The position numbers and the translations under genes are program-made. DNA of 64,000 nucleotides from Cumulibacter soli (GTDB lineage Bacteria > Actinomycetota > Actinomycetes > Mycobacteriales > Antricoccaceae), in contig NZ_SMSG01000010.1 in NCBI RefSeq assembly GCF_004382795.1, positions 1 through 64,000 of the forward strand, read 5' to 3'. Below the pieces are notes generated by a model. It was not told the origin of the DNA, did no database searches, and worked only from the letters and a program-made list of their open reading frames with translations. Of the stretch, positions 1 through 64,000 are shown piece by piece. Position 1 is the first letter of the stretch. The number at the start of each line of letters is the position of its first letter.

Positions 1-106
1 CATATCAGTCTGACCGCGCGTCGCCAACGACACGCTCACCAGCCACCTCGACGAAGCAACGAGGCGCCGCCGGCCCACACGAACCCGGCGGCACCTCACC
101 CTGCCC

Positions 107-364
107 TTGACAAGCGGTGGCTACATATCAGAAGAGCACCGCATCGCGCGCGTAAACAACGCCGACCGTGCGGTTCACCGCACCCTGGTGAACGACGGGA
201 GTGTCAGTCCCACAATGTCACTAGCAGCAGTATCCCCCGCAGCAGAACACCTACTATGGCTACCAGACTTGGTATGCAGCGCTTATCGCCAAAAGATCAC
301 CCGCAACGATGCCGCCCTCTACAACGAGATCGCCGCCCTCACCCGCGTCGTGCGGATCCCCTGA
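107..364 (+). CDS. Possible remnant of a conserved hypothetical protein
   Basis: An open frame of 85 codons starting at a TTG. The C-terminal half (an LLWLPDLVCSAYRQ stretch followed by an acidic helix) reads like real protein, the first residues do not. The frame stays open upstream only to a stop at 11-13, and no ribosome binding site or ATG is visible. I take it as the C-terminal end of a longer protein whose 5' part is lost or lies in another frame beyond the window edge. No function can be given. The 185 bases after it, up to arsR, hold no gene other than the ars promoter. Confidence 0.3.
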   Translation: MTSGGYISEEHRIARVNNADRAVHRTLVNDGSVSPTMSLAAVSPAAEHLLWLPDLVCSAYRQKITRNDAALYNEIAALTRVVRIP

Positions 365-522
365 AAAGCGCAAACCCCCGGCTGCCGTAGCTACACCGAG
401 GGCCAATCCAACTCACGAACCGCAAAGGCAAGAAGTCGAACATTTGCTCCATCCATAGTAGGTGCGATCGGCGAGGCGGTCAACCAGCGAGTTGTCGATT
501 TCGCGGACGCGATTCGGCGATC

Positions 523-560
523 TGATTAGATGTCTGTTAAATTAGAGGCATGTCTAATCA
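523..560 (+). promoter_or_regulatory. arsR promoter with two overlapping ArsR-type operators
   Basis: A -10 like TTAAAT at 537-542 ends seven bases before the ATG at 550, so the mRNA is probably leaderless. Around it lies ATTAGA (541-546), six bases, TCTAAT (553-558), a perfect inverted repeat that covers the start codon. A second ATTAGA (525-530) with TTAAAT six bases on is a weaker copy over the -10. The outer arms TGATTAGA (523-530) and TCTAATCA (553-560) are also exact complements. The layout fits autorepression by ArsR; that is inference. Confidence 0.6.
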
Positions 561-903
561 CGATTTGGGGATGTCGGACGAGGAGTGCTGTTCGTCGCTG
601 ACGGCTGGAGTTCTCGAGCGCTCGAGCGCGGAGGACTTGGCGATCAAGTTCAAGGCGCTGGGTGATCCGGTGCGGATTCAGTTGTTCGCGATGATTGCCA
701 GCGCCGAGGATGAGGTGTGCGTGTGCGACCTGACCTGCGCGTTCGAATTGACGGCGCCGACGATCAGTCACCATCTCAAGACGCTGCGCCTTGCCGGGCT
801 GGTCAGTAGCGAGCGTCGGGGCACGTGGGTGCATTATCGGGTCGTGCCCGAGGTCGTGGCCTCACTTTCCTCGTTACTTGATCTGGAAGCGGTGCCGGCA
901 TGA
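550..903 (+). CDS. arsR: ArsR-family arsenite-responsive repressor
   Basis: A 117-residue winged-helix repressor that should release DNA when it binds As(III) or Sb(III). The ArsR core runs from about residue 30 (KALGDPVR) through the recognition helix TAPTISHHLKTL to the wing ERRGTWVHYR. Metal ligands are visible: a vicinal pair Cys13-Cys14 near the N-terminus and Cys57/Cys59 in the CVCDL motif. This matches the corynebacterial ArsR arrangement (vicinal pair plus one Cys in the helix), not the E. coli one alone. Cys63 is an extra thiol. Its stop overlaps the start of acr3 as ATGA, so the two are translationally coupled. Operators cover its own start. Confidence 0.93.
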   Translation: MSNHDLGMSDEECCSSLTAGVLERSSAEDLAIKFKALGDPVRIQLFAMIASAEDEVCVCDLTCAFELTAPTISHHLKTLRLAGLVSSERRGTWVHYRVVPEVVASLSSLLDLEAVPA

Positions 904-1991
904 CGACCACATCGCGGGAGCACAGCGTCGCCGGCCAAATGTCGTTTTTGGATCGCTATCTCGCCGTGTGGATTGCAGGTGCGATGGCGGTTGGGATCTT
1001 GCTGGGTAACTTCGTCCCAGCGGTGACCGATGCGCTGAACGCGGTGCAGCTCGATGGGGTTTCGCTGCCGATCGCGCTCGGGCTGTTGGTGATGATGTAT
1101 CCCCCACTCGCCAAGGTGCGTTATGACCGGTTCGGTGCGGTTGCCCGCGATCGGCGGCTCATGGTGCTGTCGTTGGTGCTCAATTGGGTGCTTGGGCCTG
1201 CGGTGATGTTCGCTCTGGCGTGGTTGATGCTTCCGGATCTGCCGGAGTACCGCACTGGGCTGATCATCGTCGGTCTCGCGCGATGTATCGCGATGGTCAT
1301 CATTTGGAACGATCTGGCCCGCGGTAACCGCGAGTCCGCGGCGTTCCTGGTTGCACTCAACTCGATCTTTCAGGTCGTGATGTTCGCCGTCCTGGGTTGG
1401 TTCTACTTGCAGGTTCTCCCGGGTTGGCTTGGGCTGTCGCAGGACGCGCTGGATATCTCGATGTGGCAGATCGCCAAGTCGGTGTTGATATTCCTCGGCA
1501 TCCCGTTGCTGGCCGGGTTCTTGTCGCGGGTCCTGCTCGAACGGCGGCGCGGGCGTGAGTGGTACGAGCGCTCGTTCCTGCCGAAGATCTCCCCGTTCGC
1601 GCTGTATGGGTTGCTGTTCACCATCATCGTGCTGTTCGCGCTGCAGGGCGGGCAGATCACCGAGCACCCCTTCGATGTCGCTCGGATTGCCGTGCCGCTG
1701 GTGGCGTATTTCGCCGTCATGTGGTTTGGGTCGTTCTTCAGCGCGAAAGCGCTGGGCTTGGACTACCAGAACTCCACGACTGTCGCGTTCACAGCTGCCG
1801 GTAACAACTTTGAGCTGGCGATCGCTGTCGCGATCGGCACGTTCGGTGCCGTTAGTGGTGAGGCTCTCGCCGGCGTCGTCGGGCCCCTTATCGAGGTCCC
1901 CGTGCTCGTCGGGCTTGTGTACGTGAGCTTGCGACTGCGTAAGTCGTTCTCACCACGATCCGCCCAGTCAGAGTCTGTGAGGGAACCATGA
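900..1991 (+). CDS. acr3: Acr3-type arsenite efflux permease
   Basis: A 363-residue membrane carrier with about ten helices of the BASS/Acr3 fold, which exports arsenite driven by the proton gradient. The Acr3 signature GLARCIAMVIIWNDLARG holds Cys129, and the TAAGNNFELAIA motif holds Glu305; both residues are known to be needed in characterised Acr3 proteins and fall at the same numbers here. It is not the unrelated ArsB family. It follows arsR with an ATGA overlap, and its stop overlaps the start of the arsC fusion. Expression is therefore expected to follow arsenite through ArsR. Confidence 0.95.
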   Translation: MTTTSREHSVAGQMSFLDRYLAVWIAGAMAVGILLGNFVPAVTDALNAVQLDGVSLPIALGLLVMMYPPLAKVRYDRFGAVARDRRLMVLSLVLNWVLGPAVMFALAWLMLPDLPEYRTGLIIVGLARCIAMVIIWNDLARGNRESAAFLVALNSIFQVVMFAVLGWFYLQVLPGWLGLSQDALDISMWQIAKSVLIFLGIPLLAGFLSRVLLERRRGREWYERSFLPKISPFALYGLLFTIIVLFALQGGQITEHPFDVARIAVPLVAYFAVMWFGSFFSAKALGLDYQNSTTVAFTAAGNNFELAIAVAIGTFGAVSGEALAGVVGPLIEVPVLVGLVYVSLRLRKSFSPRSAQSESVREP

Positions 1992-3052
1992 CAAGCTCGC
2001 GGCACACGCCGATCGTGCTCTTCTTGTGTGTCAGTAACGCCGGGAAGTCGCAGATGGCCGAGGCGATCGCCCGCCAGATCGCCGGCCGGGCGATCGATGC
2101 CCGCTCGGCCGGCACTAGCCCGAAAACAACCGTGAACGAGCTCTCGGCGCGTGTGGTCGCCGAATCCGGCGCGGATATGGCGACCGCACACCCGAAGGCG
2201 ATTGACGCCGATCTGCTTCGCGCAGCGGACCGCGTCGTGCTGCTCGGGACTGAGGTCGAACTCGCGCCGGTGGACGGTATGCGCGGCCAGCTCGAACGCT
2301 GGCCCATCGTCGAGCCGTCACACGAGGGCATCGACGGGATCGATCGGATGCGACTGATCCGCGACGACATCAATGATCGTGTCGTCTCGCTCGTCATGGA
2401 CGTGACCGGCCAACCTCCTGAGCAGGCACGGCGCTATCAGCAGATCGTTGCCGACTTGGTCGATCGGTTCGAGGGGGTATTCACCGAGGTCGAGGTTCGC
2501 GCGGCCGTCCGTCAAGCGCACGCGGCCCTCGCGATCACCAGCCGTATCCCCGCGTACCTGCCGGTTCTGGTGGAGCGGTTCGCAACAGATCTCCTCGGCG
2601 CGAAAGCTGTCGCCAGCGGTCGCCGTCCGACCCCGTTGCCTCGACTGCTGTTTGTGTGTGTGCACAACGCTGGTCGGTCGCAGATCGCCGCGGCCCTCGC
2701 CAAGCACCTCTCGGGTGCCCGCGTTAACGTGCAGTCCGCCGGTTCGCGGCCGATCGGCTCGGTCAACCCCGTCGCGCTGGAAGTGCTCGCCGAACGCGGA
2801 ATCCCCGCACCCGATGCGTTCCCCAAGCCGCTGACCGACGACGTACTGCACGCAGCCGACGTGGTGGTGACGATGGGCTGCGGCGATGAATGCCCGTATG
2901 TACCAGGCAAACGGTACGAGGACTGGCCCGTCGCTGATCCCGACGGCGCGGATCTGGAGACCGTGCGCCGGATCACCGACGACATCCAGATCCGAGTCAC
3001 GCAACTGCTGGCTGAAGTCCTCGACCACCCCACCATCCGGAGTAACTCGTGA
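1988..3052 (+). CDS. arsC: Three-part arsenate reductase: LMW-phosphatase-like domain, helical linker, ArsC
   Basis: A 354-residue fusion. Residues 1-140 form a low-molecular-weight phosphatase fold with the loop CVSNAGKS (Cys14), where the usual arginine of CX5R is Lys20. Residues 145-208 form a helical segment like the three-helix domain seen in front of some actinobacterial ArsC. Residues 215-354 form a canonical LMW-PTP arsenate reductase with CVHNAGRS (Cys224, Arg230) and the MGCGDEC pair Cys298/Cys302. The C-terminal domain should reduce arsenate, probably with mycothiol. The first domain may be catalytically altered or bind the oxyanion only. It overlaps both neighbours (ATGA with acr3, GTGA with the next arsC). 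Confidence 0.9.
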   Translation: MTSSRHTPIVLFLCVSNAGKSQMAEAIARQIAGRAIDARSAGTSPKTTVNELSARVVAESGADMATAHPKAIDADLLRAADRVVLLGTEVELAPVDGMRGQLERWPIVEPSHEGIDGIDRMRLIRDDINDRVVSLVMDVTGQPPEQARRYQQIVADLVDRFEGVFTEVEVRAAVRQAHAALAITSRIPAYLPVLVERFATDLLGAKAVASGRRPTPLPRLLFVCVHNAGRSQIAAALAKHLSGARVNVQSAGSRPIGSVNPVALEVLAERGIPAPDAFPKPLTDDVLHAADVVVTMGCGDECPYVPGKRYEDWPVADPDGADLETVRRITDDIQIRVTQLLAEVLDHPTIRSNS

Positions 3053-3447
3053 GCATTCCAGAAGTACTGTTCGTGTGCGTACACAATGCCGGTCGATCAC
3101 AGATGGCCGCAGGATTCCTACAGCACCTGGCCGGTGACCGGGTACGGGTCCGCTCGGCAGGCTCAGCCCCCGCCAATACGATCAACCCCACCGCTGAAGA
3201 AGCGATGGCCGAGGTCGGCATTGACATCTCACGCGAAGTGCCCACCAAGCTGAGCACTCCCGGAGTCCAGGCCGCCGATGTCGTCATCACCATGGGCTGC
3301 GGCGACGCATGTCCGATCTTTCCCGGCAAGCGTTACCTCGATTGGGACCTTGACGATCCGGCAGGTCAAGATATCGAGGCCGTCAGGGCCATCCGCGACG
3401 AGATCAAGACTCGCGTCGAGCAACTCCTGCACGAGCTGACCGCGTAA
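3049..3447 (+). CDS. arsC: Arsenate reductase, LMW-phosphatase type
   Basis: A 132-residue single-domain ArsC that converts arsenate to arsenite for export by Acr3. The P-loop CVHNAGRS (Cys10, Arg16) is at the N-terminus, the RSAGS turn at about 36-40, and the MGCGDAC motif gives Cys84 and Cys88. The sequence FPGKRYLDWDLDDP matches mycothiol-linked actinobacterial ArsC. The start is GTG overlapping the stop of the fusion gene (GTGA), so it is the last gene of the operon. Having two catalytic ArsC units in one operon resembles the ArsC1/ArsC2 pairs of corynebacteria. Confidence 0.93.
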   Translation: MSIPEVLFVCVHNAGRSQMAAGFLQHLAGDRVRVRSAGSAPANTINPTAEEAMAEVGIDISREVPTKLSTPGVQAADVVITMGCGDACPIFPGKRYLDWDLDDPAGQDIEAVRAIRDEIKTRVEQLLHELTA

Positions 3448-3469
3448 ACCCATCGCGATACGCGTGATC

Positions 3470-3502
3470 ACCGGGTCCGGGCAGAGTCTCCCCGGACCCG
3501 GT
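3470..3502. terminator. Bidirectional hairpin between convergent ars genes
   Basis: ACCGGGTCCGGG (3470-3481) pairs perfectly with CCCGGACCCGGT (3491-3502) around a nine-base loop. It lies between the convergent arsC and cutinase genes and has no long T tract, as is common for actinobacterial hairpin terminators. Confidence 0.7.
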
Positions 3503-3530
3503 AATCGCCCGAGCAAGCGGGCGGTTCGTC

Positions 3531-4217
3531 CTAACGGCTGAGAGAGCGTTGTCGACCCGTCGGCTGCATCAAGCGGTCGAGGATAAACCGGGCAGCATCT
3601 GCCGGCATCCCGTTGTGGAAGTACGAGACATGGCCATCAACGGTAGAGCCCGGTGCGTCTTGTGCAGCGACGTCTCCGGCCGCGCAGTAGTCGCGTAGCC
3701 GACTCTGGTATTCGGCCAGTGCGCCGCGTCGCCGAGGGGTGATTCCATCGATCGTGGGCGCGAACGTGCCGGCGTTGAAGGGCTCGCCGGCGGTAAAGGC
3801 CGGGTTGCCGAACAGCGCGATCGCGCGAATGCGTCCGCCGATCGGCGCATCGAGAGCTCCGGCTTGCTGCCCGGCGATTCGTTGGTCAGCAGGTACGAGT
3901 GCATCGGTGATGACTTGTGCTCCTTGGGACCAGCCCAGCAGCACGTACTGCTGGCGGGGGCTGTGCCGCGATTCCTCGTTGAGTTCGGCGATCAGGTTCC
4001 GCACGCCGATGTGCGGGCTGATGCCGAGGTCGAGCCGCGCGGGATGCTCGGTGCTGAAGGAGACGAACGATGCGGGGTAGGTCAGCTCGCGCACTCGGGA
4101 CGATCCCGGGTACTGGCGCATCACTGTCCGCGCGATGGGGATCAGCAGTCGCGAACCGCTTTGTGGTTCGGTGCTTCCGCGGACAGTGACGATGAGCAGA
4201 TCAGGACTGGACTGCAC
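3531..4217 (-). CDS. Cutinase-family serine esterase without signal peptide
   Basis: A 228-residue alpha/beta hydrolase of the cutinase family. The early strand ends in VRGSTE, the nucleophile elbow is GWSQGA with Ser97, and the C-terminal GDVAAQ (Asp182) and GHVSYFHNG (His196 or His201) supply the rest of the triad. Most actinobacterial cutinases are secreted; this one starts directly with the first strand and shows no signal peptide or membrane segment, so it is probably cytoplasmic. Its start overlaps the 3' end of the MFS gene by 17 bases, which ties it to the arsO-MFS transcript. Its part in arsenic handling is unknown. An upstream start is limited by that overlap. Confidence 0.8.
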   Translation of the reverse strand: MQSSPDLLIVTVRGSTEPQSGSRLLIPIARTVMRQYPGSSRVRELTYPASFVSFSTEHPARLDLGISPHIGVRNLIAELNEESRHSPRQQYVLLGWSQGAQVITDALVPADQRIAGQQAGALDAPIGGRIRAIALFGNPAFTAGEPFNAGTFAPTIDGITPRRRGALAEYQSRLRDYCAAGDVAAQDAPGSTVDGHVSYFHNGMPADAARFILDRLMQPTGRQRSLSR

Positions 4218-5442
4218 GGGATTCCTCGTATTCGGCTCGTGGTCTGGTGCCGATCGCAGCGAGTGCCGCGACGACGGCGATCAGGGACAGGATCAGAAAC
4301 GCGGGCCCCTGGCCGCCGACGGATTCGGCGAGGGCAGCGCCAGCAAAGGGCGCGACGGCCGCAGCGACCAGGATCGGTGCGGACAAGACGCCGTTGATGC
4401 GGCCGAACCCGCGGGTGCCCCATCGATCGCTGACCGCGGTCGCCTGGATCAGGGTGGTGATGCCGCGGACGACGCCGACGATCATCGAGATCGCGATCAG
4501 CACGAACATCGGCCCGGGAACCACGGCCAGCAACGCGGTACTCACTGCGACCGCGCCGCAGATGATCACCGTTCGAGCGACCGCGCTGGTCCGTGCCGCG
4601 AACGCGGAGTAGCCCAGTCGCCCCGCTACCTGCCCCACGCCGCCGAGCCCGAGTGCAACGGCTGCCTCGCCGGTGCTCAGGCCACGTTCGACCAACAGCG
4701 GTACCAGGTTGATCACGACAGCGAAGGTAGTGAACGCCGCCGCGCACAGCGCCACCGCCAGGAGCACAAAAGCGCGACTGGAGATCACCGATCGAGGCCC
4801 CGCCGCGTCGGGTCCCGTCGCGCCGGGGTGGTGCGGGACCCATCGATACCGCAGACCGAACCAGTGCGCAGGAATCGTGACCACGGTGAGGATCACCAGC
4901 AGGATGAGGTACGTCTGGCGCCAGTCGAGGTGGTTGTTCAGCGCGGCGGTCAGCGGCGCGAACACGGTGCTGGCCAGGCCGGCAACGAGCGTCAAAGTAG
5001 TCAGCGCGCGGATCCGCTGCGCCCCGCCCCAGTGAGTGAGGGCCGCAAATGCCGGCGCGTAGAGCACGCCGGCCATCGCCACCCCCGAGCACACCCACCC
5101 GAGGAAGAAGATCGGATAGCTCGGCGCCGATGCAATCACCAGCACGGACAACACGCCCAGCATCGAGCCGAAGGTCATTACCGCTCGGGGCCCGCGGCGG
5201 TCGATGATGCGACCGACCGGAATGCCGACCAATGCGGCGACGATCTGGCTGACCGAGAACGCCGCGGTGATCGCGGGCATGCTCCAGCTGGCCTCCTGCA
5301 CGATGGACGAGGCAAGCACCGGGAACGCGTAGTACAACACGCCCCAGCTGGTGATCTCGGTGATCGACAGGACAATCACCACGCGACGCAACCCGCCCGC
5401 ATGCAGCGAGCCGGGTTGCATCGTGTCGGTCGCGGTGCTCAC
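4201..5442 (-). CDS. Major facilitator superfamily transporter of the ars island
   Basis: A 413-residue carrier with twelve predicted helices. The loop between helices 2 and 3 has the MFS signature GRIIDRRGPR, repeated in weaker form in the second half. It begins four bases inside the end of arsO (ATGA), so the two are co-translated, and it is followed with overlap by the cutinase gene. The position suggests export of an arsenical or of the arsO product, as for other MFS proteins in ars clusters (ArsJ, ArsK), but the sequence alone does not show the substrate. Confidence 0.85.
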   Translation of the reverse strand: MSTATDTMQPGSLHAGGLRRVVIVLSITEITSWGVLYYAFPVLASSIVQEASWSMPAITAAFSVSQIVAALVGIPVGRIIDRRGPRAVMTFGSMLGVLSVLVIASAPSYPIFFLGWVCSGVAMAGVLYAPAFAALTHWGGAQRIRALTTLTLVAGLASTVFAPLTAALNNHLDWRQTYLILLVILTVVTIPAHWFGLRYRWVPHHPGATGPDAAGPRSVISSRAFVLLAVALCAAAFTTFAVVINLVPLLVERGLSTGEAAVALGLGGVGQVAGRLGYSAFAARTSAVARTVIICGAVAVSTALLAVVPGPMFVLIAISMIVGVVRGITTLIQATAVSDRWGTRGFGRINGVLSAPILVAAAVAPFAGAALAESVGGQGPAFLILSLIAVVAALAAIGTRPRAEYEESRAVQS

Positions 5443-6788
5443 GCGCGCGACTGGCCGCCCGCCGGAGCCCCGATGGAGAGCATTTCTACTTGCGTTGGTG
5501 CGCCACAGCAGCCGCCCGAGTCGCCGGTCTCGGCTTCATCGAACAAACCCGCGCCACCGCAGACGCCGGTCTCGGGAAGAGTCAACTCGACCCGGGCCGC
5601 GGATTCGTGATCGCCCGCGATCTCGGCGACCACGGATCGGACCTGCTCATACCCAGTCAAGGCAAGGAAAGACGGGGCGCGCCCGTAGCTTTTCATCCCC
5701 ACCAGGTAGAAACCCGCCTCCGGCTGCTTGAGCTCTTTAGCGCCGTGCGGATACACCGAGCCACACGAGTGCACGTTGGGGTCGATCAACGGCGCGAGCT
5801 GACGCGGAGACTGCAACACCGGATCGAGATCGAGCCGGACCTCCGAGAGCATCGAATGATCCGGGCGGAATCCCGTGACCACGACGATTTCGTCGACGGA
5901 GTCCAACTGCTGGCCATCGAAGGACACCAGCGTCATACCGCGGTCGGTGCTGGTCACGCTCGCTGTGCGAAAACCAGTGACGGTGGTGATGTGACCGGCC
6001 GTCACCGCTTCTTGCGCTCGTCGACCGAGCGCGCCGCGTGCGACGAGCTGATCGTTCTCACCACCACCAAACGCATGACCAGTGCTTGCCCGCCGAACAA
6101 GCCAGGACACGCGTGTACTCGGATGCTGCTCGGCAAGATTGGCCAGCGCCACCAGAGCCGTCATCGCCGAATGACCACTGCCAGCGACCACGATGTGCTT
6201 GCCGGCGTACACCGCCCGCACCGCCGGATCATTCAGATCCGGTACCCGATAGATAATGTGCTCAGCCGCCGCGCGCTCTCCCTCAGCGGGCAACCCGTCC
6301 CCACCCAACGGATTCGGCGCACTCCACGTACCTGAGGCGTCGATAACCGCACGTGCCTCGATCCGTTCGCTGCCGTTCTCGGTGGCGACATGGACAACGA
6401 ACGGCTCACTCTCACGCCCAGAATCCACGACAAGATCGCGCCCACGCCGAGCAACACCCACCACGCGGCTGCCATAGTGGACCTGCTCGCCGAGCACATC
6501 GGCCAGCGGCTGCAGGTACATCTGAGCCCACTCGACTCCCGTCGGATAGCTCGTCGGCTCCGGCCGACTCCACCCGGTGGTGGCGAGCAACTTCTCTGCC
6601 TCCACATCAACAATCTCCGACCACGGCGAGAACAGACGCACATGCGCCCACTGCCGAACGCTCGCACCAGCCGCCTGCCCGGCCTCCAGGACCACGGAGT
6701 CCATCCCCCGCGACCGCAGCTGCGCAGCAGCGGCAAGCCCGGCAGGACCAGCACCCACGATGACAACAGGAAGATCGTTCATGTACAT
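5439..6788 (-). CDS. arsO: ArsO-like flavin-dependent monooxygenase
   Basis: A 449-residue FAD/NADPH enzyme. The N-terminus has the FAD fingerprint VVIVGAGPAGLAAA, the middle has a second nucleotide fold IVVAGSGHSAMTALVA for NADPH, and VVVTGFRPD closes the FAD domain. The C-terminal tail has a cysteine cluster (VCGGAGL and GGCCGAP), as in ArsO proteins of actinobacterial ars clusters. It may act on a trivalent or organic arsenical; the exact reaction is not established for the family. ATG at 6788 and ATG at 6782 are both possible; I chose the first. The start faces arsR2 across a shared operator. Confidence 0.85.
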   Translation of the reverse strand: MYMNDLPVVIVGAGPAGLAAAAQLRSRGMDSVVLEAGQAAGASVRQWAHVRLFSPWSEIVDVEAEKLLATTGWSRPEPTSYPTGVEWAQMYLQPLADVLGEQVHYGSRVVGVARRGRDLVVDSGRESEPFVVHVATENGSERIEARAVIDASGTWSAPNPLGGDGLPAEGERAAAEHIIYRVPDLNDPAVRAVYAGKHIVVAGSGHSAMTALVALANLAEQHPSTRVSWLVRRASTGHAFGGGENDQLVARGALGRRAQEAVTAGHITTVTGFRTASVTSTDRGMTLVSFDGQQLDSVDEIVVVTGFRPDHSMLSEVRLDLDPVLQSPRQLAPLIDPNVHSCGSVYPHGAKELKQPEAGFYLVGMKSYGRAPSFLALTGYEQVRSVVAEIAGDHESAARVELTLPETGVCGGAGLFDEAETGDSGGCCGAPTQVEMLSIGAPAGGQSRA

Positions 6789-6818
6789 GCACCTCAATCG
6801 ACTATGAATCCCACACGC

Positions 6819-6848
6819 CGAATGATTCGATGCCCCTCGAATCATTCG
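6819..6848. promoter_or_regulatory. Perfect 12-bp inverted repeat between arsO and arsR2
   Basis: CGAATGATTCGA (6819-6830) is the exact complement of TCGAATCATTCG (6837-6848), with six bases between. Inside it is ATTCGA-N6-TCGAAT, the same layout as ATTAGA-N6-TCTAAT at the first arsR. It lies 31 bases upstream of arsO and 47 upstream of arsR2 and is best read as a shared ArsR operator. Confidence 0.7.
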
Positions 6849-6859
6849 CTTCGTCGAGT

Positions 6860-6894
6860 TTGCATCCTTATTCGATGTGTGTCAAATTATAGGG
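6860..6894 (+). promoter_or_regulatory. arsR2 promoter with a second operator copy
   Basis: TTGCAT (6860-6865), sixteen bases, then TCAAAT (6882-6887) make a plausible -35/-10 pair, which puts the transcript start at or next to the GTG at 6895. ATTCGA (6870-6875) and TCAAAT (6882-6887) with six bases between form an imperfect copy of the ars operator over the -10. Confidence 0.5.
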
Positions 6895-7263
6895 GTGACG
6901 GTCATTCAAGAAGCCTCGACGGCAGCCTGCTGCGCGCCGCTGACGTGCGAACCACTCGGCACCGACGACGCGGCAGAGCTGGCGCCCCTGTTTAAAGCGC
7001 TGGGCGATCCGGTGCGGTTACGCCTCGTGTCGTTAATCGCGTGCCACCCCGACGGCGAAGTGTGTGTCTGCGACCTGACTGGCGCATTTGAGCAGTCGCC
7101 GGCGACCATCTCGCACCACCTCAAAGTGCTGCGCGAGGCCGGACTCATCGAGTCCGAGAGACGCGGCACGTGGATCTACTACCGGGCAAGCCCCGCGGCG
7201 CTTGCCCGGGTCTCCGCGCTCATGGGGTCTGGCCACGCCGATCGAGCGCACCGGCTCCGATGA
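6895..7263 (+). CDS. arsR: Second ArsR-family arsenite-responsive repressor
   Basis: About 122 residues with the ArsR winged helix: KALGDPVRLRL, the recognition helix SPATISHHLKVL and the wing ERRGTWIYYR. Thiol ligands are Cys12-Cys13 (vicinal), Cys18, and Cys57/Cys59 in CVCDL, close to the first ArsR of the island but clearly not identical to it. I chose GTG 6895 because the -10 lies just upstream; an in-frame GTG at 6877 would sit inside the promoter. It is divergent from arsO and probably controls arsO, the MFS gene and itself. The last 44 bases overlap the 3' end of the opposite-strand gene at 7220. Confidence 0.9.
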   Translation: MTVIQEASTAACCAPLTCEPLGTDDAAELAPLFKALGDPVRLRLVSLIACHPDGEVCVCDLTGAFEQSPATISHHLKVLREAGLIESERRGTWIYYRASPAALARVSALMGSGHADRAHRLR

Positions 7264-8107
7264 GGTCGCCCGATCGGAAACTTACCGCCACGCCCTCGGC
7301 GAGGTCACGATCTGGCGCATGGGCGAGCGCGGCCGCGATGCGCGCGACAATGCTGACGTCGAGCGGATTGCCCTCGGGGTCGATGTCGCCGTGTACCGAC
7401 CACGCGACGGTATCCTCGGCAGCGTCGAAGACGTCTGGCGGTACGGCGCTCCAACTGAGAGACGATGTCCCCGAGGCAATCGGTCCGCGCGGCAGCCTCG
7501 GGCGGTCGTTACCCGCGGCGAGGGCGAATTCTGGTTGATAATGCTGATATGCCTCGGATGTCGACGAGACTCCGAACTCATCGGCGAGCTCACGGCATTG
7601 CGCTAACAAACGCGCGACCCGATCATCGCCGCCGGCCACCTCGTCAAGTCGGCGCTGTTGGGCGATGACTGAGCCGAGCAACGTGACCAGCTCGGCGTCG
7701 AATTCGGCGGTATCGAAGAAGCGTTCGCATGCTGCCGTCCGTACGACAAGTTCGGCATCCAATACGGCCGTATCCAGGCGCTCGATCGCGTCCCGCGCGC
7801 TGGCGGGCCACCAGCGCCGCATCCAATGGCCGAGGGCGAGGTCGCGAAGCGGTGCAATGACGCTCGAGTCCCACTCGACCTCGATGGGCGAGGGTGGGTG
7901 TGCAAGCAGCCGGGCGTAGTCGTCGGCGCCGACTGCTTGCCATAACCAGTCGGCGGAATCGAATTGCAGCAAGGCCACGCGCGCCGAGTCCGGTTCATCG
8001 ACGGTCCACTCGATCAGCCCGCCGTCGACCTCTATTACCATTGTCAGCGCTGCGGCGACTGAATCGGTGGCATTGGTCCAGATCCCATTGCTCAGGTGCA
8101 GTCTCAT
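7220..8107 (-). CDS. Unrecognised protein, third gene of the CHAT operon
   Basis: A 295-residue acidic protein that I do not recognise. It has no signal peptide or membrane helix. Tryptophans cluster in the first half (GLIEW, SADWLWQAVG, GHWMRRWWP), and residues 100-170 look helical. The end is a loose, polar tail. Its start overlaps the stop of the preceding gene as ATGA, so it is coupled to the two upstream genes. Its 3' end overlaps arsR2 on the other strand by 44 bases, which suggests that the ars island and this operon were joined by a recombination event. Confidence 0.75.
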   Translation of the reverse strand: MRLHLSNGIWTNATDSVAAALTMVIEVDGGLIEWTVDEPDSARVALLQFDSADWLWQAVGADDYARLLAHPPSPIEVEWDSSVIAPLRDLALGHWMRRWWPASARDAIERLDTAVLDAELVVRTAACERFFDTAEFDAELVTLLGSVIAQQRRLDEVAGGDDRVARLLAQCRELADEFGVSSTSEAYQHYQPEFALAAGNDRPRLPRGPIASGTSSLSWSAVPPDVFDAAEDTVAWSVHGDIDPEGNPLDVSIVARIAAALAHAPDRDLAEGVAVSFRSGDLIGAGALDRRGQTP

Positions 8108-9396
8108 CTCCCCGCTCCCAGCATCAACTTGATCTGCTGCCGGTGATCAAGACTCACCGACCGCGCGATTCCGTCAAGCAGGGTTCGCACCTGCCCGACA
8201 TCTGCGTGCGGCTCCTGCCGGACGTCTCGACCGTGCAAGCGCGCCCACAGACGGGCGGTATACGGCGTTGCGAACTCCTTCAGTTCGCCGACAACGCTAG
8301 CCTGTCGGGGATGTAGCGGCTCGTCATCGGCGAGATACCTCCGCGCATGCATCACGTACGCCTCCTTCCGAAGCCGCGCTTGGATACGGCGCGGCAGGTC
8401 GGCTGCAGGCTCGGCATCGTCGGTCAACGGCGCGAGTTGTACGGCGATCTCGATACCCGCAACCAAGACCGCCTGTGCGCTGGCGTCGCACAGACCCCAT
8501 GGCGCGCACGCGCGTTCGGCCTCCTGAATGCACAGCGTCGACACGTCGGGGAGCTCAGTACGATCGCGCGAACGCCGCAATGTTGACCTCACCCGCTCAA
8601 GGATGCTCTTGTCGAGTGGTCTGCGGCGCGCTGCGTCGTCCGCGGAGATGGGCGGCGGCTGTTGCGGCAACGCGCATAGCGCGAGATCGCGGCCGGGCCA
8701 TGGGGCGGCGCCGCGCAGCGTTAGCCCCAGTGCGCTCGGCGCGCGGTCGGTTGCCAGAGTCCTCCAGGCCTGCTGCTGGCGAGTGCGCGCACGGTGATCG
8801 TGGGCGTCGGCGAACACCAGTTGCAGCCGGAGCAGGAACCCGTCGGTGTCGCACGACTCCGCCGTGGTGGGCCAGTCGCGATTCACTCGGGCGCGCAGTG
8901 CGCCAAGCGCATCGGGATCCTTGCTCAGAAACTCCAGCGCGGTGACCGCGTCCTCGTTGTGGGCACCGTGTATCTCGCTCAGTTCGTTGTGCGCGACCTG
9001 CCTGGAGTTGGCGCTCGGCGCGGCGTACTCGATCGCCAACGCGTAACTCAGCGGAAAGTACAGTTCCTGCGCGTTTCCGTCCGTGATCCGCATAGCCCGA
9101 CGCTGTGACTTGAGCACGCTGAACCAGGCTGCCGCGGCCCTCAGTCGATCGCCCTGTGCGGCGATCTGCTCACCGAGCCGTGCGGCAACATCGGCCTCGA
9201 GCACGGGCTGACTGAATTCTGGGTGTGCTCGAACGCGAAGTACGAGCGGATCGATGATTCGCTTTATCGTGCGGGTTAACGGCGTCCCATCGCTGCCACT
9301 GAACACATCCAGCCCCGCGCCAATGCCCTGCCATGCGGCCGTGATCGCCATCCGCCGTGGCACGCCGGACGCGCCCTCACCTCGTCGTCCTCTCAT
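8104..9396 (-). CDS. Unrecognised helical protein, second gene of the CHAT operon
   Basis: A 430-residue protein with no family I can name. It begins at ATG 9396, which overlaps the CHAT stop (ATGA); upstream codons in this frame are a shadow of the CHAT gene. The N-terminal 40 residues are glycine rich (WQGIGAGLDVFSGSDG), the rest is rich in Ala, Arg and Leu and looks like bundled helices. ATG at 9351 is an alternative start. Because it sits directly behind a protease gene with coupled translation, it may be a partner, regulator or substrate of that protease; this is inference. Confidence 0.75.
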   Translation of the reverse strand: MRGRRGEGASGVPRRMAITAAWQGIGAGLDVFSGSDGTPLTRTIKRIIDPLVLRVRAHPEFSQPVLEADVAARLGEQIAAQGDRLRAAAAWFSVLKSQRRAMRITDGNAQELYFPLSYALAIEYAAPSANSRQVAHNELSEIHGAHNEDAVTALEFLSKDPDALGALRARVNRDWPTTAESCDTDGFLLRLQLVFADAHDHRARTRQQQAWRTLATDRAPSALGLTLRGAAPWPGRDLALCALPQQPPPISADDAARRRPLDKSILERVRSTLRRSRDRTELPDVSTLCIQEAERACAPWGLCDASAQAVLVAGIEIAVQLAPLTDDAEPAADLPRRIQARLRKEAYVMHARRYLADDEPLHPRQASVVGELKEFATPYTARLWARLHGRDVRQEPHADVGQVRTLLDGIARSVSLDHRQQIKLMLGAGR

Positions 9397-12300
9397 GTGG
9401 CGTCCTGGTCGTTCTGTATCGGACCAACCTCGAAGTTCGCGAGGGCAGCCCAATAGATGGGGTTCAGCGCGGGCTCCCCGTTCCGCCATGCGCGCATCTG
9501 CTGGCGCTGCCAACGATTCAGTCTGCGGCGTGGGTCGGCCGTACGTTGTGCCGTGTCGACCGCGATGACCAGTTCGGCCATCGGGTCCAGTTCCCCGTTT
9601 CCACCAGCTGCGGCGAAACCCGCTGTTGTCGGCATCGACCACAGCGTCGCGGTCACCAACTCGGCGCCACCGATGACGAACGCCGCGACCAGACCTGCCG
9701 ACTCGTCGTACCGCACATCACTGCCCGATGCGCACGCGACCAGCGCAACCTTGGGTGGAATGGGTGCTTGTAATTCCAGTAGGTCGCGCACCTGCATCGG
9801 ACGATGACCGTCGACTGCGTCGGCGTATCCTTCCTCGTCGTTGCTACAGGCGAGGTGAATGGCAGCATCCTCTGCACCCGATTGCCCGTCAAGAGCGGTG
9901 GAGCCGCTCGCATGTCCCACGTACATCAGCCGCGTCGGTTTGCGCGCCAATTCGCTTGCCAGCCAGGTCCGGTTGACATCTCTGCGCCGGAAGAGTTCAA
10001 CCGCGGTGTCGACGAACGGTCGGACGTCGTACTTCGTAAGTACCTCAGCGAAGTAGCGACTCGCGGCGCTCATGTCACGCGGCCGACCCAGCACCGAACC
10101 CAACGGGCCATCGGCGCGATGCCCAGGAACCCGTGGATCGAGGATGAGCAGCGGGCGGTCCGGCCCGGACAGCTTGCTGCGTACGCCGGTCCTGCGAGCG
10201 GTGACATTGGCGGGTACCGCCCACCCGATATCGACTAGTTCCATCAATCTGAATCCGTCGGTCAAGGTCGTAATATCACCGTCCGGCCACGCGATCTGCG
10301 CTGGCCGCACTCCGGTGGCGGTACTTGCGTCAGTGCGGGCGCGTATCAAATCGTCGAAGTCGGGTACCACCGTCGGCATCGCCAATTGTCCCCACGGCAC
10401 GGCGCCTAGTCGAGCGGACGGAACCACGAATAGGTCTGGTCGCGGGTCGTCGGTGAGTTCGTACAGGCGACGCCACGCGTCGGGCGGGATCAGCAACGCG
10501 CCTAATCTGTATGCGAACGTTAATTCTGCCCGCGGATCCTTCAGCGCCGTGAAGGCCCGGGTCGCCGCCTCACCGAGCGCTTCCCCGCCTCGTGGCTCGG
10601 GCAGTACGGCATCCAGTTCTTCCAGCGCTGCGAGCAATAGCGGTTCATCAAGCGCCCAGGTGATAGTCAAGTCGGGGTCGTCGACAACGCGCAGGCTGCC
10701 GTAAGTAGCGACTCCCACATCGGCATATCGCAGCATCAGCGTCTTTCGCGGGATCCCGTCGTCCACGCCACGCACCCACGTCGCCCAGGGATTCTCTTCA
10801 GAAATTATGTTGCGTCCGTATCGGGTTGTTACGGCTGACCGATGCTGCGCCAGAATCGGCCCACGGCCTGGATCCATCACGAGGTCCGGGGCCGGACCGA
10901 GCAACCGCAATGACGTGGTCGAAACAGGTGGTTGATCGTCGCTGGGGAGCGCGACCTGCGGATAATGCGTCGGTTCGGGCTGCTGCGCCGCCGACGGGTC
11001 GGTATCGAACGCTCCACGGACGCTGTGGTACTCGATGAGTTCGGCCAGCAACGCCGAATCGCCGCCCTCGTAGGCGATCGCGAATGCGCCGGCAAGCATC
11101 GGTGCCGATACCTGCATCGCCCACTGGGCTCGCTCCTTCGGATCGATCATGGCGTAACGCTCGGCATCCACAGCGATCGCGGCGGGAATCATGAGTTCCG
11201 CGGCGGTGGCCAGTTTCCTTGTGGCGCGGCGATACTCCGGAGTTCCCGGTGCGCAAGCAACGACCCCGACGGGGCGGTCACTACTGGGGGCATCAGGATC
11301 CAGGCCGGTCTCAAATCCCATATCGGAGAGGGCATCAGCGCGCCACACCGCACCACGTTGCGTGTCCAGGCGGGCGTAATGAAGCCAGTTGCTCCGCGGC
11401 CACTCCTCAAGCACCTCGCGAGCGCGGGCGATTTGTTTGGTGGCGGCGTCGAACTCGCCGCGGAAGATCGGAATCCAGCTGCGCTGTAACAACATGCGAT
11501 ACAGTTGCAGTGGTTTATCGATCTCGCGCCAATGCAATTCGGCCTGGTCCCAGCATTGACCCGCCTCGTCCAATTGGCCCATGAGTAGGTGAGTCAGCCC
11601 GAACATGTACCAAGCGCTGGACACCTCATGCGCCCGATTGAACTCGGCGATCGTCGGGTAGGACGCGACGGTCAGTTGATGCGCCGCCCAGTAGTTGCCA
11701 GCGGATGAAACGGCCGCTGCGCGTTCGAGTTGCGCCTTCGCTACGTCGAAGCGCCACCCGAGCGCGCTCGCTCGTGCTGCAGCGCGCTGCAGCCATTCCT
11801 CGGCGTCCTGCAGGTTCCCGGTTGCCACGCAGTATCCGCCGTACCCGAGGCCGGCGGACACATATAGCCGGTCGAGGAAAACGTCCGAGGATCGCTCGTC
11901 GGCAAGTTCTTCCATTACGCGCTGCCACAGCGGCGCCGCCTGGGCATACCGATCGTCGTCACCGAGAGCGAGCGCGCAGCGAATGGTGGCGTTGCCCAGG
12001 AGGTAGCGTGACTCGCTCGTGCGCTCGCGCAGTCGCTCGCCCAGGTTCTCTAATTCTTGGATCGCCTGATCGTGGTTTCCTTGGGCAGCGGTCAATCCAG
12101 ATGCCAGGTATCTCCGCCATGCGTCGTACCGACTGATAGCGGATTCGGTGAAGTTGGCGCTGTCGGGGTGTTCACGAACCTGGATGAGAACGTCATCGAT
12201 TCGTCGCGTGACCTCACCGGCTTGCTCGTATGCACTTCGGTTCAGGAAGGCGTCGCCCAATTGCGTGAGGGCCTCGAGCATCCAATCGTCACGGTCAGCG

Positions 12301-12398
12301 CGTTCAATCTTGGGGATGAGACCGAGGAGGTGGCGGTGTGCGGCCTCTTCATCGCTGGCGAAAGCCAGTCGTCGTGCGTGCGCCAGGTCGCCGTGCAT
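9393..12398 (-). CDS. TPR-CHAT protease
   Basis: A 1001-residue protein. Residues 1-390 are helical repeats of the TPR kind (for example LQDAEEWLQRAAARASALG and LDEAGQCWDQAELHWREID). Residues 400-600 are a less regular middle. Residues 620-1000 are a CHAT peptidase, a caspase-like fold: the catalytic His829 lies in LMYVGHASG and Cys889 in VALVACASGSD, and the end has NPIYWAALANFEV as usual for CHAT. TPR-CHAT proteins act as activated proteases in conflict and signalling systems. A TAGGAT -10 at 12405-12410, six bases before the ATG, suggests a leaderless transcript. It is the first gene of a three-gene coupled operon. Confidence 0.9.
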   Translation of the reverse strand: MHGDLAHARRLAFASDEEAAHRHLLGLIPKIERADRDDWMLEALTQLGDAFLNRSAYEQAGEVTRRIDDVLIQVREHPDSANFTESAISRYDAWRRYLASGLTAAQGNHDQAIQELENLGERLRERTSESRYLLGNATIRCALALGDDDRYAQAAPLWQRVMEELADERSSDVFLDRLYVSAGLGYGGYCVATGNLQDAEEWLQRAAARASALGWRFDVAKAQLERAAAVSSAGNYWAAHQLTVASYPTIAEFNRAHEVSSAWYMFGLTHLLMGQLDEAGQCWDQAELHWREIDKPLQLYRMLLQRSWIPIFRGEFDAATKQIARAREVLEEWPRSNWLHYARLDTQRGAVWRADALSDMGFETGLDPDAPSSDRPVGVVACAPGTPEYRRATRKLATAAELMIPAAIAVDAERYAMIDPKERAQWAMQVSAPMLAGAFAIAYEGGDSALLAELIEYHSVRGAFDTDPSAAQQPEPTHYPQVALPSDDQPPVSTTSLRLLGPAPDLVMDPGRGPILAQHRSAVTTRYGRNIISEENPWATWVRGVDDGIPRKTLMLRYADVGVATYGSLRVVDDPDLTITWALDEPLLLAALEELDAVLPEPRGGEALGEAATRAFTALKDPRAELTFAYRLGALLIPPDAWRRLYELTDDPRPDLFVVPSARLGAVPWGQLAMPTVVPDFDDLIRARTDASTATGVRPAQIAWPDGDITTLTDGFRLMELVDIGWAVPANVTARRTGVRSKLSGPDRPLLILDPRVPGHRADGPLGSVLGRPRDMSAASRYFAEVLTKYDVRPFVDTAVELFRRRDVNRTWLASELARKPTRLMYVGHASGSTALDGQSGAEDAAIHLACSNDEEGYADAVDGHRPMQVRDLLELQAPIPPKVALVACASGSDVRYDESAGLVAAFVIGGAELVTATLWSMPTTAGFAAAGGNGELDPMAELVIAVDTAQRTADPRRRLNRWQRQQMRAWRNGEPALNPIYWAALANFEVGPIQNDQDAT

Positions 12399-12505
12399 CA
12401 GATGATCCTATTCGTCCGGCGACATGGCCTGCGCTTGGTCTGCACTACACGACAGATTGCCATACGGTCCGCGTCCACTGATGTGGCCGCGGACCGCAGT
12501 CGGAC

Positions 12506-13102
12506 TTAGGAGCAGGTCACCGTGATCTCGAAGTCTTTCGAGATCATTCCGGCGGTCGGATCATTCAAATCCGCTCCCTCGGCCGTTCCGGTGATCGTGT
12601 ACTCGTCACCGTCAACCGTTGCCTCGGCAGACCCGATCTTCGCGCCGGCTTGTTCGGCGACGGCGAGCGCGACGTCGTCAACGACGATGCTGAACGCCTC
12701 GACCTTCGGCGGATCCTCGTCGGAGAGGATGACCGCCAGACCCTGTTGCGCGCTCGCCGAACCACTGGCGATGTTGACTTTGCCGCCCTGCTTGAGGCAC
12801 GTAACGGAGTCCAGATCGATGCTCTCCAGGTCTTGCCCGTCCACCTTCACAACCGTCGTTCCGCCGGTGGACACGTCGCCCGACCCAGCGCCGTCGCCCG
12901 AGTTAGCATCGTCGCCAGACTCGTCGCCGTCGGCCGCGCTCGCGTCGTCGGTGCCATCGTCGGCGCTGGCGTCAGATCCGGAGTCGCTGGTGGTCTCGTT
13001 GTTCTTCGAGTCGTCGCCGCTCCCGGAATCATCTGAGCAGGCCGCGACGCCAGCCAGCGCGAAAATGGCGATGCCCGTGGCCATGACCTTCTTGATCTTC
13101 AT
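12506..13102 (-). CDS. LpqH-like 19-kDa-antigen family lipoprotein
   Basis: A 198-residue lipoprotein. The signal peptide ends in the lipobox LAGVAAC with Cys22. Residues 24-85 are a low-complexity Asp/Ser/Gly linker. The C-terminal domain (about 90-198) follows the mycobacterial LpqH pattern: a conserved Cys in VTCLKQGGKVNIA, then VILSDEDPPKVEAF, DEYTITGTAEGADL, and a final FEITVTC. It should be anchored outside the membrane. ATG 13102 is chosen because it starts the signal peptide and AAAGGG lies upstream; an earlier in-frame ATG adds only basic residues. It is transcribed alone. The 255 bases upstream hold its promoter and no other gene. Confidence 0.88.
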   Translation of the reverse strand: MKIKKVMATGIAIFALAGVAACSDDSGSGDDSKNNETTSDSGSDASADDGTDDASAADGDESGDDANSGDGAGSGDVSTGGTTVVKVDGQDLESIDLDSVTCLKQGGKVNIASGSASAQQGLAVILSDEDPPKVEAFSIVVDDVALAVAEQAGAKIGSAEATVDGDEYTITGTAEGADLNDPTAGMISKDFEITVTCS

Positions 13103-13357
13103 GAGTGTGGTGCCCTTTCGGTAATGCCGAACCTGTGTCGTTCGGCGTTGACTCGATCTCACCGCGCGCTGGCGGCTACCGATCCCAACTTTCGTCGTAC
13201 CCCGTCGGTCGAGTGAGCGAATTTCTACCGACCCGCGGGGCCGCCGCGCTGGAGACCAGGAATCTTGACGCGATGACGACGCATACGGTTCCTGTGAATC
13301 TTCACAGTGAGTTAGGGCGAATGGCCGATGGCGAGTGCGGGCAGCAGAATGTAGGTC

Positions 13358-14119
13358 ATGACTGACACGTTCGATTCATTGATCGAGGCCGGGTCCGTCG
13401 CCGACGTGTCCGGTTGGGACTTCTGCTGGCTAGAGGGACGGGCAACCGAAGAGCGCCCCGGGTGGGGCTACGCGCGACAGCTCGCCGACCGCCTCACCAA
13501 CGCATCGGCGTCGCTGGATGTACAGACCGGCGGAGGCGAGGTACTCGCCGAGGCGGCAACGTTTCCGGCCATCGCGGTCGCGACCGAGTCGTGGCCACCG
13601 AACGTGGCTAAGGCAACGCGACTCCTACATCCCCGCGGTGTAGTCGTTGTAGCCGATTCCGACGAACCCCCACTCCCCTTCGCCGACGAGGCTTTCGATC
13701 TGGTGACCAGCAGGCATCCGGCGACGATCTGGTGGCATGAAATCGCCCGGGTCCTCCGCCCCGGCGGTACCTACTTCGCACAGCATGTCGGTCCGGCAAG
13801 CGCGTTTGAGCTGATCGAATTCTTCCTCGGCCCGCAGCCCGAAGCGCGGCGAGGACGGCGTCCTGATTCCGAAGCCGCCGATGCGCGGGCCGCTGGGCTC
13901 GACATCGTCGATCTGCAAGAGGCGACGCTGCGAATCGAGATTTACGACGTCGCGGCGGTCGTTTACCTGTTACGCAAGGTGATTTGGTGGGTACCGGGCT
14001 TCACGACTGAGAAGTACCGCGAACGCCTGCGTGACCTGCACGACGTGATCCAACAGCATGGGCCATTTATCGCCCATTCGCGTCGACATCTCATCGAAGC
14101 CCGACGACCAGGCACCTGA
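13358..14119 (+). CDS. SAM-dependent class I methyltransferase
   Basis: A 253-residue Rossmann methyltransferase. Motif I is unusual (LDVQTGGGEVLAEA, about residues 52-65), then VVVADSDEPPLPFADEAFDLVTSRH gives the acidic strand and post-motif II, and VLRPGGTYFAQHVG is the typical motif III. The C-terminal 100 residues carry WWVPGFTTEKYRERL, which helps bind the acceptor. Substrate unknown. It stands between the lipoprotein and the flavin-barrel gene and reads with the latter, 58 bases apart. Confidence 0.85.
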   Translation: MTDTFDSLIEAGSVADVSGWDFCWLEGRATEERPGWGYARQLADRLTNASASLDVQTGGGEVLAEAATFPAIAVATESWPPNVAKATRLLHPRGVVVVADSDEPPLPFADEAFDLVTSRHPATIWWHEIARVLRPGGTYFAQHVGPASAFELIEFFLGPQPEARRGRRPDSEAADARAAGLDIVDLQEATLRIEIYDVAAVVYLLRKVIWWVPGFTTEKYRERLRDLHDVIQQHGPFIAHSRRHLIEARRPGT

Positions 14120-14177
14120 GCGCGCGGCCGGGACGCCACGTTGCCCCATCAGCACTTCTGCATTCTAAAGTCGAGGG

Positions 14178-14798
14178 ATGGTGGACGAACGATTGCAGGT
14201 GCGCGGTTATCCGCAGCGGGCCCGGTACGACCTCGAATTCGCGGCGCAGGTACTCGACGCCGGCCGGATGGGACATCTTGCCATGACGCGCGACGGTTAT
14301 CCGCACCTCGTGCCGATGATGTACGTGCGCATTGAGGACTCGGTGCATATACATTGCCGCGCCAAAACTCCGCTGGCCACGGATCTCGAATCTGGTACCC
14401 GTATCGCGTTCGCGGTAACCATCGTCGATGGCATCGTGCTCGCGAATGAAGTTCGGTTCCACTCGATGAATTACCGATCACTCGTCGTGCACGGCATCGC
14501 CACCCCGGTGGCTGACGAATCCGCCAAGCGGTCGAGTTTCAATGCTCTGGCTGCGCATGTGTGGCCTGGCCGCGCTGGCCTGACGCCGGCTACCACCGAG
14601 CAACTGGCAAGCGTCGCGCTCTTCTCGCTGCCGCTGGTCGAGTTCAGCGGGAAGCAACGCACCGGTCCCCCACTCGCAGGGATCACGCCGCCGTTGCCTG
14701 ATGTGTGGGCCGGCCACGTCGACCTGGAAGAGATCCCGGCCGAATTCCACTCGGCGCATGAGAGCCCGGCTGCCCCCGAACCGATCTGGCCGTTCTAA
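14178..14798 (+). CDS. Pyridoxamine 5'-phosphate oxidase-like flavin-binding protein
   Basis: A 206-residue split beta-barrel protein of the PPOX superfamily, of the NimA-like kind. The N-terminal strand GHLAMTRDGYPHLVPMMYV and the strand VHIHCRAKTPLATDLESG are the flavin-binding part; VRFHSMNYRSLVVHGIA follows in the core of the barrel. It may use FMN, F420 or haem; the substrate cannot be told. It probably shares a transcript with the methyltransferase gene upstream. It converges with the phosphatase gene 50 bases on. Confidence 0.82.
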   Translation: MVDERLQVRGYPQRARYDLEFAAQVLDAGRMGHLAMTRDGYPHLVPMMYVRIEDSVHIHCRAKTPLATDLESGTRIAFAVTIVDGIVLANEVRFHSMNYRSLVVHGIATPVADESAKRSSFNALAAHVWPGRAGLTPATTEQLASVALFSLPLVEFSGKQRTGPPLAGITPPLPDVWAGHVDLEEIPAEFHSAHESPAAPEPIWPF

Positions 14799-14848
14799 GT
14801 CGATCAAGCCGTGCACCTCGCGGGCGAATAAGTGCGGCACCCCGAAGA

Positions 14849-15280
14849 TCAGCGGCCCAGAAAACACCTGACGTAGCGTCGTTGCCACGGTGTTTCGACT
14901 GCTCTGGGGTGATACGCATGCCTCGTCCAACGCACAGCGTGGTCTGGTTCAACACCGGCGAATTGGGCGATACATGCGATGGCCGTTCCAGTACGACCGC
15001 GTCCGCCCGTGCAGGTGATGTCGACTCGTTGTCCTGAACGGGCTCTGCGGTACGCCTCATGCAGGAGTCCGCGCGCTTGATCGCGGTCGCTCGGAATCCA
15101 GAAGTCGCGCCATCGCAGCCATGATTGGTTTGTAGCGGTAGCTGTGTCTGGTTCGTGAGGCAGTAGGTAGAGGGTCCAATCGGGCAGCTCGGAGCTGGTC
15201 AATGGTCGCCGCAGGCCTTTGCCGCGCACTCGCGCGCCGTCCGGGTACACGACGACACCAGGTCCATTGGGCCAACTCAT
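14849..15280 (-). CDS. Small protein-tyrosine phosphatase-like protein
   Basis: A 143-residue protein with the PTP signature ITCTGGRGRTGTA: Cys90 as nucleophile and Arg96 closing the CX5R loop. A histidine usually stands before the cysteine; here it is Thr89, as in several small actinobacterial members. The acidic loop may be WIPSDRDQ (residues 61-68). It should remove phosphate from Tyr or Ser/Thr of cytoplasmic proteins. The ATG at 15280 is the first that gives only this domain; the longer open frame upstream overlaps the neighbouring hydrolase and is not used. Confidence 0.75.
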   Translation of the reverse strand: MSWPNGPGVVVYPDGARVRGKGLRRPLTSSELPDWTLYLLPHEPDTATATNQSWLRWRDFWIPSDRDQARGLLHEAYRRARSGQRVDITCTGGRGRTGTAIACIAQFAGVEPDHAVRWTRHAYHPRAVETPWQRRYVRCFLGR

Positions 15281-15350
15281 AGTTATCAGTATCCGGTCTC
15301 TGCTCGCTTGTGTGGCGGATCGATGCCGCGCGGTTACCCACGTACCGACG

Positions 15351-16250
15351 TCATGAACTCCGTACAGCGTCATCGAACACATCCCGGGTGAAGGTGACGA
15401 GCAGGCCGGCGACCTCGGCCGCGTGAGTTTCGAGGAGGAAGTGTCCTCCATCGAAGATGTGAGCTTGGAACCTGTCGAGTTCTCGGTGGTAGGCGAGGAC
15501 TTCAGCAATATCGAACGCCGGATCGTGTCGGCCCCAGAGCACCATGCACGGTGGCTGATGCGTGGCGTGGTAGGCCGAGATCTCATCGAACCGCGCAACA
15601 TGGGTGCCGTAGTCGCGGAAGTACTCGAAGTACACGTCCGTGCCGCCGGGGCGTGCCAGACGGGCCCAATCGAGATGCCAGGACTCCGCGGCGTGTAGTT
15701 CCGCAACGTCCTCAGGAAGCCCCGCCAGGTAGGTCTCCTTTGTTCCTTCGAAGGTCAGCCAATCCGGTAAGGCGTCGCGGTTCTGTGCGGTCGGCTCCGC
15801 CCAGTACCGTCGAGCCGAGTCCCACGCCGGCCCCAAACCCGCCTCGTGCGCGTTGCCGTTCTGCACGACCAAGCCCAGCACCCGTTCGGGATGTCGAGTC
15901 GCCATGAAGTAGCCCACCGGAGTGCTGTAGTCGGTGACGAACAGGATGTAGCGCTCGATACCGAGGCCCTCCAACAATGCCTCGATCACCAGAGACAGAC
16001 GTTCATAGGTGTAGTCGTAGTCCGCAACCGGCGGGGATTCGGAGAGACCGAATCCTGGGAGGTCCGGCGCGACGACGTACGCGTCCTGACCGAGCACCGG
16101 CAGCACCTCACGGAACGAGTACGACGAGCTCGGTGCGCCGTGTAGCAACACGACCGCGGTGGCGGACGGCACGCCGGCCTCGCGGTACCGCACGCGCAGC
16201 CCGGCCGCCTCACGAAGTCGATGTCTCGTCTTGGCTGCCCGTCTCACCAT
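15351..16250 (-). CDS. Alpha/beta hydrolase with Asp nucleophile (haloalkane dehalogenase / epoxide hydrolase group)
   Basis: A 299-residue hydrolase. The oxyanion strand is VVLLHGAPSSSYSF, and the elbow reads FVTDYSTPVGY, so the nucleophile is Asp107 (counted from ATG 16250), as in dehalogenases and epoxide hydrolases. WGRHDPAF holds the acid and FDGGHFLLETH the catalytic histidine. I chose ATG 16250 because GGGGAGA stands four bases upstream; a GTG at 16277 adds nine residues. It is divergent from the DUF1330 gene; the 219 bases between contain no gene. Confidence 0.82.
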   Translation of the reverse strand: MVRRAAKTRHRLREAAGLRVRYREAGVPSATAVVLLHGAPSSSYSFREVLPVLGQDAYVVAPDLPGFGLSESPPVADYDYTYERLSLVIEALLEGLGIERYILFVTDYSTPVGYFMATRHPERVLGLVVQNGNAHEAGLGPAWDSARRYWAEPTAQNRDALPDWLTFEGTKETYLAGLPEDVAELHAAESWHLDWARLARPGGTDVYFEYFRDYGTHVARFDEISAYHATHQPPCMVLWGRHDPAFDIAEVLAYHRELDRFQAHIFDGGHFLLETHAAEVAGLLVTFTRDVFDDAVRSS

Positions 16251-16469
16251 CAGTCTCCCCACGCGACGCTGTGACACCTCGACCGTAGTCGTTATGTGGC
16301 CGTAAGAATATTTCTGATCGTCGTGAGATGCCTGTGGCTGTTTAGTACCTGCGAGGGCGCCGCCATGACCTCACAGGTAATCGCCTCGCGTCGTTCATTG
16401 CCTCAAAGTGAGATTCGACCGCACGAACGCAGCTGACCATCCGCCGACCGACCGTTGGGAGAACAATCG

Positions 16470-16817
16470 ATGCCTGCTTATGCCATAGCGCATTTACAAG
16501 ACGCCACCCCACATCTGGATATCGCGGAGTATTTGGAGCGGATCACCGCCACGCTCGAACCGTACGACGGCCGATTCCTGGTGCACGCCACGCCACCCGA
16601 GGTACGAGAGGGCGATTGGCCCGGGAACGTAGTACTGATTGGCTTTCCCGGCATCGTCGAAGCGCGGGCATGGTGGGAATCATCGGCGTATCAGGAGATC
16701 GCGCCGTTGCGGTCACGCCACATCAGTGGCGACATCATTCTGGTGGCGGGCGTCGCAGAGGGTTACGACCCGACCCGCTTAGCTACGACGATCCGAGAAG
16801 CGGCCGCTGCGCGCTAG
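16470..16817 (+). CDS. DUF1330 family protein
   Basis: A 115-residue ferredoxin-like alpha+beta protein of the DUF1330 family (dimeric barrel). The typical pattern is present: AYAIAHLQ at the start, then GRFLVHA, VVLIGFPGIVEARAWWESSAYQEI and ending IILVAGV. The biochemical role of this family is not known. The ATG at 16470 is preceded by GGGAGAAC; an upstream GTG at 16455 would hide that site. It stands alone. Confidence 0.85.
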   Translation: MPAYAIAHLQDATPHLDIAEYLERITATLEPYDGRFLVHATPPEVREGDWPGNVVLIGFPGIVEARAWWESSAYQEIAPLRSRHISGDIILVAGVAEGYDPTRLATTIREAAAAR

Positions 16818-16995
16818 CCCACGGGCCTGGCAGACCTGCCGCGCAGAACCTGCTTTACGCCTCCAACGGTTCGCCCGTGGCATCCAGGGGATGCTGCGCG
16901 CCGGCAATTTCGGTTGCCCTGGTGTGCTGAGGTGGGTTCGAGCCCGGCGACGCGATCAGGATTGGGCCGTTTTACGGCCGGAAGGTGCATTGAGA

Positions 16996-18048
16996 ATGCG
17001 ATTGGCAATTATCGGCTTGGGCCTGGGACGGCATCTGGCCCGTTGGGCCACCTCCATCGGAATGGAGATCGTGGCGCTGTGCGACCTCGACGAACAGGTA
17101 CTGGAGTCCGCCGGCTCCGAGTACCCCGACGCTCTGTTGACCGGCCGGTGGCAAGACCTGCTGACGTACGACGTCGATGCGGTGGCACTGGTCAACGACT
17201 TCGATGCGCATGCGCCGATGGCGATCGCTTTTCTCGACGCCGGCATCCACGTCCTGTCCGAGTCAGCGGCGTGCACGAGCGAGGCTGAGGGAAGAGCGCT
17301 GATCGCGGCGTCGGACCGCTCCAAGGTTACGTACTCGTTCGCCGAGAACTACGTCGTACACCCGCACGTTCGCGTCATGGCCGACGCCCTGGCGGCAGGA
17401 GAGATCGGCCCGGTCCAGCTCATCGAGGCTGACTACCTGCACGCTATGGCCCCGGAGAGCGTGGACTCCCTGATCCGCGACAGCGCAACGTGGCGGGGCC
17501 GAATTTCACCGACGGCGTACTGCACCCATACGCTCTCGCCGATCCTTCATCTCACGCGCGCATGGCCGACGGAAGTCAGTGCTTTCCCTGTGAACGCTGA
17601 GGATCCGCGGCCGGCTGTCGCCATGGCGGTGCGCCTGTCGACGGGCGCCCTGGCGATCGCCCGTCACGGTTTCCTCCAAGGCGAGCCGGATAGCCACTGG
17701 AGTTGGGTATCGGTGCGCGGATCCACCGGGTTAATCGAGTCCTCGCGCGCCGCTGGTGACCAAGCGTGGGACGTCCGACTGAGGAAGGAAGGGTGGACCG
17801 TTGGCCAGGCTGCAGCCATCGAGGAGCAACGCAGCGCCAGCCGGATCGAACTCAATGGTGAACTGGTGGAGCGTCATAACGAAGGCACTGTCCGCGTGCT
17901 CCAGGCCTTCCGGGACACCGTGATGGCGGGGGCGCCACCGATGGTGCCGGTCCGAGCTGCCGTCGCCGCTTCACTCGTGGGAGTGGCAGGTGCTGAATCG
18001 CTGGCGCGCGACTCCTGTCCCGTCCCGGTTCCGGACGTCTCGCAATGA
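16996..18048 (+). CDS. Gfo/Idh/MocA-family oxidoreductase
   Basis: A 350-residue NAD(P)-dependent dehydrogenase for sugars or cyclitols. Residues 1-120 form a Rossmann fold starting RLAIIGLGLGRHLARWA, with VALCDLDE at the second strand. The catalytic motif, normally EKP, is degenerate: the conserved strand reads HVLSESAACTS, and AENYVVHPHVR follows. The C-terminal sheet domain (about 130-340) looks complete. The altered motif means the usual lysine is absent, so catalysis may differ. ATG at 16996; a longer frame upstream is not protein-like. Confidence 0.82.
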   Translation: MRLAIIGLGLGRHLARWATSIGMEIVALCDLDEQVLESAGSEYPDALLTGRWQDLLTYDVDAVALVNDFDAHAPMAIAFLDAGIHVLSESAACTSEAEGRALIAASDRSKVTYSFAENYVVHPHVRVMADALAAGEIGPVQLIEADYLHAMAPESVDSLIRDSATWRGRISPTAYCTHTLSPILHLTRAWPTEVSAFPVNAEDPRPAVAMAVRLSTGALAIARHGFLQGEPDSHWSWVSVRGSTGLIESSRAAGDQAWDVRLRKEGWTVGQAAAIEEQRSASRIELNGELVERHNEGTVRVLQAFRDTVMAGAPPMVPVRAAVAASLVGVAGAESLARDSCPVPVPDVSQ

Positions 18049-18109
18049 TGGCCCGCGCCCAGCAAACGGCGACCTCGGGCGCAGCGCGGCGTCAGTTACG
18101 CTGATCAAC

Positions 18110-18490
18110 GTGAAGGGACAACGGCTCGGCATGCTCAGCCTCCGGCTGGATGCGCTCTACTGCCTCGTTCTCGGCGCCGCGGTCGCTGTCGCGTCGTCGG
18201 CGATCTCGAGCGCCCTCGCGCTCCCGACCGGTGTGATTCTGGCGATCGGAATCAGCGTGGTCCTGTGGGCCGGTTTCGTGGAATGGATTCGCCGCACGCT
18301 CGACCTGCGGCTAGCGCTGCGCATCGTGATGATCGCCAACATCGCCGCGACCCTTGCGGTCGCGCTCGTGTCCTTCACGGCTGCGGCGTTTTTCGCGGTT
18401 CTGGGCGTACTCGCGGTCTCGGTGGATATTGCCCTGTTCGCCGGGAGCCAGGCATTCGCCCTCGGACGACTACGAGTAGATACCTCATGA
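18110..18490 (+). CDS. Small integral membrane protein with four helices
   Basis: A 126-residue hydrophobic protein of unknown function. Helices lie at about 14-36, 38-58, 70-92 and 93-115, with the short basic segment EWIRRTLDLRLALR in the middle. GTG 18110 is chosen since the hydrophobic sequence starts ten residues on; the ATG at 18131 is an alternative. No ribosome binding site is clear. It follows the oxidoreductase gene by 61 bases and may share its transcript. The 238 bases after it hold no convincing gene. Confidence 0.65.
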   Translation: MKGQRLGMLSLRLDALYCLVLGAAVAVASSAISSALALPTGVILAIGISVVLWAGFVEWIRRTLDLRLALRIVMIANIAATLAVALVSFTAAAFFAVLGVLAVSVDIALFAGSQAFALGRLRVDTS

Positions 18491-18728
18491 TCGCGCTGCG
18501 TCCCGAGACCGGGAGACCAACTCAGACTATCGGCGCTAGATCCCGCGCGATCGCAGCCGGCTGAGGCGGCCAGGGCGACGTACCCAGCACGACCACCGTG
18601 AGGGTCGCACCGAAGATCGCTCCTGTCTAGGCCCATCGTCGGCGGAAGCAGGCGGACCACGGAGCCCACGACGAGCAGAACGAGACTGCGAGGCTGCATT
18701 TCCGATCTCCGCGACCCTGCGCCTCCGT

Positions 18729-19661
18729 TCATTCATGGGATTGACCTCGCGGCCTCCCAACCGGGCGGGCCTCCCCGTACAGCACCGTAGCCGCAATCAG
18801 CGCCGCACCCAGCAGCAACCAGGTGCCGTAGACCGCGGTCACGAATGCGATGCGAGAGGGATCCCCAAGCGCGAGCGGCGACGCGGCAATGCCGGTCATC
18901 TGCGCCAGGAGGCCGAACACCATCAGCGCCCCCATGCTCAACAGTGCGGACCCGCCGCCCCATCCCGCGATCAGAAGCGGTACGCGGACCGTGTCAGGCG
19001 TGCGCTCCACGGTCAATCCGATGAGCACGGCCGCCGCGATGGCGAACAGCACGAGTTCCATCCCGGGGAAGCCCACGGAGAACGAGCCGTCCTCACCTTG
19101 GAGCCACCACACCAGCTTCAGCAGTGGGTACGGGACGCAGAGGAGCACTCCGAGCAGTCCCACCATCTGACGACTCCGGTCGGAGACGGCCCTGCGTGCA
19201 GGGCCCGCCTCGATTCTGATCCGCCGTGCCAACAGAACGGCGCTGAAAGACGCGCCCAGTGCGCTCGCCCGTGTAACGGCTCCGGCGACGTCCACTTCGG
19301 AGAAGTCACCGGCCGGGATACCGGTGACTGCGAAGAAGGCACGGAAGCAGTCGAGCAGAACCCCACCGGAGGCGCCGAGCAAGACGAGGGCTGCGAGCCA
19401 CGCCGTCATTTGGGCGAGCCGCCCCGGCGACGCCGCGCGCAGGAGGACGGCTGTCCCGAGCAGGCCGGCGCCGAGCAGGCCGAACCATGTAGGCGGGAAG
19501 ATCGCGGAATAGTCCGCGCCCGGGCCGATCAAAATCGCCGACACCGCACTGGTTGCGACCATGGTCACAGCCAGTGCGGCAGTCACCGGCGCGATGTGCA
19601 GGAGCGAACCCCCCGGGAGGGGCGGGACGGGTGATCTCTGTGTTGAGTCTGCGGTGGTCAT
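18729..19661 (-). CDS. Integral membrane protein with about eight helices
   Basis: A 310-residue polytopic membrane protein with no family I can name. Hydrophobic segments start at about residues 20, 55, 85, 130, 175, 215, 245 and 285; one loop carries VLLARRIRIEAGPARRAV. ATG 19661 begins just before the first helix; the longer frame upstream is not protein-like. It is divergent from the SgcJ-like gene, and the palindromes at 19832-19858 may serve both. Confidence 0.7.
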   Translation of the reverse strand: MTTADSTQRSPVPPLPGGSLLHIAPVTAALAVTMVATSAVSAILIGPGADYSAIFPPTWFGLLGAGLLGTAVLLRAASPGRLAQMTAWLAALVLLGASGGVLLDCFRAFFAVTGIPAGDFSEVDVAGAVTRASALGASFSAVLLARRIRIEAGPARRAVSDRSRQMVGLLGVLLCVPYPLLKLVWWLQGEDGSFSVGFPGMELVLFAIAAAVLIGLTVERTPDTVRVPLLIAGWGGGSALLSMGALMVFGLLAQMTGIAASPLALGDPSRIAFVTAVYGTWLLLGAALIAATVLYGEARPVGRPRGQSHE

Positions 19662-19831
19662 ACCTCGACTCTGCCGCTCGGACAGGCCGCAGGGATCCTC
19701 CCCAGGTCGCGGGGAGCGCGACCTGGGTCTCGAATCTTCGCGAGTCACTCCGCGTCCAGGGTCCCGCTCTGACCGGATCTGTCCTTCGCCTCCGGTGGGT
19801 CGTGTTGCCGGGGATCTCGCTTATCCTCCTG

Positions 19832-19879
19832 CTTGACATCAAGTGCACTTCATGAAGTTGACTCAACGCATGATTAATA
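19832..19879 (+). promoter_or_regulatory. Cluster of overlapping palindromes and a leaderless promoter
   Basis: Three palindromes overlap: CTTGACATCAAG (19832-19843, two-base centre), AAGTGCACTT (19841-19850, perfect) and ACTTCATGAAGT (19847-19858, perfect). Downstream TGATTAATA (19871-19879) is an extended -10 that ends six bases before ATG 19885. The cluster looks like a dense operator for a dimeric repressor; which one is not visible nearby. Confidence 0.5.
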
Positions 19880-19884
19880 AGACG

Positions 19885-20343
19885 ATGCCTTCCCCAGAAC
19901 CCGCACACGACTTCAACCTGCCGACACCGGGGCCGAGGGACGAGGAGGCGATCCGCCTGGTGATATCGGACGTCGAAAGCGGATTCAACACGAACAATGC
20001 GGATCTGCTCCTACTTCATGTCGCCGCGGATGCGGTGATCGTCAACGCTGTCGGCACCGTACTCCGAGGGCGCGACGCCGTCGAGTCCGCCACGAGAGCA
20101 GGGCTTGCCCGAGGTCCACTCCAGACCGCAACGGCCCATTACCGCCTGAGCGACATCGCACTCGTCGCTCCCGATGTGATCGTCGCACACAAGAGTGCGT
20201 GGTCCAGTGCCGAAGACGCCCGCCGAGGTGCGTCGCCCGAGATGAACGCCCACTACACCTTCGTGCGCCGTGAGGGCCGCTGGTGGATCCTTCGTCGACA
20301 GAACACTCTCGTCGCAGATGGACAGGCGAGAGCGCGAGGGTGA
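19885..20343 (+). CDS. SnoaL-like / SgcJ family NTF2-fold protein
   Basis: A 152-residue protein of the NTF2-like superfamily, SgcJ/EcaC or DUF4440 type. It opens with a long helix EEAIRLVISDVESGFNTNNADLLLLHVAADAVIVNAVG, followed by GRDAVESA and strands ending HYTFVRREGRWWILRRQN. Such proteins are small cytoplasmic enzymes or binders; the role here is unknown. ATG 19885 fits the extended -10 just upstream; earlier in-frame starts lie inside the palindrome cluster. Confidence 0.8.
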   Translation: MPSPEPAHDFNLPTPGPRDEEAIRLVISDVESGFNTNNADLLLLHVAADAVIVNAVGTVLRGRDAVESATRAGLARGPLQTATAHYRLSDIALVAPDVIVAHKSAWSSAEDARRGASPEMNAHYTFVRREGRWWILRRQNTLVADGQARARG

Positions 20344-20390
20344 ACAGACGATTGGGGGCGGCTTGAAACCGCAGACGCGCGTAGCCACTG

Positions 20391-20560
20391 CTACTGCTGT
20401 AGTTTGCGGATCGACCCCGGGGTGCGTCCGGCGATGCGGGCGAAGGCCCGATTGAATGCCGCCTCGGATTGGTAACCGAGGTCGGCAGCGAGTGCGCCAA
20501 CGGTGATGCTCTCCTCGGCGAGCCGGTATCGGGCGACGTTCATGCGCCAGCGGGTACGGA
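20391..20560 (-). pseudogene. C-terminal fragment of an AraC-family regulator
   Basis: Reading leftward to a TAG at 20391-20393, the frame gives RWRMNVARYRLAEES, then TVGALAADLGYQSEAAFNRA and FARIAGRTPGSIRK, which is the second helix-turn-helix of an AraC protein. The sequence loses all likeness just before the RWRM motif, and the first helix-turn-helix and sensor domain are absent. It is a left-over of a deleted gene. Confidence 0.8.
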
Positions 20561-20739
20561 ACGAAACTCAGCGCGAATCAGTTTCGAACCCCGCTGGCCT
20601 CAGACCCTTCCCGCCGCGGGGAGACCTTGGCGCAAGTGCGAGTTCGTCGCGGGACGGTAGCGCTGTCGCATCAAGTCATCGACCTCGCCTTGCACGGACC
20701 GGACGGCTCAGCGAACCAGAACGACGAGTCGGAGACGCT

Positions 20740-21033
20740 GTGGTCCTTGATCGAAGACATCTTCACCGCTGGGGACGCTACGCCACAGCCGTCGCGCGAT
20801 GGGAACACATCACCGGGCGATCTGCCCCTAAGCCAGCCCTCCTAAGCACGACGAAGGGGCCGCGGCCCGCGCCAGAGTTCGTGGAATGGCTCATGGGTCT
20901 CGAACCTGGCTGGGTCACCGAGTCTTCCCACGATCTGACCGACAACCAGCAACTCGCTGCGCTTGGAAACGGCGTCCTGCCGATTCAGGCGGTGACAGCT
21001 CTCCGCGTCATGCTACGGACGCAATCACGCTGA
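20740..21033 (+). pseudogene. C-terminal fragment of a phage-type cytosine methyltransferase
   Basis: The frame ending at 21033 encodes WGRYATAVARWEHITGRSAP, then FVEWLMGLEPGWVTE and a closing LAALGNGVLPIQAVTALRVML. This is the tail of phage-style C5-cytosine DNA methylases (FVEWMMG and ALGNGV motifs). The catalytic Pro-Cys and SAM-binding parts are missing, and codons upstream of about 20740 are not protein-like. It is a remnant of a lost mobile segment. Confidence 0.75.
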
Positions 21034-21083
21034 ATACAGGGACTCGATGTTGCCTCAGGCACCGCCGTCGGGCGTGAACCCAA

Positions 21084-21851
21084 TCAGGCAAGCCAAGCCT
21101 GTAGTCGGTCTGCCAGCCAGTGTGGCTTCTGGAGCGGAACTCCGTGACCACACTCGGCGATGGTTTCAGGCTCGCCATCGGCTCGATAACGGGTGAGGTG
21201 GTGCGCCGAGCGGGCCATGATCGCTCGTTCTCGCTCGCCCACCAGGACGAGAGTTCTGCCTGCGTATGAGGCCCACGTCGGCGGGATTGTGAACCGTATG
21301 TTCTCGCCCACCGACGCCAAGAGGGTCCGTGTCGAAAGGTTCTGAGTGGTTCTGAGGTAGTCGGGGAACAGGGTCGGGGGGATGAACAGTTCCTTCGCCT
21401 GTGCTCGCGCGAACCACTCCCGCTTCGCAAGCGGCGCCGCCGTTCGCAGCAGTGCGAGGGTCGCGTTCGGCCATCTCGATGGTTCTGCCTGGGCGCTGAT
21501 GATCCCGACGTGCGAGACCAGGTCAGGGCGGCGGACGGCGAGGAGCACAGCGAGTTGCGCGCCGAGCGAGAAGCCGACGACCGCGACCGGGCGGACCTGA
21601 CGGTGCTCGAGCGCTTCCACGAGCGCCTCGATGGTCCGTTCGCGTGACTCGTAGTCTGCGTGCGCGCTGCGGTCGTGCCCTGGCAGGTCCGGGACAAGGA
21701 GTCGGTATCCGGGACTCATCTGCTCGATCAGTGGTCGCCACATCCACCCGGCGACTCCACCTCCATGGAGCAGGAGGACGGGTGTCCCATTGCGGTCGCC
21801 GAACTCGTCCACGACGATTTCGGGGAGTGGGCTTGAGCTTCGGTCTGTCAC
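21084..21851 (-). CDS. Alpha/beta hydrolase with Ser nucleophile
   Basis: A 255-residue hydrolase. The oxyanion motif is LLLHGGGVAGWMW, the elbow VVGFSLGAQLA places the nucleophile at Ser95, and AECGHGVPLQKP holds the catalytic His; the acid is likely in LVLVGERERAI, where the usual Asp is Glu. Substrate unknown. The GTG start overlaps the stop of the AraC gene upstream (GTGA) with GGAG seven bases before, so the two were one transcript. Confidence 0.85.
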   Translation of the reverse strand: MTDRSSSPLPEIVVDEFGDRNGTPVLLLHGGGVAGWMWRPLIEQMSPGYRLLVPDLPGHDRSAHADYESRERTIEALVEALEHRQVRPVAVVGFSLGAQLAVLLAVRRPDLVSHVGIISAQAEPSRWPNATLALLRTAAPLAKREWFARAQAKELFIPPTLFPDYLRTTQNLSTRTLLASVGENIRFTIPPTWASYAGRTLVLVGERERAIMARSAHHLTRYRADGEPETIAECGHGVPLQKPHWLADRLQAWLA

Positions 21852-22600
21852 GCCGTGTCTCCTTCTTCTGGTGGATTGCCGGTGTCCGGGAGGCCGCCGC
21901 GTCTGCCGGCTCGGCGTGCTGCCCCTGGCGATATTCCACGTTCCCGGCGGAAGGCGTGTGCGAAGGCGTACTCCGAGCTGTAGCCAACACGCTGAGCGAT
22001 CGCGCGCATGGATTGATCCGTGTCGGTGAGCAGGGCGGCGGCGAGATTCATCCGCCACCAGGTGATGTAGGTCATGGGTGGATCGCCGATCAGTTCATGG
22101 AATCGGCGAGCGAAGGCGGTGCGGGACATGACCGCATGCTGAGCGAGTTCGGCGACTGTCCAGGGGTGCCCTGGGTTGTCGTGGAAGGCGTCTAGTGCGG
22201 AGCGGATTCCTGTGTCTCGGATTGCGGTGATCCAGGAATGTGCGTTGTCCGGTAGGACGCGCTCGTCGTGGCACGCCCGGAGGATGTGGATGAACAGTAC
22301 GTCGAGGAGTGCGGCGACCAGGTGATCCGTGCCCGGTCCAGGTCGGTCGAGTTCCATCGCGAGTAGTTCTACCGCGTCCCGGAGCGGCTCGCCGCGATCG
22401 AATGGCGCGCGCAAGACCACCACGGGCGGGAGTTGCGCAAGCAACGGGTGGATGAAACGCAGGTCCGGCCTGCGTCGGAGAAGCGCTCGACGTCGACTTT
22501 GCGGAGGGTCGGCGTCCCGGTCGATACCGTTCCATGCCGAGCGCAGCCCTCCACGCCCGGCGCACCGGTCAATCCAGGTTGACTTCGGCCAAGCGGTCAA
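21848..22600 (-). pseudogene. AraC-family regulator, N-terminally truncated
   Basis: The last 190 residues are a good AraC protein: the end of the cupin sensor (RFIHPLLAQLPPVVVLRAPF), the first helix-turn-helix (WTVAELAQHAVMSRTAFARRF), ITWWRMNLAAALL and the second (MRAIAQRVGYSSEYAFAHAF). The first 45 codons are not like the family, and about 100 residues of cupin are gone. The break lies near 22470. A shortened protein could still be made from a start at 22600, but it would lack the sensor. It is coupled to the hydrolase downstream. Confidence 0.7.
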
Positions 22601-22612
22601 TTATGGTTGACC
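22566..22612 (+). promoter_or_regulatory. Two spaced GTCAA-N6-TTGAC inverted repeats
   Basis: GTCAA (22568-22572), six bases, TTGAC (22579-22583) is followed by GGTCAA (22595-22600), six bases, TTGACC (22607-22612). The two sites have the same spacing and lie about 27 bases apart, just before the HTH gene. They look like paired operators for one dimeric regulator, perhaps the HTH protein itself or a Clp-type regulator. Confidence 0.6.
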
Positions 22613-22614
22613 AC

Positions 22615-22851
22615 ATGGACGTGGAGCAGTTGACGGCGCTAGCCCGGGCGACGGCGAGCGAGGACCCGCTGGTCGGGTTGGATGCGACCGTGCAGGTTCG
22701 CAAGGAGATGGAGCGTGTGGAGGCGGTGCTGGTGCGCCGTGCCCGCAACCAGGGAGCGACCTGGGTCGACATCGCGGCCGTGCTGGGCGTGTCCAAGCAG
22801 GCCACCCACAAGAAGTACGGCGGCAGAGGTCTGTTCGGCAGCCAGAAATAG
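22615..22851 (+). CDS. Small helix-turn-helix protein
   Basis: A 78-residue cytoplasmic protein. The first 45 residues are a helix rich in Leu, Ala and Arg, and residues 50-70 are a helix-turn-helix of the sigma-70 region 4 kind, TWVDIAAVLGVSKQATHKKY. Similar small proteins are common in actinobacteria. ATG 22615 lies just after the second operator; ATG 22603 in the same frame is inside it. It starts the block that leads to the MoxR gene, 113 bases on. Confidence 0.75.
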   Translation: MDVEQLTALARATASEDPLVGLDATVQVRKEMERVEAVLVRRARNQGATWVDIAAVLGVSKQATHKKYGGRGLFGSQK

Positions 22852-22964
22852 GCGGGTAGCCGACCCCATCCGTAGGCGGCGAGCAGCAGCCTCAGCCGCC
22901 GGAGATCAGCACACCCGAAAACGGGCGGCTTCGTGCTGCCCGCGCGCATATGAAGGAGGACCTC

Positions 22965-24053
22965 ATGACCAAGAACGAGACCGTGCGTTCGGCGCTCTCA
23001 CTGGCGGTGAGGGCGAACCTCCCTGTCCTGCTGTGGGGTGCGCCAGGCACCGGCAAGACCTCCGCCGTCGTGGCGCTTGCTGAGCAGCTGGGCATGCCGA
23101 TCGAGGTGGTGGTCGGCTCGATCCGCGAACCGAGCGACTTCTCCGGTCTTCCCGTCATCCGCGATGACGGGACCTGGTTCGCGCCGCCACGATGGGCGGA
23201 ACGGCTGTCCGTTTCAGGATCCGGGTTGCTGTTTCTGGACGAACTGACCACGGCACCGCCCGCGGTGCAGGCCGCGATGCTCCGCGTCGTCCTGGAACGC
23301 GCTGTGGGCGATCTTGTGCTCCCGGAGGGCGTGCGTATCGTCGCCGCAGCGAACCCGCCCGGAATCGCCGCGGACGGCTGGGAGCTGTCTGCGCCGCTGG
23401 CGAACCGGCTCGTCCATCTGGACTGGCAGATCGAGGCCGCCGCGGTCGCTGAGGGATTCGCTCACGGGTTCGCCGTCGCCGATGCCGCCTCTGTCGCCGC
23501 GCCGACGTCCGGGCAGATCGCGACAGCGAAGGCGCAGCTCGGTGCATTCCTTCGTATCCGGCCGGAGCTGGTGCTTGCCGTGCCGGATTCGCCGGAGCGG
23601 GCGGGACGGAGCTGGCCAAGCCCTCGGAGCTGGGAGATGGCGGCGCGCGGCCTGGCCGCCGGGGTTGCGAACGCCAGCGACGAGGCGACGATCGCCGCGC
23701 TGGTGATCGGTGCGGTCGGAGAGGCGGCGGGTTTCGAGGCGCTGTCCTGGCTGCGCACGCTCGACCTGCCGGACCCTGAGTCGGTGCTGAACGACCCCCA
23801 CGCGCCACTGCCGGACCGGCCCGACCACCTGCACGCGCTGCTCGGCGCGGTCGTCGCCCACGTTCACGCGGATGCGAGCGAGTCGGCATGGGAGCGCGCA
23901 TGGGACGTGATTGCTCGGGTTGCCAAGACCACGCCGGACGTGGCCGCGACCTCCGCCAGGGCGCTTGCAGGCCAGCGACCGGCCGGGGTGAACCTGCCCA
24001 CGGCCATGCTCGAGCTCGCCCCGATCCTCCGCACAGCAGGACTCATGCCATGA
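22965..24053 (+). CDS. MoxR-type AAA+ ATPase
   Basis: A 362-residue ATPase. Walker A is GAPGTGKT (residues 25-32), Walker B is LLFLDEL, and the sensor strand IVAAANPPGIAADGWELSA and SAPLANRLVHLDW (arginine finger) follow. MoxR proteins remodel partner proteins together with a VWA protein. AAGGAGG lies five bases before ATG 22965, which is a strong ribosome binding site and decides the start. The stop overlaps the VWA gene start (ATGA), the usual genetic pairing. Confidence 0.88.
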   Translation: MTKNETVRSALSLAVRANLPVLLWGAPGTGKTSAVVALAEQLGMPIEVVVGSIREPSDFSGLPVIRDDGTWFAPPRWAERLSVSGSGLLFLDELTTAPPAVQAAMLRVVLERAVGDLVLPEGVRIVAAANPPGIAADGWELSAPLANRLVHLDWQIEAAAVAEGFAHGFAVADAASVAAPTSGQIATAKAQLGAFLRIRPELVLAVPDSPERAGRSWPSPRSWEMAARGLAAGVANASDEATIAALVIGAVGEAAGFEALSWLRTLDLPDPESVLNDPHAPLPDRPDHLHALLGAVVAHVHADASESAWERAWDVIARVAKTTPDVAATSARALAGQRPAGVNLPTAMLELAPILRTAGLMP

Positions 24054-25372
24054 CCGGCCCGGCTCCGACAGACCCCGATCACACACCCGAAGTGCTAGCA
24101 CGCTTCGCCGAGGCGCGGCTGTGGGCCGCAGCGCAGGCGCCATACCTCGCAAGTGCGCTGTTCGCACTCCGACCGGTCGTGCTGGAACCATACGTGGACG
24201 AAGAGACCGGCGAGCCCGTCCCGGACGACGACTTCCGGGCGTTCCCGGCCGACACCCGCTGGAACGTCCACCTCGATCCCGGCGCGACGCTCGCGACGGC
24301 CCCGCCGGTGGTCGGCTGGTGGCTGCTGCACCACATCGGGCATCTTGTCCGCCATCACGCGACCCGCTCCCCGGTGTCAGCCAACGCTCCAAGCACGCAT
24401 GCCACCGGCGAGGCGGGCGCGCCGGACTCGATCGCGCGGCGGTGGAACCAGGCCGCGGACGCCGAGGTCAACGACGACCTCGAAGCGGCAGGACTCGACT
24501 CACCGGCCGGGATCATCTCGCCACACGCACTCGGGCTGCCCGAGGGACGACTTGCCGAGGAGTACCTGTCGCTCATCGAGGTTCTCGACACCGCCCACAG
24601 CAAGGGTGGGCGGCGGCTCGCCGAGCTGATCGACTGCGGCAGCGCGGCGGACGGGATCCCGCACGACTACGAGGACTCGGCCAGTGGCGACGGGCTCAGT
24701 GAGACCGAGCGCGACATCCTCGAATTGGCGGTCGCCCGCGAGATCGAAACCCGCTCGGCCGCGCGAGCCACGATTCCCGGCGGCTGGCGACGCTGGGCTA
24801 GCGAGAGGCTGCATCCCGCCGTCGACTGGCGCGCCGAGCTCGGCGCGATGCTGCGCCGCGGAGCGCGGCAGGCGGCAGGCCGGGTGGACTTCTCCTATAG
24901 CCGTCCCTCCCGGAGGCCGGCCGTCGACAGCATCGTGATGCCTGCGATGGTCGCTCCCGCACCAGAGATCGCGCTGGTCATCGACACCTCCGGCAGCATC
25001 ACCCCCGCGATCCTGACCGGCTTCCTCGCCGAAGTGACGGCGATCATCGCCCGCGCCAGTGGACCGAGCCGACGGCTGCACGTGATCTGCTGCGACCTGA
25101 ACGCCCACCCCGTCCAGACCATCCGCCGCGCAGAGGACATCGAGCTGCTCGGCGGCGGCGGCACGGATATGCGCGAGGGCATCAGCGCCGCGCTCGCGCT
25201 GCGACCCCGGCCTGATCTGATCCTTGTCCTCACCGACGGGCAAACCCCGTGGCCGGACCACCGCCCGCCCGTGCCGGTCGTGGTCGGCCTGGTCGAACCC
25301 GGCCCCGGCTACCACACCGAGACACCGCCACCTGGATGGGCACATGTCATCGCCCTCCCTGCCACTGCATAA
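24050..25372 (+). CDS. DUF2201 / VWA-like protein, partner of the MoxR ATPase
   Basis: A 440-residue protein. Residues 20-330 match the putative metallopeptidase domain found before VWA-like domains; LLHHIGHLVRHH gives an HxxxH-type zinc site at about 92-96. The C-terminal 140 residues are VWA-like, with the MIDAS stretch ALVIDTSGSI and later GGGGTDMREGI and LILVLTDGQTPW. Together with MoxR it probably forms an ATP-driven metal-ion or protein-remodelling unit in the cytoplasm. Start at ATG 24050 overlaps the MoxR stop. Confidence 0.82.
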   Translation: MTGPAPTDPDHTPEVLARFAEARLWAAAQAPYLASALFALRPVVLEPYVDEETGEPVPDDDFRAFPADTRWNVHLDPGATLATAPPVVGWWLLHHIGHLVRHHATRSPVSANAPSTHATGEAGAPDSIARRWNQAADAEVNDDLEAAGLDSPAGIISPHALGLPEGRLAEEYLSLIEVLDTAHSKGGRRLAELIDCGSAADGIPHDYEDSASGDGLSETERDILELAVAREIETRSAARATIPGGWRRWASERLHPAVDWRAELGAMLRRGARQAAGRVDFSYSRPSRRPAVDSIVMPAMVAPAPEIALVIDTSGSITPAILTGFLAEVTAIIARASGPSRRLHVICCDLNAHPVQTIRRAEDIELLGGGGTDMREGISAALALRPRPDLILVLTDGQTPWPDHRPPVPVVVGLVEPGPGYHTETPPPGWAHVIALPATA

Positions 25373-25381
25373 GGAGCACCC

Positions 25382-26158
25382 ATGACCATCGCCTACGACG
25401 ACCATCCCGACCCCGAGCCCGAAGACCTCCACCGTTGGACCGAGCGCGGCTTCACCGTGGCCGAAGCACGCCGCTGGATCGACAACGGATTTCTGCTGGG
25501 CTCAGCCGAACGCTGGCGCGGCAGTGGCGTCTACACTCCGGGCGACGCGTACGCCTGGCGCACCGCCGGCCTCAGCCCCTACACCGTGCAACCGTTGCTG
25601 CGCGCCGGGATGACACCCCGCGACGCCGTGCAATGGCACGAACTCGGCTACAGCCACACCGAGGCCGCAGAACGGCACCTCGCCGGAGAACGACCACGCC
25701 CCCGACGCTGGTGGCGGACCCTGCTCGGACACCGCCCTCGCAAGTCGGACACGCTGACCGGCGAACAGTCCGCGACCATGCGGGCGCTGCTCCGCTCCGG
25801 AGTTCCTGTCGCGACCGGACGCGCTTACCTCGACGCCGGATGGCGCGATGCCGCAACGGCAGTGCCCTGGGCCAGAACCGGCCTCGACCCGGCACAGGCC
25901 GCCGTGTACCACAGCATCGGCTTCACCCCCTCCGAAGCATCACCCCTCGCTGAAGCCGGCCACGACGGCTTCGAACTCCTACGGCAGTGGTGGGACGCAG
26001 GCATCCCCCGAACGGAAGTCCCTGCCTGGGCCGTCGCCGGATTCACGCCCGACGACGCCCGTCACGCCCGCGACGCCGGCACGACCGCCGAACACGCCGC
26101 CGTGCTCCGAGCGCTCAGCGGCCAGAGCGCCCCGAAACCACCCGAAGAAAGGAACTGA
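25382..26158 (+). CDS. Protein of about fourteen 14-residue helical repeats
   Basis: A 258-residue protein that consists almost only of a short repeat. Each unit reads roughly W-x3-G-[FLMYV]-T-x3-A-x2-W, for example RWTERGFTVAEARRW, AWRTAGLSPYTV, PLLRAGMTPRDAVQW, VYHSIGFTPSEASPL and AWAVAGFTPDDARHA. I count six units before and eight after a basic linker (residues 100-122, RPRRWWRTLLGHRPRK). No catalytic motif is visible. The regular helices point to a binding scaffold. It starts nine bases after the VWA stop behind AAGGAG, so it belongs to the MoxR-VWA transcript. I know no name for it. Confidence 0.8.
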   Translation: MTIAYDDHPDPEPEDLHRWTERGFTVAEARRWIDNGFLLGSAERWRGSGVYTPGDAYAWRTAGLSPYTVQPLLRAGMTPRDAVQWHELGYSHTEAAERHLAGERPRPRRWWRTLLGHRPRKSDTLTGEQSATMRALLRSGVPVATGRAYLDAGWRDAATAVPWARTGLDPAQAAVYHSIGFTPSEASPLAEAGHDGFELLRQWWDAGIPRTEVPAWAVAGFTPDDARHARDAGTTAEHAAVLRALSGQSAPKPPEERN

Positions 26159-26159
26159 C

Positions 26160-27107
26160 ATGACCGCGATGATCAGCGCCACCGACCTCCGCAAAACCTA
26201 CGGAAAGAAACAGGCGCTCGACGGATTCACGCTCTCCGTGGACGAAGGAACAGTATGCGGGCTGCTCGGCCCCAATGGTGCGGGAAAGACCACGGCGGTC
26301 CGCATTCTCGCCACGCTGCTGAAAGCCGACTCGGGTAAGGCCAGCATCGCCGGACACGACCTCACGACAGACTCCGACCGAGTACGCGCCGCGATCGGAT
26401 TCACCGGACAGTTCTCGGCCGTCGACGAGATCCTGACCGGACGGCAGAACCTCGACATGTTCGCCCGGCTCTACCACCTCGACCGACGACAGGCGCGCCA
26501 ACGAACAGACGAACTGCTCGACAGGTTCGCACTCCACGACGCCGCCGACCGACCCGCAGGCGGCTACTCCGGCGGGATGCGGCGTCGCCTCGACCTCGCT
26601 GTCAGCCTCATCCTCGCACCACGTGTGCTCTTCCTCGACGAGCCGACCACCGGCCTCGATCCACGCACGCGCGCCGAGGTCTGGACCGACATCCGAGAAC
26701 TCGTGTCGGCGGGCACAACCGTCCTGCTCACGACCCAGTATCTCGATGAGGCCGACCACCTCGCCGACCAGATCGCCGTCATCGACAGCGGGACGATCAT
26801 CGCCCGCGGCACACCCCGCGAACTCAAAGAGAGCGTCGGGGGTGACCGGATCGAACTCGCACTCCGCGACGAGAAACAGACGAAAGCGGCCGCACGCATC
26901 GTCGCCACCTCGACCGGCACTGACCCCGGCATCGACCTCCACCGTCGCCGCGTCAGCGCGCCCGCTCCCGAACGATTCCACAACCTGAGCACCACCATGC
27001 GACAACTCCACGAGGCAGGCATCGACCCCGAAGACATCGCCCTGCGCCAACCGACCCTCGACGACGTGTTCCTCAAGCTCACCGATCGGAAGGAGAAGAC
27101 AGCATGA
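26160..27107 (+). CDS. ABC transporter ATP-binding protein, DrrA type
   Basis: A 315-residue ATPase for a drug-type exporter. Walker A is GPNGAGKT (37-44), the signature is YSGGMRRRLDLA, Walker B with D-loop is LFLDEPTTGLDP, and the switch is VLLTTQYLDEADHLAD. A C-terminal DrrA extension (about 230-315) ends with LRQPTLDDVFLKLT. It begins right after the repeat protein stop and overlaps the permease gene (ATGA). Substrate unknown. Confidence 0.93.
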   Translation: MTAMISATDLRKTYGKKQALDGFTLSVDEGTVCGLLGPNGAGKTTAVRILATLLKADSGKASIAGHDLTTDSDRVRAAIGFTGQFSAVDEILTGRQNLDMFARLYHLDRRQARQRTDELLDRFALHDAADRPAGGYSGGMRRRLDLAVSLILAPRVLFLDEPTTGLDPRTRAEVWTDIRELVSAGTTVLLTTQYLDEADHLADQIAVIDSGTIIARGTPRELKESVGGDRIELALRDEKQTKAAARIVATSTGTDPGIDLHRRRVSAPAPERFHNLSTTMRQLHEAGIDPEDIALRQPTLDDVFLKLTDRKEKTA

Positions 27108-27934
27108 CATCGCTCGCACCCCACACCGCAACCGTCCCCGGCTCGCCGTCACGGTGGGCTCTGCACGACAGCCTGATCGTAACCCGCAGATACCTCACCC
27201 ACTTCCGCCAGCAACCATCACGACTTGTCGGCAACCTCCTCTTCCCGATCGTCATGGTGATCATGTTCGGGTACGTGTTCGGGAGCGCGATCACGCTGCC
27301 CGACGGCGGCAACTACCGCGAGTTCCTGATGCCCGGGCTGTTCGTGATGACGATGGCGCTCGGCATGGCACAGACCGTCATCTCCGTCACCACCGACACC
27401 GCCAAGGGCATCACGGACAGGTTTCGCACGATCCCCATGTCAGGCGCCGCCGTCGTCACCGGACGAAGCCTCGCCGACCTTGCGGCATCCGTCCTCGAAC
27501 TGATCGCCCTGCTCGCCTGCGGCCTGCTGGTCGGCTGGCGCGCCAACGGAACCGTAGGGCAGACCCTCGCGGCGATCGGGCTCCTGCTGCTTCTGCGCTA
27601 CGCGCTCGCGTGGGTCGGCATCTACCTCGGCCTCGCACTGCAGTCGCCCGACCTCGCGAGCGTCGCCCTCGCGCCCATCTACCCGCTGACGATGATCTCC
27701 AACGTCTTCGTCCTCCCTGCCCAGATGCCGGCCTGGCTCGGGGTCATCGCCGAGTGGAACCCACTTTCCGCCACAGTCACTGCCACGCGCGAACTCTTCG
27801 GCAATCCCGGCATCACGACATCGACATCATGGGCCGCCGAGAACGCGACACTCCTCGCCATCGCCTGGCCCTTCATCCTCATCGCCGTGTTCCTCCCCCT
27901 GGCAGCCCGGCGGTACCGGTACCTCGCCGCGTAG
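27104..27934 (+). CDS. ABC transporter permease, DrrB type
   Basis: A 276-residue membrane protein of the ABC-2 family with six helices. The first cytoplasmic stretch RRYLTHFRQQPSRLVGNLLFP and the loop GITDRFRTIPMSGAAVVTGR are typical of DrrB; the end ARRYRYLAA is basic. It forms the exporter with the ATPase encoded just upstream and overlapping by four bases. It is the last complete gene before the cut AraC fragment. Confidence 0.92.
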   Translation: MTSLAPHTATVPGSPSRWALHDSLIVTRRYLTHFRQQPSRLVGNLLFPIVMVIMFGYVFGSAITLPDGGNYREFLMPGLFVMTMALGMAQTVISVTTDTAKGITDRFRTIPMSGAAVVTGRSLADLAASVLELIALLACGLLVGWRANGTVGQTLAAIGLLLLLRYALAWVGIYLGLALQSPDLASVALAPIYPLTMISNVFVLPAQMPAWLGVIAEWNPLSATVTATRELFGNPGITTSTSWAAENATLLAIAWPFILIAVFLPLAARRYRYLAA

Positions 27935-28006
27935 GAGCAACGATGCGTCCTCACGCCATCGTCGTGTGCCTCCACCCGCGGATAGCTCGCGTGCGCTGAC
28001 CCCATC

Positions 28007-28231
28007 ATGTCCACCACCGTGACTCGGTTCGCGCTGCACCCGATCGAGGAACACGTAGGCGGTTTCGCTCCTGTTTTCGCACGGACCAGCACGGTGCACG
28101 CGCCGATTGATCCCGTCGCCTACGACTGCGTAAAACTGATCTTCGTTCGATCAGGCTCGGCGATCCTGTTCAGCGAGTTCGGTGAGAAGCCAGGCGTCCA
28201 AACGAGCCCGTCTAGCCCACAATCCACATGA
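28007..28231 (+). pseudogene. N-terminal fragment of an AraC-family regulator
   Basis: Residues 1-62 (from MSTTVTRFALHPIEEHVGGF to VRSGSAILFSEFGEKP) look like the start of an AraC sensor domain. After that the frame runs into a dozen unrelated residues and stops. The rest of the gene is missing, and the integrative element begins just after, so the gene was probably cut by the insertion or a linked deletion. Confidence 0.6.
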
Positions 28232-28283
28232 TTCCGGGCATCAGATCATGCAGAGCACGTCACGAGATGCATGGTTTGCATGA

Positions 28284-28305
28284 TTCTGGTCCCCTTCTGG
28301 TCCCC
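28284..28305 (+). repeat. Left arm-type repeats: two tandem copies of TTCTGGTCCCC
   Basis: The 11-base unit TTCTGGTCCCC occurs twice head to tail. The same unit followed by a one-mismatch copy stands at 32296-32317, after the integrase. Such paired short repeats near both ends are typical of integrase arm-binding sites. Confidence 0.6.
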
Positions 28306-28313
28306 CTCATCAA

Positions 28314-31145
28314 TCACGAAGATCCTGAATGAGGTTGCTCCGCGGTGCGAACCGCAGCCCGAGCGCCGGGATCACCGCTGCTGCCTGAGAGCACTTGCCA
28401 CAGGTCCCTCAGGTCAGAACCAGCGAGGTCTGACCCGCGCGGAACGTGCCGACCCCAAACAGCGTCAGACAGTTGCGAGAGGAACTCACGCGCCTCTGAC
28501 GGACGAAGGGACCCTGGTTCGTGGCCCTGTGCGAACTCCGCCCCGAGCGAGTTAGCTGCCGTTCTTGGAACTGAACTCATCCGCATCACCACGCCTGCCT
28601 CGGTGTTGACCCCGTGATAGAGCATCGCACCGAGCAAGTTGATGCTTCGCAGGTCGCTCTCGCTGACGTTCTCAAAATCGATACCGCTCGTGGGCAACTT
28701 GGACAGGGCTGTAATCCCCCACGTACCAGCCGTCGCAAGGTTTCGGTAGATGGCCTTCGTCGCCTCCGTAAGCGCGGCAGTCGGGCTTGCCGCATCGCCG
28801 AAGTATCGCTCGGCGATCGATTTGATGGAGACGCCGGCAACCCAGTCGGCAGCGATCTTCGCTGCCCTTTCGCCGATCCCAGCACCGACGCCACTCAGCT
28901 CATCGATGCTGTCTCTGATCTGCGGAAGTTGAAGCATGACCCGCATGAGGTCAGGGAGAGCACTCGACGTGACATCGCCAAACAGGCTGCCCGGTTGCCA
29001 ATCACTCGCATCGAGGGACTTGTCCATCCGACGCATCTCGCCCATCGCAGAACGGATGCCTTCCGGAGTGAATCCCGTGCTATCGGCGAGCGTCGTCGTT
29101 TCAACGTTCTGTGCAAGCTCAGCAGCATAAGCCCGCGTCGCCTCCAGAAGCCTCAGACCCTTCTGCCGTTCAGCGGGACTCGCCTCGGCTAGGGACGAGT
29201 ATCCGAATGTGTTGCGTAGCAGCAGCTCTGTTTCAGACAGAACAGCGTCAAGGTTCTTCTTTTGAGCGAATAGATGTGCGACGTAACTACGGAAGTCCGC
29301 CCATTGATCGTTGTAGAGCGATCGTTCTAGGTTGAGCAGTCGGCCAGCATCTTCAAGTTCATCCAAGAGAACGACAAGCCTAGAAAGAAGCGCCCCTGCT
29401 TGTTCCGACAAGAACTGCGCTAGCGACTCTCGATCGCCTTCTTTGCTGGAAATCCCGACGACGCCGATGCTGTCGTGATCCACACGGCCTGCTCTGCCCG
29501 CGAGATTCCAGAACTCGCGGGCAGTCATAGGACGGTTGAACTTGCCGCTGGGCAGATTCCGACTTGCGAGGAAGATGGACGAGACCGGGAAGTTCAGACC
29601 CTGAGAAAGCCCCGTCGTAGCGACCAGAATCCGCAGTTTTCCCTGCTCGGCGAGCCATTCCATCAGTGCGCGCGTCTCGTCGGACAGTCCTGCATGATGC
29701 ACCCCAATCCGGCGAGCAAGCATGCCAATGAGTGCGTAGTCCTCGCTGATTTCTGCTGCCAGATAGCGCTGCACCAGGGCGATGTCGGGATCATCCACTT
29801 CCGGAAGCTCTCCTGACAACTCCTCGGCAATGGTCCAAACGGTCGGGATAGTGGAGCAGATCACGATCGCGGTTCCCCGCTCAGACAGCGTTAGCGCCGA
29901 TGCGCCAGCGATCTTGCTAAGACTGTTCTTGATACTAGAAAACGTCCGATCAAGTTGGGGCGCTTCCCCAATCTGGTAAAGGCCGGAGACATTCATTGAT
30001 GAGCCGCTTGTCAGCATTGGCTCGAAAGACAGTCGCCAGTCTCTTCCCCGCCCAGAGAGCGGAGCTACTGCTGATACAAGGCCGATCAACCGATCGTTGG
30101 GTTGCCAAGGGGTTGTTGCAAGACTGATGCTCTTTCCAGTTCTCGGAGCCAGCCATCGGGCGAGGTCGTCTCCGTTCGGCACATAAGGCATGAGCAACAA
30201 GAAGTTCGCCTGGGTGCAGTCTCGTTTGACAGCGGCCAACAATAGTTCGATGCGGATGCCGCGATCGGAATCTTCAATGTTGTGTGCCTCATCGAGCACC
30301 AACAACGCGAGCGGGCGATCAATCGCCGCATTGCGGATTGCCAGGTGGAGCTTCTCTGGAGTTGCCACCAGCACGTCAAATGGAGACTCATTGAGCATTC
30401 CGGCTTCGATCTCATCTATCTCCACAGCGGAAGTGAGTTCCTCGACCCGAATGCCGCTGGGTCCGAGGTCTCGCCTCAGCCGTCGAGTGATCTGCGAGAC
30501 GAGCGCCCTTGTCGGGGCCACATATGCGACCCAGCCCTTGTCCTGCTTGAACTGGCTAATAGCTTGAACGATCTTGAACTCGGCGAGGATGGTCTTGCCC
30601 GCGCTCGTAGGAAGATCGACAACTACCGCGGCGCTTGCCGGGTCCAAGAGTCCCTGTTCCTGAATTGCTATGCGTTGCGGGGGCAGCATCTCGAACATCG
30701 AGCGTTGTCGGGTCGCAATTTCGACGATGCTCCGAATCTCGGGACCGATTCGCGTGACAGACCACAGTGCACCCGCCACCATGCGCTGAGCCATCGCGCG
30801 CTGCCACTGGAGAACCACTACGAATGCTGGATCGGCAGACTGCTGTGCCGCGGAAATCGCTCGGTCGAAGTGGAAGTCAAGTTGTGTAGCGACATCGGCT
30901 GGCTCCCCCTGCATCAGGTATGTAGCAACCATCTCCGAAAGCCTGGCCCAGTGGTACAAGGCCACCAGACGCCACCCGGCGACCTGCAGGTCTTCGGGCC
31001 GTGATTGCGCATTGAAGAGAAGCTCCTCATTCTCTCGCTGCTCTGCCCGCAGCCGCGCCACGGTTTCTGCAACGCCTTCAAGATCGTGCCATCCGTCTTT
31101 GCGAAGTAGCCGAGTCCAAACCTGCCCGAGGTCACTTGAGAACAC
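28314..31145 (-). CDS. Ski2/Brr2-like superfamily 2 helicase
   Basis: A 943-residue helicase. An N-terminal helical part (1-150) precedes the motor: LPTSAGKT (178-185), APTRALV (210-216), ATPEKL (261-266), DEAH (285-288), then HHAGL (484-488), LVATTGLSQGLNFP and NLAGRAGR (547-554). The last 380 residues are helical and unlike known Ski2 ends. The motif set is that of Ski2-like enzymes, which include several phage-defence helicases (for example HamB of Hachiman). Its start overlaps the end of the small gene upstream by 14 bases. Base composition is visibly less GC-rich than the neighbours, which fits recent transfer. Confidence 0.85.
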   Translation of the reverse strand: MFSSDLGQVWTRLLRKDGWHDLEGVAETVARLRAEQRENEELLFNAQSRPEDLQVAGWRLVALYHWARLSEMVATYLMQGEPADVATQLDFHFDRAISAAQQSADPAFVVVLQWQRAMAQRMVAGALWSVTRIGPEIRSIVEIATRQRSMFEMLPPQRIAIQEQGLLDPASAAVVVDLPTSAGKTILAEFKIVQAISQFKQDKGWVAYVAPTRALVSQITRRLRRDLGPSGIRVEELTSAVEIDEIEAGMLNESPFDVLVATPEKLHLAIRNAAIDRPLALLVLDEAHNIEDSDRGIRIELLLAAVKRDCTQANFLLLMPYVPNGDDLARWLAPRTGKSISLATTPWQPNDRLIGLVSAVAPLSGRGRDWRLSFEPMLTSGSSMNVSGLYQIGEAPQLDRTFSSIKNSLSKIAGASALTLSERGTAIVICSTIPTVWTIAEELSGELPEVDDPDIALVQRYLAAEISEDYALIGMLARRIGVHHAGLSDETRALMEWLAEQGKLRILVATTGLSQGLNFPVSSIFLASRNLPSGKFNRPMTAREFWNLAGRAGRVDHDSIGVVGISSKEGDRESLAQFLSEQAGALLSRLVVLLDELEDAGRLLNLERSLYNDQWADFRSYVAHLFAQKKNLDAVLSETELLLRNTFGYSSLAEASPAERQKGLRLLEATRAYAAELAQNVETTTLADSTGFTPEGIRSAMGEMRRMDKSLDASDWQPGSLFGDVTSSALPDLMRVMLQLPQIRDSIDELSGVGAGIGERAAKIAADWVAGVSIKSIAERYFGDAASPTAALTEATKAIYRNLATAGTWGITALSKLPTSGIDFENVSESDLRSINLLGAMLYHGVNTEAGVVMRMSSVPRTAANSLGAEFAQGHEPGSLRPSEAREFLSQLSDAVWGRHVPRGSDLAGSDLRDLWQVLSGSSGDPGARAAVRTAEQPHSGSS

Positions 31146-31620
31146 GTGTGTCCCATGAGTCGTCAGATTGGAAGAGTTCCGGGGTGACTTCGCGCTCGCG
31201 CATCCAGGCTCGGTACTCCGCCCAGCGGTCTGAACAGTATGCGAGCGCGCCGAGCTGGAGGACTTGATGTACCAGCGCTTCCAACGAGTCGAGCTTCATT
31301 GGAAGCGCCCGAAGTAGAGCGAACGCCTCGTGGGCCGCGGCCTCCGCCACCGCGGCTTCTGCTGCACCCGAGTGCAGCGACACCTGGGCGAGGGCCTCGA
31401 TGCCTTCGCTCGCGACAATCTCGTAGGCGAAAGCGACGTCTTGGATGAGAGTCTCGGTCGCAGCGTCGTGAGAGCCCTCGCGGTGAAGCTGGCGACCAAG
31501 GTTCGAGTCGACATACATGGAGGCAGCCGCGTCGTGGGCCGCCTTCACTCGGTCGGCGCCGAGGGCTTCGATTGCCCAGTGTGACCTGAGACGACTGATT
31601 GCTTCGCGGGAGATAGTCAT
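31132..31620 (-). CDS. Unrecognised small protein coupled to the helicase
   Basis: A 162-residue helical, acidic protein with an Ala/Glu-rich middle and a tryptophan-containing tail (DRWAEYRAWMRERE). It is not the DUF1837 protein (HamA) that accompanies HamB, and is too short for it. It overlaps the helicase start, so both are co-translated. The first codon lies only some 50 bases from the truncated integrase on the other strand, so a longer or additional upstream gene may have been lost. Function unknown; partner or effector of the helicase is the natural guess. Confidence 0.7.
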   Translation of the reverse strand: MTISREAISRLRSHWAIEALGADRVKAAHDAAASMYVDSNLGRQLHREGSHDAATETLIQDVAFAYEIVASEGIEALAQVSLHSGAAEAAVAEAAAHEAFALLRALPMKLDSLEALVHQVLQLGALAYCSDRWAEYRAWMREREVTPELFQSDDSWDTRVLK

Positions 31621-31667
31621 GCCGCGGTCTCCAATACGACCGAAGCATCAGCGACCTGAGCCAGTAG

Positions 31668-32258
31668 TTCGGCGGTCAGGTAGATCGCGACGACTTCGTG
31701 ATGCTCGCGGCGCTGCTCGCGGCCCGTTCCTCGGAGGTGTCCGGGTTGCAGGTCGGGGACGTGGACTTCGGCAAGAACCTCGTCGTGATCCGCCGGCAGG
31801 TGTTCCCCGGCAAGGGCGGCCTGGTCACCAAGCCGACCAAGAGCCGCAAAGAGCGCCGCGTGCCGATCCTGGAACCTCTCCGGCCTGTGCTGGAACGCCT
31901 CGCCGACGGCAAGCAGCCGGAGGACTCGTTGCTGGTCGGCCCGAAAGGCGGCTACCTCACCACCGCGACCGTCCGCGACGCCACGAACTGGGACGGCATC
32001 GTCGCGAAGCTCGGGCTGCCCGACCTCACCCGGCACGGCCTGCGGCACACCGGAGCGACCTGGATGGCCGACGCCGGCATCCCGCTGCACGTGCTCCAGG
32101 ACATCCTCGGGCACGCCTCGATGGAGACCACTCGCGGCTACCTGCACCCCGACGACCGCCACCTCGCGTCGGCGGCCGAGCAGGCCAACGCCTTCCTCTC
32201 AGCCGCCGGACAGCGCAAGCAGGCCCGGCGCAGCGGCCCGGCGACCAGGAGCCTGTGA
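31668..32258 (+). pseudogene. Tyrosine integrase, N-terminally truncated
   Basis: The frame from 31668 to 32258 encodes the catalytic domain of a phage-type tyrosine recombinase: LLAARSSEVSGLQVGDVDF holds the first catalytic Arg (as ARSSE), LTRHGLRHTGATWMADAG the HxLR box, LQDILGHASMETTRGYLHP the second His and the Tyr nucleophile. The arm-binding and core-binding domains (about 170 residues) are absent; an in-frame TAG stands at 31665. It reads toward tRNA-Pro, as an integrase at its own attachment site would. It cannot integrate by itself in this form. Confidence 0.85.
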
Positions 32259-32295
32259 TGCGTTCCGAGGCCGCGGGAGTGCTGCCGAAGGCTTT

Positions 32296-32404
32296 CTGGT
32301 CCCCTTTTGGTCCCCTTATCCACAGGAAGCCGGTCCGCGGCACCCTGCGCGTCCACAGGCGGTCGTCCCGCACCATGCCGGGGGACCAGAGAGGGACCAC
32401 AGAA
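32296..32404 (+). repeat. Right arm-type repeats
   Basis: TTCTGGTCCCC (32296-32306) is followed at once by TTTTGGTCCCC (32307-32317). Further on, GGGGACCAGA (32381-32390) and GGGACCACAGAA (32393-32404) are the same motif in the opposite direction. They lie between the integrase and tRNA-Pro and mirror the pair at 28284-28305. Apart from these, 32259-32457 holds no gene. Confidence 0.6.
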
Positions 32405-32457
32405 AACCACCCCCGACAGCCATACACACATTTTGGCCATTAACCCCGGACATGATG

Positions 32458-32494
32458 AAGCCCAGGCGAGAAACCTACTCTCACCTGGGCTTTT
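32458..32494 (-). terminator. Hairpin terminator behind tRNA-Pro
   Basis: AAGCCCAGG (32458-32466) pairs with CCTGGGCTT (32484-32492), with more pairing inside (GAGA with TCTC). A TTTT run follows on the + strand. It stands a few bases after the tRNA 3' end and should stop its transcript and also anything coming from the integrase side. Confidence 0.75.
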
Positions 32495-32497
32495 ACG

Positions 32498-32571
32498 TCG
32501 GGCTGACAGGATTTGAACCTGCGACCCCCTGACCCCCAGTCAGGTGCGCTACCAAGCTGCGCCACAGCCCG
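32498..32571 (-). tRNA. tRNA-Pro (anticodon GGG)
   Basis: A 74-base cloverleaf on the - strand. The acceptor arm CGGGCTG pairs exactly with CAGCCCG, the D arm GCGC with GCGC, the anticodon arm CCTGA with TCAGG around CTGGGGG, and the T arm is GCAGG-TTCAAAT-CCTGT. The anticodon is GGG (32535-32537 on the + strand). First base C and discriminator A are usual for bacterial tRNA-Pro. CCA is not encoded. Its 3' end points to the integrase remnant, the common integration geometry. Confidence 0.95.
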
Positions 32572-32918
32572 TGGCTACTCATATCAATGGGTCGGATTCT
32601 CGCCCGAACCGATTGATTACTCTAGCCCATGTCGCGACGCCAGACGCCGTCGGCACCCGGTTTCGGCAAGACCCGCCGCATCGAGCGAGCCGCTGCTCTA
32701 GTCATACCGACAATCAAACAGCAGGTTCACTCCGACGAACGCAGAGCGCACATTACCTACCCAAAATGGCCTTGAACCTTGCGTCCCGATAACCATCGGT
32801 GAGACCTAGGTCATACAGCGCTACCGTAGGCCGATCCAAATGCCGGGGCCGAGTGACGGACCCCCGACGGGATACCAACCGCACCACTCTCATCTACGGC
32901 ACGGGGGTCGATTGACTC
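32572..32918. other. Intergenic region between tRNA-Pro and the solute-binding protein gene
   Basis: These 347 bases hold the tRNA promoter (left part, - strand) and the promoter of the next gene. No open frame with protein-like composition, hairpin or repeat is evident. Confidence 0.5.
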
Positions 32919-34178
32919 ATGAAAAAAACACAGGCCTGGTTCGGGCTGCTGGCTACTGCCACACTCGCACTCACCGCGTGTTCCAGCAAGGCCGATGACG
33001 ACAGCGGCTCCGGCGGCGGAGACCTCAAGTCTGACGCGGGTGTTACCGACGACGAGATTCGGCTCGGCGTGCTGACCGACACTTCCGGCGTATTCAAGGC
33101 GATCGGGCTCAACCTCACCCAAGGCAACGAACTCTGGGCAGACCACATCAACGCAGAAGGTGGGATCTGCGGACGAGAGATCGTGCTCGATGTGAAGGAC
33201 CACGGGTACAAACCCGACAATGCGATCTCGCTGTATGACCAGACCAAGGACAGCGTGGTCGGCTTCATGCAGATCCTCGGCTCCCCCATCATCGCGGCGG
33301 TCAAGGGGAAGTTGGACACCGACCAGATCATGTCCGTGATCGCAACGCAGTCCACGATCAACCTGGACGTCGACGAACTGATCATGATCGGTACCGGCTA
33401 CGACTCGGAGATGATCAACGCCATGTCGTGGGCCACGGAGCAGGGCACAATCCCCGAGGGTGGAAAGATCGCGCATATATATGTCGACTCGGAGTACGGC
33501 CAGAACGGACTGATGGGCTCGCAGTACTACGCCGAGCAGAACGACCTCGAAGTCATCCCGGTGCCGGTTTCAGCCACCGACACCGATATGACCACGACGA
33601 TGACCAAAATCAAGGCTCAGGATGTCGATGCGATTGCGCTGACCACAACTCCTGCCGGCACCGCCTCGATCGCTGTCCAGAACGTGGCCCAGGGCATGAA
33701 CCTGCCGTTGCTCGGCAGCAACCCGACCTTCGCTCCCACGATCCTGTCGGACCCGAGCGTGGTCTCCGCACTCAAGCACCTCACCGTTTTCCTCGGCGGT
33801 GAGCCGTACGCCGGCGACAGCGACCTCAGCAAGGAGATCCAGGAGAACTTCGCCGAGAAATACCCTGACGAGGAGCCGGGCTACGGTGTGCCCTCCGGAT
33901 ACCTCGAGGCGCTCGCGTGGCAGGCGATCCTGGAAAAGGGTTGCGAGAACGGCGATATGACGCGCGAAGGTCTCCTTGAAGCGCGCCTCGGGCTGACCGA
34001 AGTCGACGCACAAGGCCTATCCGACGACATGGACCTCTCCGATCCCGGCGCTCCCCCCGTTCGGTCGACGTACGCGTTCGAGATCGATCCGGATACGCCC
34101 GGGGGCGAGAAGATCATCGACGGCCCGTTCACGTCCGATGAAGCGAAGGACTACAAGTTCCCGCATCAACAGAACTAA
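32919..34178 (+). CDS. ABC-type solute-binding lipoprotein, branched-chain amino acid family
   Basis: A 419-residue periplasm-side binding protein. The signal peptide ends in the lipobox LALTAC, followed by an Asp/Ser/Gly linker. The domain start VTDDEIRLGVLTDTSGVFKAIGLNLTQGNELWADHINAEGG is that of LivJ-like proteins (PBP type I). The ligand could be an amino acid, an amide or an aromatic acid. No permease or ATPase gene is adjacent, so it is an orphan that must use a transporter encoded elsewhere or act as a receptor. A strong hairpin follows it. Confidence 0.9.
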   Translation: MKKTQAWFGLLATATLALTACSSKADDDSGSGGGDLKSDAGVTDDEIRLGVLTDTSGVFKAIGLNLTQGNELWADHINAEGGICGREIVLDVKDHGYKPDNAISLYDQTKDSVVGFMQILGSPIIAAVKGKLDTDQIMSVIATQSTINLDVDELIMIGTGYDSEMINAMSWATEQGTIPEGGKIAHIYVDSEYGQNGLMGSQYYAEQNDLEVIPVPVSATDTDMTTTMTKIKAQDVDAIALTTTPAGTASIAVQNVAQGMNLPLLGSNPTFAPTILSDPSVVSALKHLTVFLGGEPYAGDSDLSKEIQENFAEKYPDEEPGYGVPSGYLEALAWQAILEKGCENGDMTREGLLEARLGLTEVDAQGLSDDMDLSDPGAPPVRSTYAFEIDPDTPGGEKIIDGPFTSDEAKDYKFPHQQN

Positions 34179-34190
34179 CAACCCGAACGA

Positions 34191-34229
34191 GGGCGCGGGT
34201 GTCGGGACTACCCACCGACACCCGCGCCC
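34191..34229. terminator. Hairpin terminator after the solute-binding protein gene
   Basis: GGGCGCGGGTGTCGG (34191-34205) is exactly complementary to CCGACACCCGCGCCC (34215-34229) with nine bases in the loop. No T tract follows. Confidence 0.75.
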
Positions 34230-34309
34230 CGCGAACAGCAGCTGCTGAAAACGCAGCGTCAGAGGTGCCTCATCGATGTATCGCCGATGATTGGCCTCTC
34301 ACACTGCGC

Positions 34310-34350
34310 TTTCAGCCGCGAAAGCCCACCGTACGTTTCAGCCGCGAAAG
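34310..34350. repeat. Two copies of TTTCAGCCGCGAAAG
   Basis: The 15-base sequence occurs at 34310-34324 and 34336-34350. Each copy can fold as a small hairpin (TTTC with GAAA). They sit between the convergent solute-binding protein and amidohydrolase genes, next to the end of the latter, and may help end its transcript or be a small interspersed repeat. Confidence 0.55.
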
Positions 34351-34363
34351 TCAGGGAACAGGT

Positions 34364-35368
34364 CTAAGCGACCTTGTAGACGCGTCGCGCAGTCTGCTCG
34401 AATAGTGCTGCCTTCTCCGACGCCGACGCGTCCGCGACCATCTTCTTGAAGGCATTCCACAGAATCACGTAGTTCGTCGATTCCCGATCAACGGGGAAGT
34501 TCGATTCGAACATGCACCGCTCGACGCCGAACTTCTCAATAATATAAGCGAACGGCTCGCCCCAGCGAGCGACCAAGTCTTCGCTGGACGGCGCTACATC
34601 GAGCTTTTCGAATCCGGCGCCAAACCGCGGCATACCGATCCCGCCGAGTTTCACCGTCACGTTCGGGCAGGTCGCCACGTCGGCCAAACCCTTACGCCAC
34701 ACCGCATCGACCTCGGCTTGCTTGTTCGCATACTCGCCGATCCCCAGCGGGCCGCCGATGTGATCAAGCACGATGGTGCACTCGGGGACGGCTCGCGCCA
34801 GGTCTGCGACCTCGCCCAACTGCTCGTGGTACACCCATGCATCCAGGGTCAAATCGCGCTTTGCGAGTTCGCGCACGCCAGCGCGGAAATCCTCGGTCAG
34901 CAGCATGCCGGGCGTGGGGTTGAAGTGGGTGCGGCTCACGGCCGGGTCCTCGACGTACGCCGTGGCATGTCGAATGCCGCGAAATAGGCCTTTCCCCACT
35001 TCCAGGTGCCCATCAAGGACCTCACCGGCCCGCTGGCCGAGCATCATGTCGGCGTGCGAAACGATTCCACCGATCTTCGCGCCGCCGGCCTCCTCGGCGA
35101 TCCGGGCAGCATCTGCAGCACGTGCGGTCTCCCCCAGCGGTTTGAACTCCCTCGGTCCGTCGGGGCGGTAGTCCCACACGCAGTCGATGAACACGGTCGC
35201 CAGCACGTTATGTCCAGCACCGGTGTCGTCATGCAGTTGCGGAACGAGGTATGGCTGCAGATTGCGCGCGTCCCAGAGGTGATGGTGTGGGTCGACGATG
35301 GGCAAACCCGGATCGATGACCTCCTCAGTTCGGCTGGCCAAAAATTCCTCGCTCCACGAGTACGGCAT
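34364..35368 (-). CDS. Amidohydrolase family 2 protein
   Basis: A 334-residue metal-dependent TIM-barrel hydrolase. The first metal motif is IVDPHHHLWDA, GIRHATAYVEDP and TIVLDHIGGPLG (metal His) follow, and RCMFESNFPVD holds the late acidic ligand region. Family members include 2-pyrone-4,6-dicarboxylate lactonase and L-fuconolactonase-like enzymes; a lactone substrate is likely. ATG 35368 starts just before the domain; upstream codons are not family-like. It is transcribed alone or with the polymerase gene 80 bases upstream. Confidence 0.87.
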   Translation of the reverse strand: MPYSWSEEFLASRTEEVIDPGLPIVDPHHHLWDARNLQPYLVPQLHDDTGAGHNVLATVFIDCVWDYRPDGPREFKPLGETARAADAARIAEEAGGAKIGGIVSHADMMLGQRAGEVLDGHLEVGKGLFRGIRHATAYVEDPAVSRTHFNPTPGMLLTEDFRAGVRELAKRDLTLDAWVYHEQLGEVADLARAVPECTIVLDHIGGPLGIGEYANKQAEVDAVWRKGLADVATCPNVTVKLGGIGMPRFGAGFEKLDVAPSSEDLVARWGEPFAYIIEKFGVERCMFESNFPVDRESTNYVILWNAFKKMVADASASEKAALFEQTARRVYKVA

Positions 35369-35448
35369 TCCTCGACCTCCAGGTCTCAGCAAGATGGCCC
35401 ACGATCGCGGGCCGGTTACGTCGATTTGATCGAGACCCGCGGCGCGTG

Positions 35449-36417
35449 TCAAGAATCCGCGCGCGCCTCGTCACGGTCGGCCCAGTCCAACAGCGGCGCG
35501 ATATCAAACACGGCATCGTCGATTCCAGCATGCAGATCGCCCAGCCGCGCGAATCTCTCCGGCACAGTGCGCACGGTCAACTCACGCGGATCCACGGCGT
35601 CAATCTCCGACCACTCCAGCGGGGTCGACACCGTGGCGAGTGGATTTCCACGCACGGAGTACGCCGACGCCATGGTGTGATCGCGCGCGTTCTGGTTGTA
35701 GTCGATAAACACAGCCGCCGGGTCGCGGTCTTTACGCCACCAGGTGGTCGTCACGTCATCGGGCAGGCGGCGCTCCACCTCACGGGCGAAGGCAAGCGCC
35801 GCTCGGCGTACGTCGGAGAATCCGTGCACCGGCTCGATTCGCACATAGATGTGCATGCCATTTCCACCCGAGGTCTTCGGCCAACCGATCGCACCGAGTT
35901 CATCAAGCACTTCGTGCGCGACGCCGGCGACACGGCGAATGCGATCGAACGGCGCATCAGGCATCGGGTCGAGGTCAATGCGCCATTCATCGGGCATCTC
36001 TGTATCGGCGCTGCGGCTGTTCCATGGGTGAAACTCCACCGTTGACATCTGTACGGCCCAAATGACGCTCGCCAATTCGTCGACACATAGTTCATCGGCG
36101 GTCTGGTTGTACCGCGGGAAGTGCAGGCGGACGGTCGGCACCCAGTCAGGTGCGCCGCGCGGTAGCCGTTTCTGATGCACCTTGGTACGCATAGTGCCGT
36201 CGGCGTCCACCACGCCGTCCGGGAACCGGTGCAGCATGCACGGCCGCTGCTGCAGCGCCCGCACGATCCCGTCGCCGACCGCTATGTAGTAGTAGGCCAG
36301 GTCGAGTTTGGTGATGCCCAGCCCGGGGAAGTACGGACGCTGCGGGCTGGAGATTCGCACGGTGCGATCGCCGATCTCCAACTCGACGGGGGCGCCGTGG
36401 GCGCTGCGCGATGCCAT
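35449..36417 (-). CDS. Stand-alone LigD-type DNA polymerase/primase domain
   Basis: A 322-residue archaeo-eukaryotic-primase-like domain as found at one end of LigD, used in non-homologous end joining. Motifs: YYIAVGDGIVRALQQRPCMLHRFPDG, then RIDLDPMP with the catalytic Asp pair, and KTSGGNGMHIYVRIEP. VFIDYNQNARDHTMASAYSVR is the late polymerase motif. There is no ligase or nuclease domain and no Ku gene nearby. Such single-domain paralogues are common in actinobacteria. The start is ATG 36417; a GTG or ATG a few codons upstream cannot be excluded. Confidence 0.88.
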   Translation of the reverse strand: MASRSAHGAPVELEIGDRTVRISSPQRPYFPGLGITKLDLAYYYIAVGDGIVRALQQRPCMLHRFPDGVVDADGTMRTKVHQKRLPRGAPDWVPTVRLHFPRYNQTADELCVDELASVIWAVQMSTVEFHPWNSRSADTEMPDEWRIDLDPMPDAPFDRIRRVAGVAHEVLDELGAIGWPKTSGGNGMHIYVRIEPVHGFSDVRRAALAFAREVERRLPDDVTTTWWRKDRDPAAVFIDYNQNARDHTMASAYSVRGNPLATVSTPLEWSEIDAVDPRELTVRTVPERFARLGDLHAGIDDAVFDIAPLLDWADRDEARADS

Positions 36418-36427
36418 GCACCTCACA

Positions 36428-37186
36428 CTACTTCTTGCGGCTCCCGGCGAACCGCTCCTTGGCTGCGGCGAAGTCTTCGGACATTGAGCAGATGACCTGC
36501 GAGCGCATTTCCGTCTCGAGATGCTCGCGGAACCCCTGGCCGTACATGCTGGCGTTCAAGAGTTCCTTGGTATGCCGCACGCCGAACGCTGGCTTGGCCG
36601 CAATCTCTTCGGCGAGTTCAATCGCGCGCGCCCGGGGATCCTCGGCTATCTCCTCGGCCAGCCCGAGTTTCAGCGCCTCCTGCGCGTCGATCGGCTTAGC
36701 GGCGTAGAACGCCTTGGCCGCTGCACCTGCCCCGATGAGTCGCGGCAGGAGCCACGTCAAACCGAGGTCCCCCGCGGACATGCCGATATTCGAGAACGGC
36801 GCGAGGAATCGCGCGTCGGCGCTGACGATGCGCATATCGCAGGCGACGGCATTGGCGAAGCCGCCGCCGACGGCGTGACCGCGGACGGCGGCAATGATCG
36901 GTTGCGGCATCTCGCGCATCAGCACGATCGCTGCGACGCTTGTTCGCAATCGCTCATAGGTCGCCGTGACGCTGCCGCCAAAGTCGGATTCCAGGTCGAG
37001 TCCGGCGCTGAAGGACGTACCTTCCCCGGTCAGCACGACCGCTCCGATATCGTCGCGTCCGGCGATATCCGTCAGGGCCGCGATCAGTTCGGGCACGGTG
37101 TCCTCGCCGATGGCGTTCAACTTCTCCGGACGGTTGAACGACACCGTAGCAACGCGGTTGGCACTCGATACCAGAACTGCGACCAT
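36428..37186 (-). CDS. Enoyl-CoA hydratase/isomerase family protein
   Basis: A 252-residue crotonase-fold enzyme. RPEKLNAIG opens the CoA site, GEGTSFSAGLDLES forms the first oxyanion loop and AAVRGHAVGGGFANAVACDMRI the second. The catalytic Glu positions of true hydratases are replaced (SNIGMSAGDLG), so it may be an isomerase or another crotonase. ATG 37186 has GGAGGG upstream, which decides the start over ATG 37198. It is divergent from the TetR gene and probably controlled by it. Confidence 0.88.
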   Translation of the reverse strand: MVAVLVSSANRVATVSFNRPEKLNAIGEDTVPELIAALTDIAGRDDIGAVVLTGEGTSFSAGLDLESDFGGSVTATYERLRTSVAAIVLMREMPQPIIAAVRGHAVGGGFANAVACDMRIVSADARFLAPFSNIGMSAGDLGLTWLLPRLIGAGAAAKAFYAAKPIDAQEALKLGLAEEIAEDPRARAIELAEEIAAKPAFGVRHTKELLNASMYGQGFREHLETEMRSQVICSMSEDFAAAKERFAGSRKK

Positions 37187-37288
37187 AATTCCCTCCAAAT
37201 AACTTGGTTGATTGACACAGTTGCGTACGTCGAATCACAAAACAGGCCACTGAAACGGGCGACGTCCGAAAGTCTTCTTCATTAGCGT

Positions 37289-37313
37289 TGATTCGATCTT
37301 CAAGTTTGAATCA
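37289..37313. promoter_or_regulatory. Candidate TetR operator
   Basis: TGATTCGA (37289-37296) and TTGAATCA (37306-37313) form an inverted repeat with one mismatch and nine bases between, in the gap between the divergent echA-like and TetR genes, 20 bases before the TetR start. Confidence 0.5.
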
Positions 37314-37332
37314 TTTCGGGATGGGGGCTAAG

Positions 37333-37941
37333 ATGGCTCGACCGTCGGTGCCGCTAATAGTTCGGCCGACTGTACTTCAGCGGGCGCTCGACCTCATCGA
37401 AGAGGTCGGCTACGAACAGTTCAGTCTGCCGCGCCTGGCCAAGATCCTCGGCGTACAACCGCCATCGCTCTACCATCACTTCGCCAGCCGGGCAGAGCTT
37501 CTCGATGAGGCCGCCCTCTCTGTGCTTAGGTCTGCGGACCTACCGCCACTCGATGACATCTCGGTGCCATGGCCGGACCTCTGCCTGGAATCCGCACGCG
37601 CCTTCCGAGACCTGAGCCTGGCGCGGCCCCAGGTCGCACCGCTGATCGTTCACTACCTCGCGGTGAACGGCATGCCGAATGCCAACGACCGAGCTGTGCA
37701 GGAACTGCACGAGCACGGCATCAGCGATCACGATGCGCGACGCGTCATCGAGGGCCTGGAGCGCATCACCTTAGGCCTCATCAGCGTTGAGGTGCAGCGG
37801 ACCCTCGCCCGGGGTACGAGCGACGCTCCGCGCGGCCGCTCCGACGAGGAGATATTCGTCGATACGATCCGCGCCTTCCTGGTCGGCGTTGACGCCGATA
37901 TGACCTATCAGCGCAACACCGACCGGCGCGATACTAGTTAA
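37333..37941 (+). CDS. TetR-family transcriptional regulator
   Basis: A 202-residue repressor. The N-terminal DNA-binding part runs RALDLIEEVGYEQFSLPRLAKILGVQPPSLYHHF, with the recognition helix at VQPPSLYHHF. The C-terminal half is a TetR ligand domain of no clear subclass. ATG 37333 fits the usual start before a short basic arm, with a G-rich site upstream; ATG 37321 is possible. Being divergent from a crotonase gene, it likely senses an acyl-CoA or related acid. Its stop overlaps the stop of the convergent MDR gene. Confidence 0.88.
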   Translation: MARPSVPLIVRPTVLQRALDLIEEVGYEQFSLPRLAKILGVQPPSLYHHFASRAELLDEAALSVLRSADLPPLDDISVPWPDLCLESARAFRDLSLARPQVAPLIVHYLAVNGMPNANDRAVQELHEHGISDHDARRVIEGLERITLGLISVEVQRTLARGTSDAPRGRSDEEIFVDTIRAFLVGVDADMTYQRNTDRRDTS

Positions 37942-38945
37942 GCGACCTTGACGACAGCTTTGCCGAAGTTCTCGCCACGCAGCAGACCGATGAACGCATC
38001 GATGGCGTTCTCCAGCCCCTCGGTGACGTCCTCGCGGTAGGTGATCTTTCCGGCCGCGATCCACTCCTGCATCTCCCCACGGAACTGCGCCAACTGATCG
38101 TTGTATTCACGCACCAGGTAGCCGCGCACGGTCAAGCTCTTCTGCAGGATGGTCCGCATCGTCACGGGAACCCGGTTCGGGCCCTCCGGCAGCGCGGTGT
38201 CGTTGTAGCTTGCGATCAGACCGCACAACGGCACCCGGCCAAAGTCGTTCATCCGCGGAAGCACGGCCTCCCACACCTTGCCGCCGACGTTCTCGAAGTA
38301 CACGTCGATTCCGTCCGGCGTCGCCGCCTCGAGCTGCTGGACGAAATCGTCGGCTCGATGGTCGACTGCCGCATCGAAGCCGATCTCCTTCAGGTACGCA
38401 ACCTTCTCCGGGCCACCGGCGATGCCGACGGCGCGCGCGCCCTTGAGCTTCGCGATCTGACCCACGACGACGCCGACGGCGCCGGTGGCGGCAGCAACCA
38501 CCACAGTCTCCCCTGATTGCGGCTTACCGATGTTCAGCAGCCCGGTGTACGCGGTCATGGCCGGCATCCCTAGTACGCCCAGGTACTGCGAGAGCGGCAC
38601 CGAATCATCAACCTTCGCGAGGTTCTTGCCCTCCTCGATGGAGTGCGTCTGCCAGCCCGCGTAACTCAGCACGGCGTCGCCGGCGCGCAGCGAGTCGAAG
38701 CGCGACTCAACCACCCGAGAGACGGTCCCGCCGACCATCGGATCGCCGATCTCAACACTGGCGGCGTACGACTTGGCGTCATTCATCCGCCCACGCATGT
38801 ACGGATCGAGCGAGAGGTACTGCGTCTCGAGCAGCACCTGGCCGTCGGCCAGTTCAGGCAGTGCGAGGGTTTCGGTGCGGAAGTTTTCGTGTGTCGGCTC
38901 CCCGACTGGCCGTGAGGCCAGCACGATCTGGGTGGTATTCGTCAT
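37938..38945 (-). CDS. NADP-dependent medium-chain reductase (PTGR/CurA type)
   Basis: A 335-residue member of the MDR superfamily without zinc. It starts with RPVGEPTHENFRTET, has LSLDPYMRGRM typical of the leukotriene B4 dehydrogenase / curcumin reductase group, and the cofactor fold VVVAAATGAVGVVVGQIAKLKG. VYFENVGGKVWEAVLP is a group signature. It should reduce the double bond of enones. It shares its stop codon bases with the TetR gene and stands alone. Confidence 0.92.
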   Translation of the reverse strand: MTNTTQIVLASRPVGEPTHENFRTETLALPELADGQVLLETQYLSLDPYMRGRMNDAKSYAASVEIGDPMVGGTVSRVVESRFDSLRAGDAVLSYAGWQTHSIEEGKNLAKVDDSVPLSQYLGVLGMPAMTAYTGLLNIGKPQSGETVVVAAATGAVGVVVGQIAKLKGARAVGIAGGPEKVAYLKEIGFDAAVDHRADDFVQQLEAATPDGIDVYFENVGGKVWEAVLPRMNDFGRVPLCGLIASYNDTALPEGPNRVPVTMRTILQKSLTVRGYLVREYNDQLAQFRGEMQEWIAAGKITYREDVTEGLENAIDAFIGLLRGENFGKAVVKVA

Positions 38946-39028
38946 GGAATGCGACTCCTTCAGCGGGTACGTCTGTGGACACGAACGGTGCTGCCCAACC
39001 TAACTCGAAGTCAACATAGAGTGCAGAC

Positions 39029-40021
39029 ATGGGTTCATTCACGGTGCCACTGTCCATCCTCGACCTCGCCTCCGTCGTCAGGGGCGAGCGGATCGCGGAG
39101 AGCTTCGCCGCGAGCGTCGACCTCGCCCAACGAGCCGAGCGGTGGGGTTTCGAGCGGATCTGGTACGCCGAACACCACAACATGTCCAGCATCGCCTCCT
39201 CGGCGACCAGCGTGCTGATCGGACACATTGCCGGGCACACCTCGACGATCCGGCTCGGATCGGGCGGAGTCATGCTGCCGAACCACTCCCCGCTGGTCAT
39301 CGCTGAGCAGTTCGGCACCCTCGCGGAAATCTACCCAGGCCGGATCGATCTCGGCCTCGGCCGCGCTCCGGGCACCGATCAAGTCACCATGCAGGCGCTG
39401 CGCCGCAACAACGCCTCCGCAGACAGCTTCCCCCGCGACGTACAAGAGTTGCAGGGGTATCTCGGCGACCACTCGCTTCTGCAGGGGGTCAAAGCCGTCC
39501 CCGGACGCGGAACGCACGTGCCGCTCTACATCCTTGGATCGTCGTTGTACGGCGCCCAGCTCGCCGCCGCGCTCGGCCTACCGTTCGGGTTTGCGTCCCA
39601 CTTCGCGCCCGACTCGCTGCACCAGGCCATTTCGATCTACCGCGAACGGTTCGAACCCTCCGAACAACTCGCCGAGCCGTATGTGATCGTCGGTGCCGGC
39701 GTGATCGCCGCCGACACCACCGACGAGGCCCAACGCCTGCTACAGGACAGTCGACGCAAGCGATTCGTGTCGATGTTTGGTCGCGGCCGAAACTTCACCG
39801 ACGCGGAGATCGAAGAGCACCTCGCCGGACCGGGCGGGATGCAGGTCGACCACATGCTCACCTACACCGCCGTGGGAGACGGGCCACAAGCCAAGGCCTT
39901 CCTCGCCGACCTACAACAGAAGACGCAGGCCAACGAGCTGATCCTGGTCTCCAATGCCACCGAGCGCACCGCATGGCTTCGCTCGTTCGAGATCGTCGCC
40001 GAGCAGTGCCTAAGCAGTTGA
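39029..40021 (+). CDS. LLM-class flavin-dependent oxidoreductase
   Basis: A 330-residue luciferase-like TIM barrel. The start [15 protein letters not shown] and the segment [29 protein letters not shown] are those of the YhbW/MsnO8 group; [25 protein letters not shown] and [15 protein letters not shown] form the flavin site. It uses FMN or F420; substrate unknown. It reads alone and converges with der, five bases apart. Confidence 0.92.
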
Positions 40022-40025
40022 AGCG

Positions 40026-41429
40026 TTAGCGCTGGCGGCGCTGCCGCTCCTTGACGCTGATTCGGATCGGCGACCCGGTGAAGCCGAAGTCCTCACGCAT
40101 CCGCCGCTCAATGAACCGCAAGTATTGCGGCTCGAGGAATCCGGTGGTGAAGATGATGAACCGCGGCGGGCGCGACGAGGCTTGGGTGGCGAATAGGATC
40201 CGGGCCTGCTTACCGCTGCGCACCGGGTGCGGGTGGGCCGACACGATTTCGGACAGCCACGCGTTCAGTTTCGCCGTCGGTACCCGGGTGTCCCACGATT
40301 CCAACGCGGTCCGCATCGCCGGCGCCAACTTATCGACTGCACGCCCCGTGCTCGCGGAAATGTTGACCCGCTGCGCCCAGGGAATCCGTACGAGTTCGCG
40401 TTCGACCTCTTTGTCCAGGCGCAGTCTGCGTTCCTCGTCGACCAGGTCCCACTTGTTGAAGGCCAGCACCAATGCTCGACCGGATTCGACCACTGAGGTA
40501 ATGATGCGCTGGTCCTGCTCATTGATCGGTTCTGAGGCATCCAGCAGGATCACGCATACCTCGGCCTGCTCGATCGCCGACGCGGTACGTAATGAGGCGT
40601 AGTACTCCGCTCCCTCGGCGTTCTTGACACGCTTGCGCAACCCGGCGGTATCCACGAAGTGCCACTGTTCGCCGCCGACCTCCACCACGGAGTCGACTGG
40701 ATCAACGGTCGTCCCGGCAACGTTGTCGACCACTGAGCGGGTTTCCTTCGCCAACTTGTTCAGCAACGAGGACTTCCCCACGTTCGGCCGCCCCACCAGT
40801 GCAACTCTGCGCGGGCCGCCGTATGCCGCGTATGACTCGCGCGGAGCATCCGGCAGTGTGTCCAGGACGACGTCCAGCAGGTCACCCGAGCCGCGTCCGT
40901 GTAGCGCCGAGACCGGGTACGGCTCGCCCAGACCGAGGTTCCACAACGTCAACGCGTCTACCTCACCGCGCTCATCGTCGACCTTGTTCGCGACCAGCAG
41001 CACGGGCACTTTTGCCTTGCGCAGCAGGCGGACCGCAGCCTCGTCGGTCGTCGTCGCGCCGACCGACCCGTCAACGACGAACAGGATGACGTCCGCGATG
41101 TTCATCGCGTGTTCAGCCTGCAGCGCGACGGCGGCCTGCAGCCCCGACGCATCGGGCTCCCATCCACCAGTGTCCATCAGGGTGAACCGGCGTCCACTCC
41201 AATTGGCGTCGTACTTCACCCGATCCCGGGTCACGCCCGGCACATCCTGGACTACGGCCGCGCGTCGTCCCAGGATCCGGTTCACCAAGGTCGATTTGCC
41301 TACGTTCGGCCGACCCACCACCGCCACGATCGGCGCCGGGGCGGACTGCTCGAAATCATCAGCGTCACCGCCATCCAGCTCGGCGAGTTCGGTGGCGACC
41401 CACTCAGGGATCTCGTTTTCGTCGCTCAC
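40026..41429 (-). CDS. der: Ribosome biogenesis GTPase Der
   Basis: A 467-residue double GTPase needed for 50S assembly. The first G domain has GRPNVGKST (39-47), DTGGWE and NKVD; the second has [17 protein letters not shown] and NKWDLVD. The C-terminal KH-like domain ends with [20 protein letters not shown]. The acidic N-terminal 30 residues are typical for actinobacteria. Its ATG overlaps the cmk stop, so it is the last gene of the scpA-scpB-rluB-aroH-cmk-der run. Confidence 0.97.
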
Positions 41430-42118
41430 GGCGTCTGCTTTCCGTCGACCTCAGCAATGATCCGAAGCACGGTCTCGATTGAGGATTCCAACGATAAGTG
41501 CGAAGTGTCCACGGTGATCACGCCGTCCGCGGCCCGCTGAAACTCCACCACCGTCGAGTCCTTGGCATCACGCTCGATAACCTGTGCGGTGGTGGCACCC
41601 ATCGTGCGGGCATCGACCGTCTCGTGCAGTTCGGCGGCTCGCCGCGCGATCCGCGCCTGCGGGTCGGCGGTGATCAGCAGGCGTACGGCGGCATCTGGCG
41701 CGACGACCGTGGTCGTATCGCGCCCTTCGAGCACGATCGCGGCACCCGCGGCCACGACCTCCCGCTGGCGACGCACCAACTCAGCGCGTACGTCGAGATT
41801 GGTCGCCACGGCCGAGACCGCCTCAGAAACCGCACTGGTGCGGATCGCCTCGGTGACGTCCGCGCCGTTTATCACGATCCGTTGTGCATTTGGATCGGTA
41901 GGCACCGGCAGATCCATCCGGCGCGCGAACTCGGCCACCGCCGCCGCATCGTCAAGCGCGATCTGAGCCTGCAGAGCCCCGCGCGTCACTGCCCGGTACA
42001 TCGCACCGGTGTCCATGTAGCGCAGCTGAAGCGATCGTGCGACGGCCTTGGCCACGCTCGACTTGCCCGAACCCGATGGGCCGTCGATCGCTACGACGCC
42101 GCGAAACGCATCGGTCAC
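41426..42118 (-). CDS. cmk: Cytidylate kinase
   Basis: A 230-residue (d)CMP kinase. The P-loop is [33 protein letters not shown] binds the base, [16 protein letters not shown] is the conserved middle, and RAAELHE with RDAKDSTV belongs to the lid. The GTG start overlaps the stop of the chorismate mutase gene (GTGA), and the stop overlaps der. An earlier start in this frame would lie inside the chorismate mutase gene. Confidence 0.96.
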
Positions 42119-42477
42119 TGTGCGATATCCCGGCGCAACGCTGCCGCGCCACGCAAGTACACATGCTGGATCTGAGCGCGCGCCTTGTCGGTCTCCACGT
42201 GCGCCATGAGCCGAATGACCCGCGGCAACGCACCAGGCACCGGGATCTCCGTCGAGCACATCAGCGGCACGTCGGTAAACCCCATCAGTCGCGCGGCGTG
42301 CGCAGGAAAGTCGGAGGTCAGATCGGGGGTGACCGTGAAGATCACGCTGATCATGTCATCGATCGTGAAGTCGTTACGCTCCATCACGGCGCTGACCAGT
42401 TCAGCGGTCGCCTCGTGCAGCTCCGTCACATCGTCACGGTCAATCTGGACCGCGCCTCGCACAGCACGTACCGCCAC
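42115..42477 (-). CDS. aroH: AroH-type chorismate mutase
   Basis: A 120-residue enzyme that turns chorismate into prephenate for Phe and Tyr. It has the AroH trimer pattern: VRAVRGAVQIDRDDVTELHEATAELVSAV, then ISVIFTVTPDLTSDFPAHAARLMGF and VPLMCSTEIPVPGALPRVIRLMAHV. GTG 42477 is chosen since GAGGAGG stands five bases upstream and family members begin here; an ATG 14 codons earlier is less likely. It sits between rluB and cmk, as in many actinobacteria. Confidence 0.93.
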   Translation of the reverse strand: MAVRAVRGAVQIDRDDVTELHEATAELVSAVMERNDFTIDDMISVIFTVTPDLTSDFPAHAARLMGFTDVPLMCSTEIPVPGALPRVIRLMAHVETDKARAQIQHVYLRGAAALRRDIAQ

Positions 42478-42573
42478 AGCGTCCTCCTCGTCGTTCAGTC
42501 CAGCCGGGAATCCGATCAATCTTAGCGGTCTACCCGCATTGAGCGCCGGGCCGCGAAGATTCCGGCGCCGGTG

Positions 42574-43455
42574 CTACTTCTCGACGGCAGCGTGCAGGTC
42601 CGCGATCTCCTTCGAGTTCAGTGGACGCAGAACCCCCGAACGCTGATCACCGAGGTGCACCGGACCGAATTTGGTGCGCGCGAGGCTCTGCACCGGATGC
42701 CCCACCGCCTCCAGTAGCCGGCGCACGATGTGCTTGCGCCCCTCGTGCAGTACGACCTCCACCATCACCCGGTTGCCGAACTGCTCGACCAGACGGAACG
42801 AGTCGACCCGCGCGAGTCCGTCTTCGAGTTCGATTCCCGCGCGCAGCCGCTTGCCGACGTCCTTCGCGACGGGGCCGACGATCTCAGCTATATACGTTTT
42901 CTCCACGCCGAACGACGGGTGCGCGAGCTTATGTGCCAGCGCGCCATCGTTAGTCAGCAGGATCAACCCCTCCGTGTCGGCATCGAGCCGGCCGACGTGG
43001 AATAGGCGGATGCCGCGTTCGGTATAGCTCTCGATGTAGTCGCTGAGGGTCCACCGGCCGCGGTCGTCGCTCATCGCCGAGAGCACATCACGTGGTTTGT
43101 TCAGGGCCAGGTAGATCATGTCCTCGCGGGTCTCTATCCGCGAGCCATTGACCTGTACGACATCGGTTTGCGGATCGACGCGCATCCCGAGCGATGCGCG
43201 TTGTCCGTTGACGCGCACCTTCCCCGCGGAGATGAGATCTTCGCAGACGCGGCGGCTGCCGACTCCGGCGCGGGCGAGCACCTTCTGCAATCGCTCGCCG
43301 GCGGGCTTGTGCTCGTCCTTCCAGTTCGCCGATCGACGCTCACCACGCTCGGGGGCCGCGGGTGTCAGATCGAATTCGGCATCGGCGAGTTGGTACTCGT
43401 CGTCGTCCGGATCGTAGAAGTCGCCGCCGAGATTCACGTCGTAGGTCCTGCTCAT
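42574..43455 (-). CDS. rluB: Ribosomal large subunit pseudouridine synthase, RluB/RsuA family
   Basis: A 293-residue enzyme. An acidic N-terminal extension (1-50) precedes the S4 RNA-binding domain (RLQKVLARAGVGSRRVCEDLI) and the synthase domain with the catalytic Asp in VGRLDADTEGLILLTND. EGRKHIVRRLLEAVGHPV is the usual C-terminal motif. It should modify 23S rRNA near the peptidyl-transferase centre. Its ATG shares one base with the scpB stop (TGATG). Confidence 0.95.
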   Translation of the reverse strand: MSRTYDVNLGGDFYDPDDDEYQLADAEFDLTPAAPERGERRSANWKDEHKPAGERLQKVLARAGVGSRRVCEDLISAGKVRVNGQRASLGMRVDPQTDVVQVNGSRIETREDMIYLALNKPRDVLSAMSDDRGRWTLSDYIESYTERGIRLFHVGRLDADTEGLILLTNDGALAHKLAHPSFGVEKTYIAEIVGPVAKDVGKRLRAGIELEDGLARVDSFRLVEQFGNRVMVEVVLHEGRKHIVRRLLEAVGHPVQSLARTKFGPVHLGDQRSGVLRPLNSKEIADLHAAVEK

Positions 43456-44141
43456 CAGTCCATCTCCATATCGGCGATCGCGGCGAGCCCGGATTCGAGT
43501 CGCTCGTCCATCTCAGGGTCCACGTCCGGCAGCAGCGGGGCGATCGGCGGAAGGTCCCGCAACGATTTCAACCCCAGCTTCTCCAGGAACAGGTCGGTCG
43601 TGGACAACAGTCCACCACCGGAGCCTTCTTCGTGCCCCGATTCCTCGATGAGTTCGCGAGTCAGCAGGGTCCGTACGACGCCGTCCACATTCACCCCGCG
43701 GATCGCGGAGACCCGCGCTCGGGTGACCGGTTGGCGATAAGCGATGACCGCCAGGGTTTCCAGTGCAGCCTGCGTCAGCCTGGTCTTCTGCCCGTCCAGC
43801 ACGAACCGCTCTACCGCCGGCGCGTACTGCTCACGCGTGTACAGCCGCCAGCCCCCGGCGGCCTCGCGCAATTGAAAGCCACGTCCCTGTTCGTCGTACT
43901 CCGCACGCAACCCCTGTAACCGCGCTTCGACGACGTCCTCACCGATACCGATGGCTCGGGCGATATCCATCGCTGCGGTGGGTTGATCCAGCACCAGCAA
44001 CACCGACTCGATCGCCGGGGTGATGTCCGACTCGAGAATGGTCATTAACTGGTCGGGCTCGGACGGCGCGGTGCCATCGTCCGGGCGCGGCGGCAGTTCG
44101 ATCTCGACGGGAGCCGGGGCGTTCTCGCTGTCTGGACTCAT
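43455..44141 (-). CDS. scpB: Segregation and condensation protein B
   Basis: A 228-residue protein with two winged-helix domains, which binds ScpA and Smc as part of the condensin complex. ALETLAVIAYRQPVTRARVSAIRGVNVDGVVRTLLTRELIEESG is the conserved core. The first 40 residues are a polar tail. ATG 44141 overlaps the scpA stop (ATGA). The order parA-scpA-scpB is the standard one. Confidence 0.96.
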   Translation of the reverse strand: MSPDSENAPAPVEIELPPRPDDGTAPSEPDQLMTILESDITPAIESVLLVLDQPTAAMDIARAIGIGEDVVEARLQGLRAEYDEQGRGFQLREAAGGWRLYTREQYAPAVERFVLDGQKTRLTQAALETLAVIAYRQPVTRARVSAIRGVNVDGVVRTLLTRELIEESGHEEGSGGGLLSTTDLFLEKLGLKSLRDLPPIAPLLPDVDPEMDERLESGLAAIADMEMD

Positions 44142-44983
44142 GCGTATTCCTCGTCGGGGTTGTAGCCGGCGTCCGCAGGCTCGGCGCCGTCGTCGCGCGT
44201 AGACCACCGCACGCTGAGGTCACCGAGTGGCACCACCTGTTCGAACGCAACGACCTTCTCGCGGTAGAGCTCCAGCAAGCCCAGGAAGCGAGCGACCACC
44301 TCCAGGGTATGCGTGCAATCCTCGGTCAACTCCCGGAAGGTGAGTTGGCGCTTACGTTGTAGCCGTTCGCGCAGGATGCCCATTTGCTCGCTGACGGACA
44401 CCTGGGCGGCGTGCAGGTGATCCAGGCGTACGGTCTCTGGCGTTTTAGGTGTCATCACCCGAACAGCGATAGCCGCGAACCGCTCGGGGCCCACGCCAAT
44501 CAGTAATTCAGGGAGCGCCTCGGCAAACTTCGGCTCCAGCGCGACGGCGCGGGGGTACCGGCGTCCGGCCGTGCTGATCATTTCTGCCACCGCGGCGGCG
44601 GCTTCCTTGTACGCGCGGTACTGCAGGAGCCGGGCGAACAGCAGGTCACGTGCTTCCAGCAGTGCGAGGTCTTCCTCGTCCTCCACCTCGGCGCGCGGTA
44701 ATAGCCGCGCGGTTTTCAGATCGAGCAATGTCGCGGCGACCAGCAGGAACCCCGTCGCCTGCGCGAGATCCCATCGATCGCCATCTGCGCGAATGTGCGC
44801 AATGAAGTCATCGGTAACCTTCGACAGCGCTACCTCGGTGACATCGAGTTTGTGCTTGCTGATCAACTGCAGCAGCAGATCGAACGGGCCCTCGAAGTTG
44901 GTCAACCGAACGGTGAAGGAGCCGCGCGGCTGGTCGTCGGCGGCGATATCCGACTCGTCGAAGTTTTCGACCGTTTCGGTCAC
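44138..44983 (-). CDS. scpA: Segregation and condensation protein A (kleisin)
   Basis: A 281-residue kleisin that bridges the Smc heads. The N-terminal FTVRLTNFEGPFDLLLQLISKHKLDVTEVALSKVTDDFIAHI is the Smc-binding part, the C-terminal winged helix has RWSTR and VVARFLGLLELYREKVV. It overlaps parA upstream and scpB downstream (both ATGA). Confidence 0.96.
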   Translation of the reverse strand: MTETVENFDESDIAADDQPRGSFTVRLTNFEGPFDLLLQLISKHKLDVTEVALSKVTDDFIAHIRADGDRWDLAQATGFLLVAATLLDLKTARLLPRAEVEDEEDLALLEARDLLFARLLQYRAYKEAAAAVAEMISTAGRRYPRAVALEPKFAEALPELLIGVGPERFAAIAVRVMTPKTPETVRLDHLHAAQVSVSEQMGILRERLQRKRQLTFRELTEDCTHTLEVVARFLGLLELYREKVVAFEQVVPLGDLSVRWSTRDDGAEPADAGYNPDEEYA

Positions 44984-46188
44984 GACGCCGCGTCGCGGGC
45001 GAGAATCTCACGCGCCAGGTTCCGGTACGCGTCGGCGGCCGCGGAGGTAGGCGCCCAGGAAGTGATCGGCTCACCGGCCACAGTGGTTTCCGGGAATCGC
45101 ACCGTGCGGTTAATCGTGGTTTGAAACACGATGTCCCCGAACGCCTCGACGATGCGCGAAAACACTTCACGGGCGTGAATGGTGCGCGGGTCGTACATGG
45201 TCGCCAGAATCCCGGAGAGTTCCAGCTCAGGGTTCAACCGGTCGCGCACCTTCTCCACGGTGTCGATCAACAGCGCCACACCACGCAGCGAGAAGTACTC
45301 GCATTCCAGCGGAATCAACACGCCCTGAGCGGCGGTCAACGCGTTGACCGTCAGCAGGCCAAGCGACGGCTGGCAGTCGATCAGGATGTAGTCGTACTGC
45401 GGCAACAGCGGGCGCAGTACGCGTTCGAGTGTCTGCTCGCGGGCGACCTCATTGACGAGTTGGATTTCGGCCGCAGACAGATCAATATTCGCTGGCAGCA
45501 GGTCCACGCCCTTGACTGAGGTACGCAGCACGACGTCGGTGGGGTTGGTCCCCCGCTCCACCAGCAAGTTGTAGACAGTCACGTCCAAATCGTGCGGGGC
45601 GATCCCGAGCCCGACCGACAGTGCGCCCTGCGGGTCGAAGTCGACCAACAACACCCGACGTCCGAACTCCGCGAGCGCCGCGCCGAGATTAATGGTGGAC
45701 GTCGTCTTACCGACACCGCCCTTCTGGTTGCATACCGCGAGCACCACCGCCGGACCAGTGCTGACCAGCGGAGCGGGATCAGGCAGGTCGTGCTGACGTG
45801 CCTTCGCCGGATCCTCACCCATCCCGCGACGCTTTGGTTTGGGTTGCGATTCCTGCTCGCCGGCAGGAGCGTCCTCGAACGGCAATTGATCGGCAGCGGC
45901 CGGCCGTGGCGATACCGCCGCCGCGCTCGATCCCGCGGAGGTATCAGCGACCGGAGATGATTCGACCGTCTGTGGATCAGTCTCAGGCTGAGGTTGAGAC
46001 TGAGGATCAGGTGGAGGTTGGTGGGAACCGTCAACGATGAGCGGCGACAGCGACTGCCATTCGCTAGCTGCTGGAGCTCCCGGATCCTGCGCATCGGAGA
46101 GGTCCTGCGGGACGTACGTGCCGTTGTCGACGGCGTCGTCATGCCCATGAACTGGCGTCTCGGACGGGCGATCGGGCGGGAAAGTCAT
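44980..46188 (-). CDS. parA: ParA-family ATPase
   Basis: A 402-residue protein. The first 145 residues are a Pro/Asp/Gln-rich disordered extension; the ParA domain follows with the deviant Walker A CNQKGGVGKTTSTINLG, LLVDFDPQGALSVGLG, and YILIDCQPSLGLLTVNALTA. It is the orthologue of the second ParA that stands before scpA in mycobacteria, not the one beside parB. It probably helps position DNA or the condensin. ATG 46188 or TTG 46200 can be the start; neither has a clear ribosome binding site at the best distance. Confidence 0.93.
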   Translation of the reverse strand: MTFPPDRPSETPVHGHDDAVDNGTYVPQDLSDAQDPGAPAASEWQSLSPLIVDGSHQPPPDPQSQPQPETDPQTVESSPVADTSAGSSAAAVSPRPAAADQLPFEDAPAGEQESQPKPKRRGMGEDPAKARQHDLPDPAPLVSTGPAVVLAVCNQKGGVGKTTSTINLGAALAEFGRRVLLVDFDPQGALSVGLGIAPHDLDVTVYNLLVERGTNPTDVVLRTSVKGVDLLPANIDLSAAEIQLVNEVAREQTLERVLRPLLPQYDYILIDCQPSLGLLTVNALTAAQGVLIPLECEYFSLRGVALLIDTVEKVRDRLNPELELSGILATMYDPRTIHAREVFSRIVEAFGDIVFQTTINRTVRFPETTVAGEPITSWAPTSAAADAYRNLAREILARDAAS

Positions 46189-46294
46189 GGCAGCGGTCAA
46201 GACCTCTCGGTCGGAAACTACGAGGCGTACCCGACGAGTCTAAGGCACAGCACGAGCGCCCCGGAAACCTCAAGTAGCCCTAGAGAGTGTCGCG

Positions 46295-47230
46295 CTAACG
46301 TGCTCGCGGATGGCTGGTCGCGTAAACCTCACGGAGCTTGTCGACCGTCACCAGCGTGTAGACCTGCGTTGTGGTCACCGAGGCGTGACCGAGCAGTTCC
46401 TGCACCACGCGGACGTCCGCCCCGCCGTCGAGTAGGTGAGTGGCGAACGAATGCCGCAGCGTATGCGGTGAGATTGGTACGTCGATATTCGCTCGCTCGG
46501 CGCACGCCCGCAGGATCGCCCACGCGCTCTGCCTCGACAGCGGGCCGCCGCGCGAATTCAGGAACAGTCTGCTGGAGCTGCGCCCGGATACGCTCAGCGT
46601 CGGGCGAGAGCGCACCCGGTAGGCCTCGATCGCCGCTAGCGCATAACTGCCGATCGGCACGATCCGCTGTTTACTGCCCTTGCCGGTCACCCGAACCGCA
46701 CGCGCGGCGGCGTCAATATCGTCGACGTCCAACCCCAGCGCCTCGGAGATTCGCACCCCCGTGCCGTACAGGAATTCCAGCAACGCTCGATCGCGCAAGG
46801 CCAGCGGCGTGTCCTCGTGCAGCGCGGCATCAAGCAGTCGCTCGACGTCTTCGATAGGCAGTGCTTTCGGTAGCCGTTTACCTGGGGTCGGCGGGCGGAC
46901 GTCACCGGCGACGTCAACCGGCACGATGCCCTCGCGGACGGCGAACCGATGCAGACCCCGCACAGCGACGACGACCCGCGCCGCCGAGGTCGTCGACAAC
47001 GGCTGATGCTCCTCGTCGCCCTCACGCAGGTACGCCGCGAAGTCGGCGACGTCCACCGCAATCACGTCCCCGAAGTCTTCGCGTCCACGAGCGTGCAGCC
47101 AATCGAGATACCGATTCACATCTCGGCGGTACGCCGAGAGCGTGTTTGTCGCCAGGCCCCGTTCGATGGCGAGGTGATCGAGGTACCCGCGCGCAACCTG
47201 CCCGATCGAGTGGCGCGGTGCATCAGTCAC
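46295..47230 (-). CDS. xerD: Tyrosine recombinase XerD
   Basis: A 311-residue recombinase that resolves chromosome dimers at dif with XerC. The N-terminal core-binding domain ([24 protein letters not shown]) and the catalytic residues are complete: [42 protein letters not shown] 47230 lies eight bases inside the end of ald. Being part of the ald-xerD-parA run and of this locus in mycobacteria, it is the housekeeping enzyme, not an element integrase. Confidence 0.95.
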
Positions 47231-48329
47231 CGAACGGCGTCCACGGCATGTCGTGCGCTTGAGCGACGGCCTCGGAGACCAACGCTCCGGCGGCGGTGTT
47301 CACACCGGCGGCGAGCGCGGGATCGGCGGCACACGCGCCCGCGAAACCGCGATCGGCCAGCGCGAGCGCGTACGGCAGCGTCGCATTCGTCAGCGCCGCC
47401 GTGCTCGTTACCGGAACGGCGCCGGGGACATTCGCCACGGCATAAAAGATTGAGCCATGCACCGTATACGTCGGGTCCGCGTGGCTCGTCGGGCGCGTGT
47501 CTTCGAAACACCCGCCCTGATCGACGGAGAGGTCGATGAGCACCGAACCGGGCTGCATACCGGCGACCATTTCATTGGTGATCACCCTCGGCGCACGTGC
47601 GCCCGGCACCAGTACCGCACCAATCACCACGTCGGCATCCGCGATCGCTTCTTCGATCGCGTGTGCGCTCGATGAGATCGTCTGCACGGCACCGCGGAAG
47701 TACGCATCGGCGGCGTGCAACGCCTCGATGTTGCGGTCGAGCAGGATGACCTTCGCCTGCATGCCGGCGGCGATCCTGGCCGCGCGCATACCGCTGACAC
47801 CGGCACCGATGATGACCACCTTCGCGCCGTACACGCCGGTGACGCCACCCATCAACATGCCGCGCCCGCCGTTGACCTTGGTGAGCGCGTTGGCCGCGAT
47901 CTGCGGCGCCAAGCAGCCGGCTACCTCGGACATCGGGGCTAAGAGCGGCAGTCGGCCGTCAGCGGAGCGCACCATCTCGTAGCCGATCGCGTTCACCTTC
48001 GAGTCGACCAATGCCTGCGTGCACTCCGCGGAGGCGGCCAGATGCAAATACGTGAACAATGTCTGCCCGTCACGTAGCAGGCCATATTCCTGCGCTACCG
48101 GTTCCTTCACCTTCAGCACCAACTCGGCGTCGCCCCACAGGTCGTCGGCGTGCTTGGCAATGCGCGCTCCGGCCCGCACGTAATCCTCATCGCCGATCGA
48201 CGATCCGATGCCGGCGTTGGTCTCCACCACAACGTCATGCCCATGCGCGTGCAGCTCACGCACCCCAGCCGGGGTCAGAGCAACCCGGTACTCGTGGTTC
48301 TTGACCTCTTTGGGAACGCCGACTCGCAT
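47223..48329 (-). CDS. ald: Alanine dehydrogenase
   Basis: A 368-residue NAD-dependent enzyme that interconverts alanine and pyruvate. It begins [23 protein letters not shown], has the active-site KVKEP and TYLHLAAS, and the NAD fold [23 protein letters not shown] 48329 is preceded by GAGAGG and fits the family start exactly; ATG 48350 would add seven residues. It is divergent from the M16-like gene. Confidence 0.97.
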
Positions 48330-48417
48330 ATGTGAAAACCTCTCGATCATTTAACTCAAGCCACGCTGGCGGGCTGATGAACCTTATCGACCCACCCGGA
48401 TGACGTAGCCTTCTTGG

Positions 48418-50226
48418 GTGCCCGAAACGCAACGAACGAACAGCCTGTCCGGCGCCAGCGCCGCACAGACCATCGTGCGCAACGCGGCCACTCGCAGCAC
48501 CATCGACAATGTCACAACGCTTATCTCTTCGGTCGGTGGACGCACCCGGGCAACCCTTTCGTTCCGGGTCGGTTTCGCCGACGAACCGCTGCATCACCGG
48601 GGTATCACCCACCTCGTCGGGCATCTGGCAAGCGCGGCGGCGGATCAAGATGAGAGCACCTGCCACGTCTCCGTCAGTGCCTCCACGCTCAGCTTCCATT
48701 TCTCCGGCGGAGCGCTGGCTGTTGCCAACGAGATCGGCGCGGTGTGCCACTGGATCGGCAGCGCCCGCGCACATGCTGACGAGCGCGCGTTGGAGCGTGT
48801 TCGCGGCGCCGCGAAGGCCGATCAACGACTGCACGCCCCCGAGCACACGAGAGTCCTGCGAGCCCGATTCGGCCTACCAGGCTGGGGCGGCGGATCGGTG
48901 CCCGAGCTTGGGCTCGACAGCATCGGTGTCGACGACATCCACGACTGGGTAACGACCTACCTGACCAGCGGGAACTCCGTACTCGCGCTCAGCGGCACCA
49001 AAGCCACCACGCTGCGGGTGCCCCTGCCGGATGGCAACTACGTGCCTGTGACCCCACCGCAGCCGACCCTGCTGAACCCGCCGGCGCTGATCGCGAGCCC
49101 TACTCCGATGCTGAGCCTCAGCGGTCTGCTGACTACGGACGAGAATCATCTCGACCGAGATCGCGCCGTCGCCGGGCTGTCCACCGAAATCGTCCGCTCG
49201 CGGATCGCGTTCGCACTGCAGCAGCGATACGGATCTGAACTGAAGATCCGCGGTGGACCGATGACACTCGGCCCGCATTCGGTGCATAGCGTCGTATGGG
49301 CGGACGTCGATGCCGAGATCGAGGCCAAAGTAGCCGATATCGCGGCCGAGGCGCTCGCTGTGCTCGTTGCCAACGGTCTACTCGAGGGCGAGCTCGGTGC
49401 GCACGTAAAACGTCGGCTCAGCGCCTATGAGCGCGCCGCCGGCACCGGCTCCGGCGCGCACGATCTACTCCATCGTCAGGCGCTCGGAGCCCTGAACGAG
49501 CAGCCGTGGTCCCTCGCCCTCGAGCGGCGCATGCTCAGCGGCGCCAGCAGCGAATTGGTCGGCGCGCAGTTGTCCCAATTTTCGGATTCGGCCGTGTTGA
49601 TGATGGCCGAGACCGATCCGCCGGTCCGGGCCTGGAGCGCCGGAGCGACACTCGCACCCTTTGACGCGGACGGCGAAATCCTCCGCTCGCGTCCCGCGTA
49701 CGGGCTCAGTTCCCGGCACCAACCCTGCCGGCTCATCGTCGGCGAGGACGGCATCACGTTACGCAGCCTCACCGCAGCGGACGATCAGGTGCGTTGGGCA
49801 GATGTCGCGATGGCGCAATCGTGGGATGACGGCCGACTCCTGCTCACCAGCACCGCGGCGGGCGAGTTCGACATCGCCCCCGAACGTTGGCTCGCACCGG
49901 ACGCGGTAACTCAAGCGGTACACCGCCACCTGGGTGATCAGCCGATCATCGAGATGGGGCCGCGCGAGACGCCGCCGTCCGCCCCGCTGCGACTCAGCGA
50001 CCGCATCGCCCCAATGTGGTGGTGGGGCGCGGTACTGGTGGGGGTGCTGCTGATCGCGGTGGGTTCAGCACCGCTGCTACCGGGTCAACTCACCTGGCTG
50101 CGCTGGCTACTCGGCGCCGTCGGGCTCGTCACGTTCGTCATCGGCGGCGCATGGGCGTACGACACGGCGCTCACCGAGCGCCGACTACAAACCGGCCGCG
50201 TCACCGGGAACTCTCTACCTCACTAA
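48418..50226 (+). CDS. Membrane-anchored M16-peptidase-like protein lacking the zinc motif
   Basis: A 602-residue protein. The first 400 residues follow the M16 (insulinase) fold: TLISSVGGRTRATLSFRVGFADEP, then GITHLVGHLAS where the HxxEH motif should be. Here it is HLVGH, with Gly for the catalytic Glu, so it is probably not a peptidase. The C-terminus has a WWWGAVLVGVLLIAVGSA helix and a second helix (LLGAVGLVTFVIGGAWA), which anchor it in the membrane. GTG 48418 has no spacer for a ribosome binding site and may be leaderless. It reads together with the next gene. Confidence 0.7.
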   Translation: MPETQRTNSLSGASAAQTIVRNAATRSTIDNVTTLISSVGGRTRATLSFRVGFADEPLHHRGITHLVGHLASAAADQDESTCHVSVSASTLSFHFSGGALAVANEIGAVCHWIGSARAHADERALERVRGAAKADQRLHAPEHTRVLRARFGLPGWGGGSVPELGLDSIGVDDIHDWVTTYLTSGNSVLALSGTKATTLRVPLPDGNYVPVTPPQPTLLNPPALIASPTPMLSLSGLLTTDENHLDRDRAVAGLSTEIVRSRIAFALQQRYGSELKIRGGPMTLGPHSVHSVVWADVDAEIEAKVADIAAEALAVLVANGLLEGELGAHVKRRLSAYERAAGTGSGAHDLLHRQALGALNEQPWSLALERRMLSGASSELVGAQLSQFSDSAVLMMAETDPPVRAWSAGATLAPFDADGEILRSRPAYGLSSRHQPCRLIVGEDGITLRSLTAADDQVRWADVAMAQSWDDGRLLLTSTAAGEFDIAPERWLAPDAVTQAVHRHLGDQPIIEMGPRETPPSAPLRLSDRIAPMWWWGAVLVGVLLIAVGSAPLLPGQLTWLRWLLGAVGLVTFVIGGAWAYDTALTERRLQTGRVTGNSLPH

Positions 50227-50269
50227 AGCGTTATGCGAGAACACCCCCATATTCCGGAGGATTCTGCAG

Positions 50270-51103
50270 ATGGAGTTCGTCCTCATCGTTGGCGTTATCG
50301 TGCTCGTGGTGCTGCTTCTCAGCAACCGCAATCAAGGCCCGCAACGTCGCACCGCATTCGGCCGTCCGGCGTTATCAGTCGAGGACGAGAAGGCCGAAGC
50401 GCGGCGCTGGATCGATCGACTCGGTGGCCAGGTGCTGAACCTGGAAGGCACCGACACGGCCTCGAAGCAGGCCATGAGCGATGCCTCGGAGCGCTTTACG
50501 GCTGCCGGATCGCAAATCGAGCAGGCCACGACCGCGCATCAGGCGCAGCTCGCTAAGGACACCGCGCTCGAGGGCTTGTATTACGTGCGTGCCGCGCGTA
50601 CGGCGATGGGTCTGGATCCTGGGCCCGAACTGCCGAAGGACCGCGAACGCGAACGTGCCGGCGCGGTGACCGAATCGCGTCAGGTCGATGTCGAGGGTCA
50701 CGAGTACGAACTGTCTCCCGAAGCCTCTGAGCGCACGCCTTACTACCATCCCGGTGGACGTGTCGCCGGCCGCCCGGTACCTGCTGGCTGGTACAGCGAG
50801 CGGTGGTGGGCTCCGGCTCTGGCCACGGGCGTCTGGGCGATGGGGTCCATGATGATGTTCAACGCCATGTTCCTGGGTATGGCCGGGATCGCCAGCGCCT
50901 CGGCGTGGGAGAACGGCCAAGACGCTGGGCAGGAGTCCGGTGATGACGGCGGCGGCGACGGTGGCGACGCCTCGGACGGCGGCGACATGGGTGACGGTGG
51001 CGATATGGGCGGCGGCGGAGACTACGGCGGCGATATGGGCGGCGGCTTCGGCGACTTTGGCGGTGGCGATATGGGCGGCGGAGACTTCGACTTCGGCTTC
51101 TAG
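50270..51103 (+). CDS. Membrane-attached hypothetical protein with Gly-Asp-rich tail
   Basis: A 277-residue protein of a family found in actinobacteria without known function. An N-terminal helix (3-20) anchors it; residues 40-120 are helical (WIDRLGGQVLNLEGTDTASK, LYYVRAARTAMGLDPGPELP). A hydrophobic stretch at about 188-210 is followed by a 60-residue tail of Gly, Asp and Met repeats (GDMGDGGDMGGG and similar). The tail looks like a disordered or metal-binding linker. A good site AATATTCCGGAGG stands before the ATG. It likely shares a transcript with the M16-like gene 43 bases upstream. Confidence 0.75.
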   Translation: MEFVLIVGVIVLVVLLLSNRNQGPQRRTAFGRPALSVEDEKAEARRWIDRLGGQVLNLEGTDTASKQAMSDASERFTAAGSQIEQATTAHQAQLAKDTALEGLYYVRAARTAMGLDPGPELPKDRERERAGAVTESRQVDVEGHEYELSPEASERTPYYHPGGRVAGRPVPAGWYSERWWAPALATGVWAMGSMMMFNAMFLGMAGIASASAWENGQDAGQESGDDGGGDGGDASDGGDMGDGGDMGGGGDYGGDMGGGFGDFGGGDMGGGDFDFGF

Positions 51104-51112
51104 CCGCGTCGC

Positions 51113-51140
51113 TGGTCCCGGCCACCTCCGGTCGGGGCCA
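51113..51140. terminator. Hairpin between convergent genes
   Basis: TGGTCCCGGCC (51113-51123) pairs with GGTCGGGGCCA (51130-51140), two pairs being G-U, over a six-base loop. It stands ten bases after the Gly-rich gene. Confidence 0.5.
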
Positions 51141-51195
51141 CCGTTGCACCGCCCATCAGCATTGCACCGACCATCAGCGGTGCGCCACGCTCAGT

Positions 51196-51812
51196 TCAGG
51201 CCGGCCACGGTATGTCGGCGGCGCGCAGCACATTTTCTTCGCGCAGCGCCCGCTCGGCCGCCAGTAAGGCACCGACGGCGAGGGAATTGACGACCTCCCC
51301 GGCGTGCACGGCCGCGACGGCGTCCGCTAGTGGCACCCGGTGTACGGCGACCTGCGCCTCCTCGTGTTCGAGAACGAAACCGTCCGGACGCGGCGCCTCG
51401 GACAACTCGCGCGCCAGGAACACCCGGACTCGCTCATCACAGAATCCCGGCGCGCTGACCAGATCGATCAGTGTGTGCCATGAGGTAGCGCGCAGACCGA
51501 CTTCCTCCGCCAGTTCGCGCTTAGCCGCATCAAGGGCATGCTCCCCTGCTACGTCGAGCAGTCCGGCCGGCACCTCCCACAGCATCTGCGCGACCGAATG
51601 CCGGTACTGCTCGATGAGCACGACCCGCCCATCGGCGTCGATCGGCACGATCGCCACCGCCCCATCATGCGAGACGACGTCGCGAGTCGCGCTCGACCCG
51701 TCCGGGAACTCGACGGCATCACGACGCAGCGTGAAGATTGGACCGTCGTAGATACGCTCCGACTTCGTGACCGAGTATCCGACGGCGTCGCGACCACCGA
51801 GAATGCTCGCCA

Positions 51813-51813
<1 letters not shown>
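51196..51813 (-). CDS. NUDIX hydrolase, ADP-ribose pyrophosphatase type
   Basis: A 205-residue hydrolase. The NUDIX box is GEHALDAAKRELAEEVGLRA; VVLIEQYRHSVAQMLWEVPAGLLD before it is the sequence of ADP-ribose pyrophosphatases. It should split ADP-ribose into AMP and ribose phosphate. Its ATG shares one base with the pyrG stop, the same pairing as in mycobacteria (pyrG followed by a NUDIX gene). Confidence 0.93.
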
Positions 51814-53510
<1,697 letters not shown>

Positions 53511-53557
53511 TCAACGTCGACTCCGCGGCGCTCCCGATGACCGAAATGGCTCAAAAG

Positions 53558-53590
53558 GAAATCCCGCAGGCCAACGACCTACGGGATTTC
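53558..53590 (-). terminator. Intrinsic terminator in front of pyrG
   Basis: GAAATCCCG (53558-53566) pairs with CGGGATTTC (53582-53590), and AGG with CCT inside, with one C/A mismatch. On the - strand CCTTTTG follows. It begins seven bases after the stop of the gene at 53597 and separates it from pyrG. Confidence 0.8.
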
Positions 53591-53596
53591 ACCTTA

Positions 53597-55780
53597 TCAG
53601 GTCGACTGGGTCTGCCGAAGGTCTGATGAGTGTGCCGATCGCGACTGTGTGGCGCTTCCACCGATGATTCCCAGCAGCGGTGGCACGACGATCCCCAAAC
53701 CGATTGCGGTCACCGCGATACCGGAGTCGTTGACGGCGAATCCGAGAATCGTCATCGAGAGAATCGCGATCGCCGCCGCGGTGGCGTACGGCGCCCGCTG
53801 CTCCAGATACAGCCGACCCGGCGAGGAGGACTGCACCCATTGCCACACGACCACGGCGACCAGCACGAACGCCAGAACTGTCAGCACGCTGCCAGTCAAA
53901 ATGTTCCAGTTCGCCTCGAGCTTGCGCACGATGATGGTGCCGGCGGTGCCGTCCATCAACTGACCGATGAAATTTCCTAGGTGCGTGCGGGATTCCGGCG
54001 GACGCAGGAAATCCACGAGCGCAACGGCCAACACCGCCAGCACCCCGGCACCGAACACAATCGCCAGTTTCAGTTTCGACAGTCGTACGCCGGTCACGAT
54101 CAGCCACATCAACAGCAACGACGGCACGAGGGCCACGACGCCGCCGAAGTCGCGGCCGGGGAACCCGTCCAGCACGACCAGCGCCAACCCGCCGACGGCG
54201 ACGACCGCCGTCCGCATCGCGCGAGATTCAGCCCAGGTGCACGCGAGGGCGATCAGGACCAAACCGCCGACGCCGAAGACAGCGAACGTCATGTTGCCGA
54301 ATCCGGTGAAACGGCCGGCGACGATCGCGTTATAGCCGAACGGGCTGTTGAGCTGTAGGTGCGAGCCGGTCAGCACATCGACGGCAAGCACGCCGAAACT
54401 CATTGCGGCTACCGCGATCAGCGGACCAGATCGATATCGGCGCCATGGTCCGCACTGCGCGATCAGCGTCACGATCACCCAACTCGCCGCGATCGCTAAG
54501 GTAACCGCGACGATAGGACGCCCGGTGCTCCACCACGGAAAGACGTTCGCCACCAGGGTGGCGACAGGGATCGCGCCCACCGCCGTACCGAGCGCGCGGG
54601 TTGAGCGCGTCGGCGAGCGGCCGCGGTGCAGCAGGATCGCCATGAGCACGACTGCGAGGGCCGCGACCCAGGCGAACACGGCGAAGACGATTCCAGCGAC
54701 AGAGATGTGTGCTGAGGCGGCGATGTCGGCCTCTTGGAAGTCCGCAACGAGATCGGTGAGGTTATCGGAGCGGTCTTCGCCATGAATGATCCGCCCGGTC
54801 ATACTGGCCGGCTGATCCTCGCCCAAGATCGACAGCACGGTGGGCGCGATATCGATCAGTTGGCTGAACGGCTCACGGCCGGTACTCGGCGAACTCAGCA
54901 CCTGCTGATCGAGCGCGGGATCGAGCATGATCAGCGTCGTCAGACCAGCACGCTTGTATTCAGCCTCCGAAGTGCCGGCGATGATGACCGTCGCACCCTG
55001 CTGGCGTGCTCCTTCGACGATGTCTTTGATCGCCGAATCGAGCGCCTGCAGTTCGGCCACGGATCTATCCAGCGCGTGACTGGTGGCGACCAGGGTGAGC
55101 GGACAGTCCGCGACGATACTCGACCATTCCTGCGGGCTGGAGCCACTCGGGCTGGTCCGCACGTCGGCGTCTTCGGCACCCACGGCCAGGACCGGCGAGC
55201 CACCGACGACCGTCGAGCAACTCACCGCCTCCCCCAGCGCGCCGGGTTCGGCACCAAAACGCACATTGTCCCGATTCTCGACGACGGCGGGACCGATCTG
55301 CTGCCCGCCGACCGTCGGTACGACGCCGCGTTGACCCAGGCAGCCCTCGGTCGCCTCTTCTTGTCGCTGTTCCTCCGGCGTGGTCGGTTCGGGGGTTTCA
55401 CTCGCCGTGGGTTCCGGCTCGCCGGGCAGCGGGTCGGCCGGCTCGGGCGGTAACTCATCCTCCGGAAGCGGCGCCGGATACCGCGCTCGGTTCCCAGATC
55501 CCAGCGTCACCCAGCCGTCCCACGGGCAGGTGACCGAGCGGGCGGAGCGTGTGGTGAGCATGCCCACCGCGCCGGATTCGGCACTCTGCCACAGGTGCGG
55601 CATGGCTTCCGGTGTCAACACGTCCCAATCCAGGGACGGTACGCCGATGACGACTACTTTTTCCGCGGATGACGGCGCCGTGTAGTCGGGCGTGATGGCG
55701 GTACGCAGGCCGGCGAGCAGCGTCGCGACAATTCCGATCACGAAGAACGCGACGAGCGCCGGTTTCCGGCCGGCCGTCAC
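53597..55780 (-). CDS. Large membrane protein with an alkaline-phosphatase-like extracytoplasmic domain
   Basis: A 727-residue protein. A first helix (8-26) is followed by about 330 residues outside the membrane that resemble the alkaline phosphatase/sulfatase superfamily: KVVVIGVPSLDWDVLTPEAMPHLWQS and FSQLIDIAPTVLSILGEDQP. A Pro/Glu-rich stretch (100-140) interrupts this domain. Residues 365-705 contain about ten helices. The metal ligands cannot be placed with certainty. The GTG start overlaps the glycosyltransferase stop (GTGA), so it belongs to the murJ run; a role in envelope polymer modification is likely but not shown. Confidence 0.75.
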   Translation of the reverse strand: MTAGRKPALVAFFVIGIVATLLAGLRTAITPDYTAPSSAEKVVVIGVPSLDWDVLTPEAMPHLWQSAESGAVGMLTTRSARSVTCPWDGWVTLGSGNRARYPAPLPEDELPPEPADPLPGEPEPTASETPEPTTPEEQRQEEATEGCLGQRGVVPTVGGQQIGPAVVENRDNVRFGAEPGALGEAVSCSTVVGGSPVLAVGAEDADVRTSPSGSSPQEWSSIVADCPLTLVATSHALDRSVAELQALDSAIKDIVEGARQQGATVIIAGTSEAEYKRAGLTTLIMLDPALDQQVLSSPSTGREPFSQLIDIAPTVLSILGEDQPASMTGRIIHGEDRSDNLTDLVADFQEADIAASAHISVAGIVFAVFAWVAALAVVLMAILLHRGRSPTRSTRALGTAVGAIPVATLVANVFPWWSTGRPIVAVTLAIAASWVIVTLIAQCGPWRRYRSGPLIAVAAMSFGVLAVDVLTGSHLQLNSPFGYNAIVAGRFTGFGNMTFAVFGVGGLVLIALACTWAESRAMRTAVVAVGGLALVVLDGFPGRDFGGVVALVPSLLLMWLIVTGVRLSKLKLAIVFGAGVLAVLAVALVDFLRPPESRTHLGNFIGQLMDGTAGTIIVRKLEANWNILTGSVLTVLAFVLVAVVVWQWVQSSSPGRLYLEQRAPYATAAAIAILSMTILGFAVNDSGIAVTAIGLGIVVPPLLGIIGGSATQSRSAHSSDLRQTQST

Positions 55781-56898
55781 CCGGGCGTTCCTTGGCCAAG
55801 GAGCTCACGGTAGATCTCGATCAATGCCAGCGCCGTGTCGCGTTGTGTCGGGAAGTCAGCAGCTCGGCGACGGCCTGCCTCCGCGAGGTCAGCGCGTTTC
55901 TGCGGGTCCTCCAGCAGATCCAGCACCGCTTGCGCGAGTCCGGCCGAATCACCTACGTCAATGGTCCGGGCCGCGTCGCCCACCAACTCACCCATCCCGC
56001 CGGTCGTCGTGCAGATCAGCGCCACTCCGGCACGCATCGCTTCCTGAGCGACCAGCGAGCGGGCCTCCCACACCGACGGCATCAGGACCAGATCAGCGGC
56101 TTCCAGGAGGTCCGCTACATCGGAGCGACGCCCCAGCAGCCGGATCCGCAGGCTGGCCGCGTCGATATCGCGGCGTAGCTCGCTCTCCAGCGGTCCGTCA
56201 CCGGCGATGATGACCTCGGGTCGCAGCGGATGGTCCTGCCACGCGCCGGCCGCGGCAATCAGCGTGTCGTACCCCTTCTGCGGATGCAGCCGACCCACGC
56301 ACAGCAGCACCGGGGCCTCGGCCGGTAGGCGTAGTTCCTCGCGTACCTGTGCTGCGGTGCGTTGCGCGGGTAGCGCGGGCGGCGCAGCAACCTCGCGGAA
56401 CAGCACGTACTTGGCGCCGCACTCACGGGCGCGATCGGCGAGATCTTGCGACGCACCGATCACCACATCCGCGCTGCGGGCGACGAACCGCTCGAGTCCG
56501 GCGTACACCCGCCGCAGCGCTGGTGACTGCACATCGACGGCGTTGTGCAACGTGACGACCAACGGCGTACGCCGCCCCAGGTTCGCGGCGGCTGCCACGG
56601 TCGCCGCGCGCAACCCGTGTGCATGAATCAGGTCGGCGTCGCTGGTGGCCGCACGCAGTCGACGCACCGCGCGAGCATCCTTACGTGGGTCGGGCCCATT
56701 GGCGATCTCCACGGCCGCGAACTGCGCGCCTTCGGCGGTGAATCCGAACAGGTCTTCGGTGGCCTGCGGCCCGACGATCCGTAGGTCCGCCCCGGCGCTG
56801 ACAAGGTCGGCGGCGATGGACCGTACATGTACGCCGACACCGCCGGTGGACGTCGCCAGCACCTGAGTGATCGTGCGCCTGCTCAGCGGTGTGCTCAC
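55777..56898 (-). CDS. Glycosyltransferase, GT4 type
   Basis: A 373-residue GT-B enzyme. TGGVGVHVRSIAADLVSAGADLRIVGP is the N-terminal donor loop, LIHAHGLRAATVA and VVTLHNAV follow, VLLCVGRLHPQKGYDTLIAAA starts the second domain, and LVMPSVWEARSLVAQEAMRAGVALICTTTGGMGELV is the E-x7-E region. GTG 56898 overlaps the murJ stop (GTGA). The pairing with murJ suggests a cell-wall or lipid-linked glycan step. Confidence 0.9.
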   Translation of the reverse strand: MSTPLSRRTITQVLATSTGGVGVHVRSIAADLVSAGADLRIVGPQATEDLFGFTAEGAQFAAVEIANGPDPRKDARAVRRLRAATSDADLIHAHGLRAATVAAAANLGRRTPLVVTLHNAVDVQSPALRRVYAGLERFVARSADVVIGASQDLADRARECGAKYVLFREVAAPPALPAQRTAAQVREELRLPAEAPVLLCVGRLHPQKGYDTLIAAAGAWQDHPLRPEVIIAGDGPLESELRRDIDAASLRIRLLGRRSDVADLLEAADLVLMPSVWEARSLVAQEAMRAGVALICTTTGGMGELVGDAARTIDVGDSAGLAQAVLDLLEDPQKRADLAEAGRRRAADFPTQRDTALALIEIYRELLGQGTPG

Positions 56899-58535
56899 GT
56901 CATCTCCTCGTCGTTCGTCGCGCGGCGTCGGCGAAACTCGCCCACCGCTTGGCGCAATCCCAACCCCGGTATCACCCACAGCACCAGCGCGGTAATCGCC
57001 GCCGCAATGGCCCCCCGGAGCAGACCGATACCCAGTGCAGCCATTATTGCCGTCGAGGCATCAACCTGCAGTGCCTCCAGCACGGTGATACTACGCACCG
57101 CGAAACCGACCCCGGCGCCGACAGCCGCGGCGGTCAGCAACGATGCCAGTGGCGCCAGCGGATTCTGCCCACTCACCCGCGCCGTCATCACGACCAGTAC
57201 GGCGCCCAACACGCTCGCCCCCGCAGCGTTGGCCCAACTCAGCGCCGCCACTCGGTCCTGGGCATCCATGACCTCCGACAGCACGAAGGCGCCGGCGATC
57301 GCGATACCCCATCCGAGGCCCGCCGCGATGGCATTCAGGCGTGCCTTGTGCATCGCGAACAACGCTCGCGAATGCAGGGCGAACGCGCCGTACCCCACCA
57401 ACCCGACGCTGAAGGCGATGATGCCGTGCATCAACGCGTCCACGGACGGTTCGCCCGGCGATCGGCTGACGAACACCACCGCGATCTCTCGTGCGGCAGC
57501 GATCAGCGCCGCGGTTGCGATCGCGGACAGCGCGGTAATCGAAATGTGCGTGCCGTGCAGCAGTCGGCGGTAGACCGATACCGCGCCGGTGCTGACCGCT
57601 TCGGACAGTCGGGGGAACACGGAGGTGGCAATCGGTACCGCGAGCACTGCCCACGGCAGGAAGTAGATGGTCTGCGCGTACATGAATACGTTGATCGCGC
57701 CGCGCGGCACCCCGGGCTGGTTCGCCAGCACGAGAGTCACGGCGATGAACAGTTGTTGCGCGAGGAGGCCGGCGATACCCCCGGCAACCATGGCGCCGGC
57801 GCGGCGCGCCTGACCCGGCGGAAATCGGAACCCAGGCCGTAGTCGTACCGGCGTACGGCGCAACGGAACCAGCAAACTCAGCGACAGCGCCACCACGCCG
57901 AGCGTCGTACCCAGCGAGAGGATCAATTGCTCGCCGTCGCTGGCGTCCTGCAAGTCGGTGCCGACGCCGGCGACGACGGCATACGTCACATACGCACCAA
58001 TGACGACGAGCGACGACAGCAGCGGCGCGAGGGCCGGGCCGCCGAACCGCTTGTACGCCTGCAGTACGCCGGTCAGCACGATCCCGATTCCGTACAGCGG
58101 GATCTGCGGGGCGAAGATCCGCAGCATTGTCGCGCCCGCATCGACAGCCTCATCGCATGGCGCCGCGCCCAGTATCGCAACCGTCAGCGGTCGCGCGAGG
58201 AGCGCCAGGACGATCGCCAGCGGCACCAGTACAGCGATAGTCCAGCTCAGCAATGCCGAGGCGGTACGGGATGCATTTTCGTCGTCGCCCTTGGCGACGT
58301 ACGTCGAGATGAGCGGGACGACTACCGCGGCGAGCGCGCCGCCGGCGACGATCTCGAACACGATGTTGGGGATGGTGTTCGCGGTCTGATAGGTCTGGCC
58401 GAGGCAGGTCTGACCAACGGTGTTGGAGAAGACGATGTTGCGGGCGAAGCCAACCAGCCGGGCGAGCACGGTCAACACCGCGATCAGCGCGGCAGCTTTC
58501 GCCACGGTCGCGGCCGCGCGACGCGGGGAGGTCAT
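56895..58535 (-). CDS. murJ: Lipid II flippase MurJ
   Basis: A 546-residue MOP-family flippase with fourteen helices. The start VLARLVGFARNIVFSNTVG is the MurJ helix-1 motif with its conserved Arg; GVLQAYKRFGGPALAPLLSSLVVIGAY and LPWAVLAVPIATSVFPRLSEAV are further signatures. It lacks the kinase-like cytoplasmic domain that mycobacterial MurJ has. Its ATG overlaps the stop of the next upstream gene. Confidence 0.93.
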   Translation of the reverse strand: MTSPRRAAATVAKAAALIAVLTVLARLVGFARNIVFSNTVGQTCLGQTYQTANTIPNIVFEIVAGGALAAVVVPLISTYVAKGDDENASRTASALLSWTIAVLVPLAIVLALLARPLTVAILGAAPCDEAVDAGATMLRIFAPQIPLYGIGIVLTGVLQAYKRFGGPALAPLLSSLVVIGAYVTYAVVAGVGTDLQDASDGEQLILSLGTTLGVVALSLSLLVPLRRTPVRLRPGFRFPPGQARRAGAMVAGGIAGLLAQQLFIAVTLVLANQPGVPRGAINVFMYAQTIYFLPWAVLAVPIATSVFPRLSEAVSTGAVSVYRRLLHGTHISITALSAIATAALIAAAREIAVVFVSRSPGEPSVDALMHGIIAFSVGLVGYGAFALHSRALFAMHKARLNAIAAGLGWGIAIAGAFVLSEVMDAQDRVAALSWANAAGASVLGAVLVVMTARVSGQNPLAPLASLLTAAAVGAGVGFAVRSITVLEALQVDASTAIMAALGIGLLRGAIAAAITALVLWVIPGLGLRQAVGEFRRRRATNDEEMT

Positions 58536-59350
58536 TGACGACGCCCGAGCGCGTCCACCTCTCGAAGCACGGGAGTCGACTCGATCACCCGCGTGAAACT
58601 GACCTTCTCACTGGCGAGGGTGAGCGCGGCTAGCACCGCCAGCGTTCCGGCTCTCGTCCACGGCCCACCGGCGGCAGCCAGGCGCAAACCAAGAACCGCG
58701 CCGATCGCGTTGGCGCCACCATCACCGAGCATCGTGCGTTCGTTCAGGTCATCGGGCAATAGTCCGGCGCTCGCGCCGATAGGACCGGCGATGAGCGTCC
58801 CGGCGTTGCCGCCGAGAGTCGCGGCACCGAGCCCGAGAGCGGCCTTCAACGCACGGCCGGGCCGCAGATCCAGCAGGTTGAACAAGTTCGCCGTGCCGGC
58901 GATGACACCACCGGCGACGATGCGATCAACCGGACCGCGTGTCACCGCGCCGGCGGCCACGACACCACCGGTGGCCACGCCGACGAGTTTCACCAGTCCG
59001 GAGGTCACTCGCCCCTCACGTAACGCGCCGAGATGTCCACGCAGTCCCTTGGCGTTCTTCTGGTCCGCGCGGTGGCCGACGATATCGTCGTACACGCCGA
59101 GCGCCCCGCCAAGGACGCTCACGCCCGCTGCCGCCGATCGCAGGTTCTTCGGAGCACCGACGGCCGCGGTCACGGCGGCCGAGGCAGCCAGCGCCGGCCC
59201 GGACAGCAGACTGACCTGCTCACCGCGATGATTGGTGCGCGTCCACCACTGCACCGATCCCGGCTGCAGCCGCTCCAGCGCGTCGTACGTCGCGCGGGAG
59301 GCAACGGCCCCTGCCGCGATCAGCGACGCCTTCCGAATCCTCTGGCCCAT
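58532..59350 (-). CDS. MraY/WecA-like membrane glycosyltransferase homologue
   Basis: A 272-residue membrane protein whose motifs follow phospho-sugar transferases that load undecaprenyl phosphate: GVYDDIVGH (about 86-94), KGLRGHLGALREGRVTSGLVK, NLFNLLDLRPGRALK (about 155-169) and MLGDGGANAIGAVLG (about 207-221). It is shorter than MraY or WecA and lacks their first helices, so whether it is active is open. It sits between mctB and murJ with overlaps or a six-base gap, as part of the same envelope run. Confidence 0.8.
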   Translation of the reverse strand: MGQRIRKASLIAAGAVASRATYDALERLQPGSVQWWTRTNHRGEQVSLLSGPALAASAAVTAAVGAPKNLRSAAAGVSVLGGALGVYDDIVGHRADQKNAKGLRGHLGALREGRVTSGLVKLVGVATGGVVAAGAVTRGPVDRIVAGGVIAGTANLFNLLDLRPGRALKAALGLGAATLGGNAGTLIAGPIGASAGLLPDDLNERTMLGDGGANAIGAVLGLRLAAAGGPWTRAGTLAVLAALTLASEKVSFTRVIESTPVLREVDALGRRQ

Positions 59351-59356
59351 GGCGGA

Positions 59357-60286
59357 CTAGTTCGGTGCTGGCGCGAGCGGATCGGTATCCGGCGCCGTGC
59401 CGTACGCCCCGGTCTTCTGCTCGGCCTCGGCCGCCAGCGCCCACACGACGTTGACCTGCCCGGAGCCGTAATTGGCGTTATCAATGGTCGAAATCGCCGA
59501 CGCGACCGCGGCGTCCTCACGAGCTGCTGTGATCAGGCCGCCGCCGGTCACCGAGGACTCGTCCCCCGCGATCACTACCGAAGCGCCAGCCTTGTCGAGT
59601 TGCATCGCCAGTCCGAGCGCCATGTCGTTGCGGGTGCCGACATCGCTGCTGGGCTGACCACTGGTGATGATCACGAAGTTGGAGGCGGGCTGGATATCGG
59701 TCGAATCGAGTTTCAGTACGCCGAGGCTACCTAGCCCGGACAGCACCGAGGTCACCTCACCGGCCGCGGAGCCGCCGGACTCGGATGAGACCAGCACAGC
59801 TGCGAGTAGGGCACCGAGAACATCACCTGCGTTGTTCGATTCCGGCAGCGTGATGCCCGCCGGCGGATCGTCGGAGGCGAACTTCAGCAGTTCATCGGCG
59901 TGCTCCGGGTCCCCGAACGTGTCCGTCAGCGAGATGGCGCCGGTGTTGGTCGCTCCGGCCTTCTGGATCATCGAGATGATCGGGTCGCGCATTTCCGCGG
60001 TGACCGAGTCGCCGACGGTGATCGCGATGAAGGTTTCATCCGCCAGGACGTCGGCGACCAGCGGTTCGGAGACACCGGTGGCGAAGTCGCTGTTCTGCTG
60101 GACCGCGGTGTTCAGGTCGGTGACCCGGTCTTCCAGGGCGCGCTTCTCATCGCCCAGCGTCTTGACGTTGGATTGCAGGTTGCTGACGATCCCGCCGTTC
60201 AGCGCTGTCGTGCCGATGATGATGCCCAGCGCGATCGCCAGGAACACCGAGATCAGCGAGACAACGTGGTACTTGAAATCGATCAC
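59357..60286 (-). CDS. mctB: Copper transport / outer-membrane channel-like protein MctB
   Basis: A 309-residue protein of the Rv1698 family. The start MIDFKYHVVSLISVFLAIALGIIIGTT holds the single membrane helix; a coiled coil (about 35-65) follows, then an alternating alpha/beta domain outside. In mycobacteria the protein limits copper inside the cell. The GTG start overlaps the steA stop (GTGA), the same gene pair as in mycobacteria. Confidence 0.92.
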   Translation of the reverse strand: MIDFKYHVVSLISVFLAIALGIIIGTTALNGGIVSNLQSNVKTLGDEKRALEDRVTDLNTAVQQNSDFATGVSEPLVADVLADETFIAITVGDSVTAEMRDPIISMIQKAGATNTGAISLTDTFGDPEHADELLKFASDDPPAGITLPESNNAGDVLGALLAAVLVSSESGGSAAGEVTSVLSGLGSLGVLKLDSTDIQPASNFVIITSGQPSSDVGTRNDMALGLAMQLDKAGASVVIAGDESSVTGGGLITAAREDAAVASAISTIDNANYGSGQVNVVWALAAEAEQKTGAYGTAPDTDPLAPAPN

Positions 60287-61467
60287 GAGAAGAGGTCCTT
60301 AAACCAGAAGACGAAACTCTGCCATTTGTCGATGAGCAGTTCGAGGTAGGTCTGCCCTGCCTCGGAGATGGCGATCGCTACCGCGATCGCGATGAGTGCG
60401 GCAATCACGATCCCGACCAGGGATCCGGTCGAGATGCGGCTGCGGTAGAGGCGACTGACGCCTTTGGCGTCGACGAGTTTGCCGCCGACGCGCAGGCGGG
60501 TGAGGAAGGTCGAGGCCATACCGCCGCGGCCCTTGTCCAGGAATTCGATCAGGGTGGCGTGCGTGCCCACGGCAACGATCAGGTCGGCGCCTTTTTCGTC
60601 GGCCAGCAGCATCGCGATGTCCTCGCTGGTCGCGGCGGCAGGAAACGTCACCGCTTCCACACCCAGGTCCTGGACCCGCTGCAGCCCGGGCGCGCGCCCG
60701 TCGGCGTACGCGTGCACCACGACCTCGGCTCCGCACTTGAGCACGTGGTCGGATACCGAGTCCATATCCCCGATGATCATGTCGGGCTGCAGTTTCATTT
60801 CCAGCAGCGCGTCGGCGCCGCCGTCCACGCCGACCAGCACGGGTTTGTACTCGCGGATGTACGACCGCAGGTGTTTGAGGTCTTCCTTGTAGTCGTAGCC
60901 ACGGACCACCACCAGGACGTGTCGGCCGGCGAAATCGGTGCGTACCTCGGGTACGCCGATGCCGTCCAGCAGCAGCGAGCGCTCCCGCTTCATGTACTCC
61001 ATGGTGTTCGCGGCGAACGCTTCGAGTTGGGTCGAAAGTCCCTCGCGAGCCTCGGACATGGCCGTGGTGATGCTGTCGTCGTCGTAGCGGAACCCGGAAG
61101 CTACTTCGTTCTCGCCGACGTACAACTTGTCGCCGTCGATGCGGACCCGGGTGCCTTCCTTGAGGTCGTTGAAGACCTGCTTGCCGATGTTGTCCAGCAA
61201 CGGAATGCCAGCATCCACCAGGATGCCTGGCCCAAGGTTGGGATAGCGACCCGAAATACTGGGCGAGGCGTTGACTACGGCGGCGACCTGACACGCAACC
61301 AGCGCGTCAGCGCTCACGCGGTCGATGTCGACATGGTCGATGATCGCGACCTCACCGGGCCGCAGCCGTTTGGTCAGGTTCTTCGTACGTCGATCAAGCC
61401 GGGCCACACCTTCGGCGTTGGAGTCGGCCGGCTGGGGTCGACCCTTGCGTATGGTGGCGATCTTCAT
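60283..61467 (-). CDS. steA: SteA-like cytokinetic protein with thiamine-pyrophosphokinase fold
   Basis: A 394-residue protein. After a 50-residue start (RLDRRTKNLTKRLRPGEVAIIDH) it carries a TPK-like domain with LVGVDGGADALLEMKLQPDMIIGDMDSVSD. A C-terminal helix (GSLVGIVIAALIAIAVAIAI) puts it in the membrane. The corynebacterial homologue SteA works with SteB in daughter-cell separation. It is followed by mctB with overlap and preceded by recN 39 bases upstream. Confidence 0.92.
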   Translation of the reverse strand: MKIATIRKGRPQPADSNAEGVARLDRRTKNLTKRLRPGEVAIIDHVDIDRVSADALVACQVAAVVNASPSISGRYPNLGPGILVDAGIPLLDNIGKQVFNDLKEGTRVRIDGDKLYVGENEVASGFRYDDDSITTAMSEAREGLSTQLEAFAANTMEYMKRERSLLLDGIGVPEVRTDFAGRHVLVVVRGYDYKEDLKHLRSYIREYKPVLVGVDGGADALLEMKLQPDMIIGDMDSVSDHVLKCGAEVVVHAYADGRAPGLQRVQDLGVEAVTFPAAATSEDIAMLLADEKGADLIVAVGTHATLIEFLDKGRGGMASTFLTRLRVGGKLVDAKGVSRLYRSRISTGSLVGIVIAALIAIAVAIAISEAGQTYLELLIDKWQSFVFWFKDLFS

Positions 61468-61506
61468 GGGCCCAGTGTTTCACTTGCCCCGCGCCAACCG
61501 AGGGAT

Positions 61507-63252
61507 TTACTGGCGGGTGCGGCGCTTCTTATCGTGATCTGCAGCGCCCAAGAGTTCGGCCGCGTGCGCGCGCCCTGAAGCGCTGTCGCTGAGTCCGGCG
61601 AGCATTCTGGTGAGTTCGTCGAGGCGCTGCTGTTGTTCGAGCAATTCGATACCGCTGGCCACGACCGCGCCCTCGGAGCGTTTGGTGATCTTCACGTGCC
61701 GGTCGGCGTAGGCCGCGACCTGCGGCAGGTGGGTGACCACGATGACCTGATGGGTCGTGGAGAGGACGGCGAGCCGGCGACCGATCTCGATGGCCGCCTC
61801 GCCGCCGACGCCTGCGTCGACTTCGTCGAAGACCATAGTGCCGATCGGATCGGTACCGGCGAGCACGACCTCGATCGCGAGCATGATCCGCGACAGTTCT
61901 CCGCCCGAGGCGCTCTTGTCGATCGGTCGGCCTTCGTCGGCGCTGCCGTGGGCCAGCAGGATCCGCACGCGATCGCATCCGCTTTCGGTGGCGCCCGCAC
62001 CATCAAGTTCGGGAACGTCCGTCGACAGCGGCCGTGCTGACACATCGATCAGGATGCGGGAAGCGCCGAGCGCGAGCGAGGCCAGTTCCGCGTTCACCGC
62101 CTTTGCCAGACGCTTGGCCAGCGCGCGGCGGGAATCGCTCAACGCGGCGGCGGCAGAGCGCGCCGCCTCCTGCGCGGCTATCCGTTCGGCCTCCAGGCGC
62201 TCTAGTCGCTCACTGGAGGTGTCGATGTCGATCAGCCGCTCGCCGGCCTCTCGGGACCAGGCCAGTACGCCGGCGAGGTCGGCACTCGACGAGTAGTTGC
62301 GCACGAGTTCTCTGAGCTCGGCCTTGCGGGTCATCAGGTCGGACAGCCGTTGCGGATCATCGTGCAGCGTGGCGGCGAACCCGGAGAGTTCGGCGGTGAT
62401 GTCGGCTAATTCGACGCCCACGCTGCGCAGGCGCTCAGCCAACTCCCGTAACTGCTGGTCATCGGCGTCGGCGAGCGCGCGTACGGCGCTGGCCAGCTGC
62501 ATGTCGGCACCGGCGCTCTCGCTGAGTTCACCCTCACCGCCGATCGCGGCGAGCGCTGCGGCCGTGGACTGCCGCAGCGCGTCGGCGTTGGAGAGCCGTC
62601 GTACCTCGGTGTCGATCTCCTCGTCTTCGCCCTCGCGGACGTCAGCACGTTCGATCTGTTCCAGGCCCAGTCGCAGCATCGCGATTTCCTGGCGGCGCGC
62701 CGAGTCATCGCGGCGCAGTTCGCTCAGCCGTCGGACGAGCTGTTGCCAGTCGACGTACGCCTCGAGGTAGGCCTGTAACAATTTCGCGTGCGCGGCGCCG
62801 CCGAACCGATCCAGGACCTCGCGCTGTTGGCCACCGCGCGCCAACCGCAACTGGCTCGCCTGTCCGTGCACCGTCAGTTCGCGTTCACCGATATCGGCGA
62901 GTACGCCGACCGGCACCGATCGTCCACCGGCGCTTGCGCGTGAGCGCCCTTGGGCGCTGACGGTGCGACTGAGTATCAGGCGGTCGTCCTCCAGCGAGCC
63001 GCCCGCATCGCGGCAACGTTCGGCGGCCGGACCGTCCGGGTCGATGATCAACGAGCCCTCGACGTCGGCAGACTCGGCGCCGCGGCTGATCTGACTGGAA
63101 TCGGAGCGGGCGCCGAACAGCAGGGTGAGGCCGGCGACAACCATCGTCTTACCGGCCCCGGTTTCGCCGGTGACCACAGTCAGACCGGGCCCCAGCGGCA
63201 GGGTCGCGTCGGTGATGACGCCGAGGTTGCGGATACGGACTTCTTCCAGCAC
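61507..63252 (-). CDS. recN: DNA repair protein RecN
   Basis: A 581-residue SMC-like ATPase acting at double-strand breaks. Walker A GETGAGKTMVV is at residues 29-39; two coiled-coil arms follow; the C-terminal part has SGGELSRIMLAIEVV (signature), TMVFDEVDAGVGG (Walker B) and VIVVTHLPQVAAYAD. The GTG start at 63252 lies 27 bases after nadK. The order nadK-recN-steA-mctB is conserved in actinobacteria. Confidence 0.96.
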   Translation of the reverse strand: MLEEVRIRNLGVITDATLPLGPGLTVVTGETGAGKTMVVAGLTLLFGARSDSSQISRGAESADVEGSLIIDPDGPAAERCRDAGGSLEDDRLILSRTVSAQGRSRASAGGRSVPVGVLADIGERELTVHGQASQLRLARGGQQREVLDRFGGAAHAKLLQAYLEAYVDWQQLVRRLSELRRDDSARRQEIAMLRLGLEQIERADVREGEDEEIDTEVRRLSNADALRQSTAAALAAIGGEGELSESAGADMQLASAVRALADADDQQLRELAERLRSVGVELADITAELSGFAATLHDDPQRLSDLMTRKAELRELVRNYSSSADLAGVLAWSREAGERLIDIDTSSERLERLEAERIAAQEAARSAAAALSDSRRALAKRLAKAVNAELASLALGASRILIDVSARPLSTDVPELDGAGATESGCDRVRILLAHGSADEGRPIDKSASGGELSRIMLAIEVVLAGTDPIGTMVFDEVDAGVGGEAAIEIGRRLAVLSTTHQVIVVTHLPQVAAYADRHVKITKRSEGAVVASGIELLEQQQRLDELTRMLAGLSDSASGRAHAAELLGAADHDKKRRTRQ

Positions 63253-63279
63253 GCGCCTAAACCTACCCGCGGGCCCGGC

Positions 63280-64000
63280 TCACAGGTCCCGGAAGCCAGC
63301 CGTCGGCAAGTGGAACTTAGCGACCAGCTTGTCGGCGAAGCCGCCCACGTTCAGGCGCGCGACGCGGATTGGGGCGGCGCCTTGCCGGACGATGACGCTG
63401 TGTCCCGCCGATACCGCCAGCAGTCGCCTACCGTCGGCCGCGAGCACGGCGCTGGGTCCTCGTGTTGACAGGTCCATCCGCACCACCGAACGCGGCGACA
63501 CCACCAGCGGGCGTGCGAACAGCGCGTGTGCGGCGTTCGGTACGACGAGCATCGCCTCGACGTCTGGCCACATCAGCGGACCGCCGGCGCTGAACGCGTA
63601 CGCGGTGCTCCCGGTCGGGGTCGAGCACAGCACGCCGTCGCAGCCGAAGCTGGTCAATGGGTGGTCATCGACGCGGATGTCGACCTCCAGGATGCGCTCC
63701 CGATGGGTGCGTTCCAGCGACGCCTCGTTCAGTGCCCAGGTGTGCTGGACGTTGGTCTCATCGTCGGGATCGATCACGTCGACATCGAGCGTCATTCGCT
63801 CCTGCACGGTGTAGTCGCGATCCAAGAGACGGCCGAGCACCTCATGCAGCATGTCCGGCTCGGTCTCGGCGAGGAAGCCGACGTGACCGAGGTTGACACC
63901 CATCATCGGCGACCCGTAGGGGCGGGCGTATTCAGCCGCTCGCAGGAACGTGCCGTCGCCGCCGAGCACCATCACCAGTTCGGGTGCCCGCTGCTGCGTC
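63280..64000 (-). CDS. nadK: NAD kinase (5' end outside the window)
   Basis: The last 240 codons of NAD kinase, which makes [22 protein letters not shown] holds the GGDGT phosphate-binding motif; [19 protein letters not shown] and [23 protein letters not shown] are the other family motifs. The frame is open to the right edge of the window, so roughly 50-80 N-terminal residues are missing. Confidence 0.95.

What the first reader, a model, noticed from the sequence alone, without database searches (positions are those of the whole stretch)
7220..12398. Three-gene TPR-CHAT operon with two unrecognised partners
A 1001-residue TPR-CHAT protease (His829, Cys889) is translationally coupled (ATGA twice) to a 430-residue and a 295-residue protein that I cannot assign. 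CHAT proteases are known as executioner or signalling proteases whose substrates are often encoded next door (for example Csx30 for TPR-CHAT in type III-E CRISPR, or bacterial gasdermins). The strict coupling argues for a fixed complex, and the accessory setting next to an ars island suggests a mobile conflict module.
Basis: partly seen in the sequence, partly recalled or inferred. Interest (0 to 1): 0.8.

Follow-up and report, generated by a model that had tools for sequence, protein, structure and literature searches.

The report
Lipoprotein-linked caspase-like protease module
A caspase-like protease gene travels with the same partner genes across actinobacteria, often next to a gene for the 19-kDa lipoprotein family known from tuberculosis research, and one partner carries a nearly unchanging hidden copy of the cell's own 'destroy me' tag, which suggests a proteolytic switch that can be tested.

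Summary
A 1001-aa TPR-CHAT protein (A; His829, Cys889) overlaps a 430-aa protein (B), which overlaps a 295-aa protein (C), both by ATGA. The triple is a fixed unit: of 298 sampled genomes of the order, 47 hold A, and all 47 hold B within about 7 kb. A, B and C recur together in Mycobacterium-group, Nocardia and Streptomyces records. His829 and Cys889 are invariant in 63 of 63 sequences. B and C have no convincing family match.

(1) An LpqH-type (19-kDa antigen family) lipoprotein sits directly upstream. It does so in 33 of 34 Mycobacterium-group loci, and it is the only family member found in the window's genome. (2) Most relatives also carry a membrane protein (D), not found in the window's genome. 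(3) The window's C ends about 70 residues early, where it meets arsR.

C has a variable, probably disordered linker holding one nearly invariant motif, [Y/F]ALAAG. It resembles the end of the hosts' ssrA degradation tag (window: QPEFALAA in C, QRDFALAA in the tag). I propose that CHAT cuts C there and exposes an ssrA-like degron. That step is untested. The flanks examined show no consistent defence island.

The parts
9393..12398 (-). A: fused TPR-CHAT protein, 1001 aa (TPR part about residues 1-541, CHAT about 546-991); in Mycobacterium-group loci the two parts are separate, adjoining or overlapping ORFs
9912..9914 (-). His829 codon of the CHAT dyad, H in 63 of 63 sequences (window included)
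9732..9734 (-). Cys889 codon of the CHAT dyad, C in 63 of 63 sequences (window included)
8104..9396 (-). B: 430-aa protein, predicted mostly helical (low confidence), no known family, 4-base overlap with A and with C
7220..8107 (-). C: 295-aa protein; helical N part with conserved Trp, low-confidence linker, Ig-like C part that ends about 70 residues early here
7511..7537 (-). QPEFALAAG in C (residues 191-199): conserved linker motif resembling the end of the host ssrA tag
12506..13099 (-). LpqH-type lipoprotein (Myco_19_kDa, PF05481), lipobox ...GVAAC read by eye; ORF listed from GTG 13162, likely start ATG 13099; only PF05481 match in this genome
6877..7263 (+). ArsR-type regulator whose 3' end overlaps C by 44 bases; not part of the module, marks the place where C loses homology

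Best explanation
This is a signal-triggered proteolysis module of Actinomycetes. Shown: the TPR-CHAT protease A, the helical protein B and the multi-part protein C are inherited as one unit, with B and C overlapping as a coupled pair, and often together with an extracytoplasmic part (an LpqH-type lipoprotein or, elsewhere, a PQQ-type protein) and a small membrane protein D. Inferred: the lipoprotein and D sense something at the envelope; the TPR part of A receives the signal with B; the CHAT part then cuts C in its linker at [Y/F]ALAA|G. The new C-terminus (window: ...QPEFALAA) looks like the end of the host's ssrA tag, so ClpXP or ClpC1P1P2 would destroy the N-terminal half of C and release whatever it holds (B, or an unknown target), while the Ig-like half is set free. 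The window's copy lacks D and the last ~70 residues of C, so it may be partly degraded or rewired.
For: Co-inheritance: 47 of 47 A-genomes hold B nearby. A in 63, B in 65 (chosen by B) and C in 62 of 65 loci; two loci lose parts at contig ends and one (L084) is a remnant. A start codon in C's frame sits on B's stop with a 4-base overlap in 57 of 62 loci and a 1-base overlap in 4 more. Largely congruent B and CHAT trees. Dyad 63/63. Lipoprotein: 33 of 34 Mycobacterium-group loci, 5 of 5 g21 loci and the window; gap to the TPR gene 62-110 nt, estimated from profile starts, in 34 of 34 same-strand pairs; sole family match in the window genome and in 5 g21 genomes; window and Mycobacterium-group module copies form one clade, 14 of 14, support 0.94. 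Motif: ALAAG is the most conserved 5-mer in C (0.09 bit) between mostly variable positions (up to 3.5 bits), pLDDT about 30; ALAAG in 58 of 62, aromatic before it in 57 of 62; 8 of 8 copies outside the alignment keep YALAAG; [YFW]ALAAG in 0 of 674 other called ORFs. Own tags were read for 41 of 42 genomes; 40 of the 41 end [YF]ALAA. Precedents, read as passages: cleaved RseA ends in VAA and is listed as a ClpX substrate (PMC8138137); Mtb RsdA has an ssrA-like VAA degron for ClpXP1P2 (PMC8165232); the CHAT protease Csx29 cleaves the next-door Csx30, whose N fragment the authors did not see expressed (PMC10028731).
Against: No cleavage or degradation data exist. P1 Ala is not an established CHAT preference (recalled). 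Residue-level matching to each host's own tag is weak: the residue before ALAA is the same in C and in the own tag in 24 of 41 genomes; 8 have Y in C but F in the tag; three f34 genomes have L, three W, one V, one H. The four upstream residues are not tag-like everywhere (up to 25% of other 4-mers reach them, L113). The host-matching permutation (p 0.004) ignores phylogeny. Two loci read ALVAG, one ALAAR and one TLAAG. ALAAG alone occurs in 10 and [YFW]ALAA in 9 of 674 other ORFs, so it could be a plain structural motif. The disorder call rests on a 14-sequence model. The lipoprotein is not found in 26 of 65 loci, and D or a relative not in 10 of 65 including the window. PF05481 also occurs without the module, in seven g9 and several other genomes.
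Confidence: 0.4

Rival explanations
1. The complex is real, but ALAAG is a docking motif by which C binds B or the CHAT domain (or folds into a helix cap on binding). The protease substrate lies elsewhere in the cell or is B.
For: A short invariant motif in a variable linker is typical of binding motifs too (general knowledge); ALAAG is made of common residues and occurs in 10 of 674 other ORFs. The substrate was not identified by any test here.
Against: A near-constant aromatic before it (57 of 62) and Gly after it (61 of 62), and frequent Asp and Arg/Gln upstream, resemble the tag beyond ALAA: the median share of other 4-mers in the same protein that are as tag-like is 0.3%, range 0 to 25%.
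Confidence: 0.3
2. It is an anti-phage or anti-plasmid abortive module in the manner of other CHAT systems: A is the executioner and B/C are sensor and effector.
For: A CHAT protease serves in type III-E CRISPR (PMC10028731, passages). Patchy distribution and tree conflicts with families show transfer; 6 plasmid records carry B. Some flank proteins match PADLOC models, among them AbiD (6.7e-36), type II methyltransferases (best 6e-80), mad1/mad2 and a Cas3c model (2.9e-9).
Against: No PADLOC match to the window's A, B or C at E up to 1; each of the 25 families shown (of 44) matches only 1 or 2 of 115 flank proteins; uvrA, lysX and infC neighbours in many Mycobacterium-group loci; no phage record holds B.
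Confidence: 0.2
3. It is a resident envelope-maintenance protease system in which the lipoprotein, D and PQQ-type proteins are clients or chaperones, with no switch-like cleavage of C.
For: Shared chromosomal neighbours in many Mycobacterium-group loci; lipoprotein, PQQ (BamB-like, weak) and membrane partners.
Against: A, B and C match no membrane or secretion family, and the CHAT clan is known for regulated single cuts rather than bulk turnover (recalled).
Confidence: 0.1

Closest known systems
TPR-CHAT protease Csx29 with substrate Csx30 (type III-E CRISPR, Craspase/CASP)
   Same: TPR plus CHAT with a His/Cys dyad; neighbouring multi-domain protein as candidate substrate; the authors saw full-length Csx30 and Csx30-C but not Csx30-N (PMC10028731, passages).
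   Different: Phmmer of A against PDB sequences gives nothing at E up to 1. No cas gene among the window genes scanned. B and C profiles list no Csx30 chain at E up to 10.
RseA / RsiW / LexA-type latent degron switches
   Same: A first cut exposes an Ala-Ala end read by ClpXP: RseA as listed in PMC8138137; RsiW named as a protease-cleaved anti-sigma factor in PMC10028731; its degron and LexA are recalled.
   Different: Those use DegS/RseP/RasP or self-cleavage (partly recalled); here a caspase-like CHAT protease is proposed, and the motif resembles the host ssrA tag over five or more residues in many loci.
LpqH / Myco_19_kDa lipoprotein family (PF05481)
   Same: The window's lipoprotein is a full member (E 8.8e-30).
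   Different: The sampled module copies of the Mycobacterium group and the window form their own clade apart from the sampled non-module copies. Canonical M. tuberculosis LpqH was not fetched and is not claimed to be in the module.
CHAT/trypsin plus gasdermin operons; MoxR-vWA-VMAP ternary conflict systems
   Same: CHAT-type effector protease with co-encoded partners of unknown fold (recalled).
   Different: No gasdermin row for C or B in the 50 Foldseek rows shown (weak test); no MoxR or vWA match among the module's direct neighbours scanned; an AAA_5/bpMoxR-like gene lies 10 kb away.

Membership tests
CHAT peptidase family (PF12770) | match above the curated cut-off | tested here: met
   37.9 bits against 24
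CHAT peptidase family (PF12770) | conserved His/Cys dyad | tested here: met
   H829 and C889 invariant in 63 of 63 sequences, window included
Csx29/Craspase (type III-E) | N-terminal TPR repeats | tested here: inconclusive
   TPR_12 at 1.1e-4, under Pfam's cut-off
Csx29/Craspase (type III-E) | neighbouring Cas7-11 and Csx30 | tested here: not met
   none among the direct neighbours scanned with Pfam; B and C profiles list no Csx30 chain
Bacterial gasdermin operon | gasdermin-fold partner | tested here: inconclusive
   no gasdermin row shown for B or C, but models are weak (mean pLDDT 56 and 70)
Myco_19_kDa / LpqH (PF05481) | match above the curated cut-off | tested here: met
   103.9 bits against 23
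Myco_19_kDa / LpqH (PF05481) | signal peptide with lipobox cysteine | tested here: inconclusive
   ALAGVAACSDD read by eye in the translation; no predictor run
ssrA-like C-degron | free C-terminal LAA recognised by ClpX/ClpC1 | not testable with these tools
   the motif is internal, so it would need cleavage first
Known anti-phage systems (PADLOC-DB 2.0.0) | match of a module protein | tested here: not met
   0 families for the window's A, B, C and lipoprotein at E up to 1

The most novel reading that the evidence does not exclude
A caspase-like protease module uses molecular mimicry of trans-translation: it cuts its partner C at a hidden [Y/F]ALAA|G site so that the fragment is read as an ssrA-tagged protein and fed to the Clp proteases. 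The trigger arrives from outside the cell through a dedicated LpqH-family lipoprotein. This would give a mechanism to a branch of the 19-kDa antigen family whose physiological role is, to my knowledge, not settled.
Probability: 0.25. Interest if true: 0.9.

Novelty: new variant of a known kind. Interest (0 to 1): 0.7.

Why it matters
No paper in the held library contains both 'CHAT domain' and 'mycobacteri', yet this CHAT module recurs across the Mycobacterium group and is present in Nocardia and Streptomyces records. If right, it links a caspase-like protease, the LpqH lipoprotein family and the Clp degradation system in one switch. It would also show a protease borrowing the ssrA code, and it names one residue stretch whose cleavage can be tested directly.

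Tried and rejected
Families: members of B, C and D against Pfam, B and C profiles against PDB sequences and A by phmmer gave no convincing match. Weak rows treated as chance: for C, one of 21 members hits Big_6 (0.0012) and OspA chains appear in PDB (best 0.034); for B, nothing better than 0.036. Folds: Foldseek of the B and C models had no E under 0.001. VIA-align of C gave several Ig-like beta domains for residues about 216-325 at Z about 5 and loose matches for helices 92-194 (89); this is weak, and a family missing from these lists is not excluded. A metabolic reading of B and C was rejected for lack of any family match.

Mobile island: DNA searches of the two flanks in 13 genomes, own included, matched the lipoprotein side in 6 and parts of the ars side in 13, mostly over short pieces. 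I found no whole shared island and no clean empty site, so I make no insertion claim.

PQQ partner: the first scan used an antisense seed and is invalid; one search repeats it with a proper seed (7 loci in f14/f15 next to D, and 3 of 4 f34 loci downstream; the fourth, L110, is a 5-kb contig).

Host-tag covariation: tested and judged inconclusive. Outside the class: in the phylum sample 11 of 396 genomes match B, all of the window's order. In the class sample 35 of 394 match, two of them weak fragments with a stop. A second CHAT protein away from B exists in G021 (C10:37525-38310, 37% identity).

Full report
OBSERVATION. The three ORFs are real and at the stated place. A-B and B-C overlap by ATGA. 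The window's B and C match nothing in Pfam, NCBIfam or PADLOC at E up to 1, and A nothing in PADLOC.

RECURRENCE. I searched 298 genomes of the order. B matches 48 and A matches 47 at E <= 1e-10. All 47 are among the 48, and in each A and B lie on one contig within about 7 kb, by the coordinates of the two calls. The extra genome, G218, holds only a fragment of B. The two same-genus and two same-family genomes listed have neither. In the class sample 35 of 394 genomes match B, two of them weak fragments; in the phylum sample 11 of 396, all in the window's own order. Profiles found A in 63, B in 65 (they were chosen by B) and C in 62. L110 (a 5-kb contig, where tblastn still sees part of C) and L035 lose parts at contig ends; L084 is the G218 remnant. 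At least one pair, L033 and L051, appears to be the same contig (236,210 bases), so the 65 are not fully independent. Two named records found later, Nocardia farcinica 'plasmid 2' (2.66 Mb) and a plasmid of Streptomyces sp. NBC_01237, also carry A, B and C. I call L031-L064 the Mycobacterium group: 14 are so titled (two as Mycobacteriaceae) and 20 are of the unnamed genus g9, which shares a contig with one of them.

ANATOMY IN RELATIVES. In the Mycobacterium group A is split into a TPR ORF and a CHAT ORF that follow or overlap each other. It is a single fused ORF in the window, in the f14/g33 loci and in L106, L108, L113, L114 and L186, so fusion and fission argue that both halves work together. 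A start codon in C's frame overlaps B's stop by 4 bases in 57 of 62 loci and by 1 base in 4 more. In the Mycobacterium group an opposite-strand gene, D, lies between CHAT and B; elsewhere the order is often D-B-C-A. D has one or two N-terminal hydrophobic segments by eye and weak DUF3592 similarity (7 of 17 members, best E 0.0014). It or a relative is found in 55 of 65 loci but not in the window or in its genome at E <= 1 (the tool warns that an empty answer shows nothing by itself). The catalytic His and Cys are invariant in 63 of 63 sequences. B and CHAT trees largely agree and place the window beside the Mycobacterium group (support 0.99 and 0.97); families f7 and f14 each fall in separate places, so transfer has occurred.

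THE LIPOPROTEIN. The gene just upstream of A (12506-13099) is a Myco_19_kDa (LpqH) family member (E 8.8e-30). A profile built from it finds a copy in 39 of the 65 loci, one per locus: 33 of 34 Mycobacterium-group loci (the miss, L031, starts inside the TPR gene), 5 of 5 g21 loci and the window. The gap to the TPR gene, estimated from profile starts, is 62-110 nt in 34 of 34 same-strand cases. In whole genomes the window's organism has exactly one PF05481 match, this one; five g21 genomes have exactly one each, all at the module; nine g9 genomes have 3-7, one at the module. The family is not confined to the module: seven g9 genomes (G129, G147, G177, G194, G225, G272, G276), two of g41, two of g60 and one of g63 have it without a match to A or B, and a few others match weakly. 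In a tree of 18 module copies (of 39) and 20 non-module rows (from 19 of 20 fetched loci, some rows truncated), the window and Mycobacterium-group module copies form one clade (14 of 14, support 0.94); the four g21 copies lie outside it. Seven f14/f15 loci and three f34 loci carry a PQQ-type protein instead (Pfam PQQ_2 only at 0.0086).

PROTEIN C AND THE MOTIF. The AlphaFold model of full-length C (L032, 14 sequences, mean pLDDT 70) shows a short beta and helical N part, a low-confidence stretch at 192-216 and a beta domain after it; second-look alignments liken residues 216-325 to Ig-like domains at Z about 5, a weak match. Over 62 sequences the most conserved 5-mer of the whole protein is ALAAG at 204-208 (mean entropy 0.09 bit), inside that linker, between positions that are mostly above 1.6 and up to 3.5 bits. 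It reads ALAAG in 58 of 62, ALVAG in 2, ALAAR and TLAAG once each; the residue before it is Y 48, F 6, W 3, L 3, V 1, H 1. Eight copies outside the alignment all keep YALAAG; six of them are g9. [YFW]ALAAG occurs in none of 674 other called ORFs (258,110 aa), [YFW]ALAA in 9 and ALAAG in 10. I noticed that this is the end of the ssrA tag and read the tags of the same genomes: 41 of 42 scanned gave a usable tag (G153 did not), and 40 of the 41 end YALAA or FALAA. Mycobacterium group, commonly: RDDYALAA in C against QRDYALAA in the tag. Window: QPEFALAA against QRDFALAA. f14/g33: QRAYALAA against QREFALAA. f34 is poorer: RAGLALAA against RTDFALAA. The four residues before ALAA are more tag-like than other 4-mers of the same protein (median 0.3% reach them, range 0 to 25%). 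The match to each genome's own tag, rather than to tags in general, is not established: the permutation p of 0.004 has no control for relatedness, and the residue before ALAA agrees in only 24 of 41.

MECHANISM. An internal ALAA is silent for ClpX, which reads a free end (recalled); cutting at AA|G would expose it. Review passages list cleaved RseA ending in VAA as a ClpX substrate (PMC8138137) and an ssrA-like VAA degron in the mycobacterial anti-sigma factor RsdA read by ClpXP1P2 (PMC8165232). In the best studied TPR-CHAT system, Csx29 cleaves the next-door Csx30; the authors saw full-length Csx30 and Csx30-C but not Csx30-N, and suggest that exposed ends are degraded (PMC10028731, passages). 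I therefore propose: envelope signal (lipoprotein, D) to A with B, cut of C in the linker, Clp degradation of the N half. Shown: co-inheritance, overlap of genes, conserved dyad, lipoprotein linkage, motif conservation. Inferred: signal, substrate, cut position, degron action and output.

DEFENCE OR RESIDENT? Among the 55 regions, uvrA-, lysX- and infC-like clusters (named from the translations by eye) occur in 17, 16 and 12, all of the Mycobacterium group; other loci of that group have other neighbours. Among 115 flank proteins of 20 other loci, the 25 Pfam families shown (of 162) are mostly metabolic and regulatory. PADLOC gives 44 families; the 25 shown match 1 or 2 proteins each and include methyltransferase and regulator models but also AbiD (6.7e-36), mad1/mad2 and Cas3c (2.9e-9). 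No phage record holds B. I read it as a resident regulatory module that sometimes moves, not as a typical defence island gene, with modest confidence.

THE WINDOW COPY. C ends at a sharp homology break about 70 residues early, in a 44-base overlap with arsR. D is missing and A and B are now coupled directly. The motif, the dyad and B are intact. Whether this copy still works is open.

LITERATURE. Searches for 'CHAT domain' with 'mycobacteri' and 'DUF3592' with 'mycobacteri' found no paper; searches listed none that describes this locus, judged from search listings only. Gene-name-only mentions would be missed.

Noticed in passing
window 1988-3052 (+): ArsC-type phosphatase domain preceded by a 'Phosphatase-like_N' three-helix domain in one 354-aa protein, downstream of an SBF-family transporter gene (900-1991).
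   Followed up: no
window 550-903 (+) and 6877-7263 (+): Two ArsR-type regulators flank the arsenic region; one same-genus genome (G002) keeps DNA like window 1029-3425 and DNA like arsR about 200 bases apart, so the minus-strand genes 3531-6845 (cutinase, MFS, flavin oxidoreductase) may be an interruption.
   Followed up: partly
window 28314-31620 (-): AT-richer stretch with a 943-aa DEAD/ResIII helicase-like protein overlapping an unassigned 162-aa protein, close to tRNA-Pro at 32497-32571: a possible separate island.
   Followed up: no
window 22950-24053 (+): AAA_5 ATPase with a weak bpMoxR hit (ternary-system MoxR), followed by a 494-aa ORF.
   Followed up: no
L065-L071, about 5.7-6.4 kb downstream of B: f14/g33 loci carry a pair of weakly DUF3592-like genes after A in place of the antisense D.
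   Followed up: partly
G021 C10:37525-38310: A second CHAT protein (37% identical) away from the module in a genome that also has the module.
   Followed up: no
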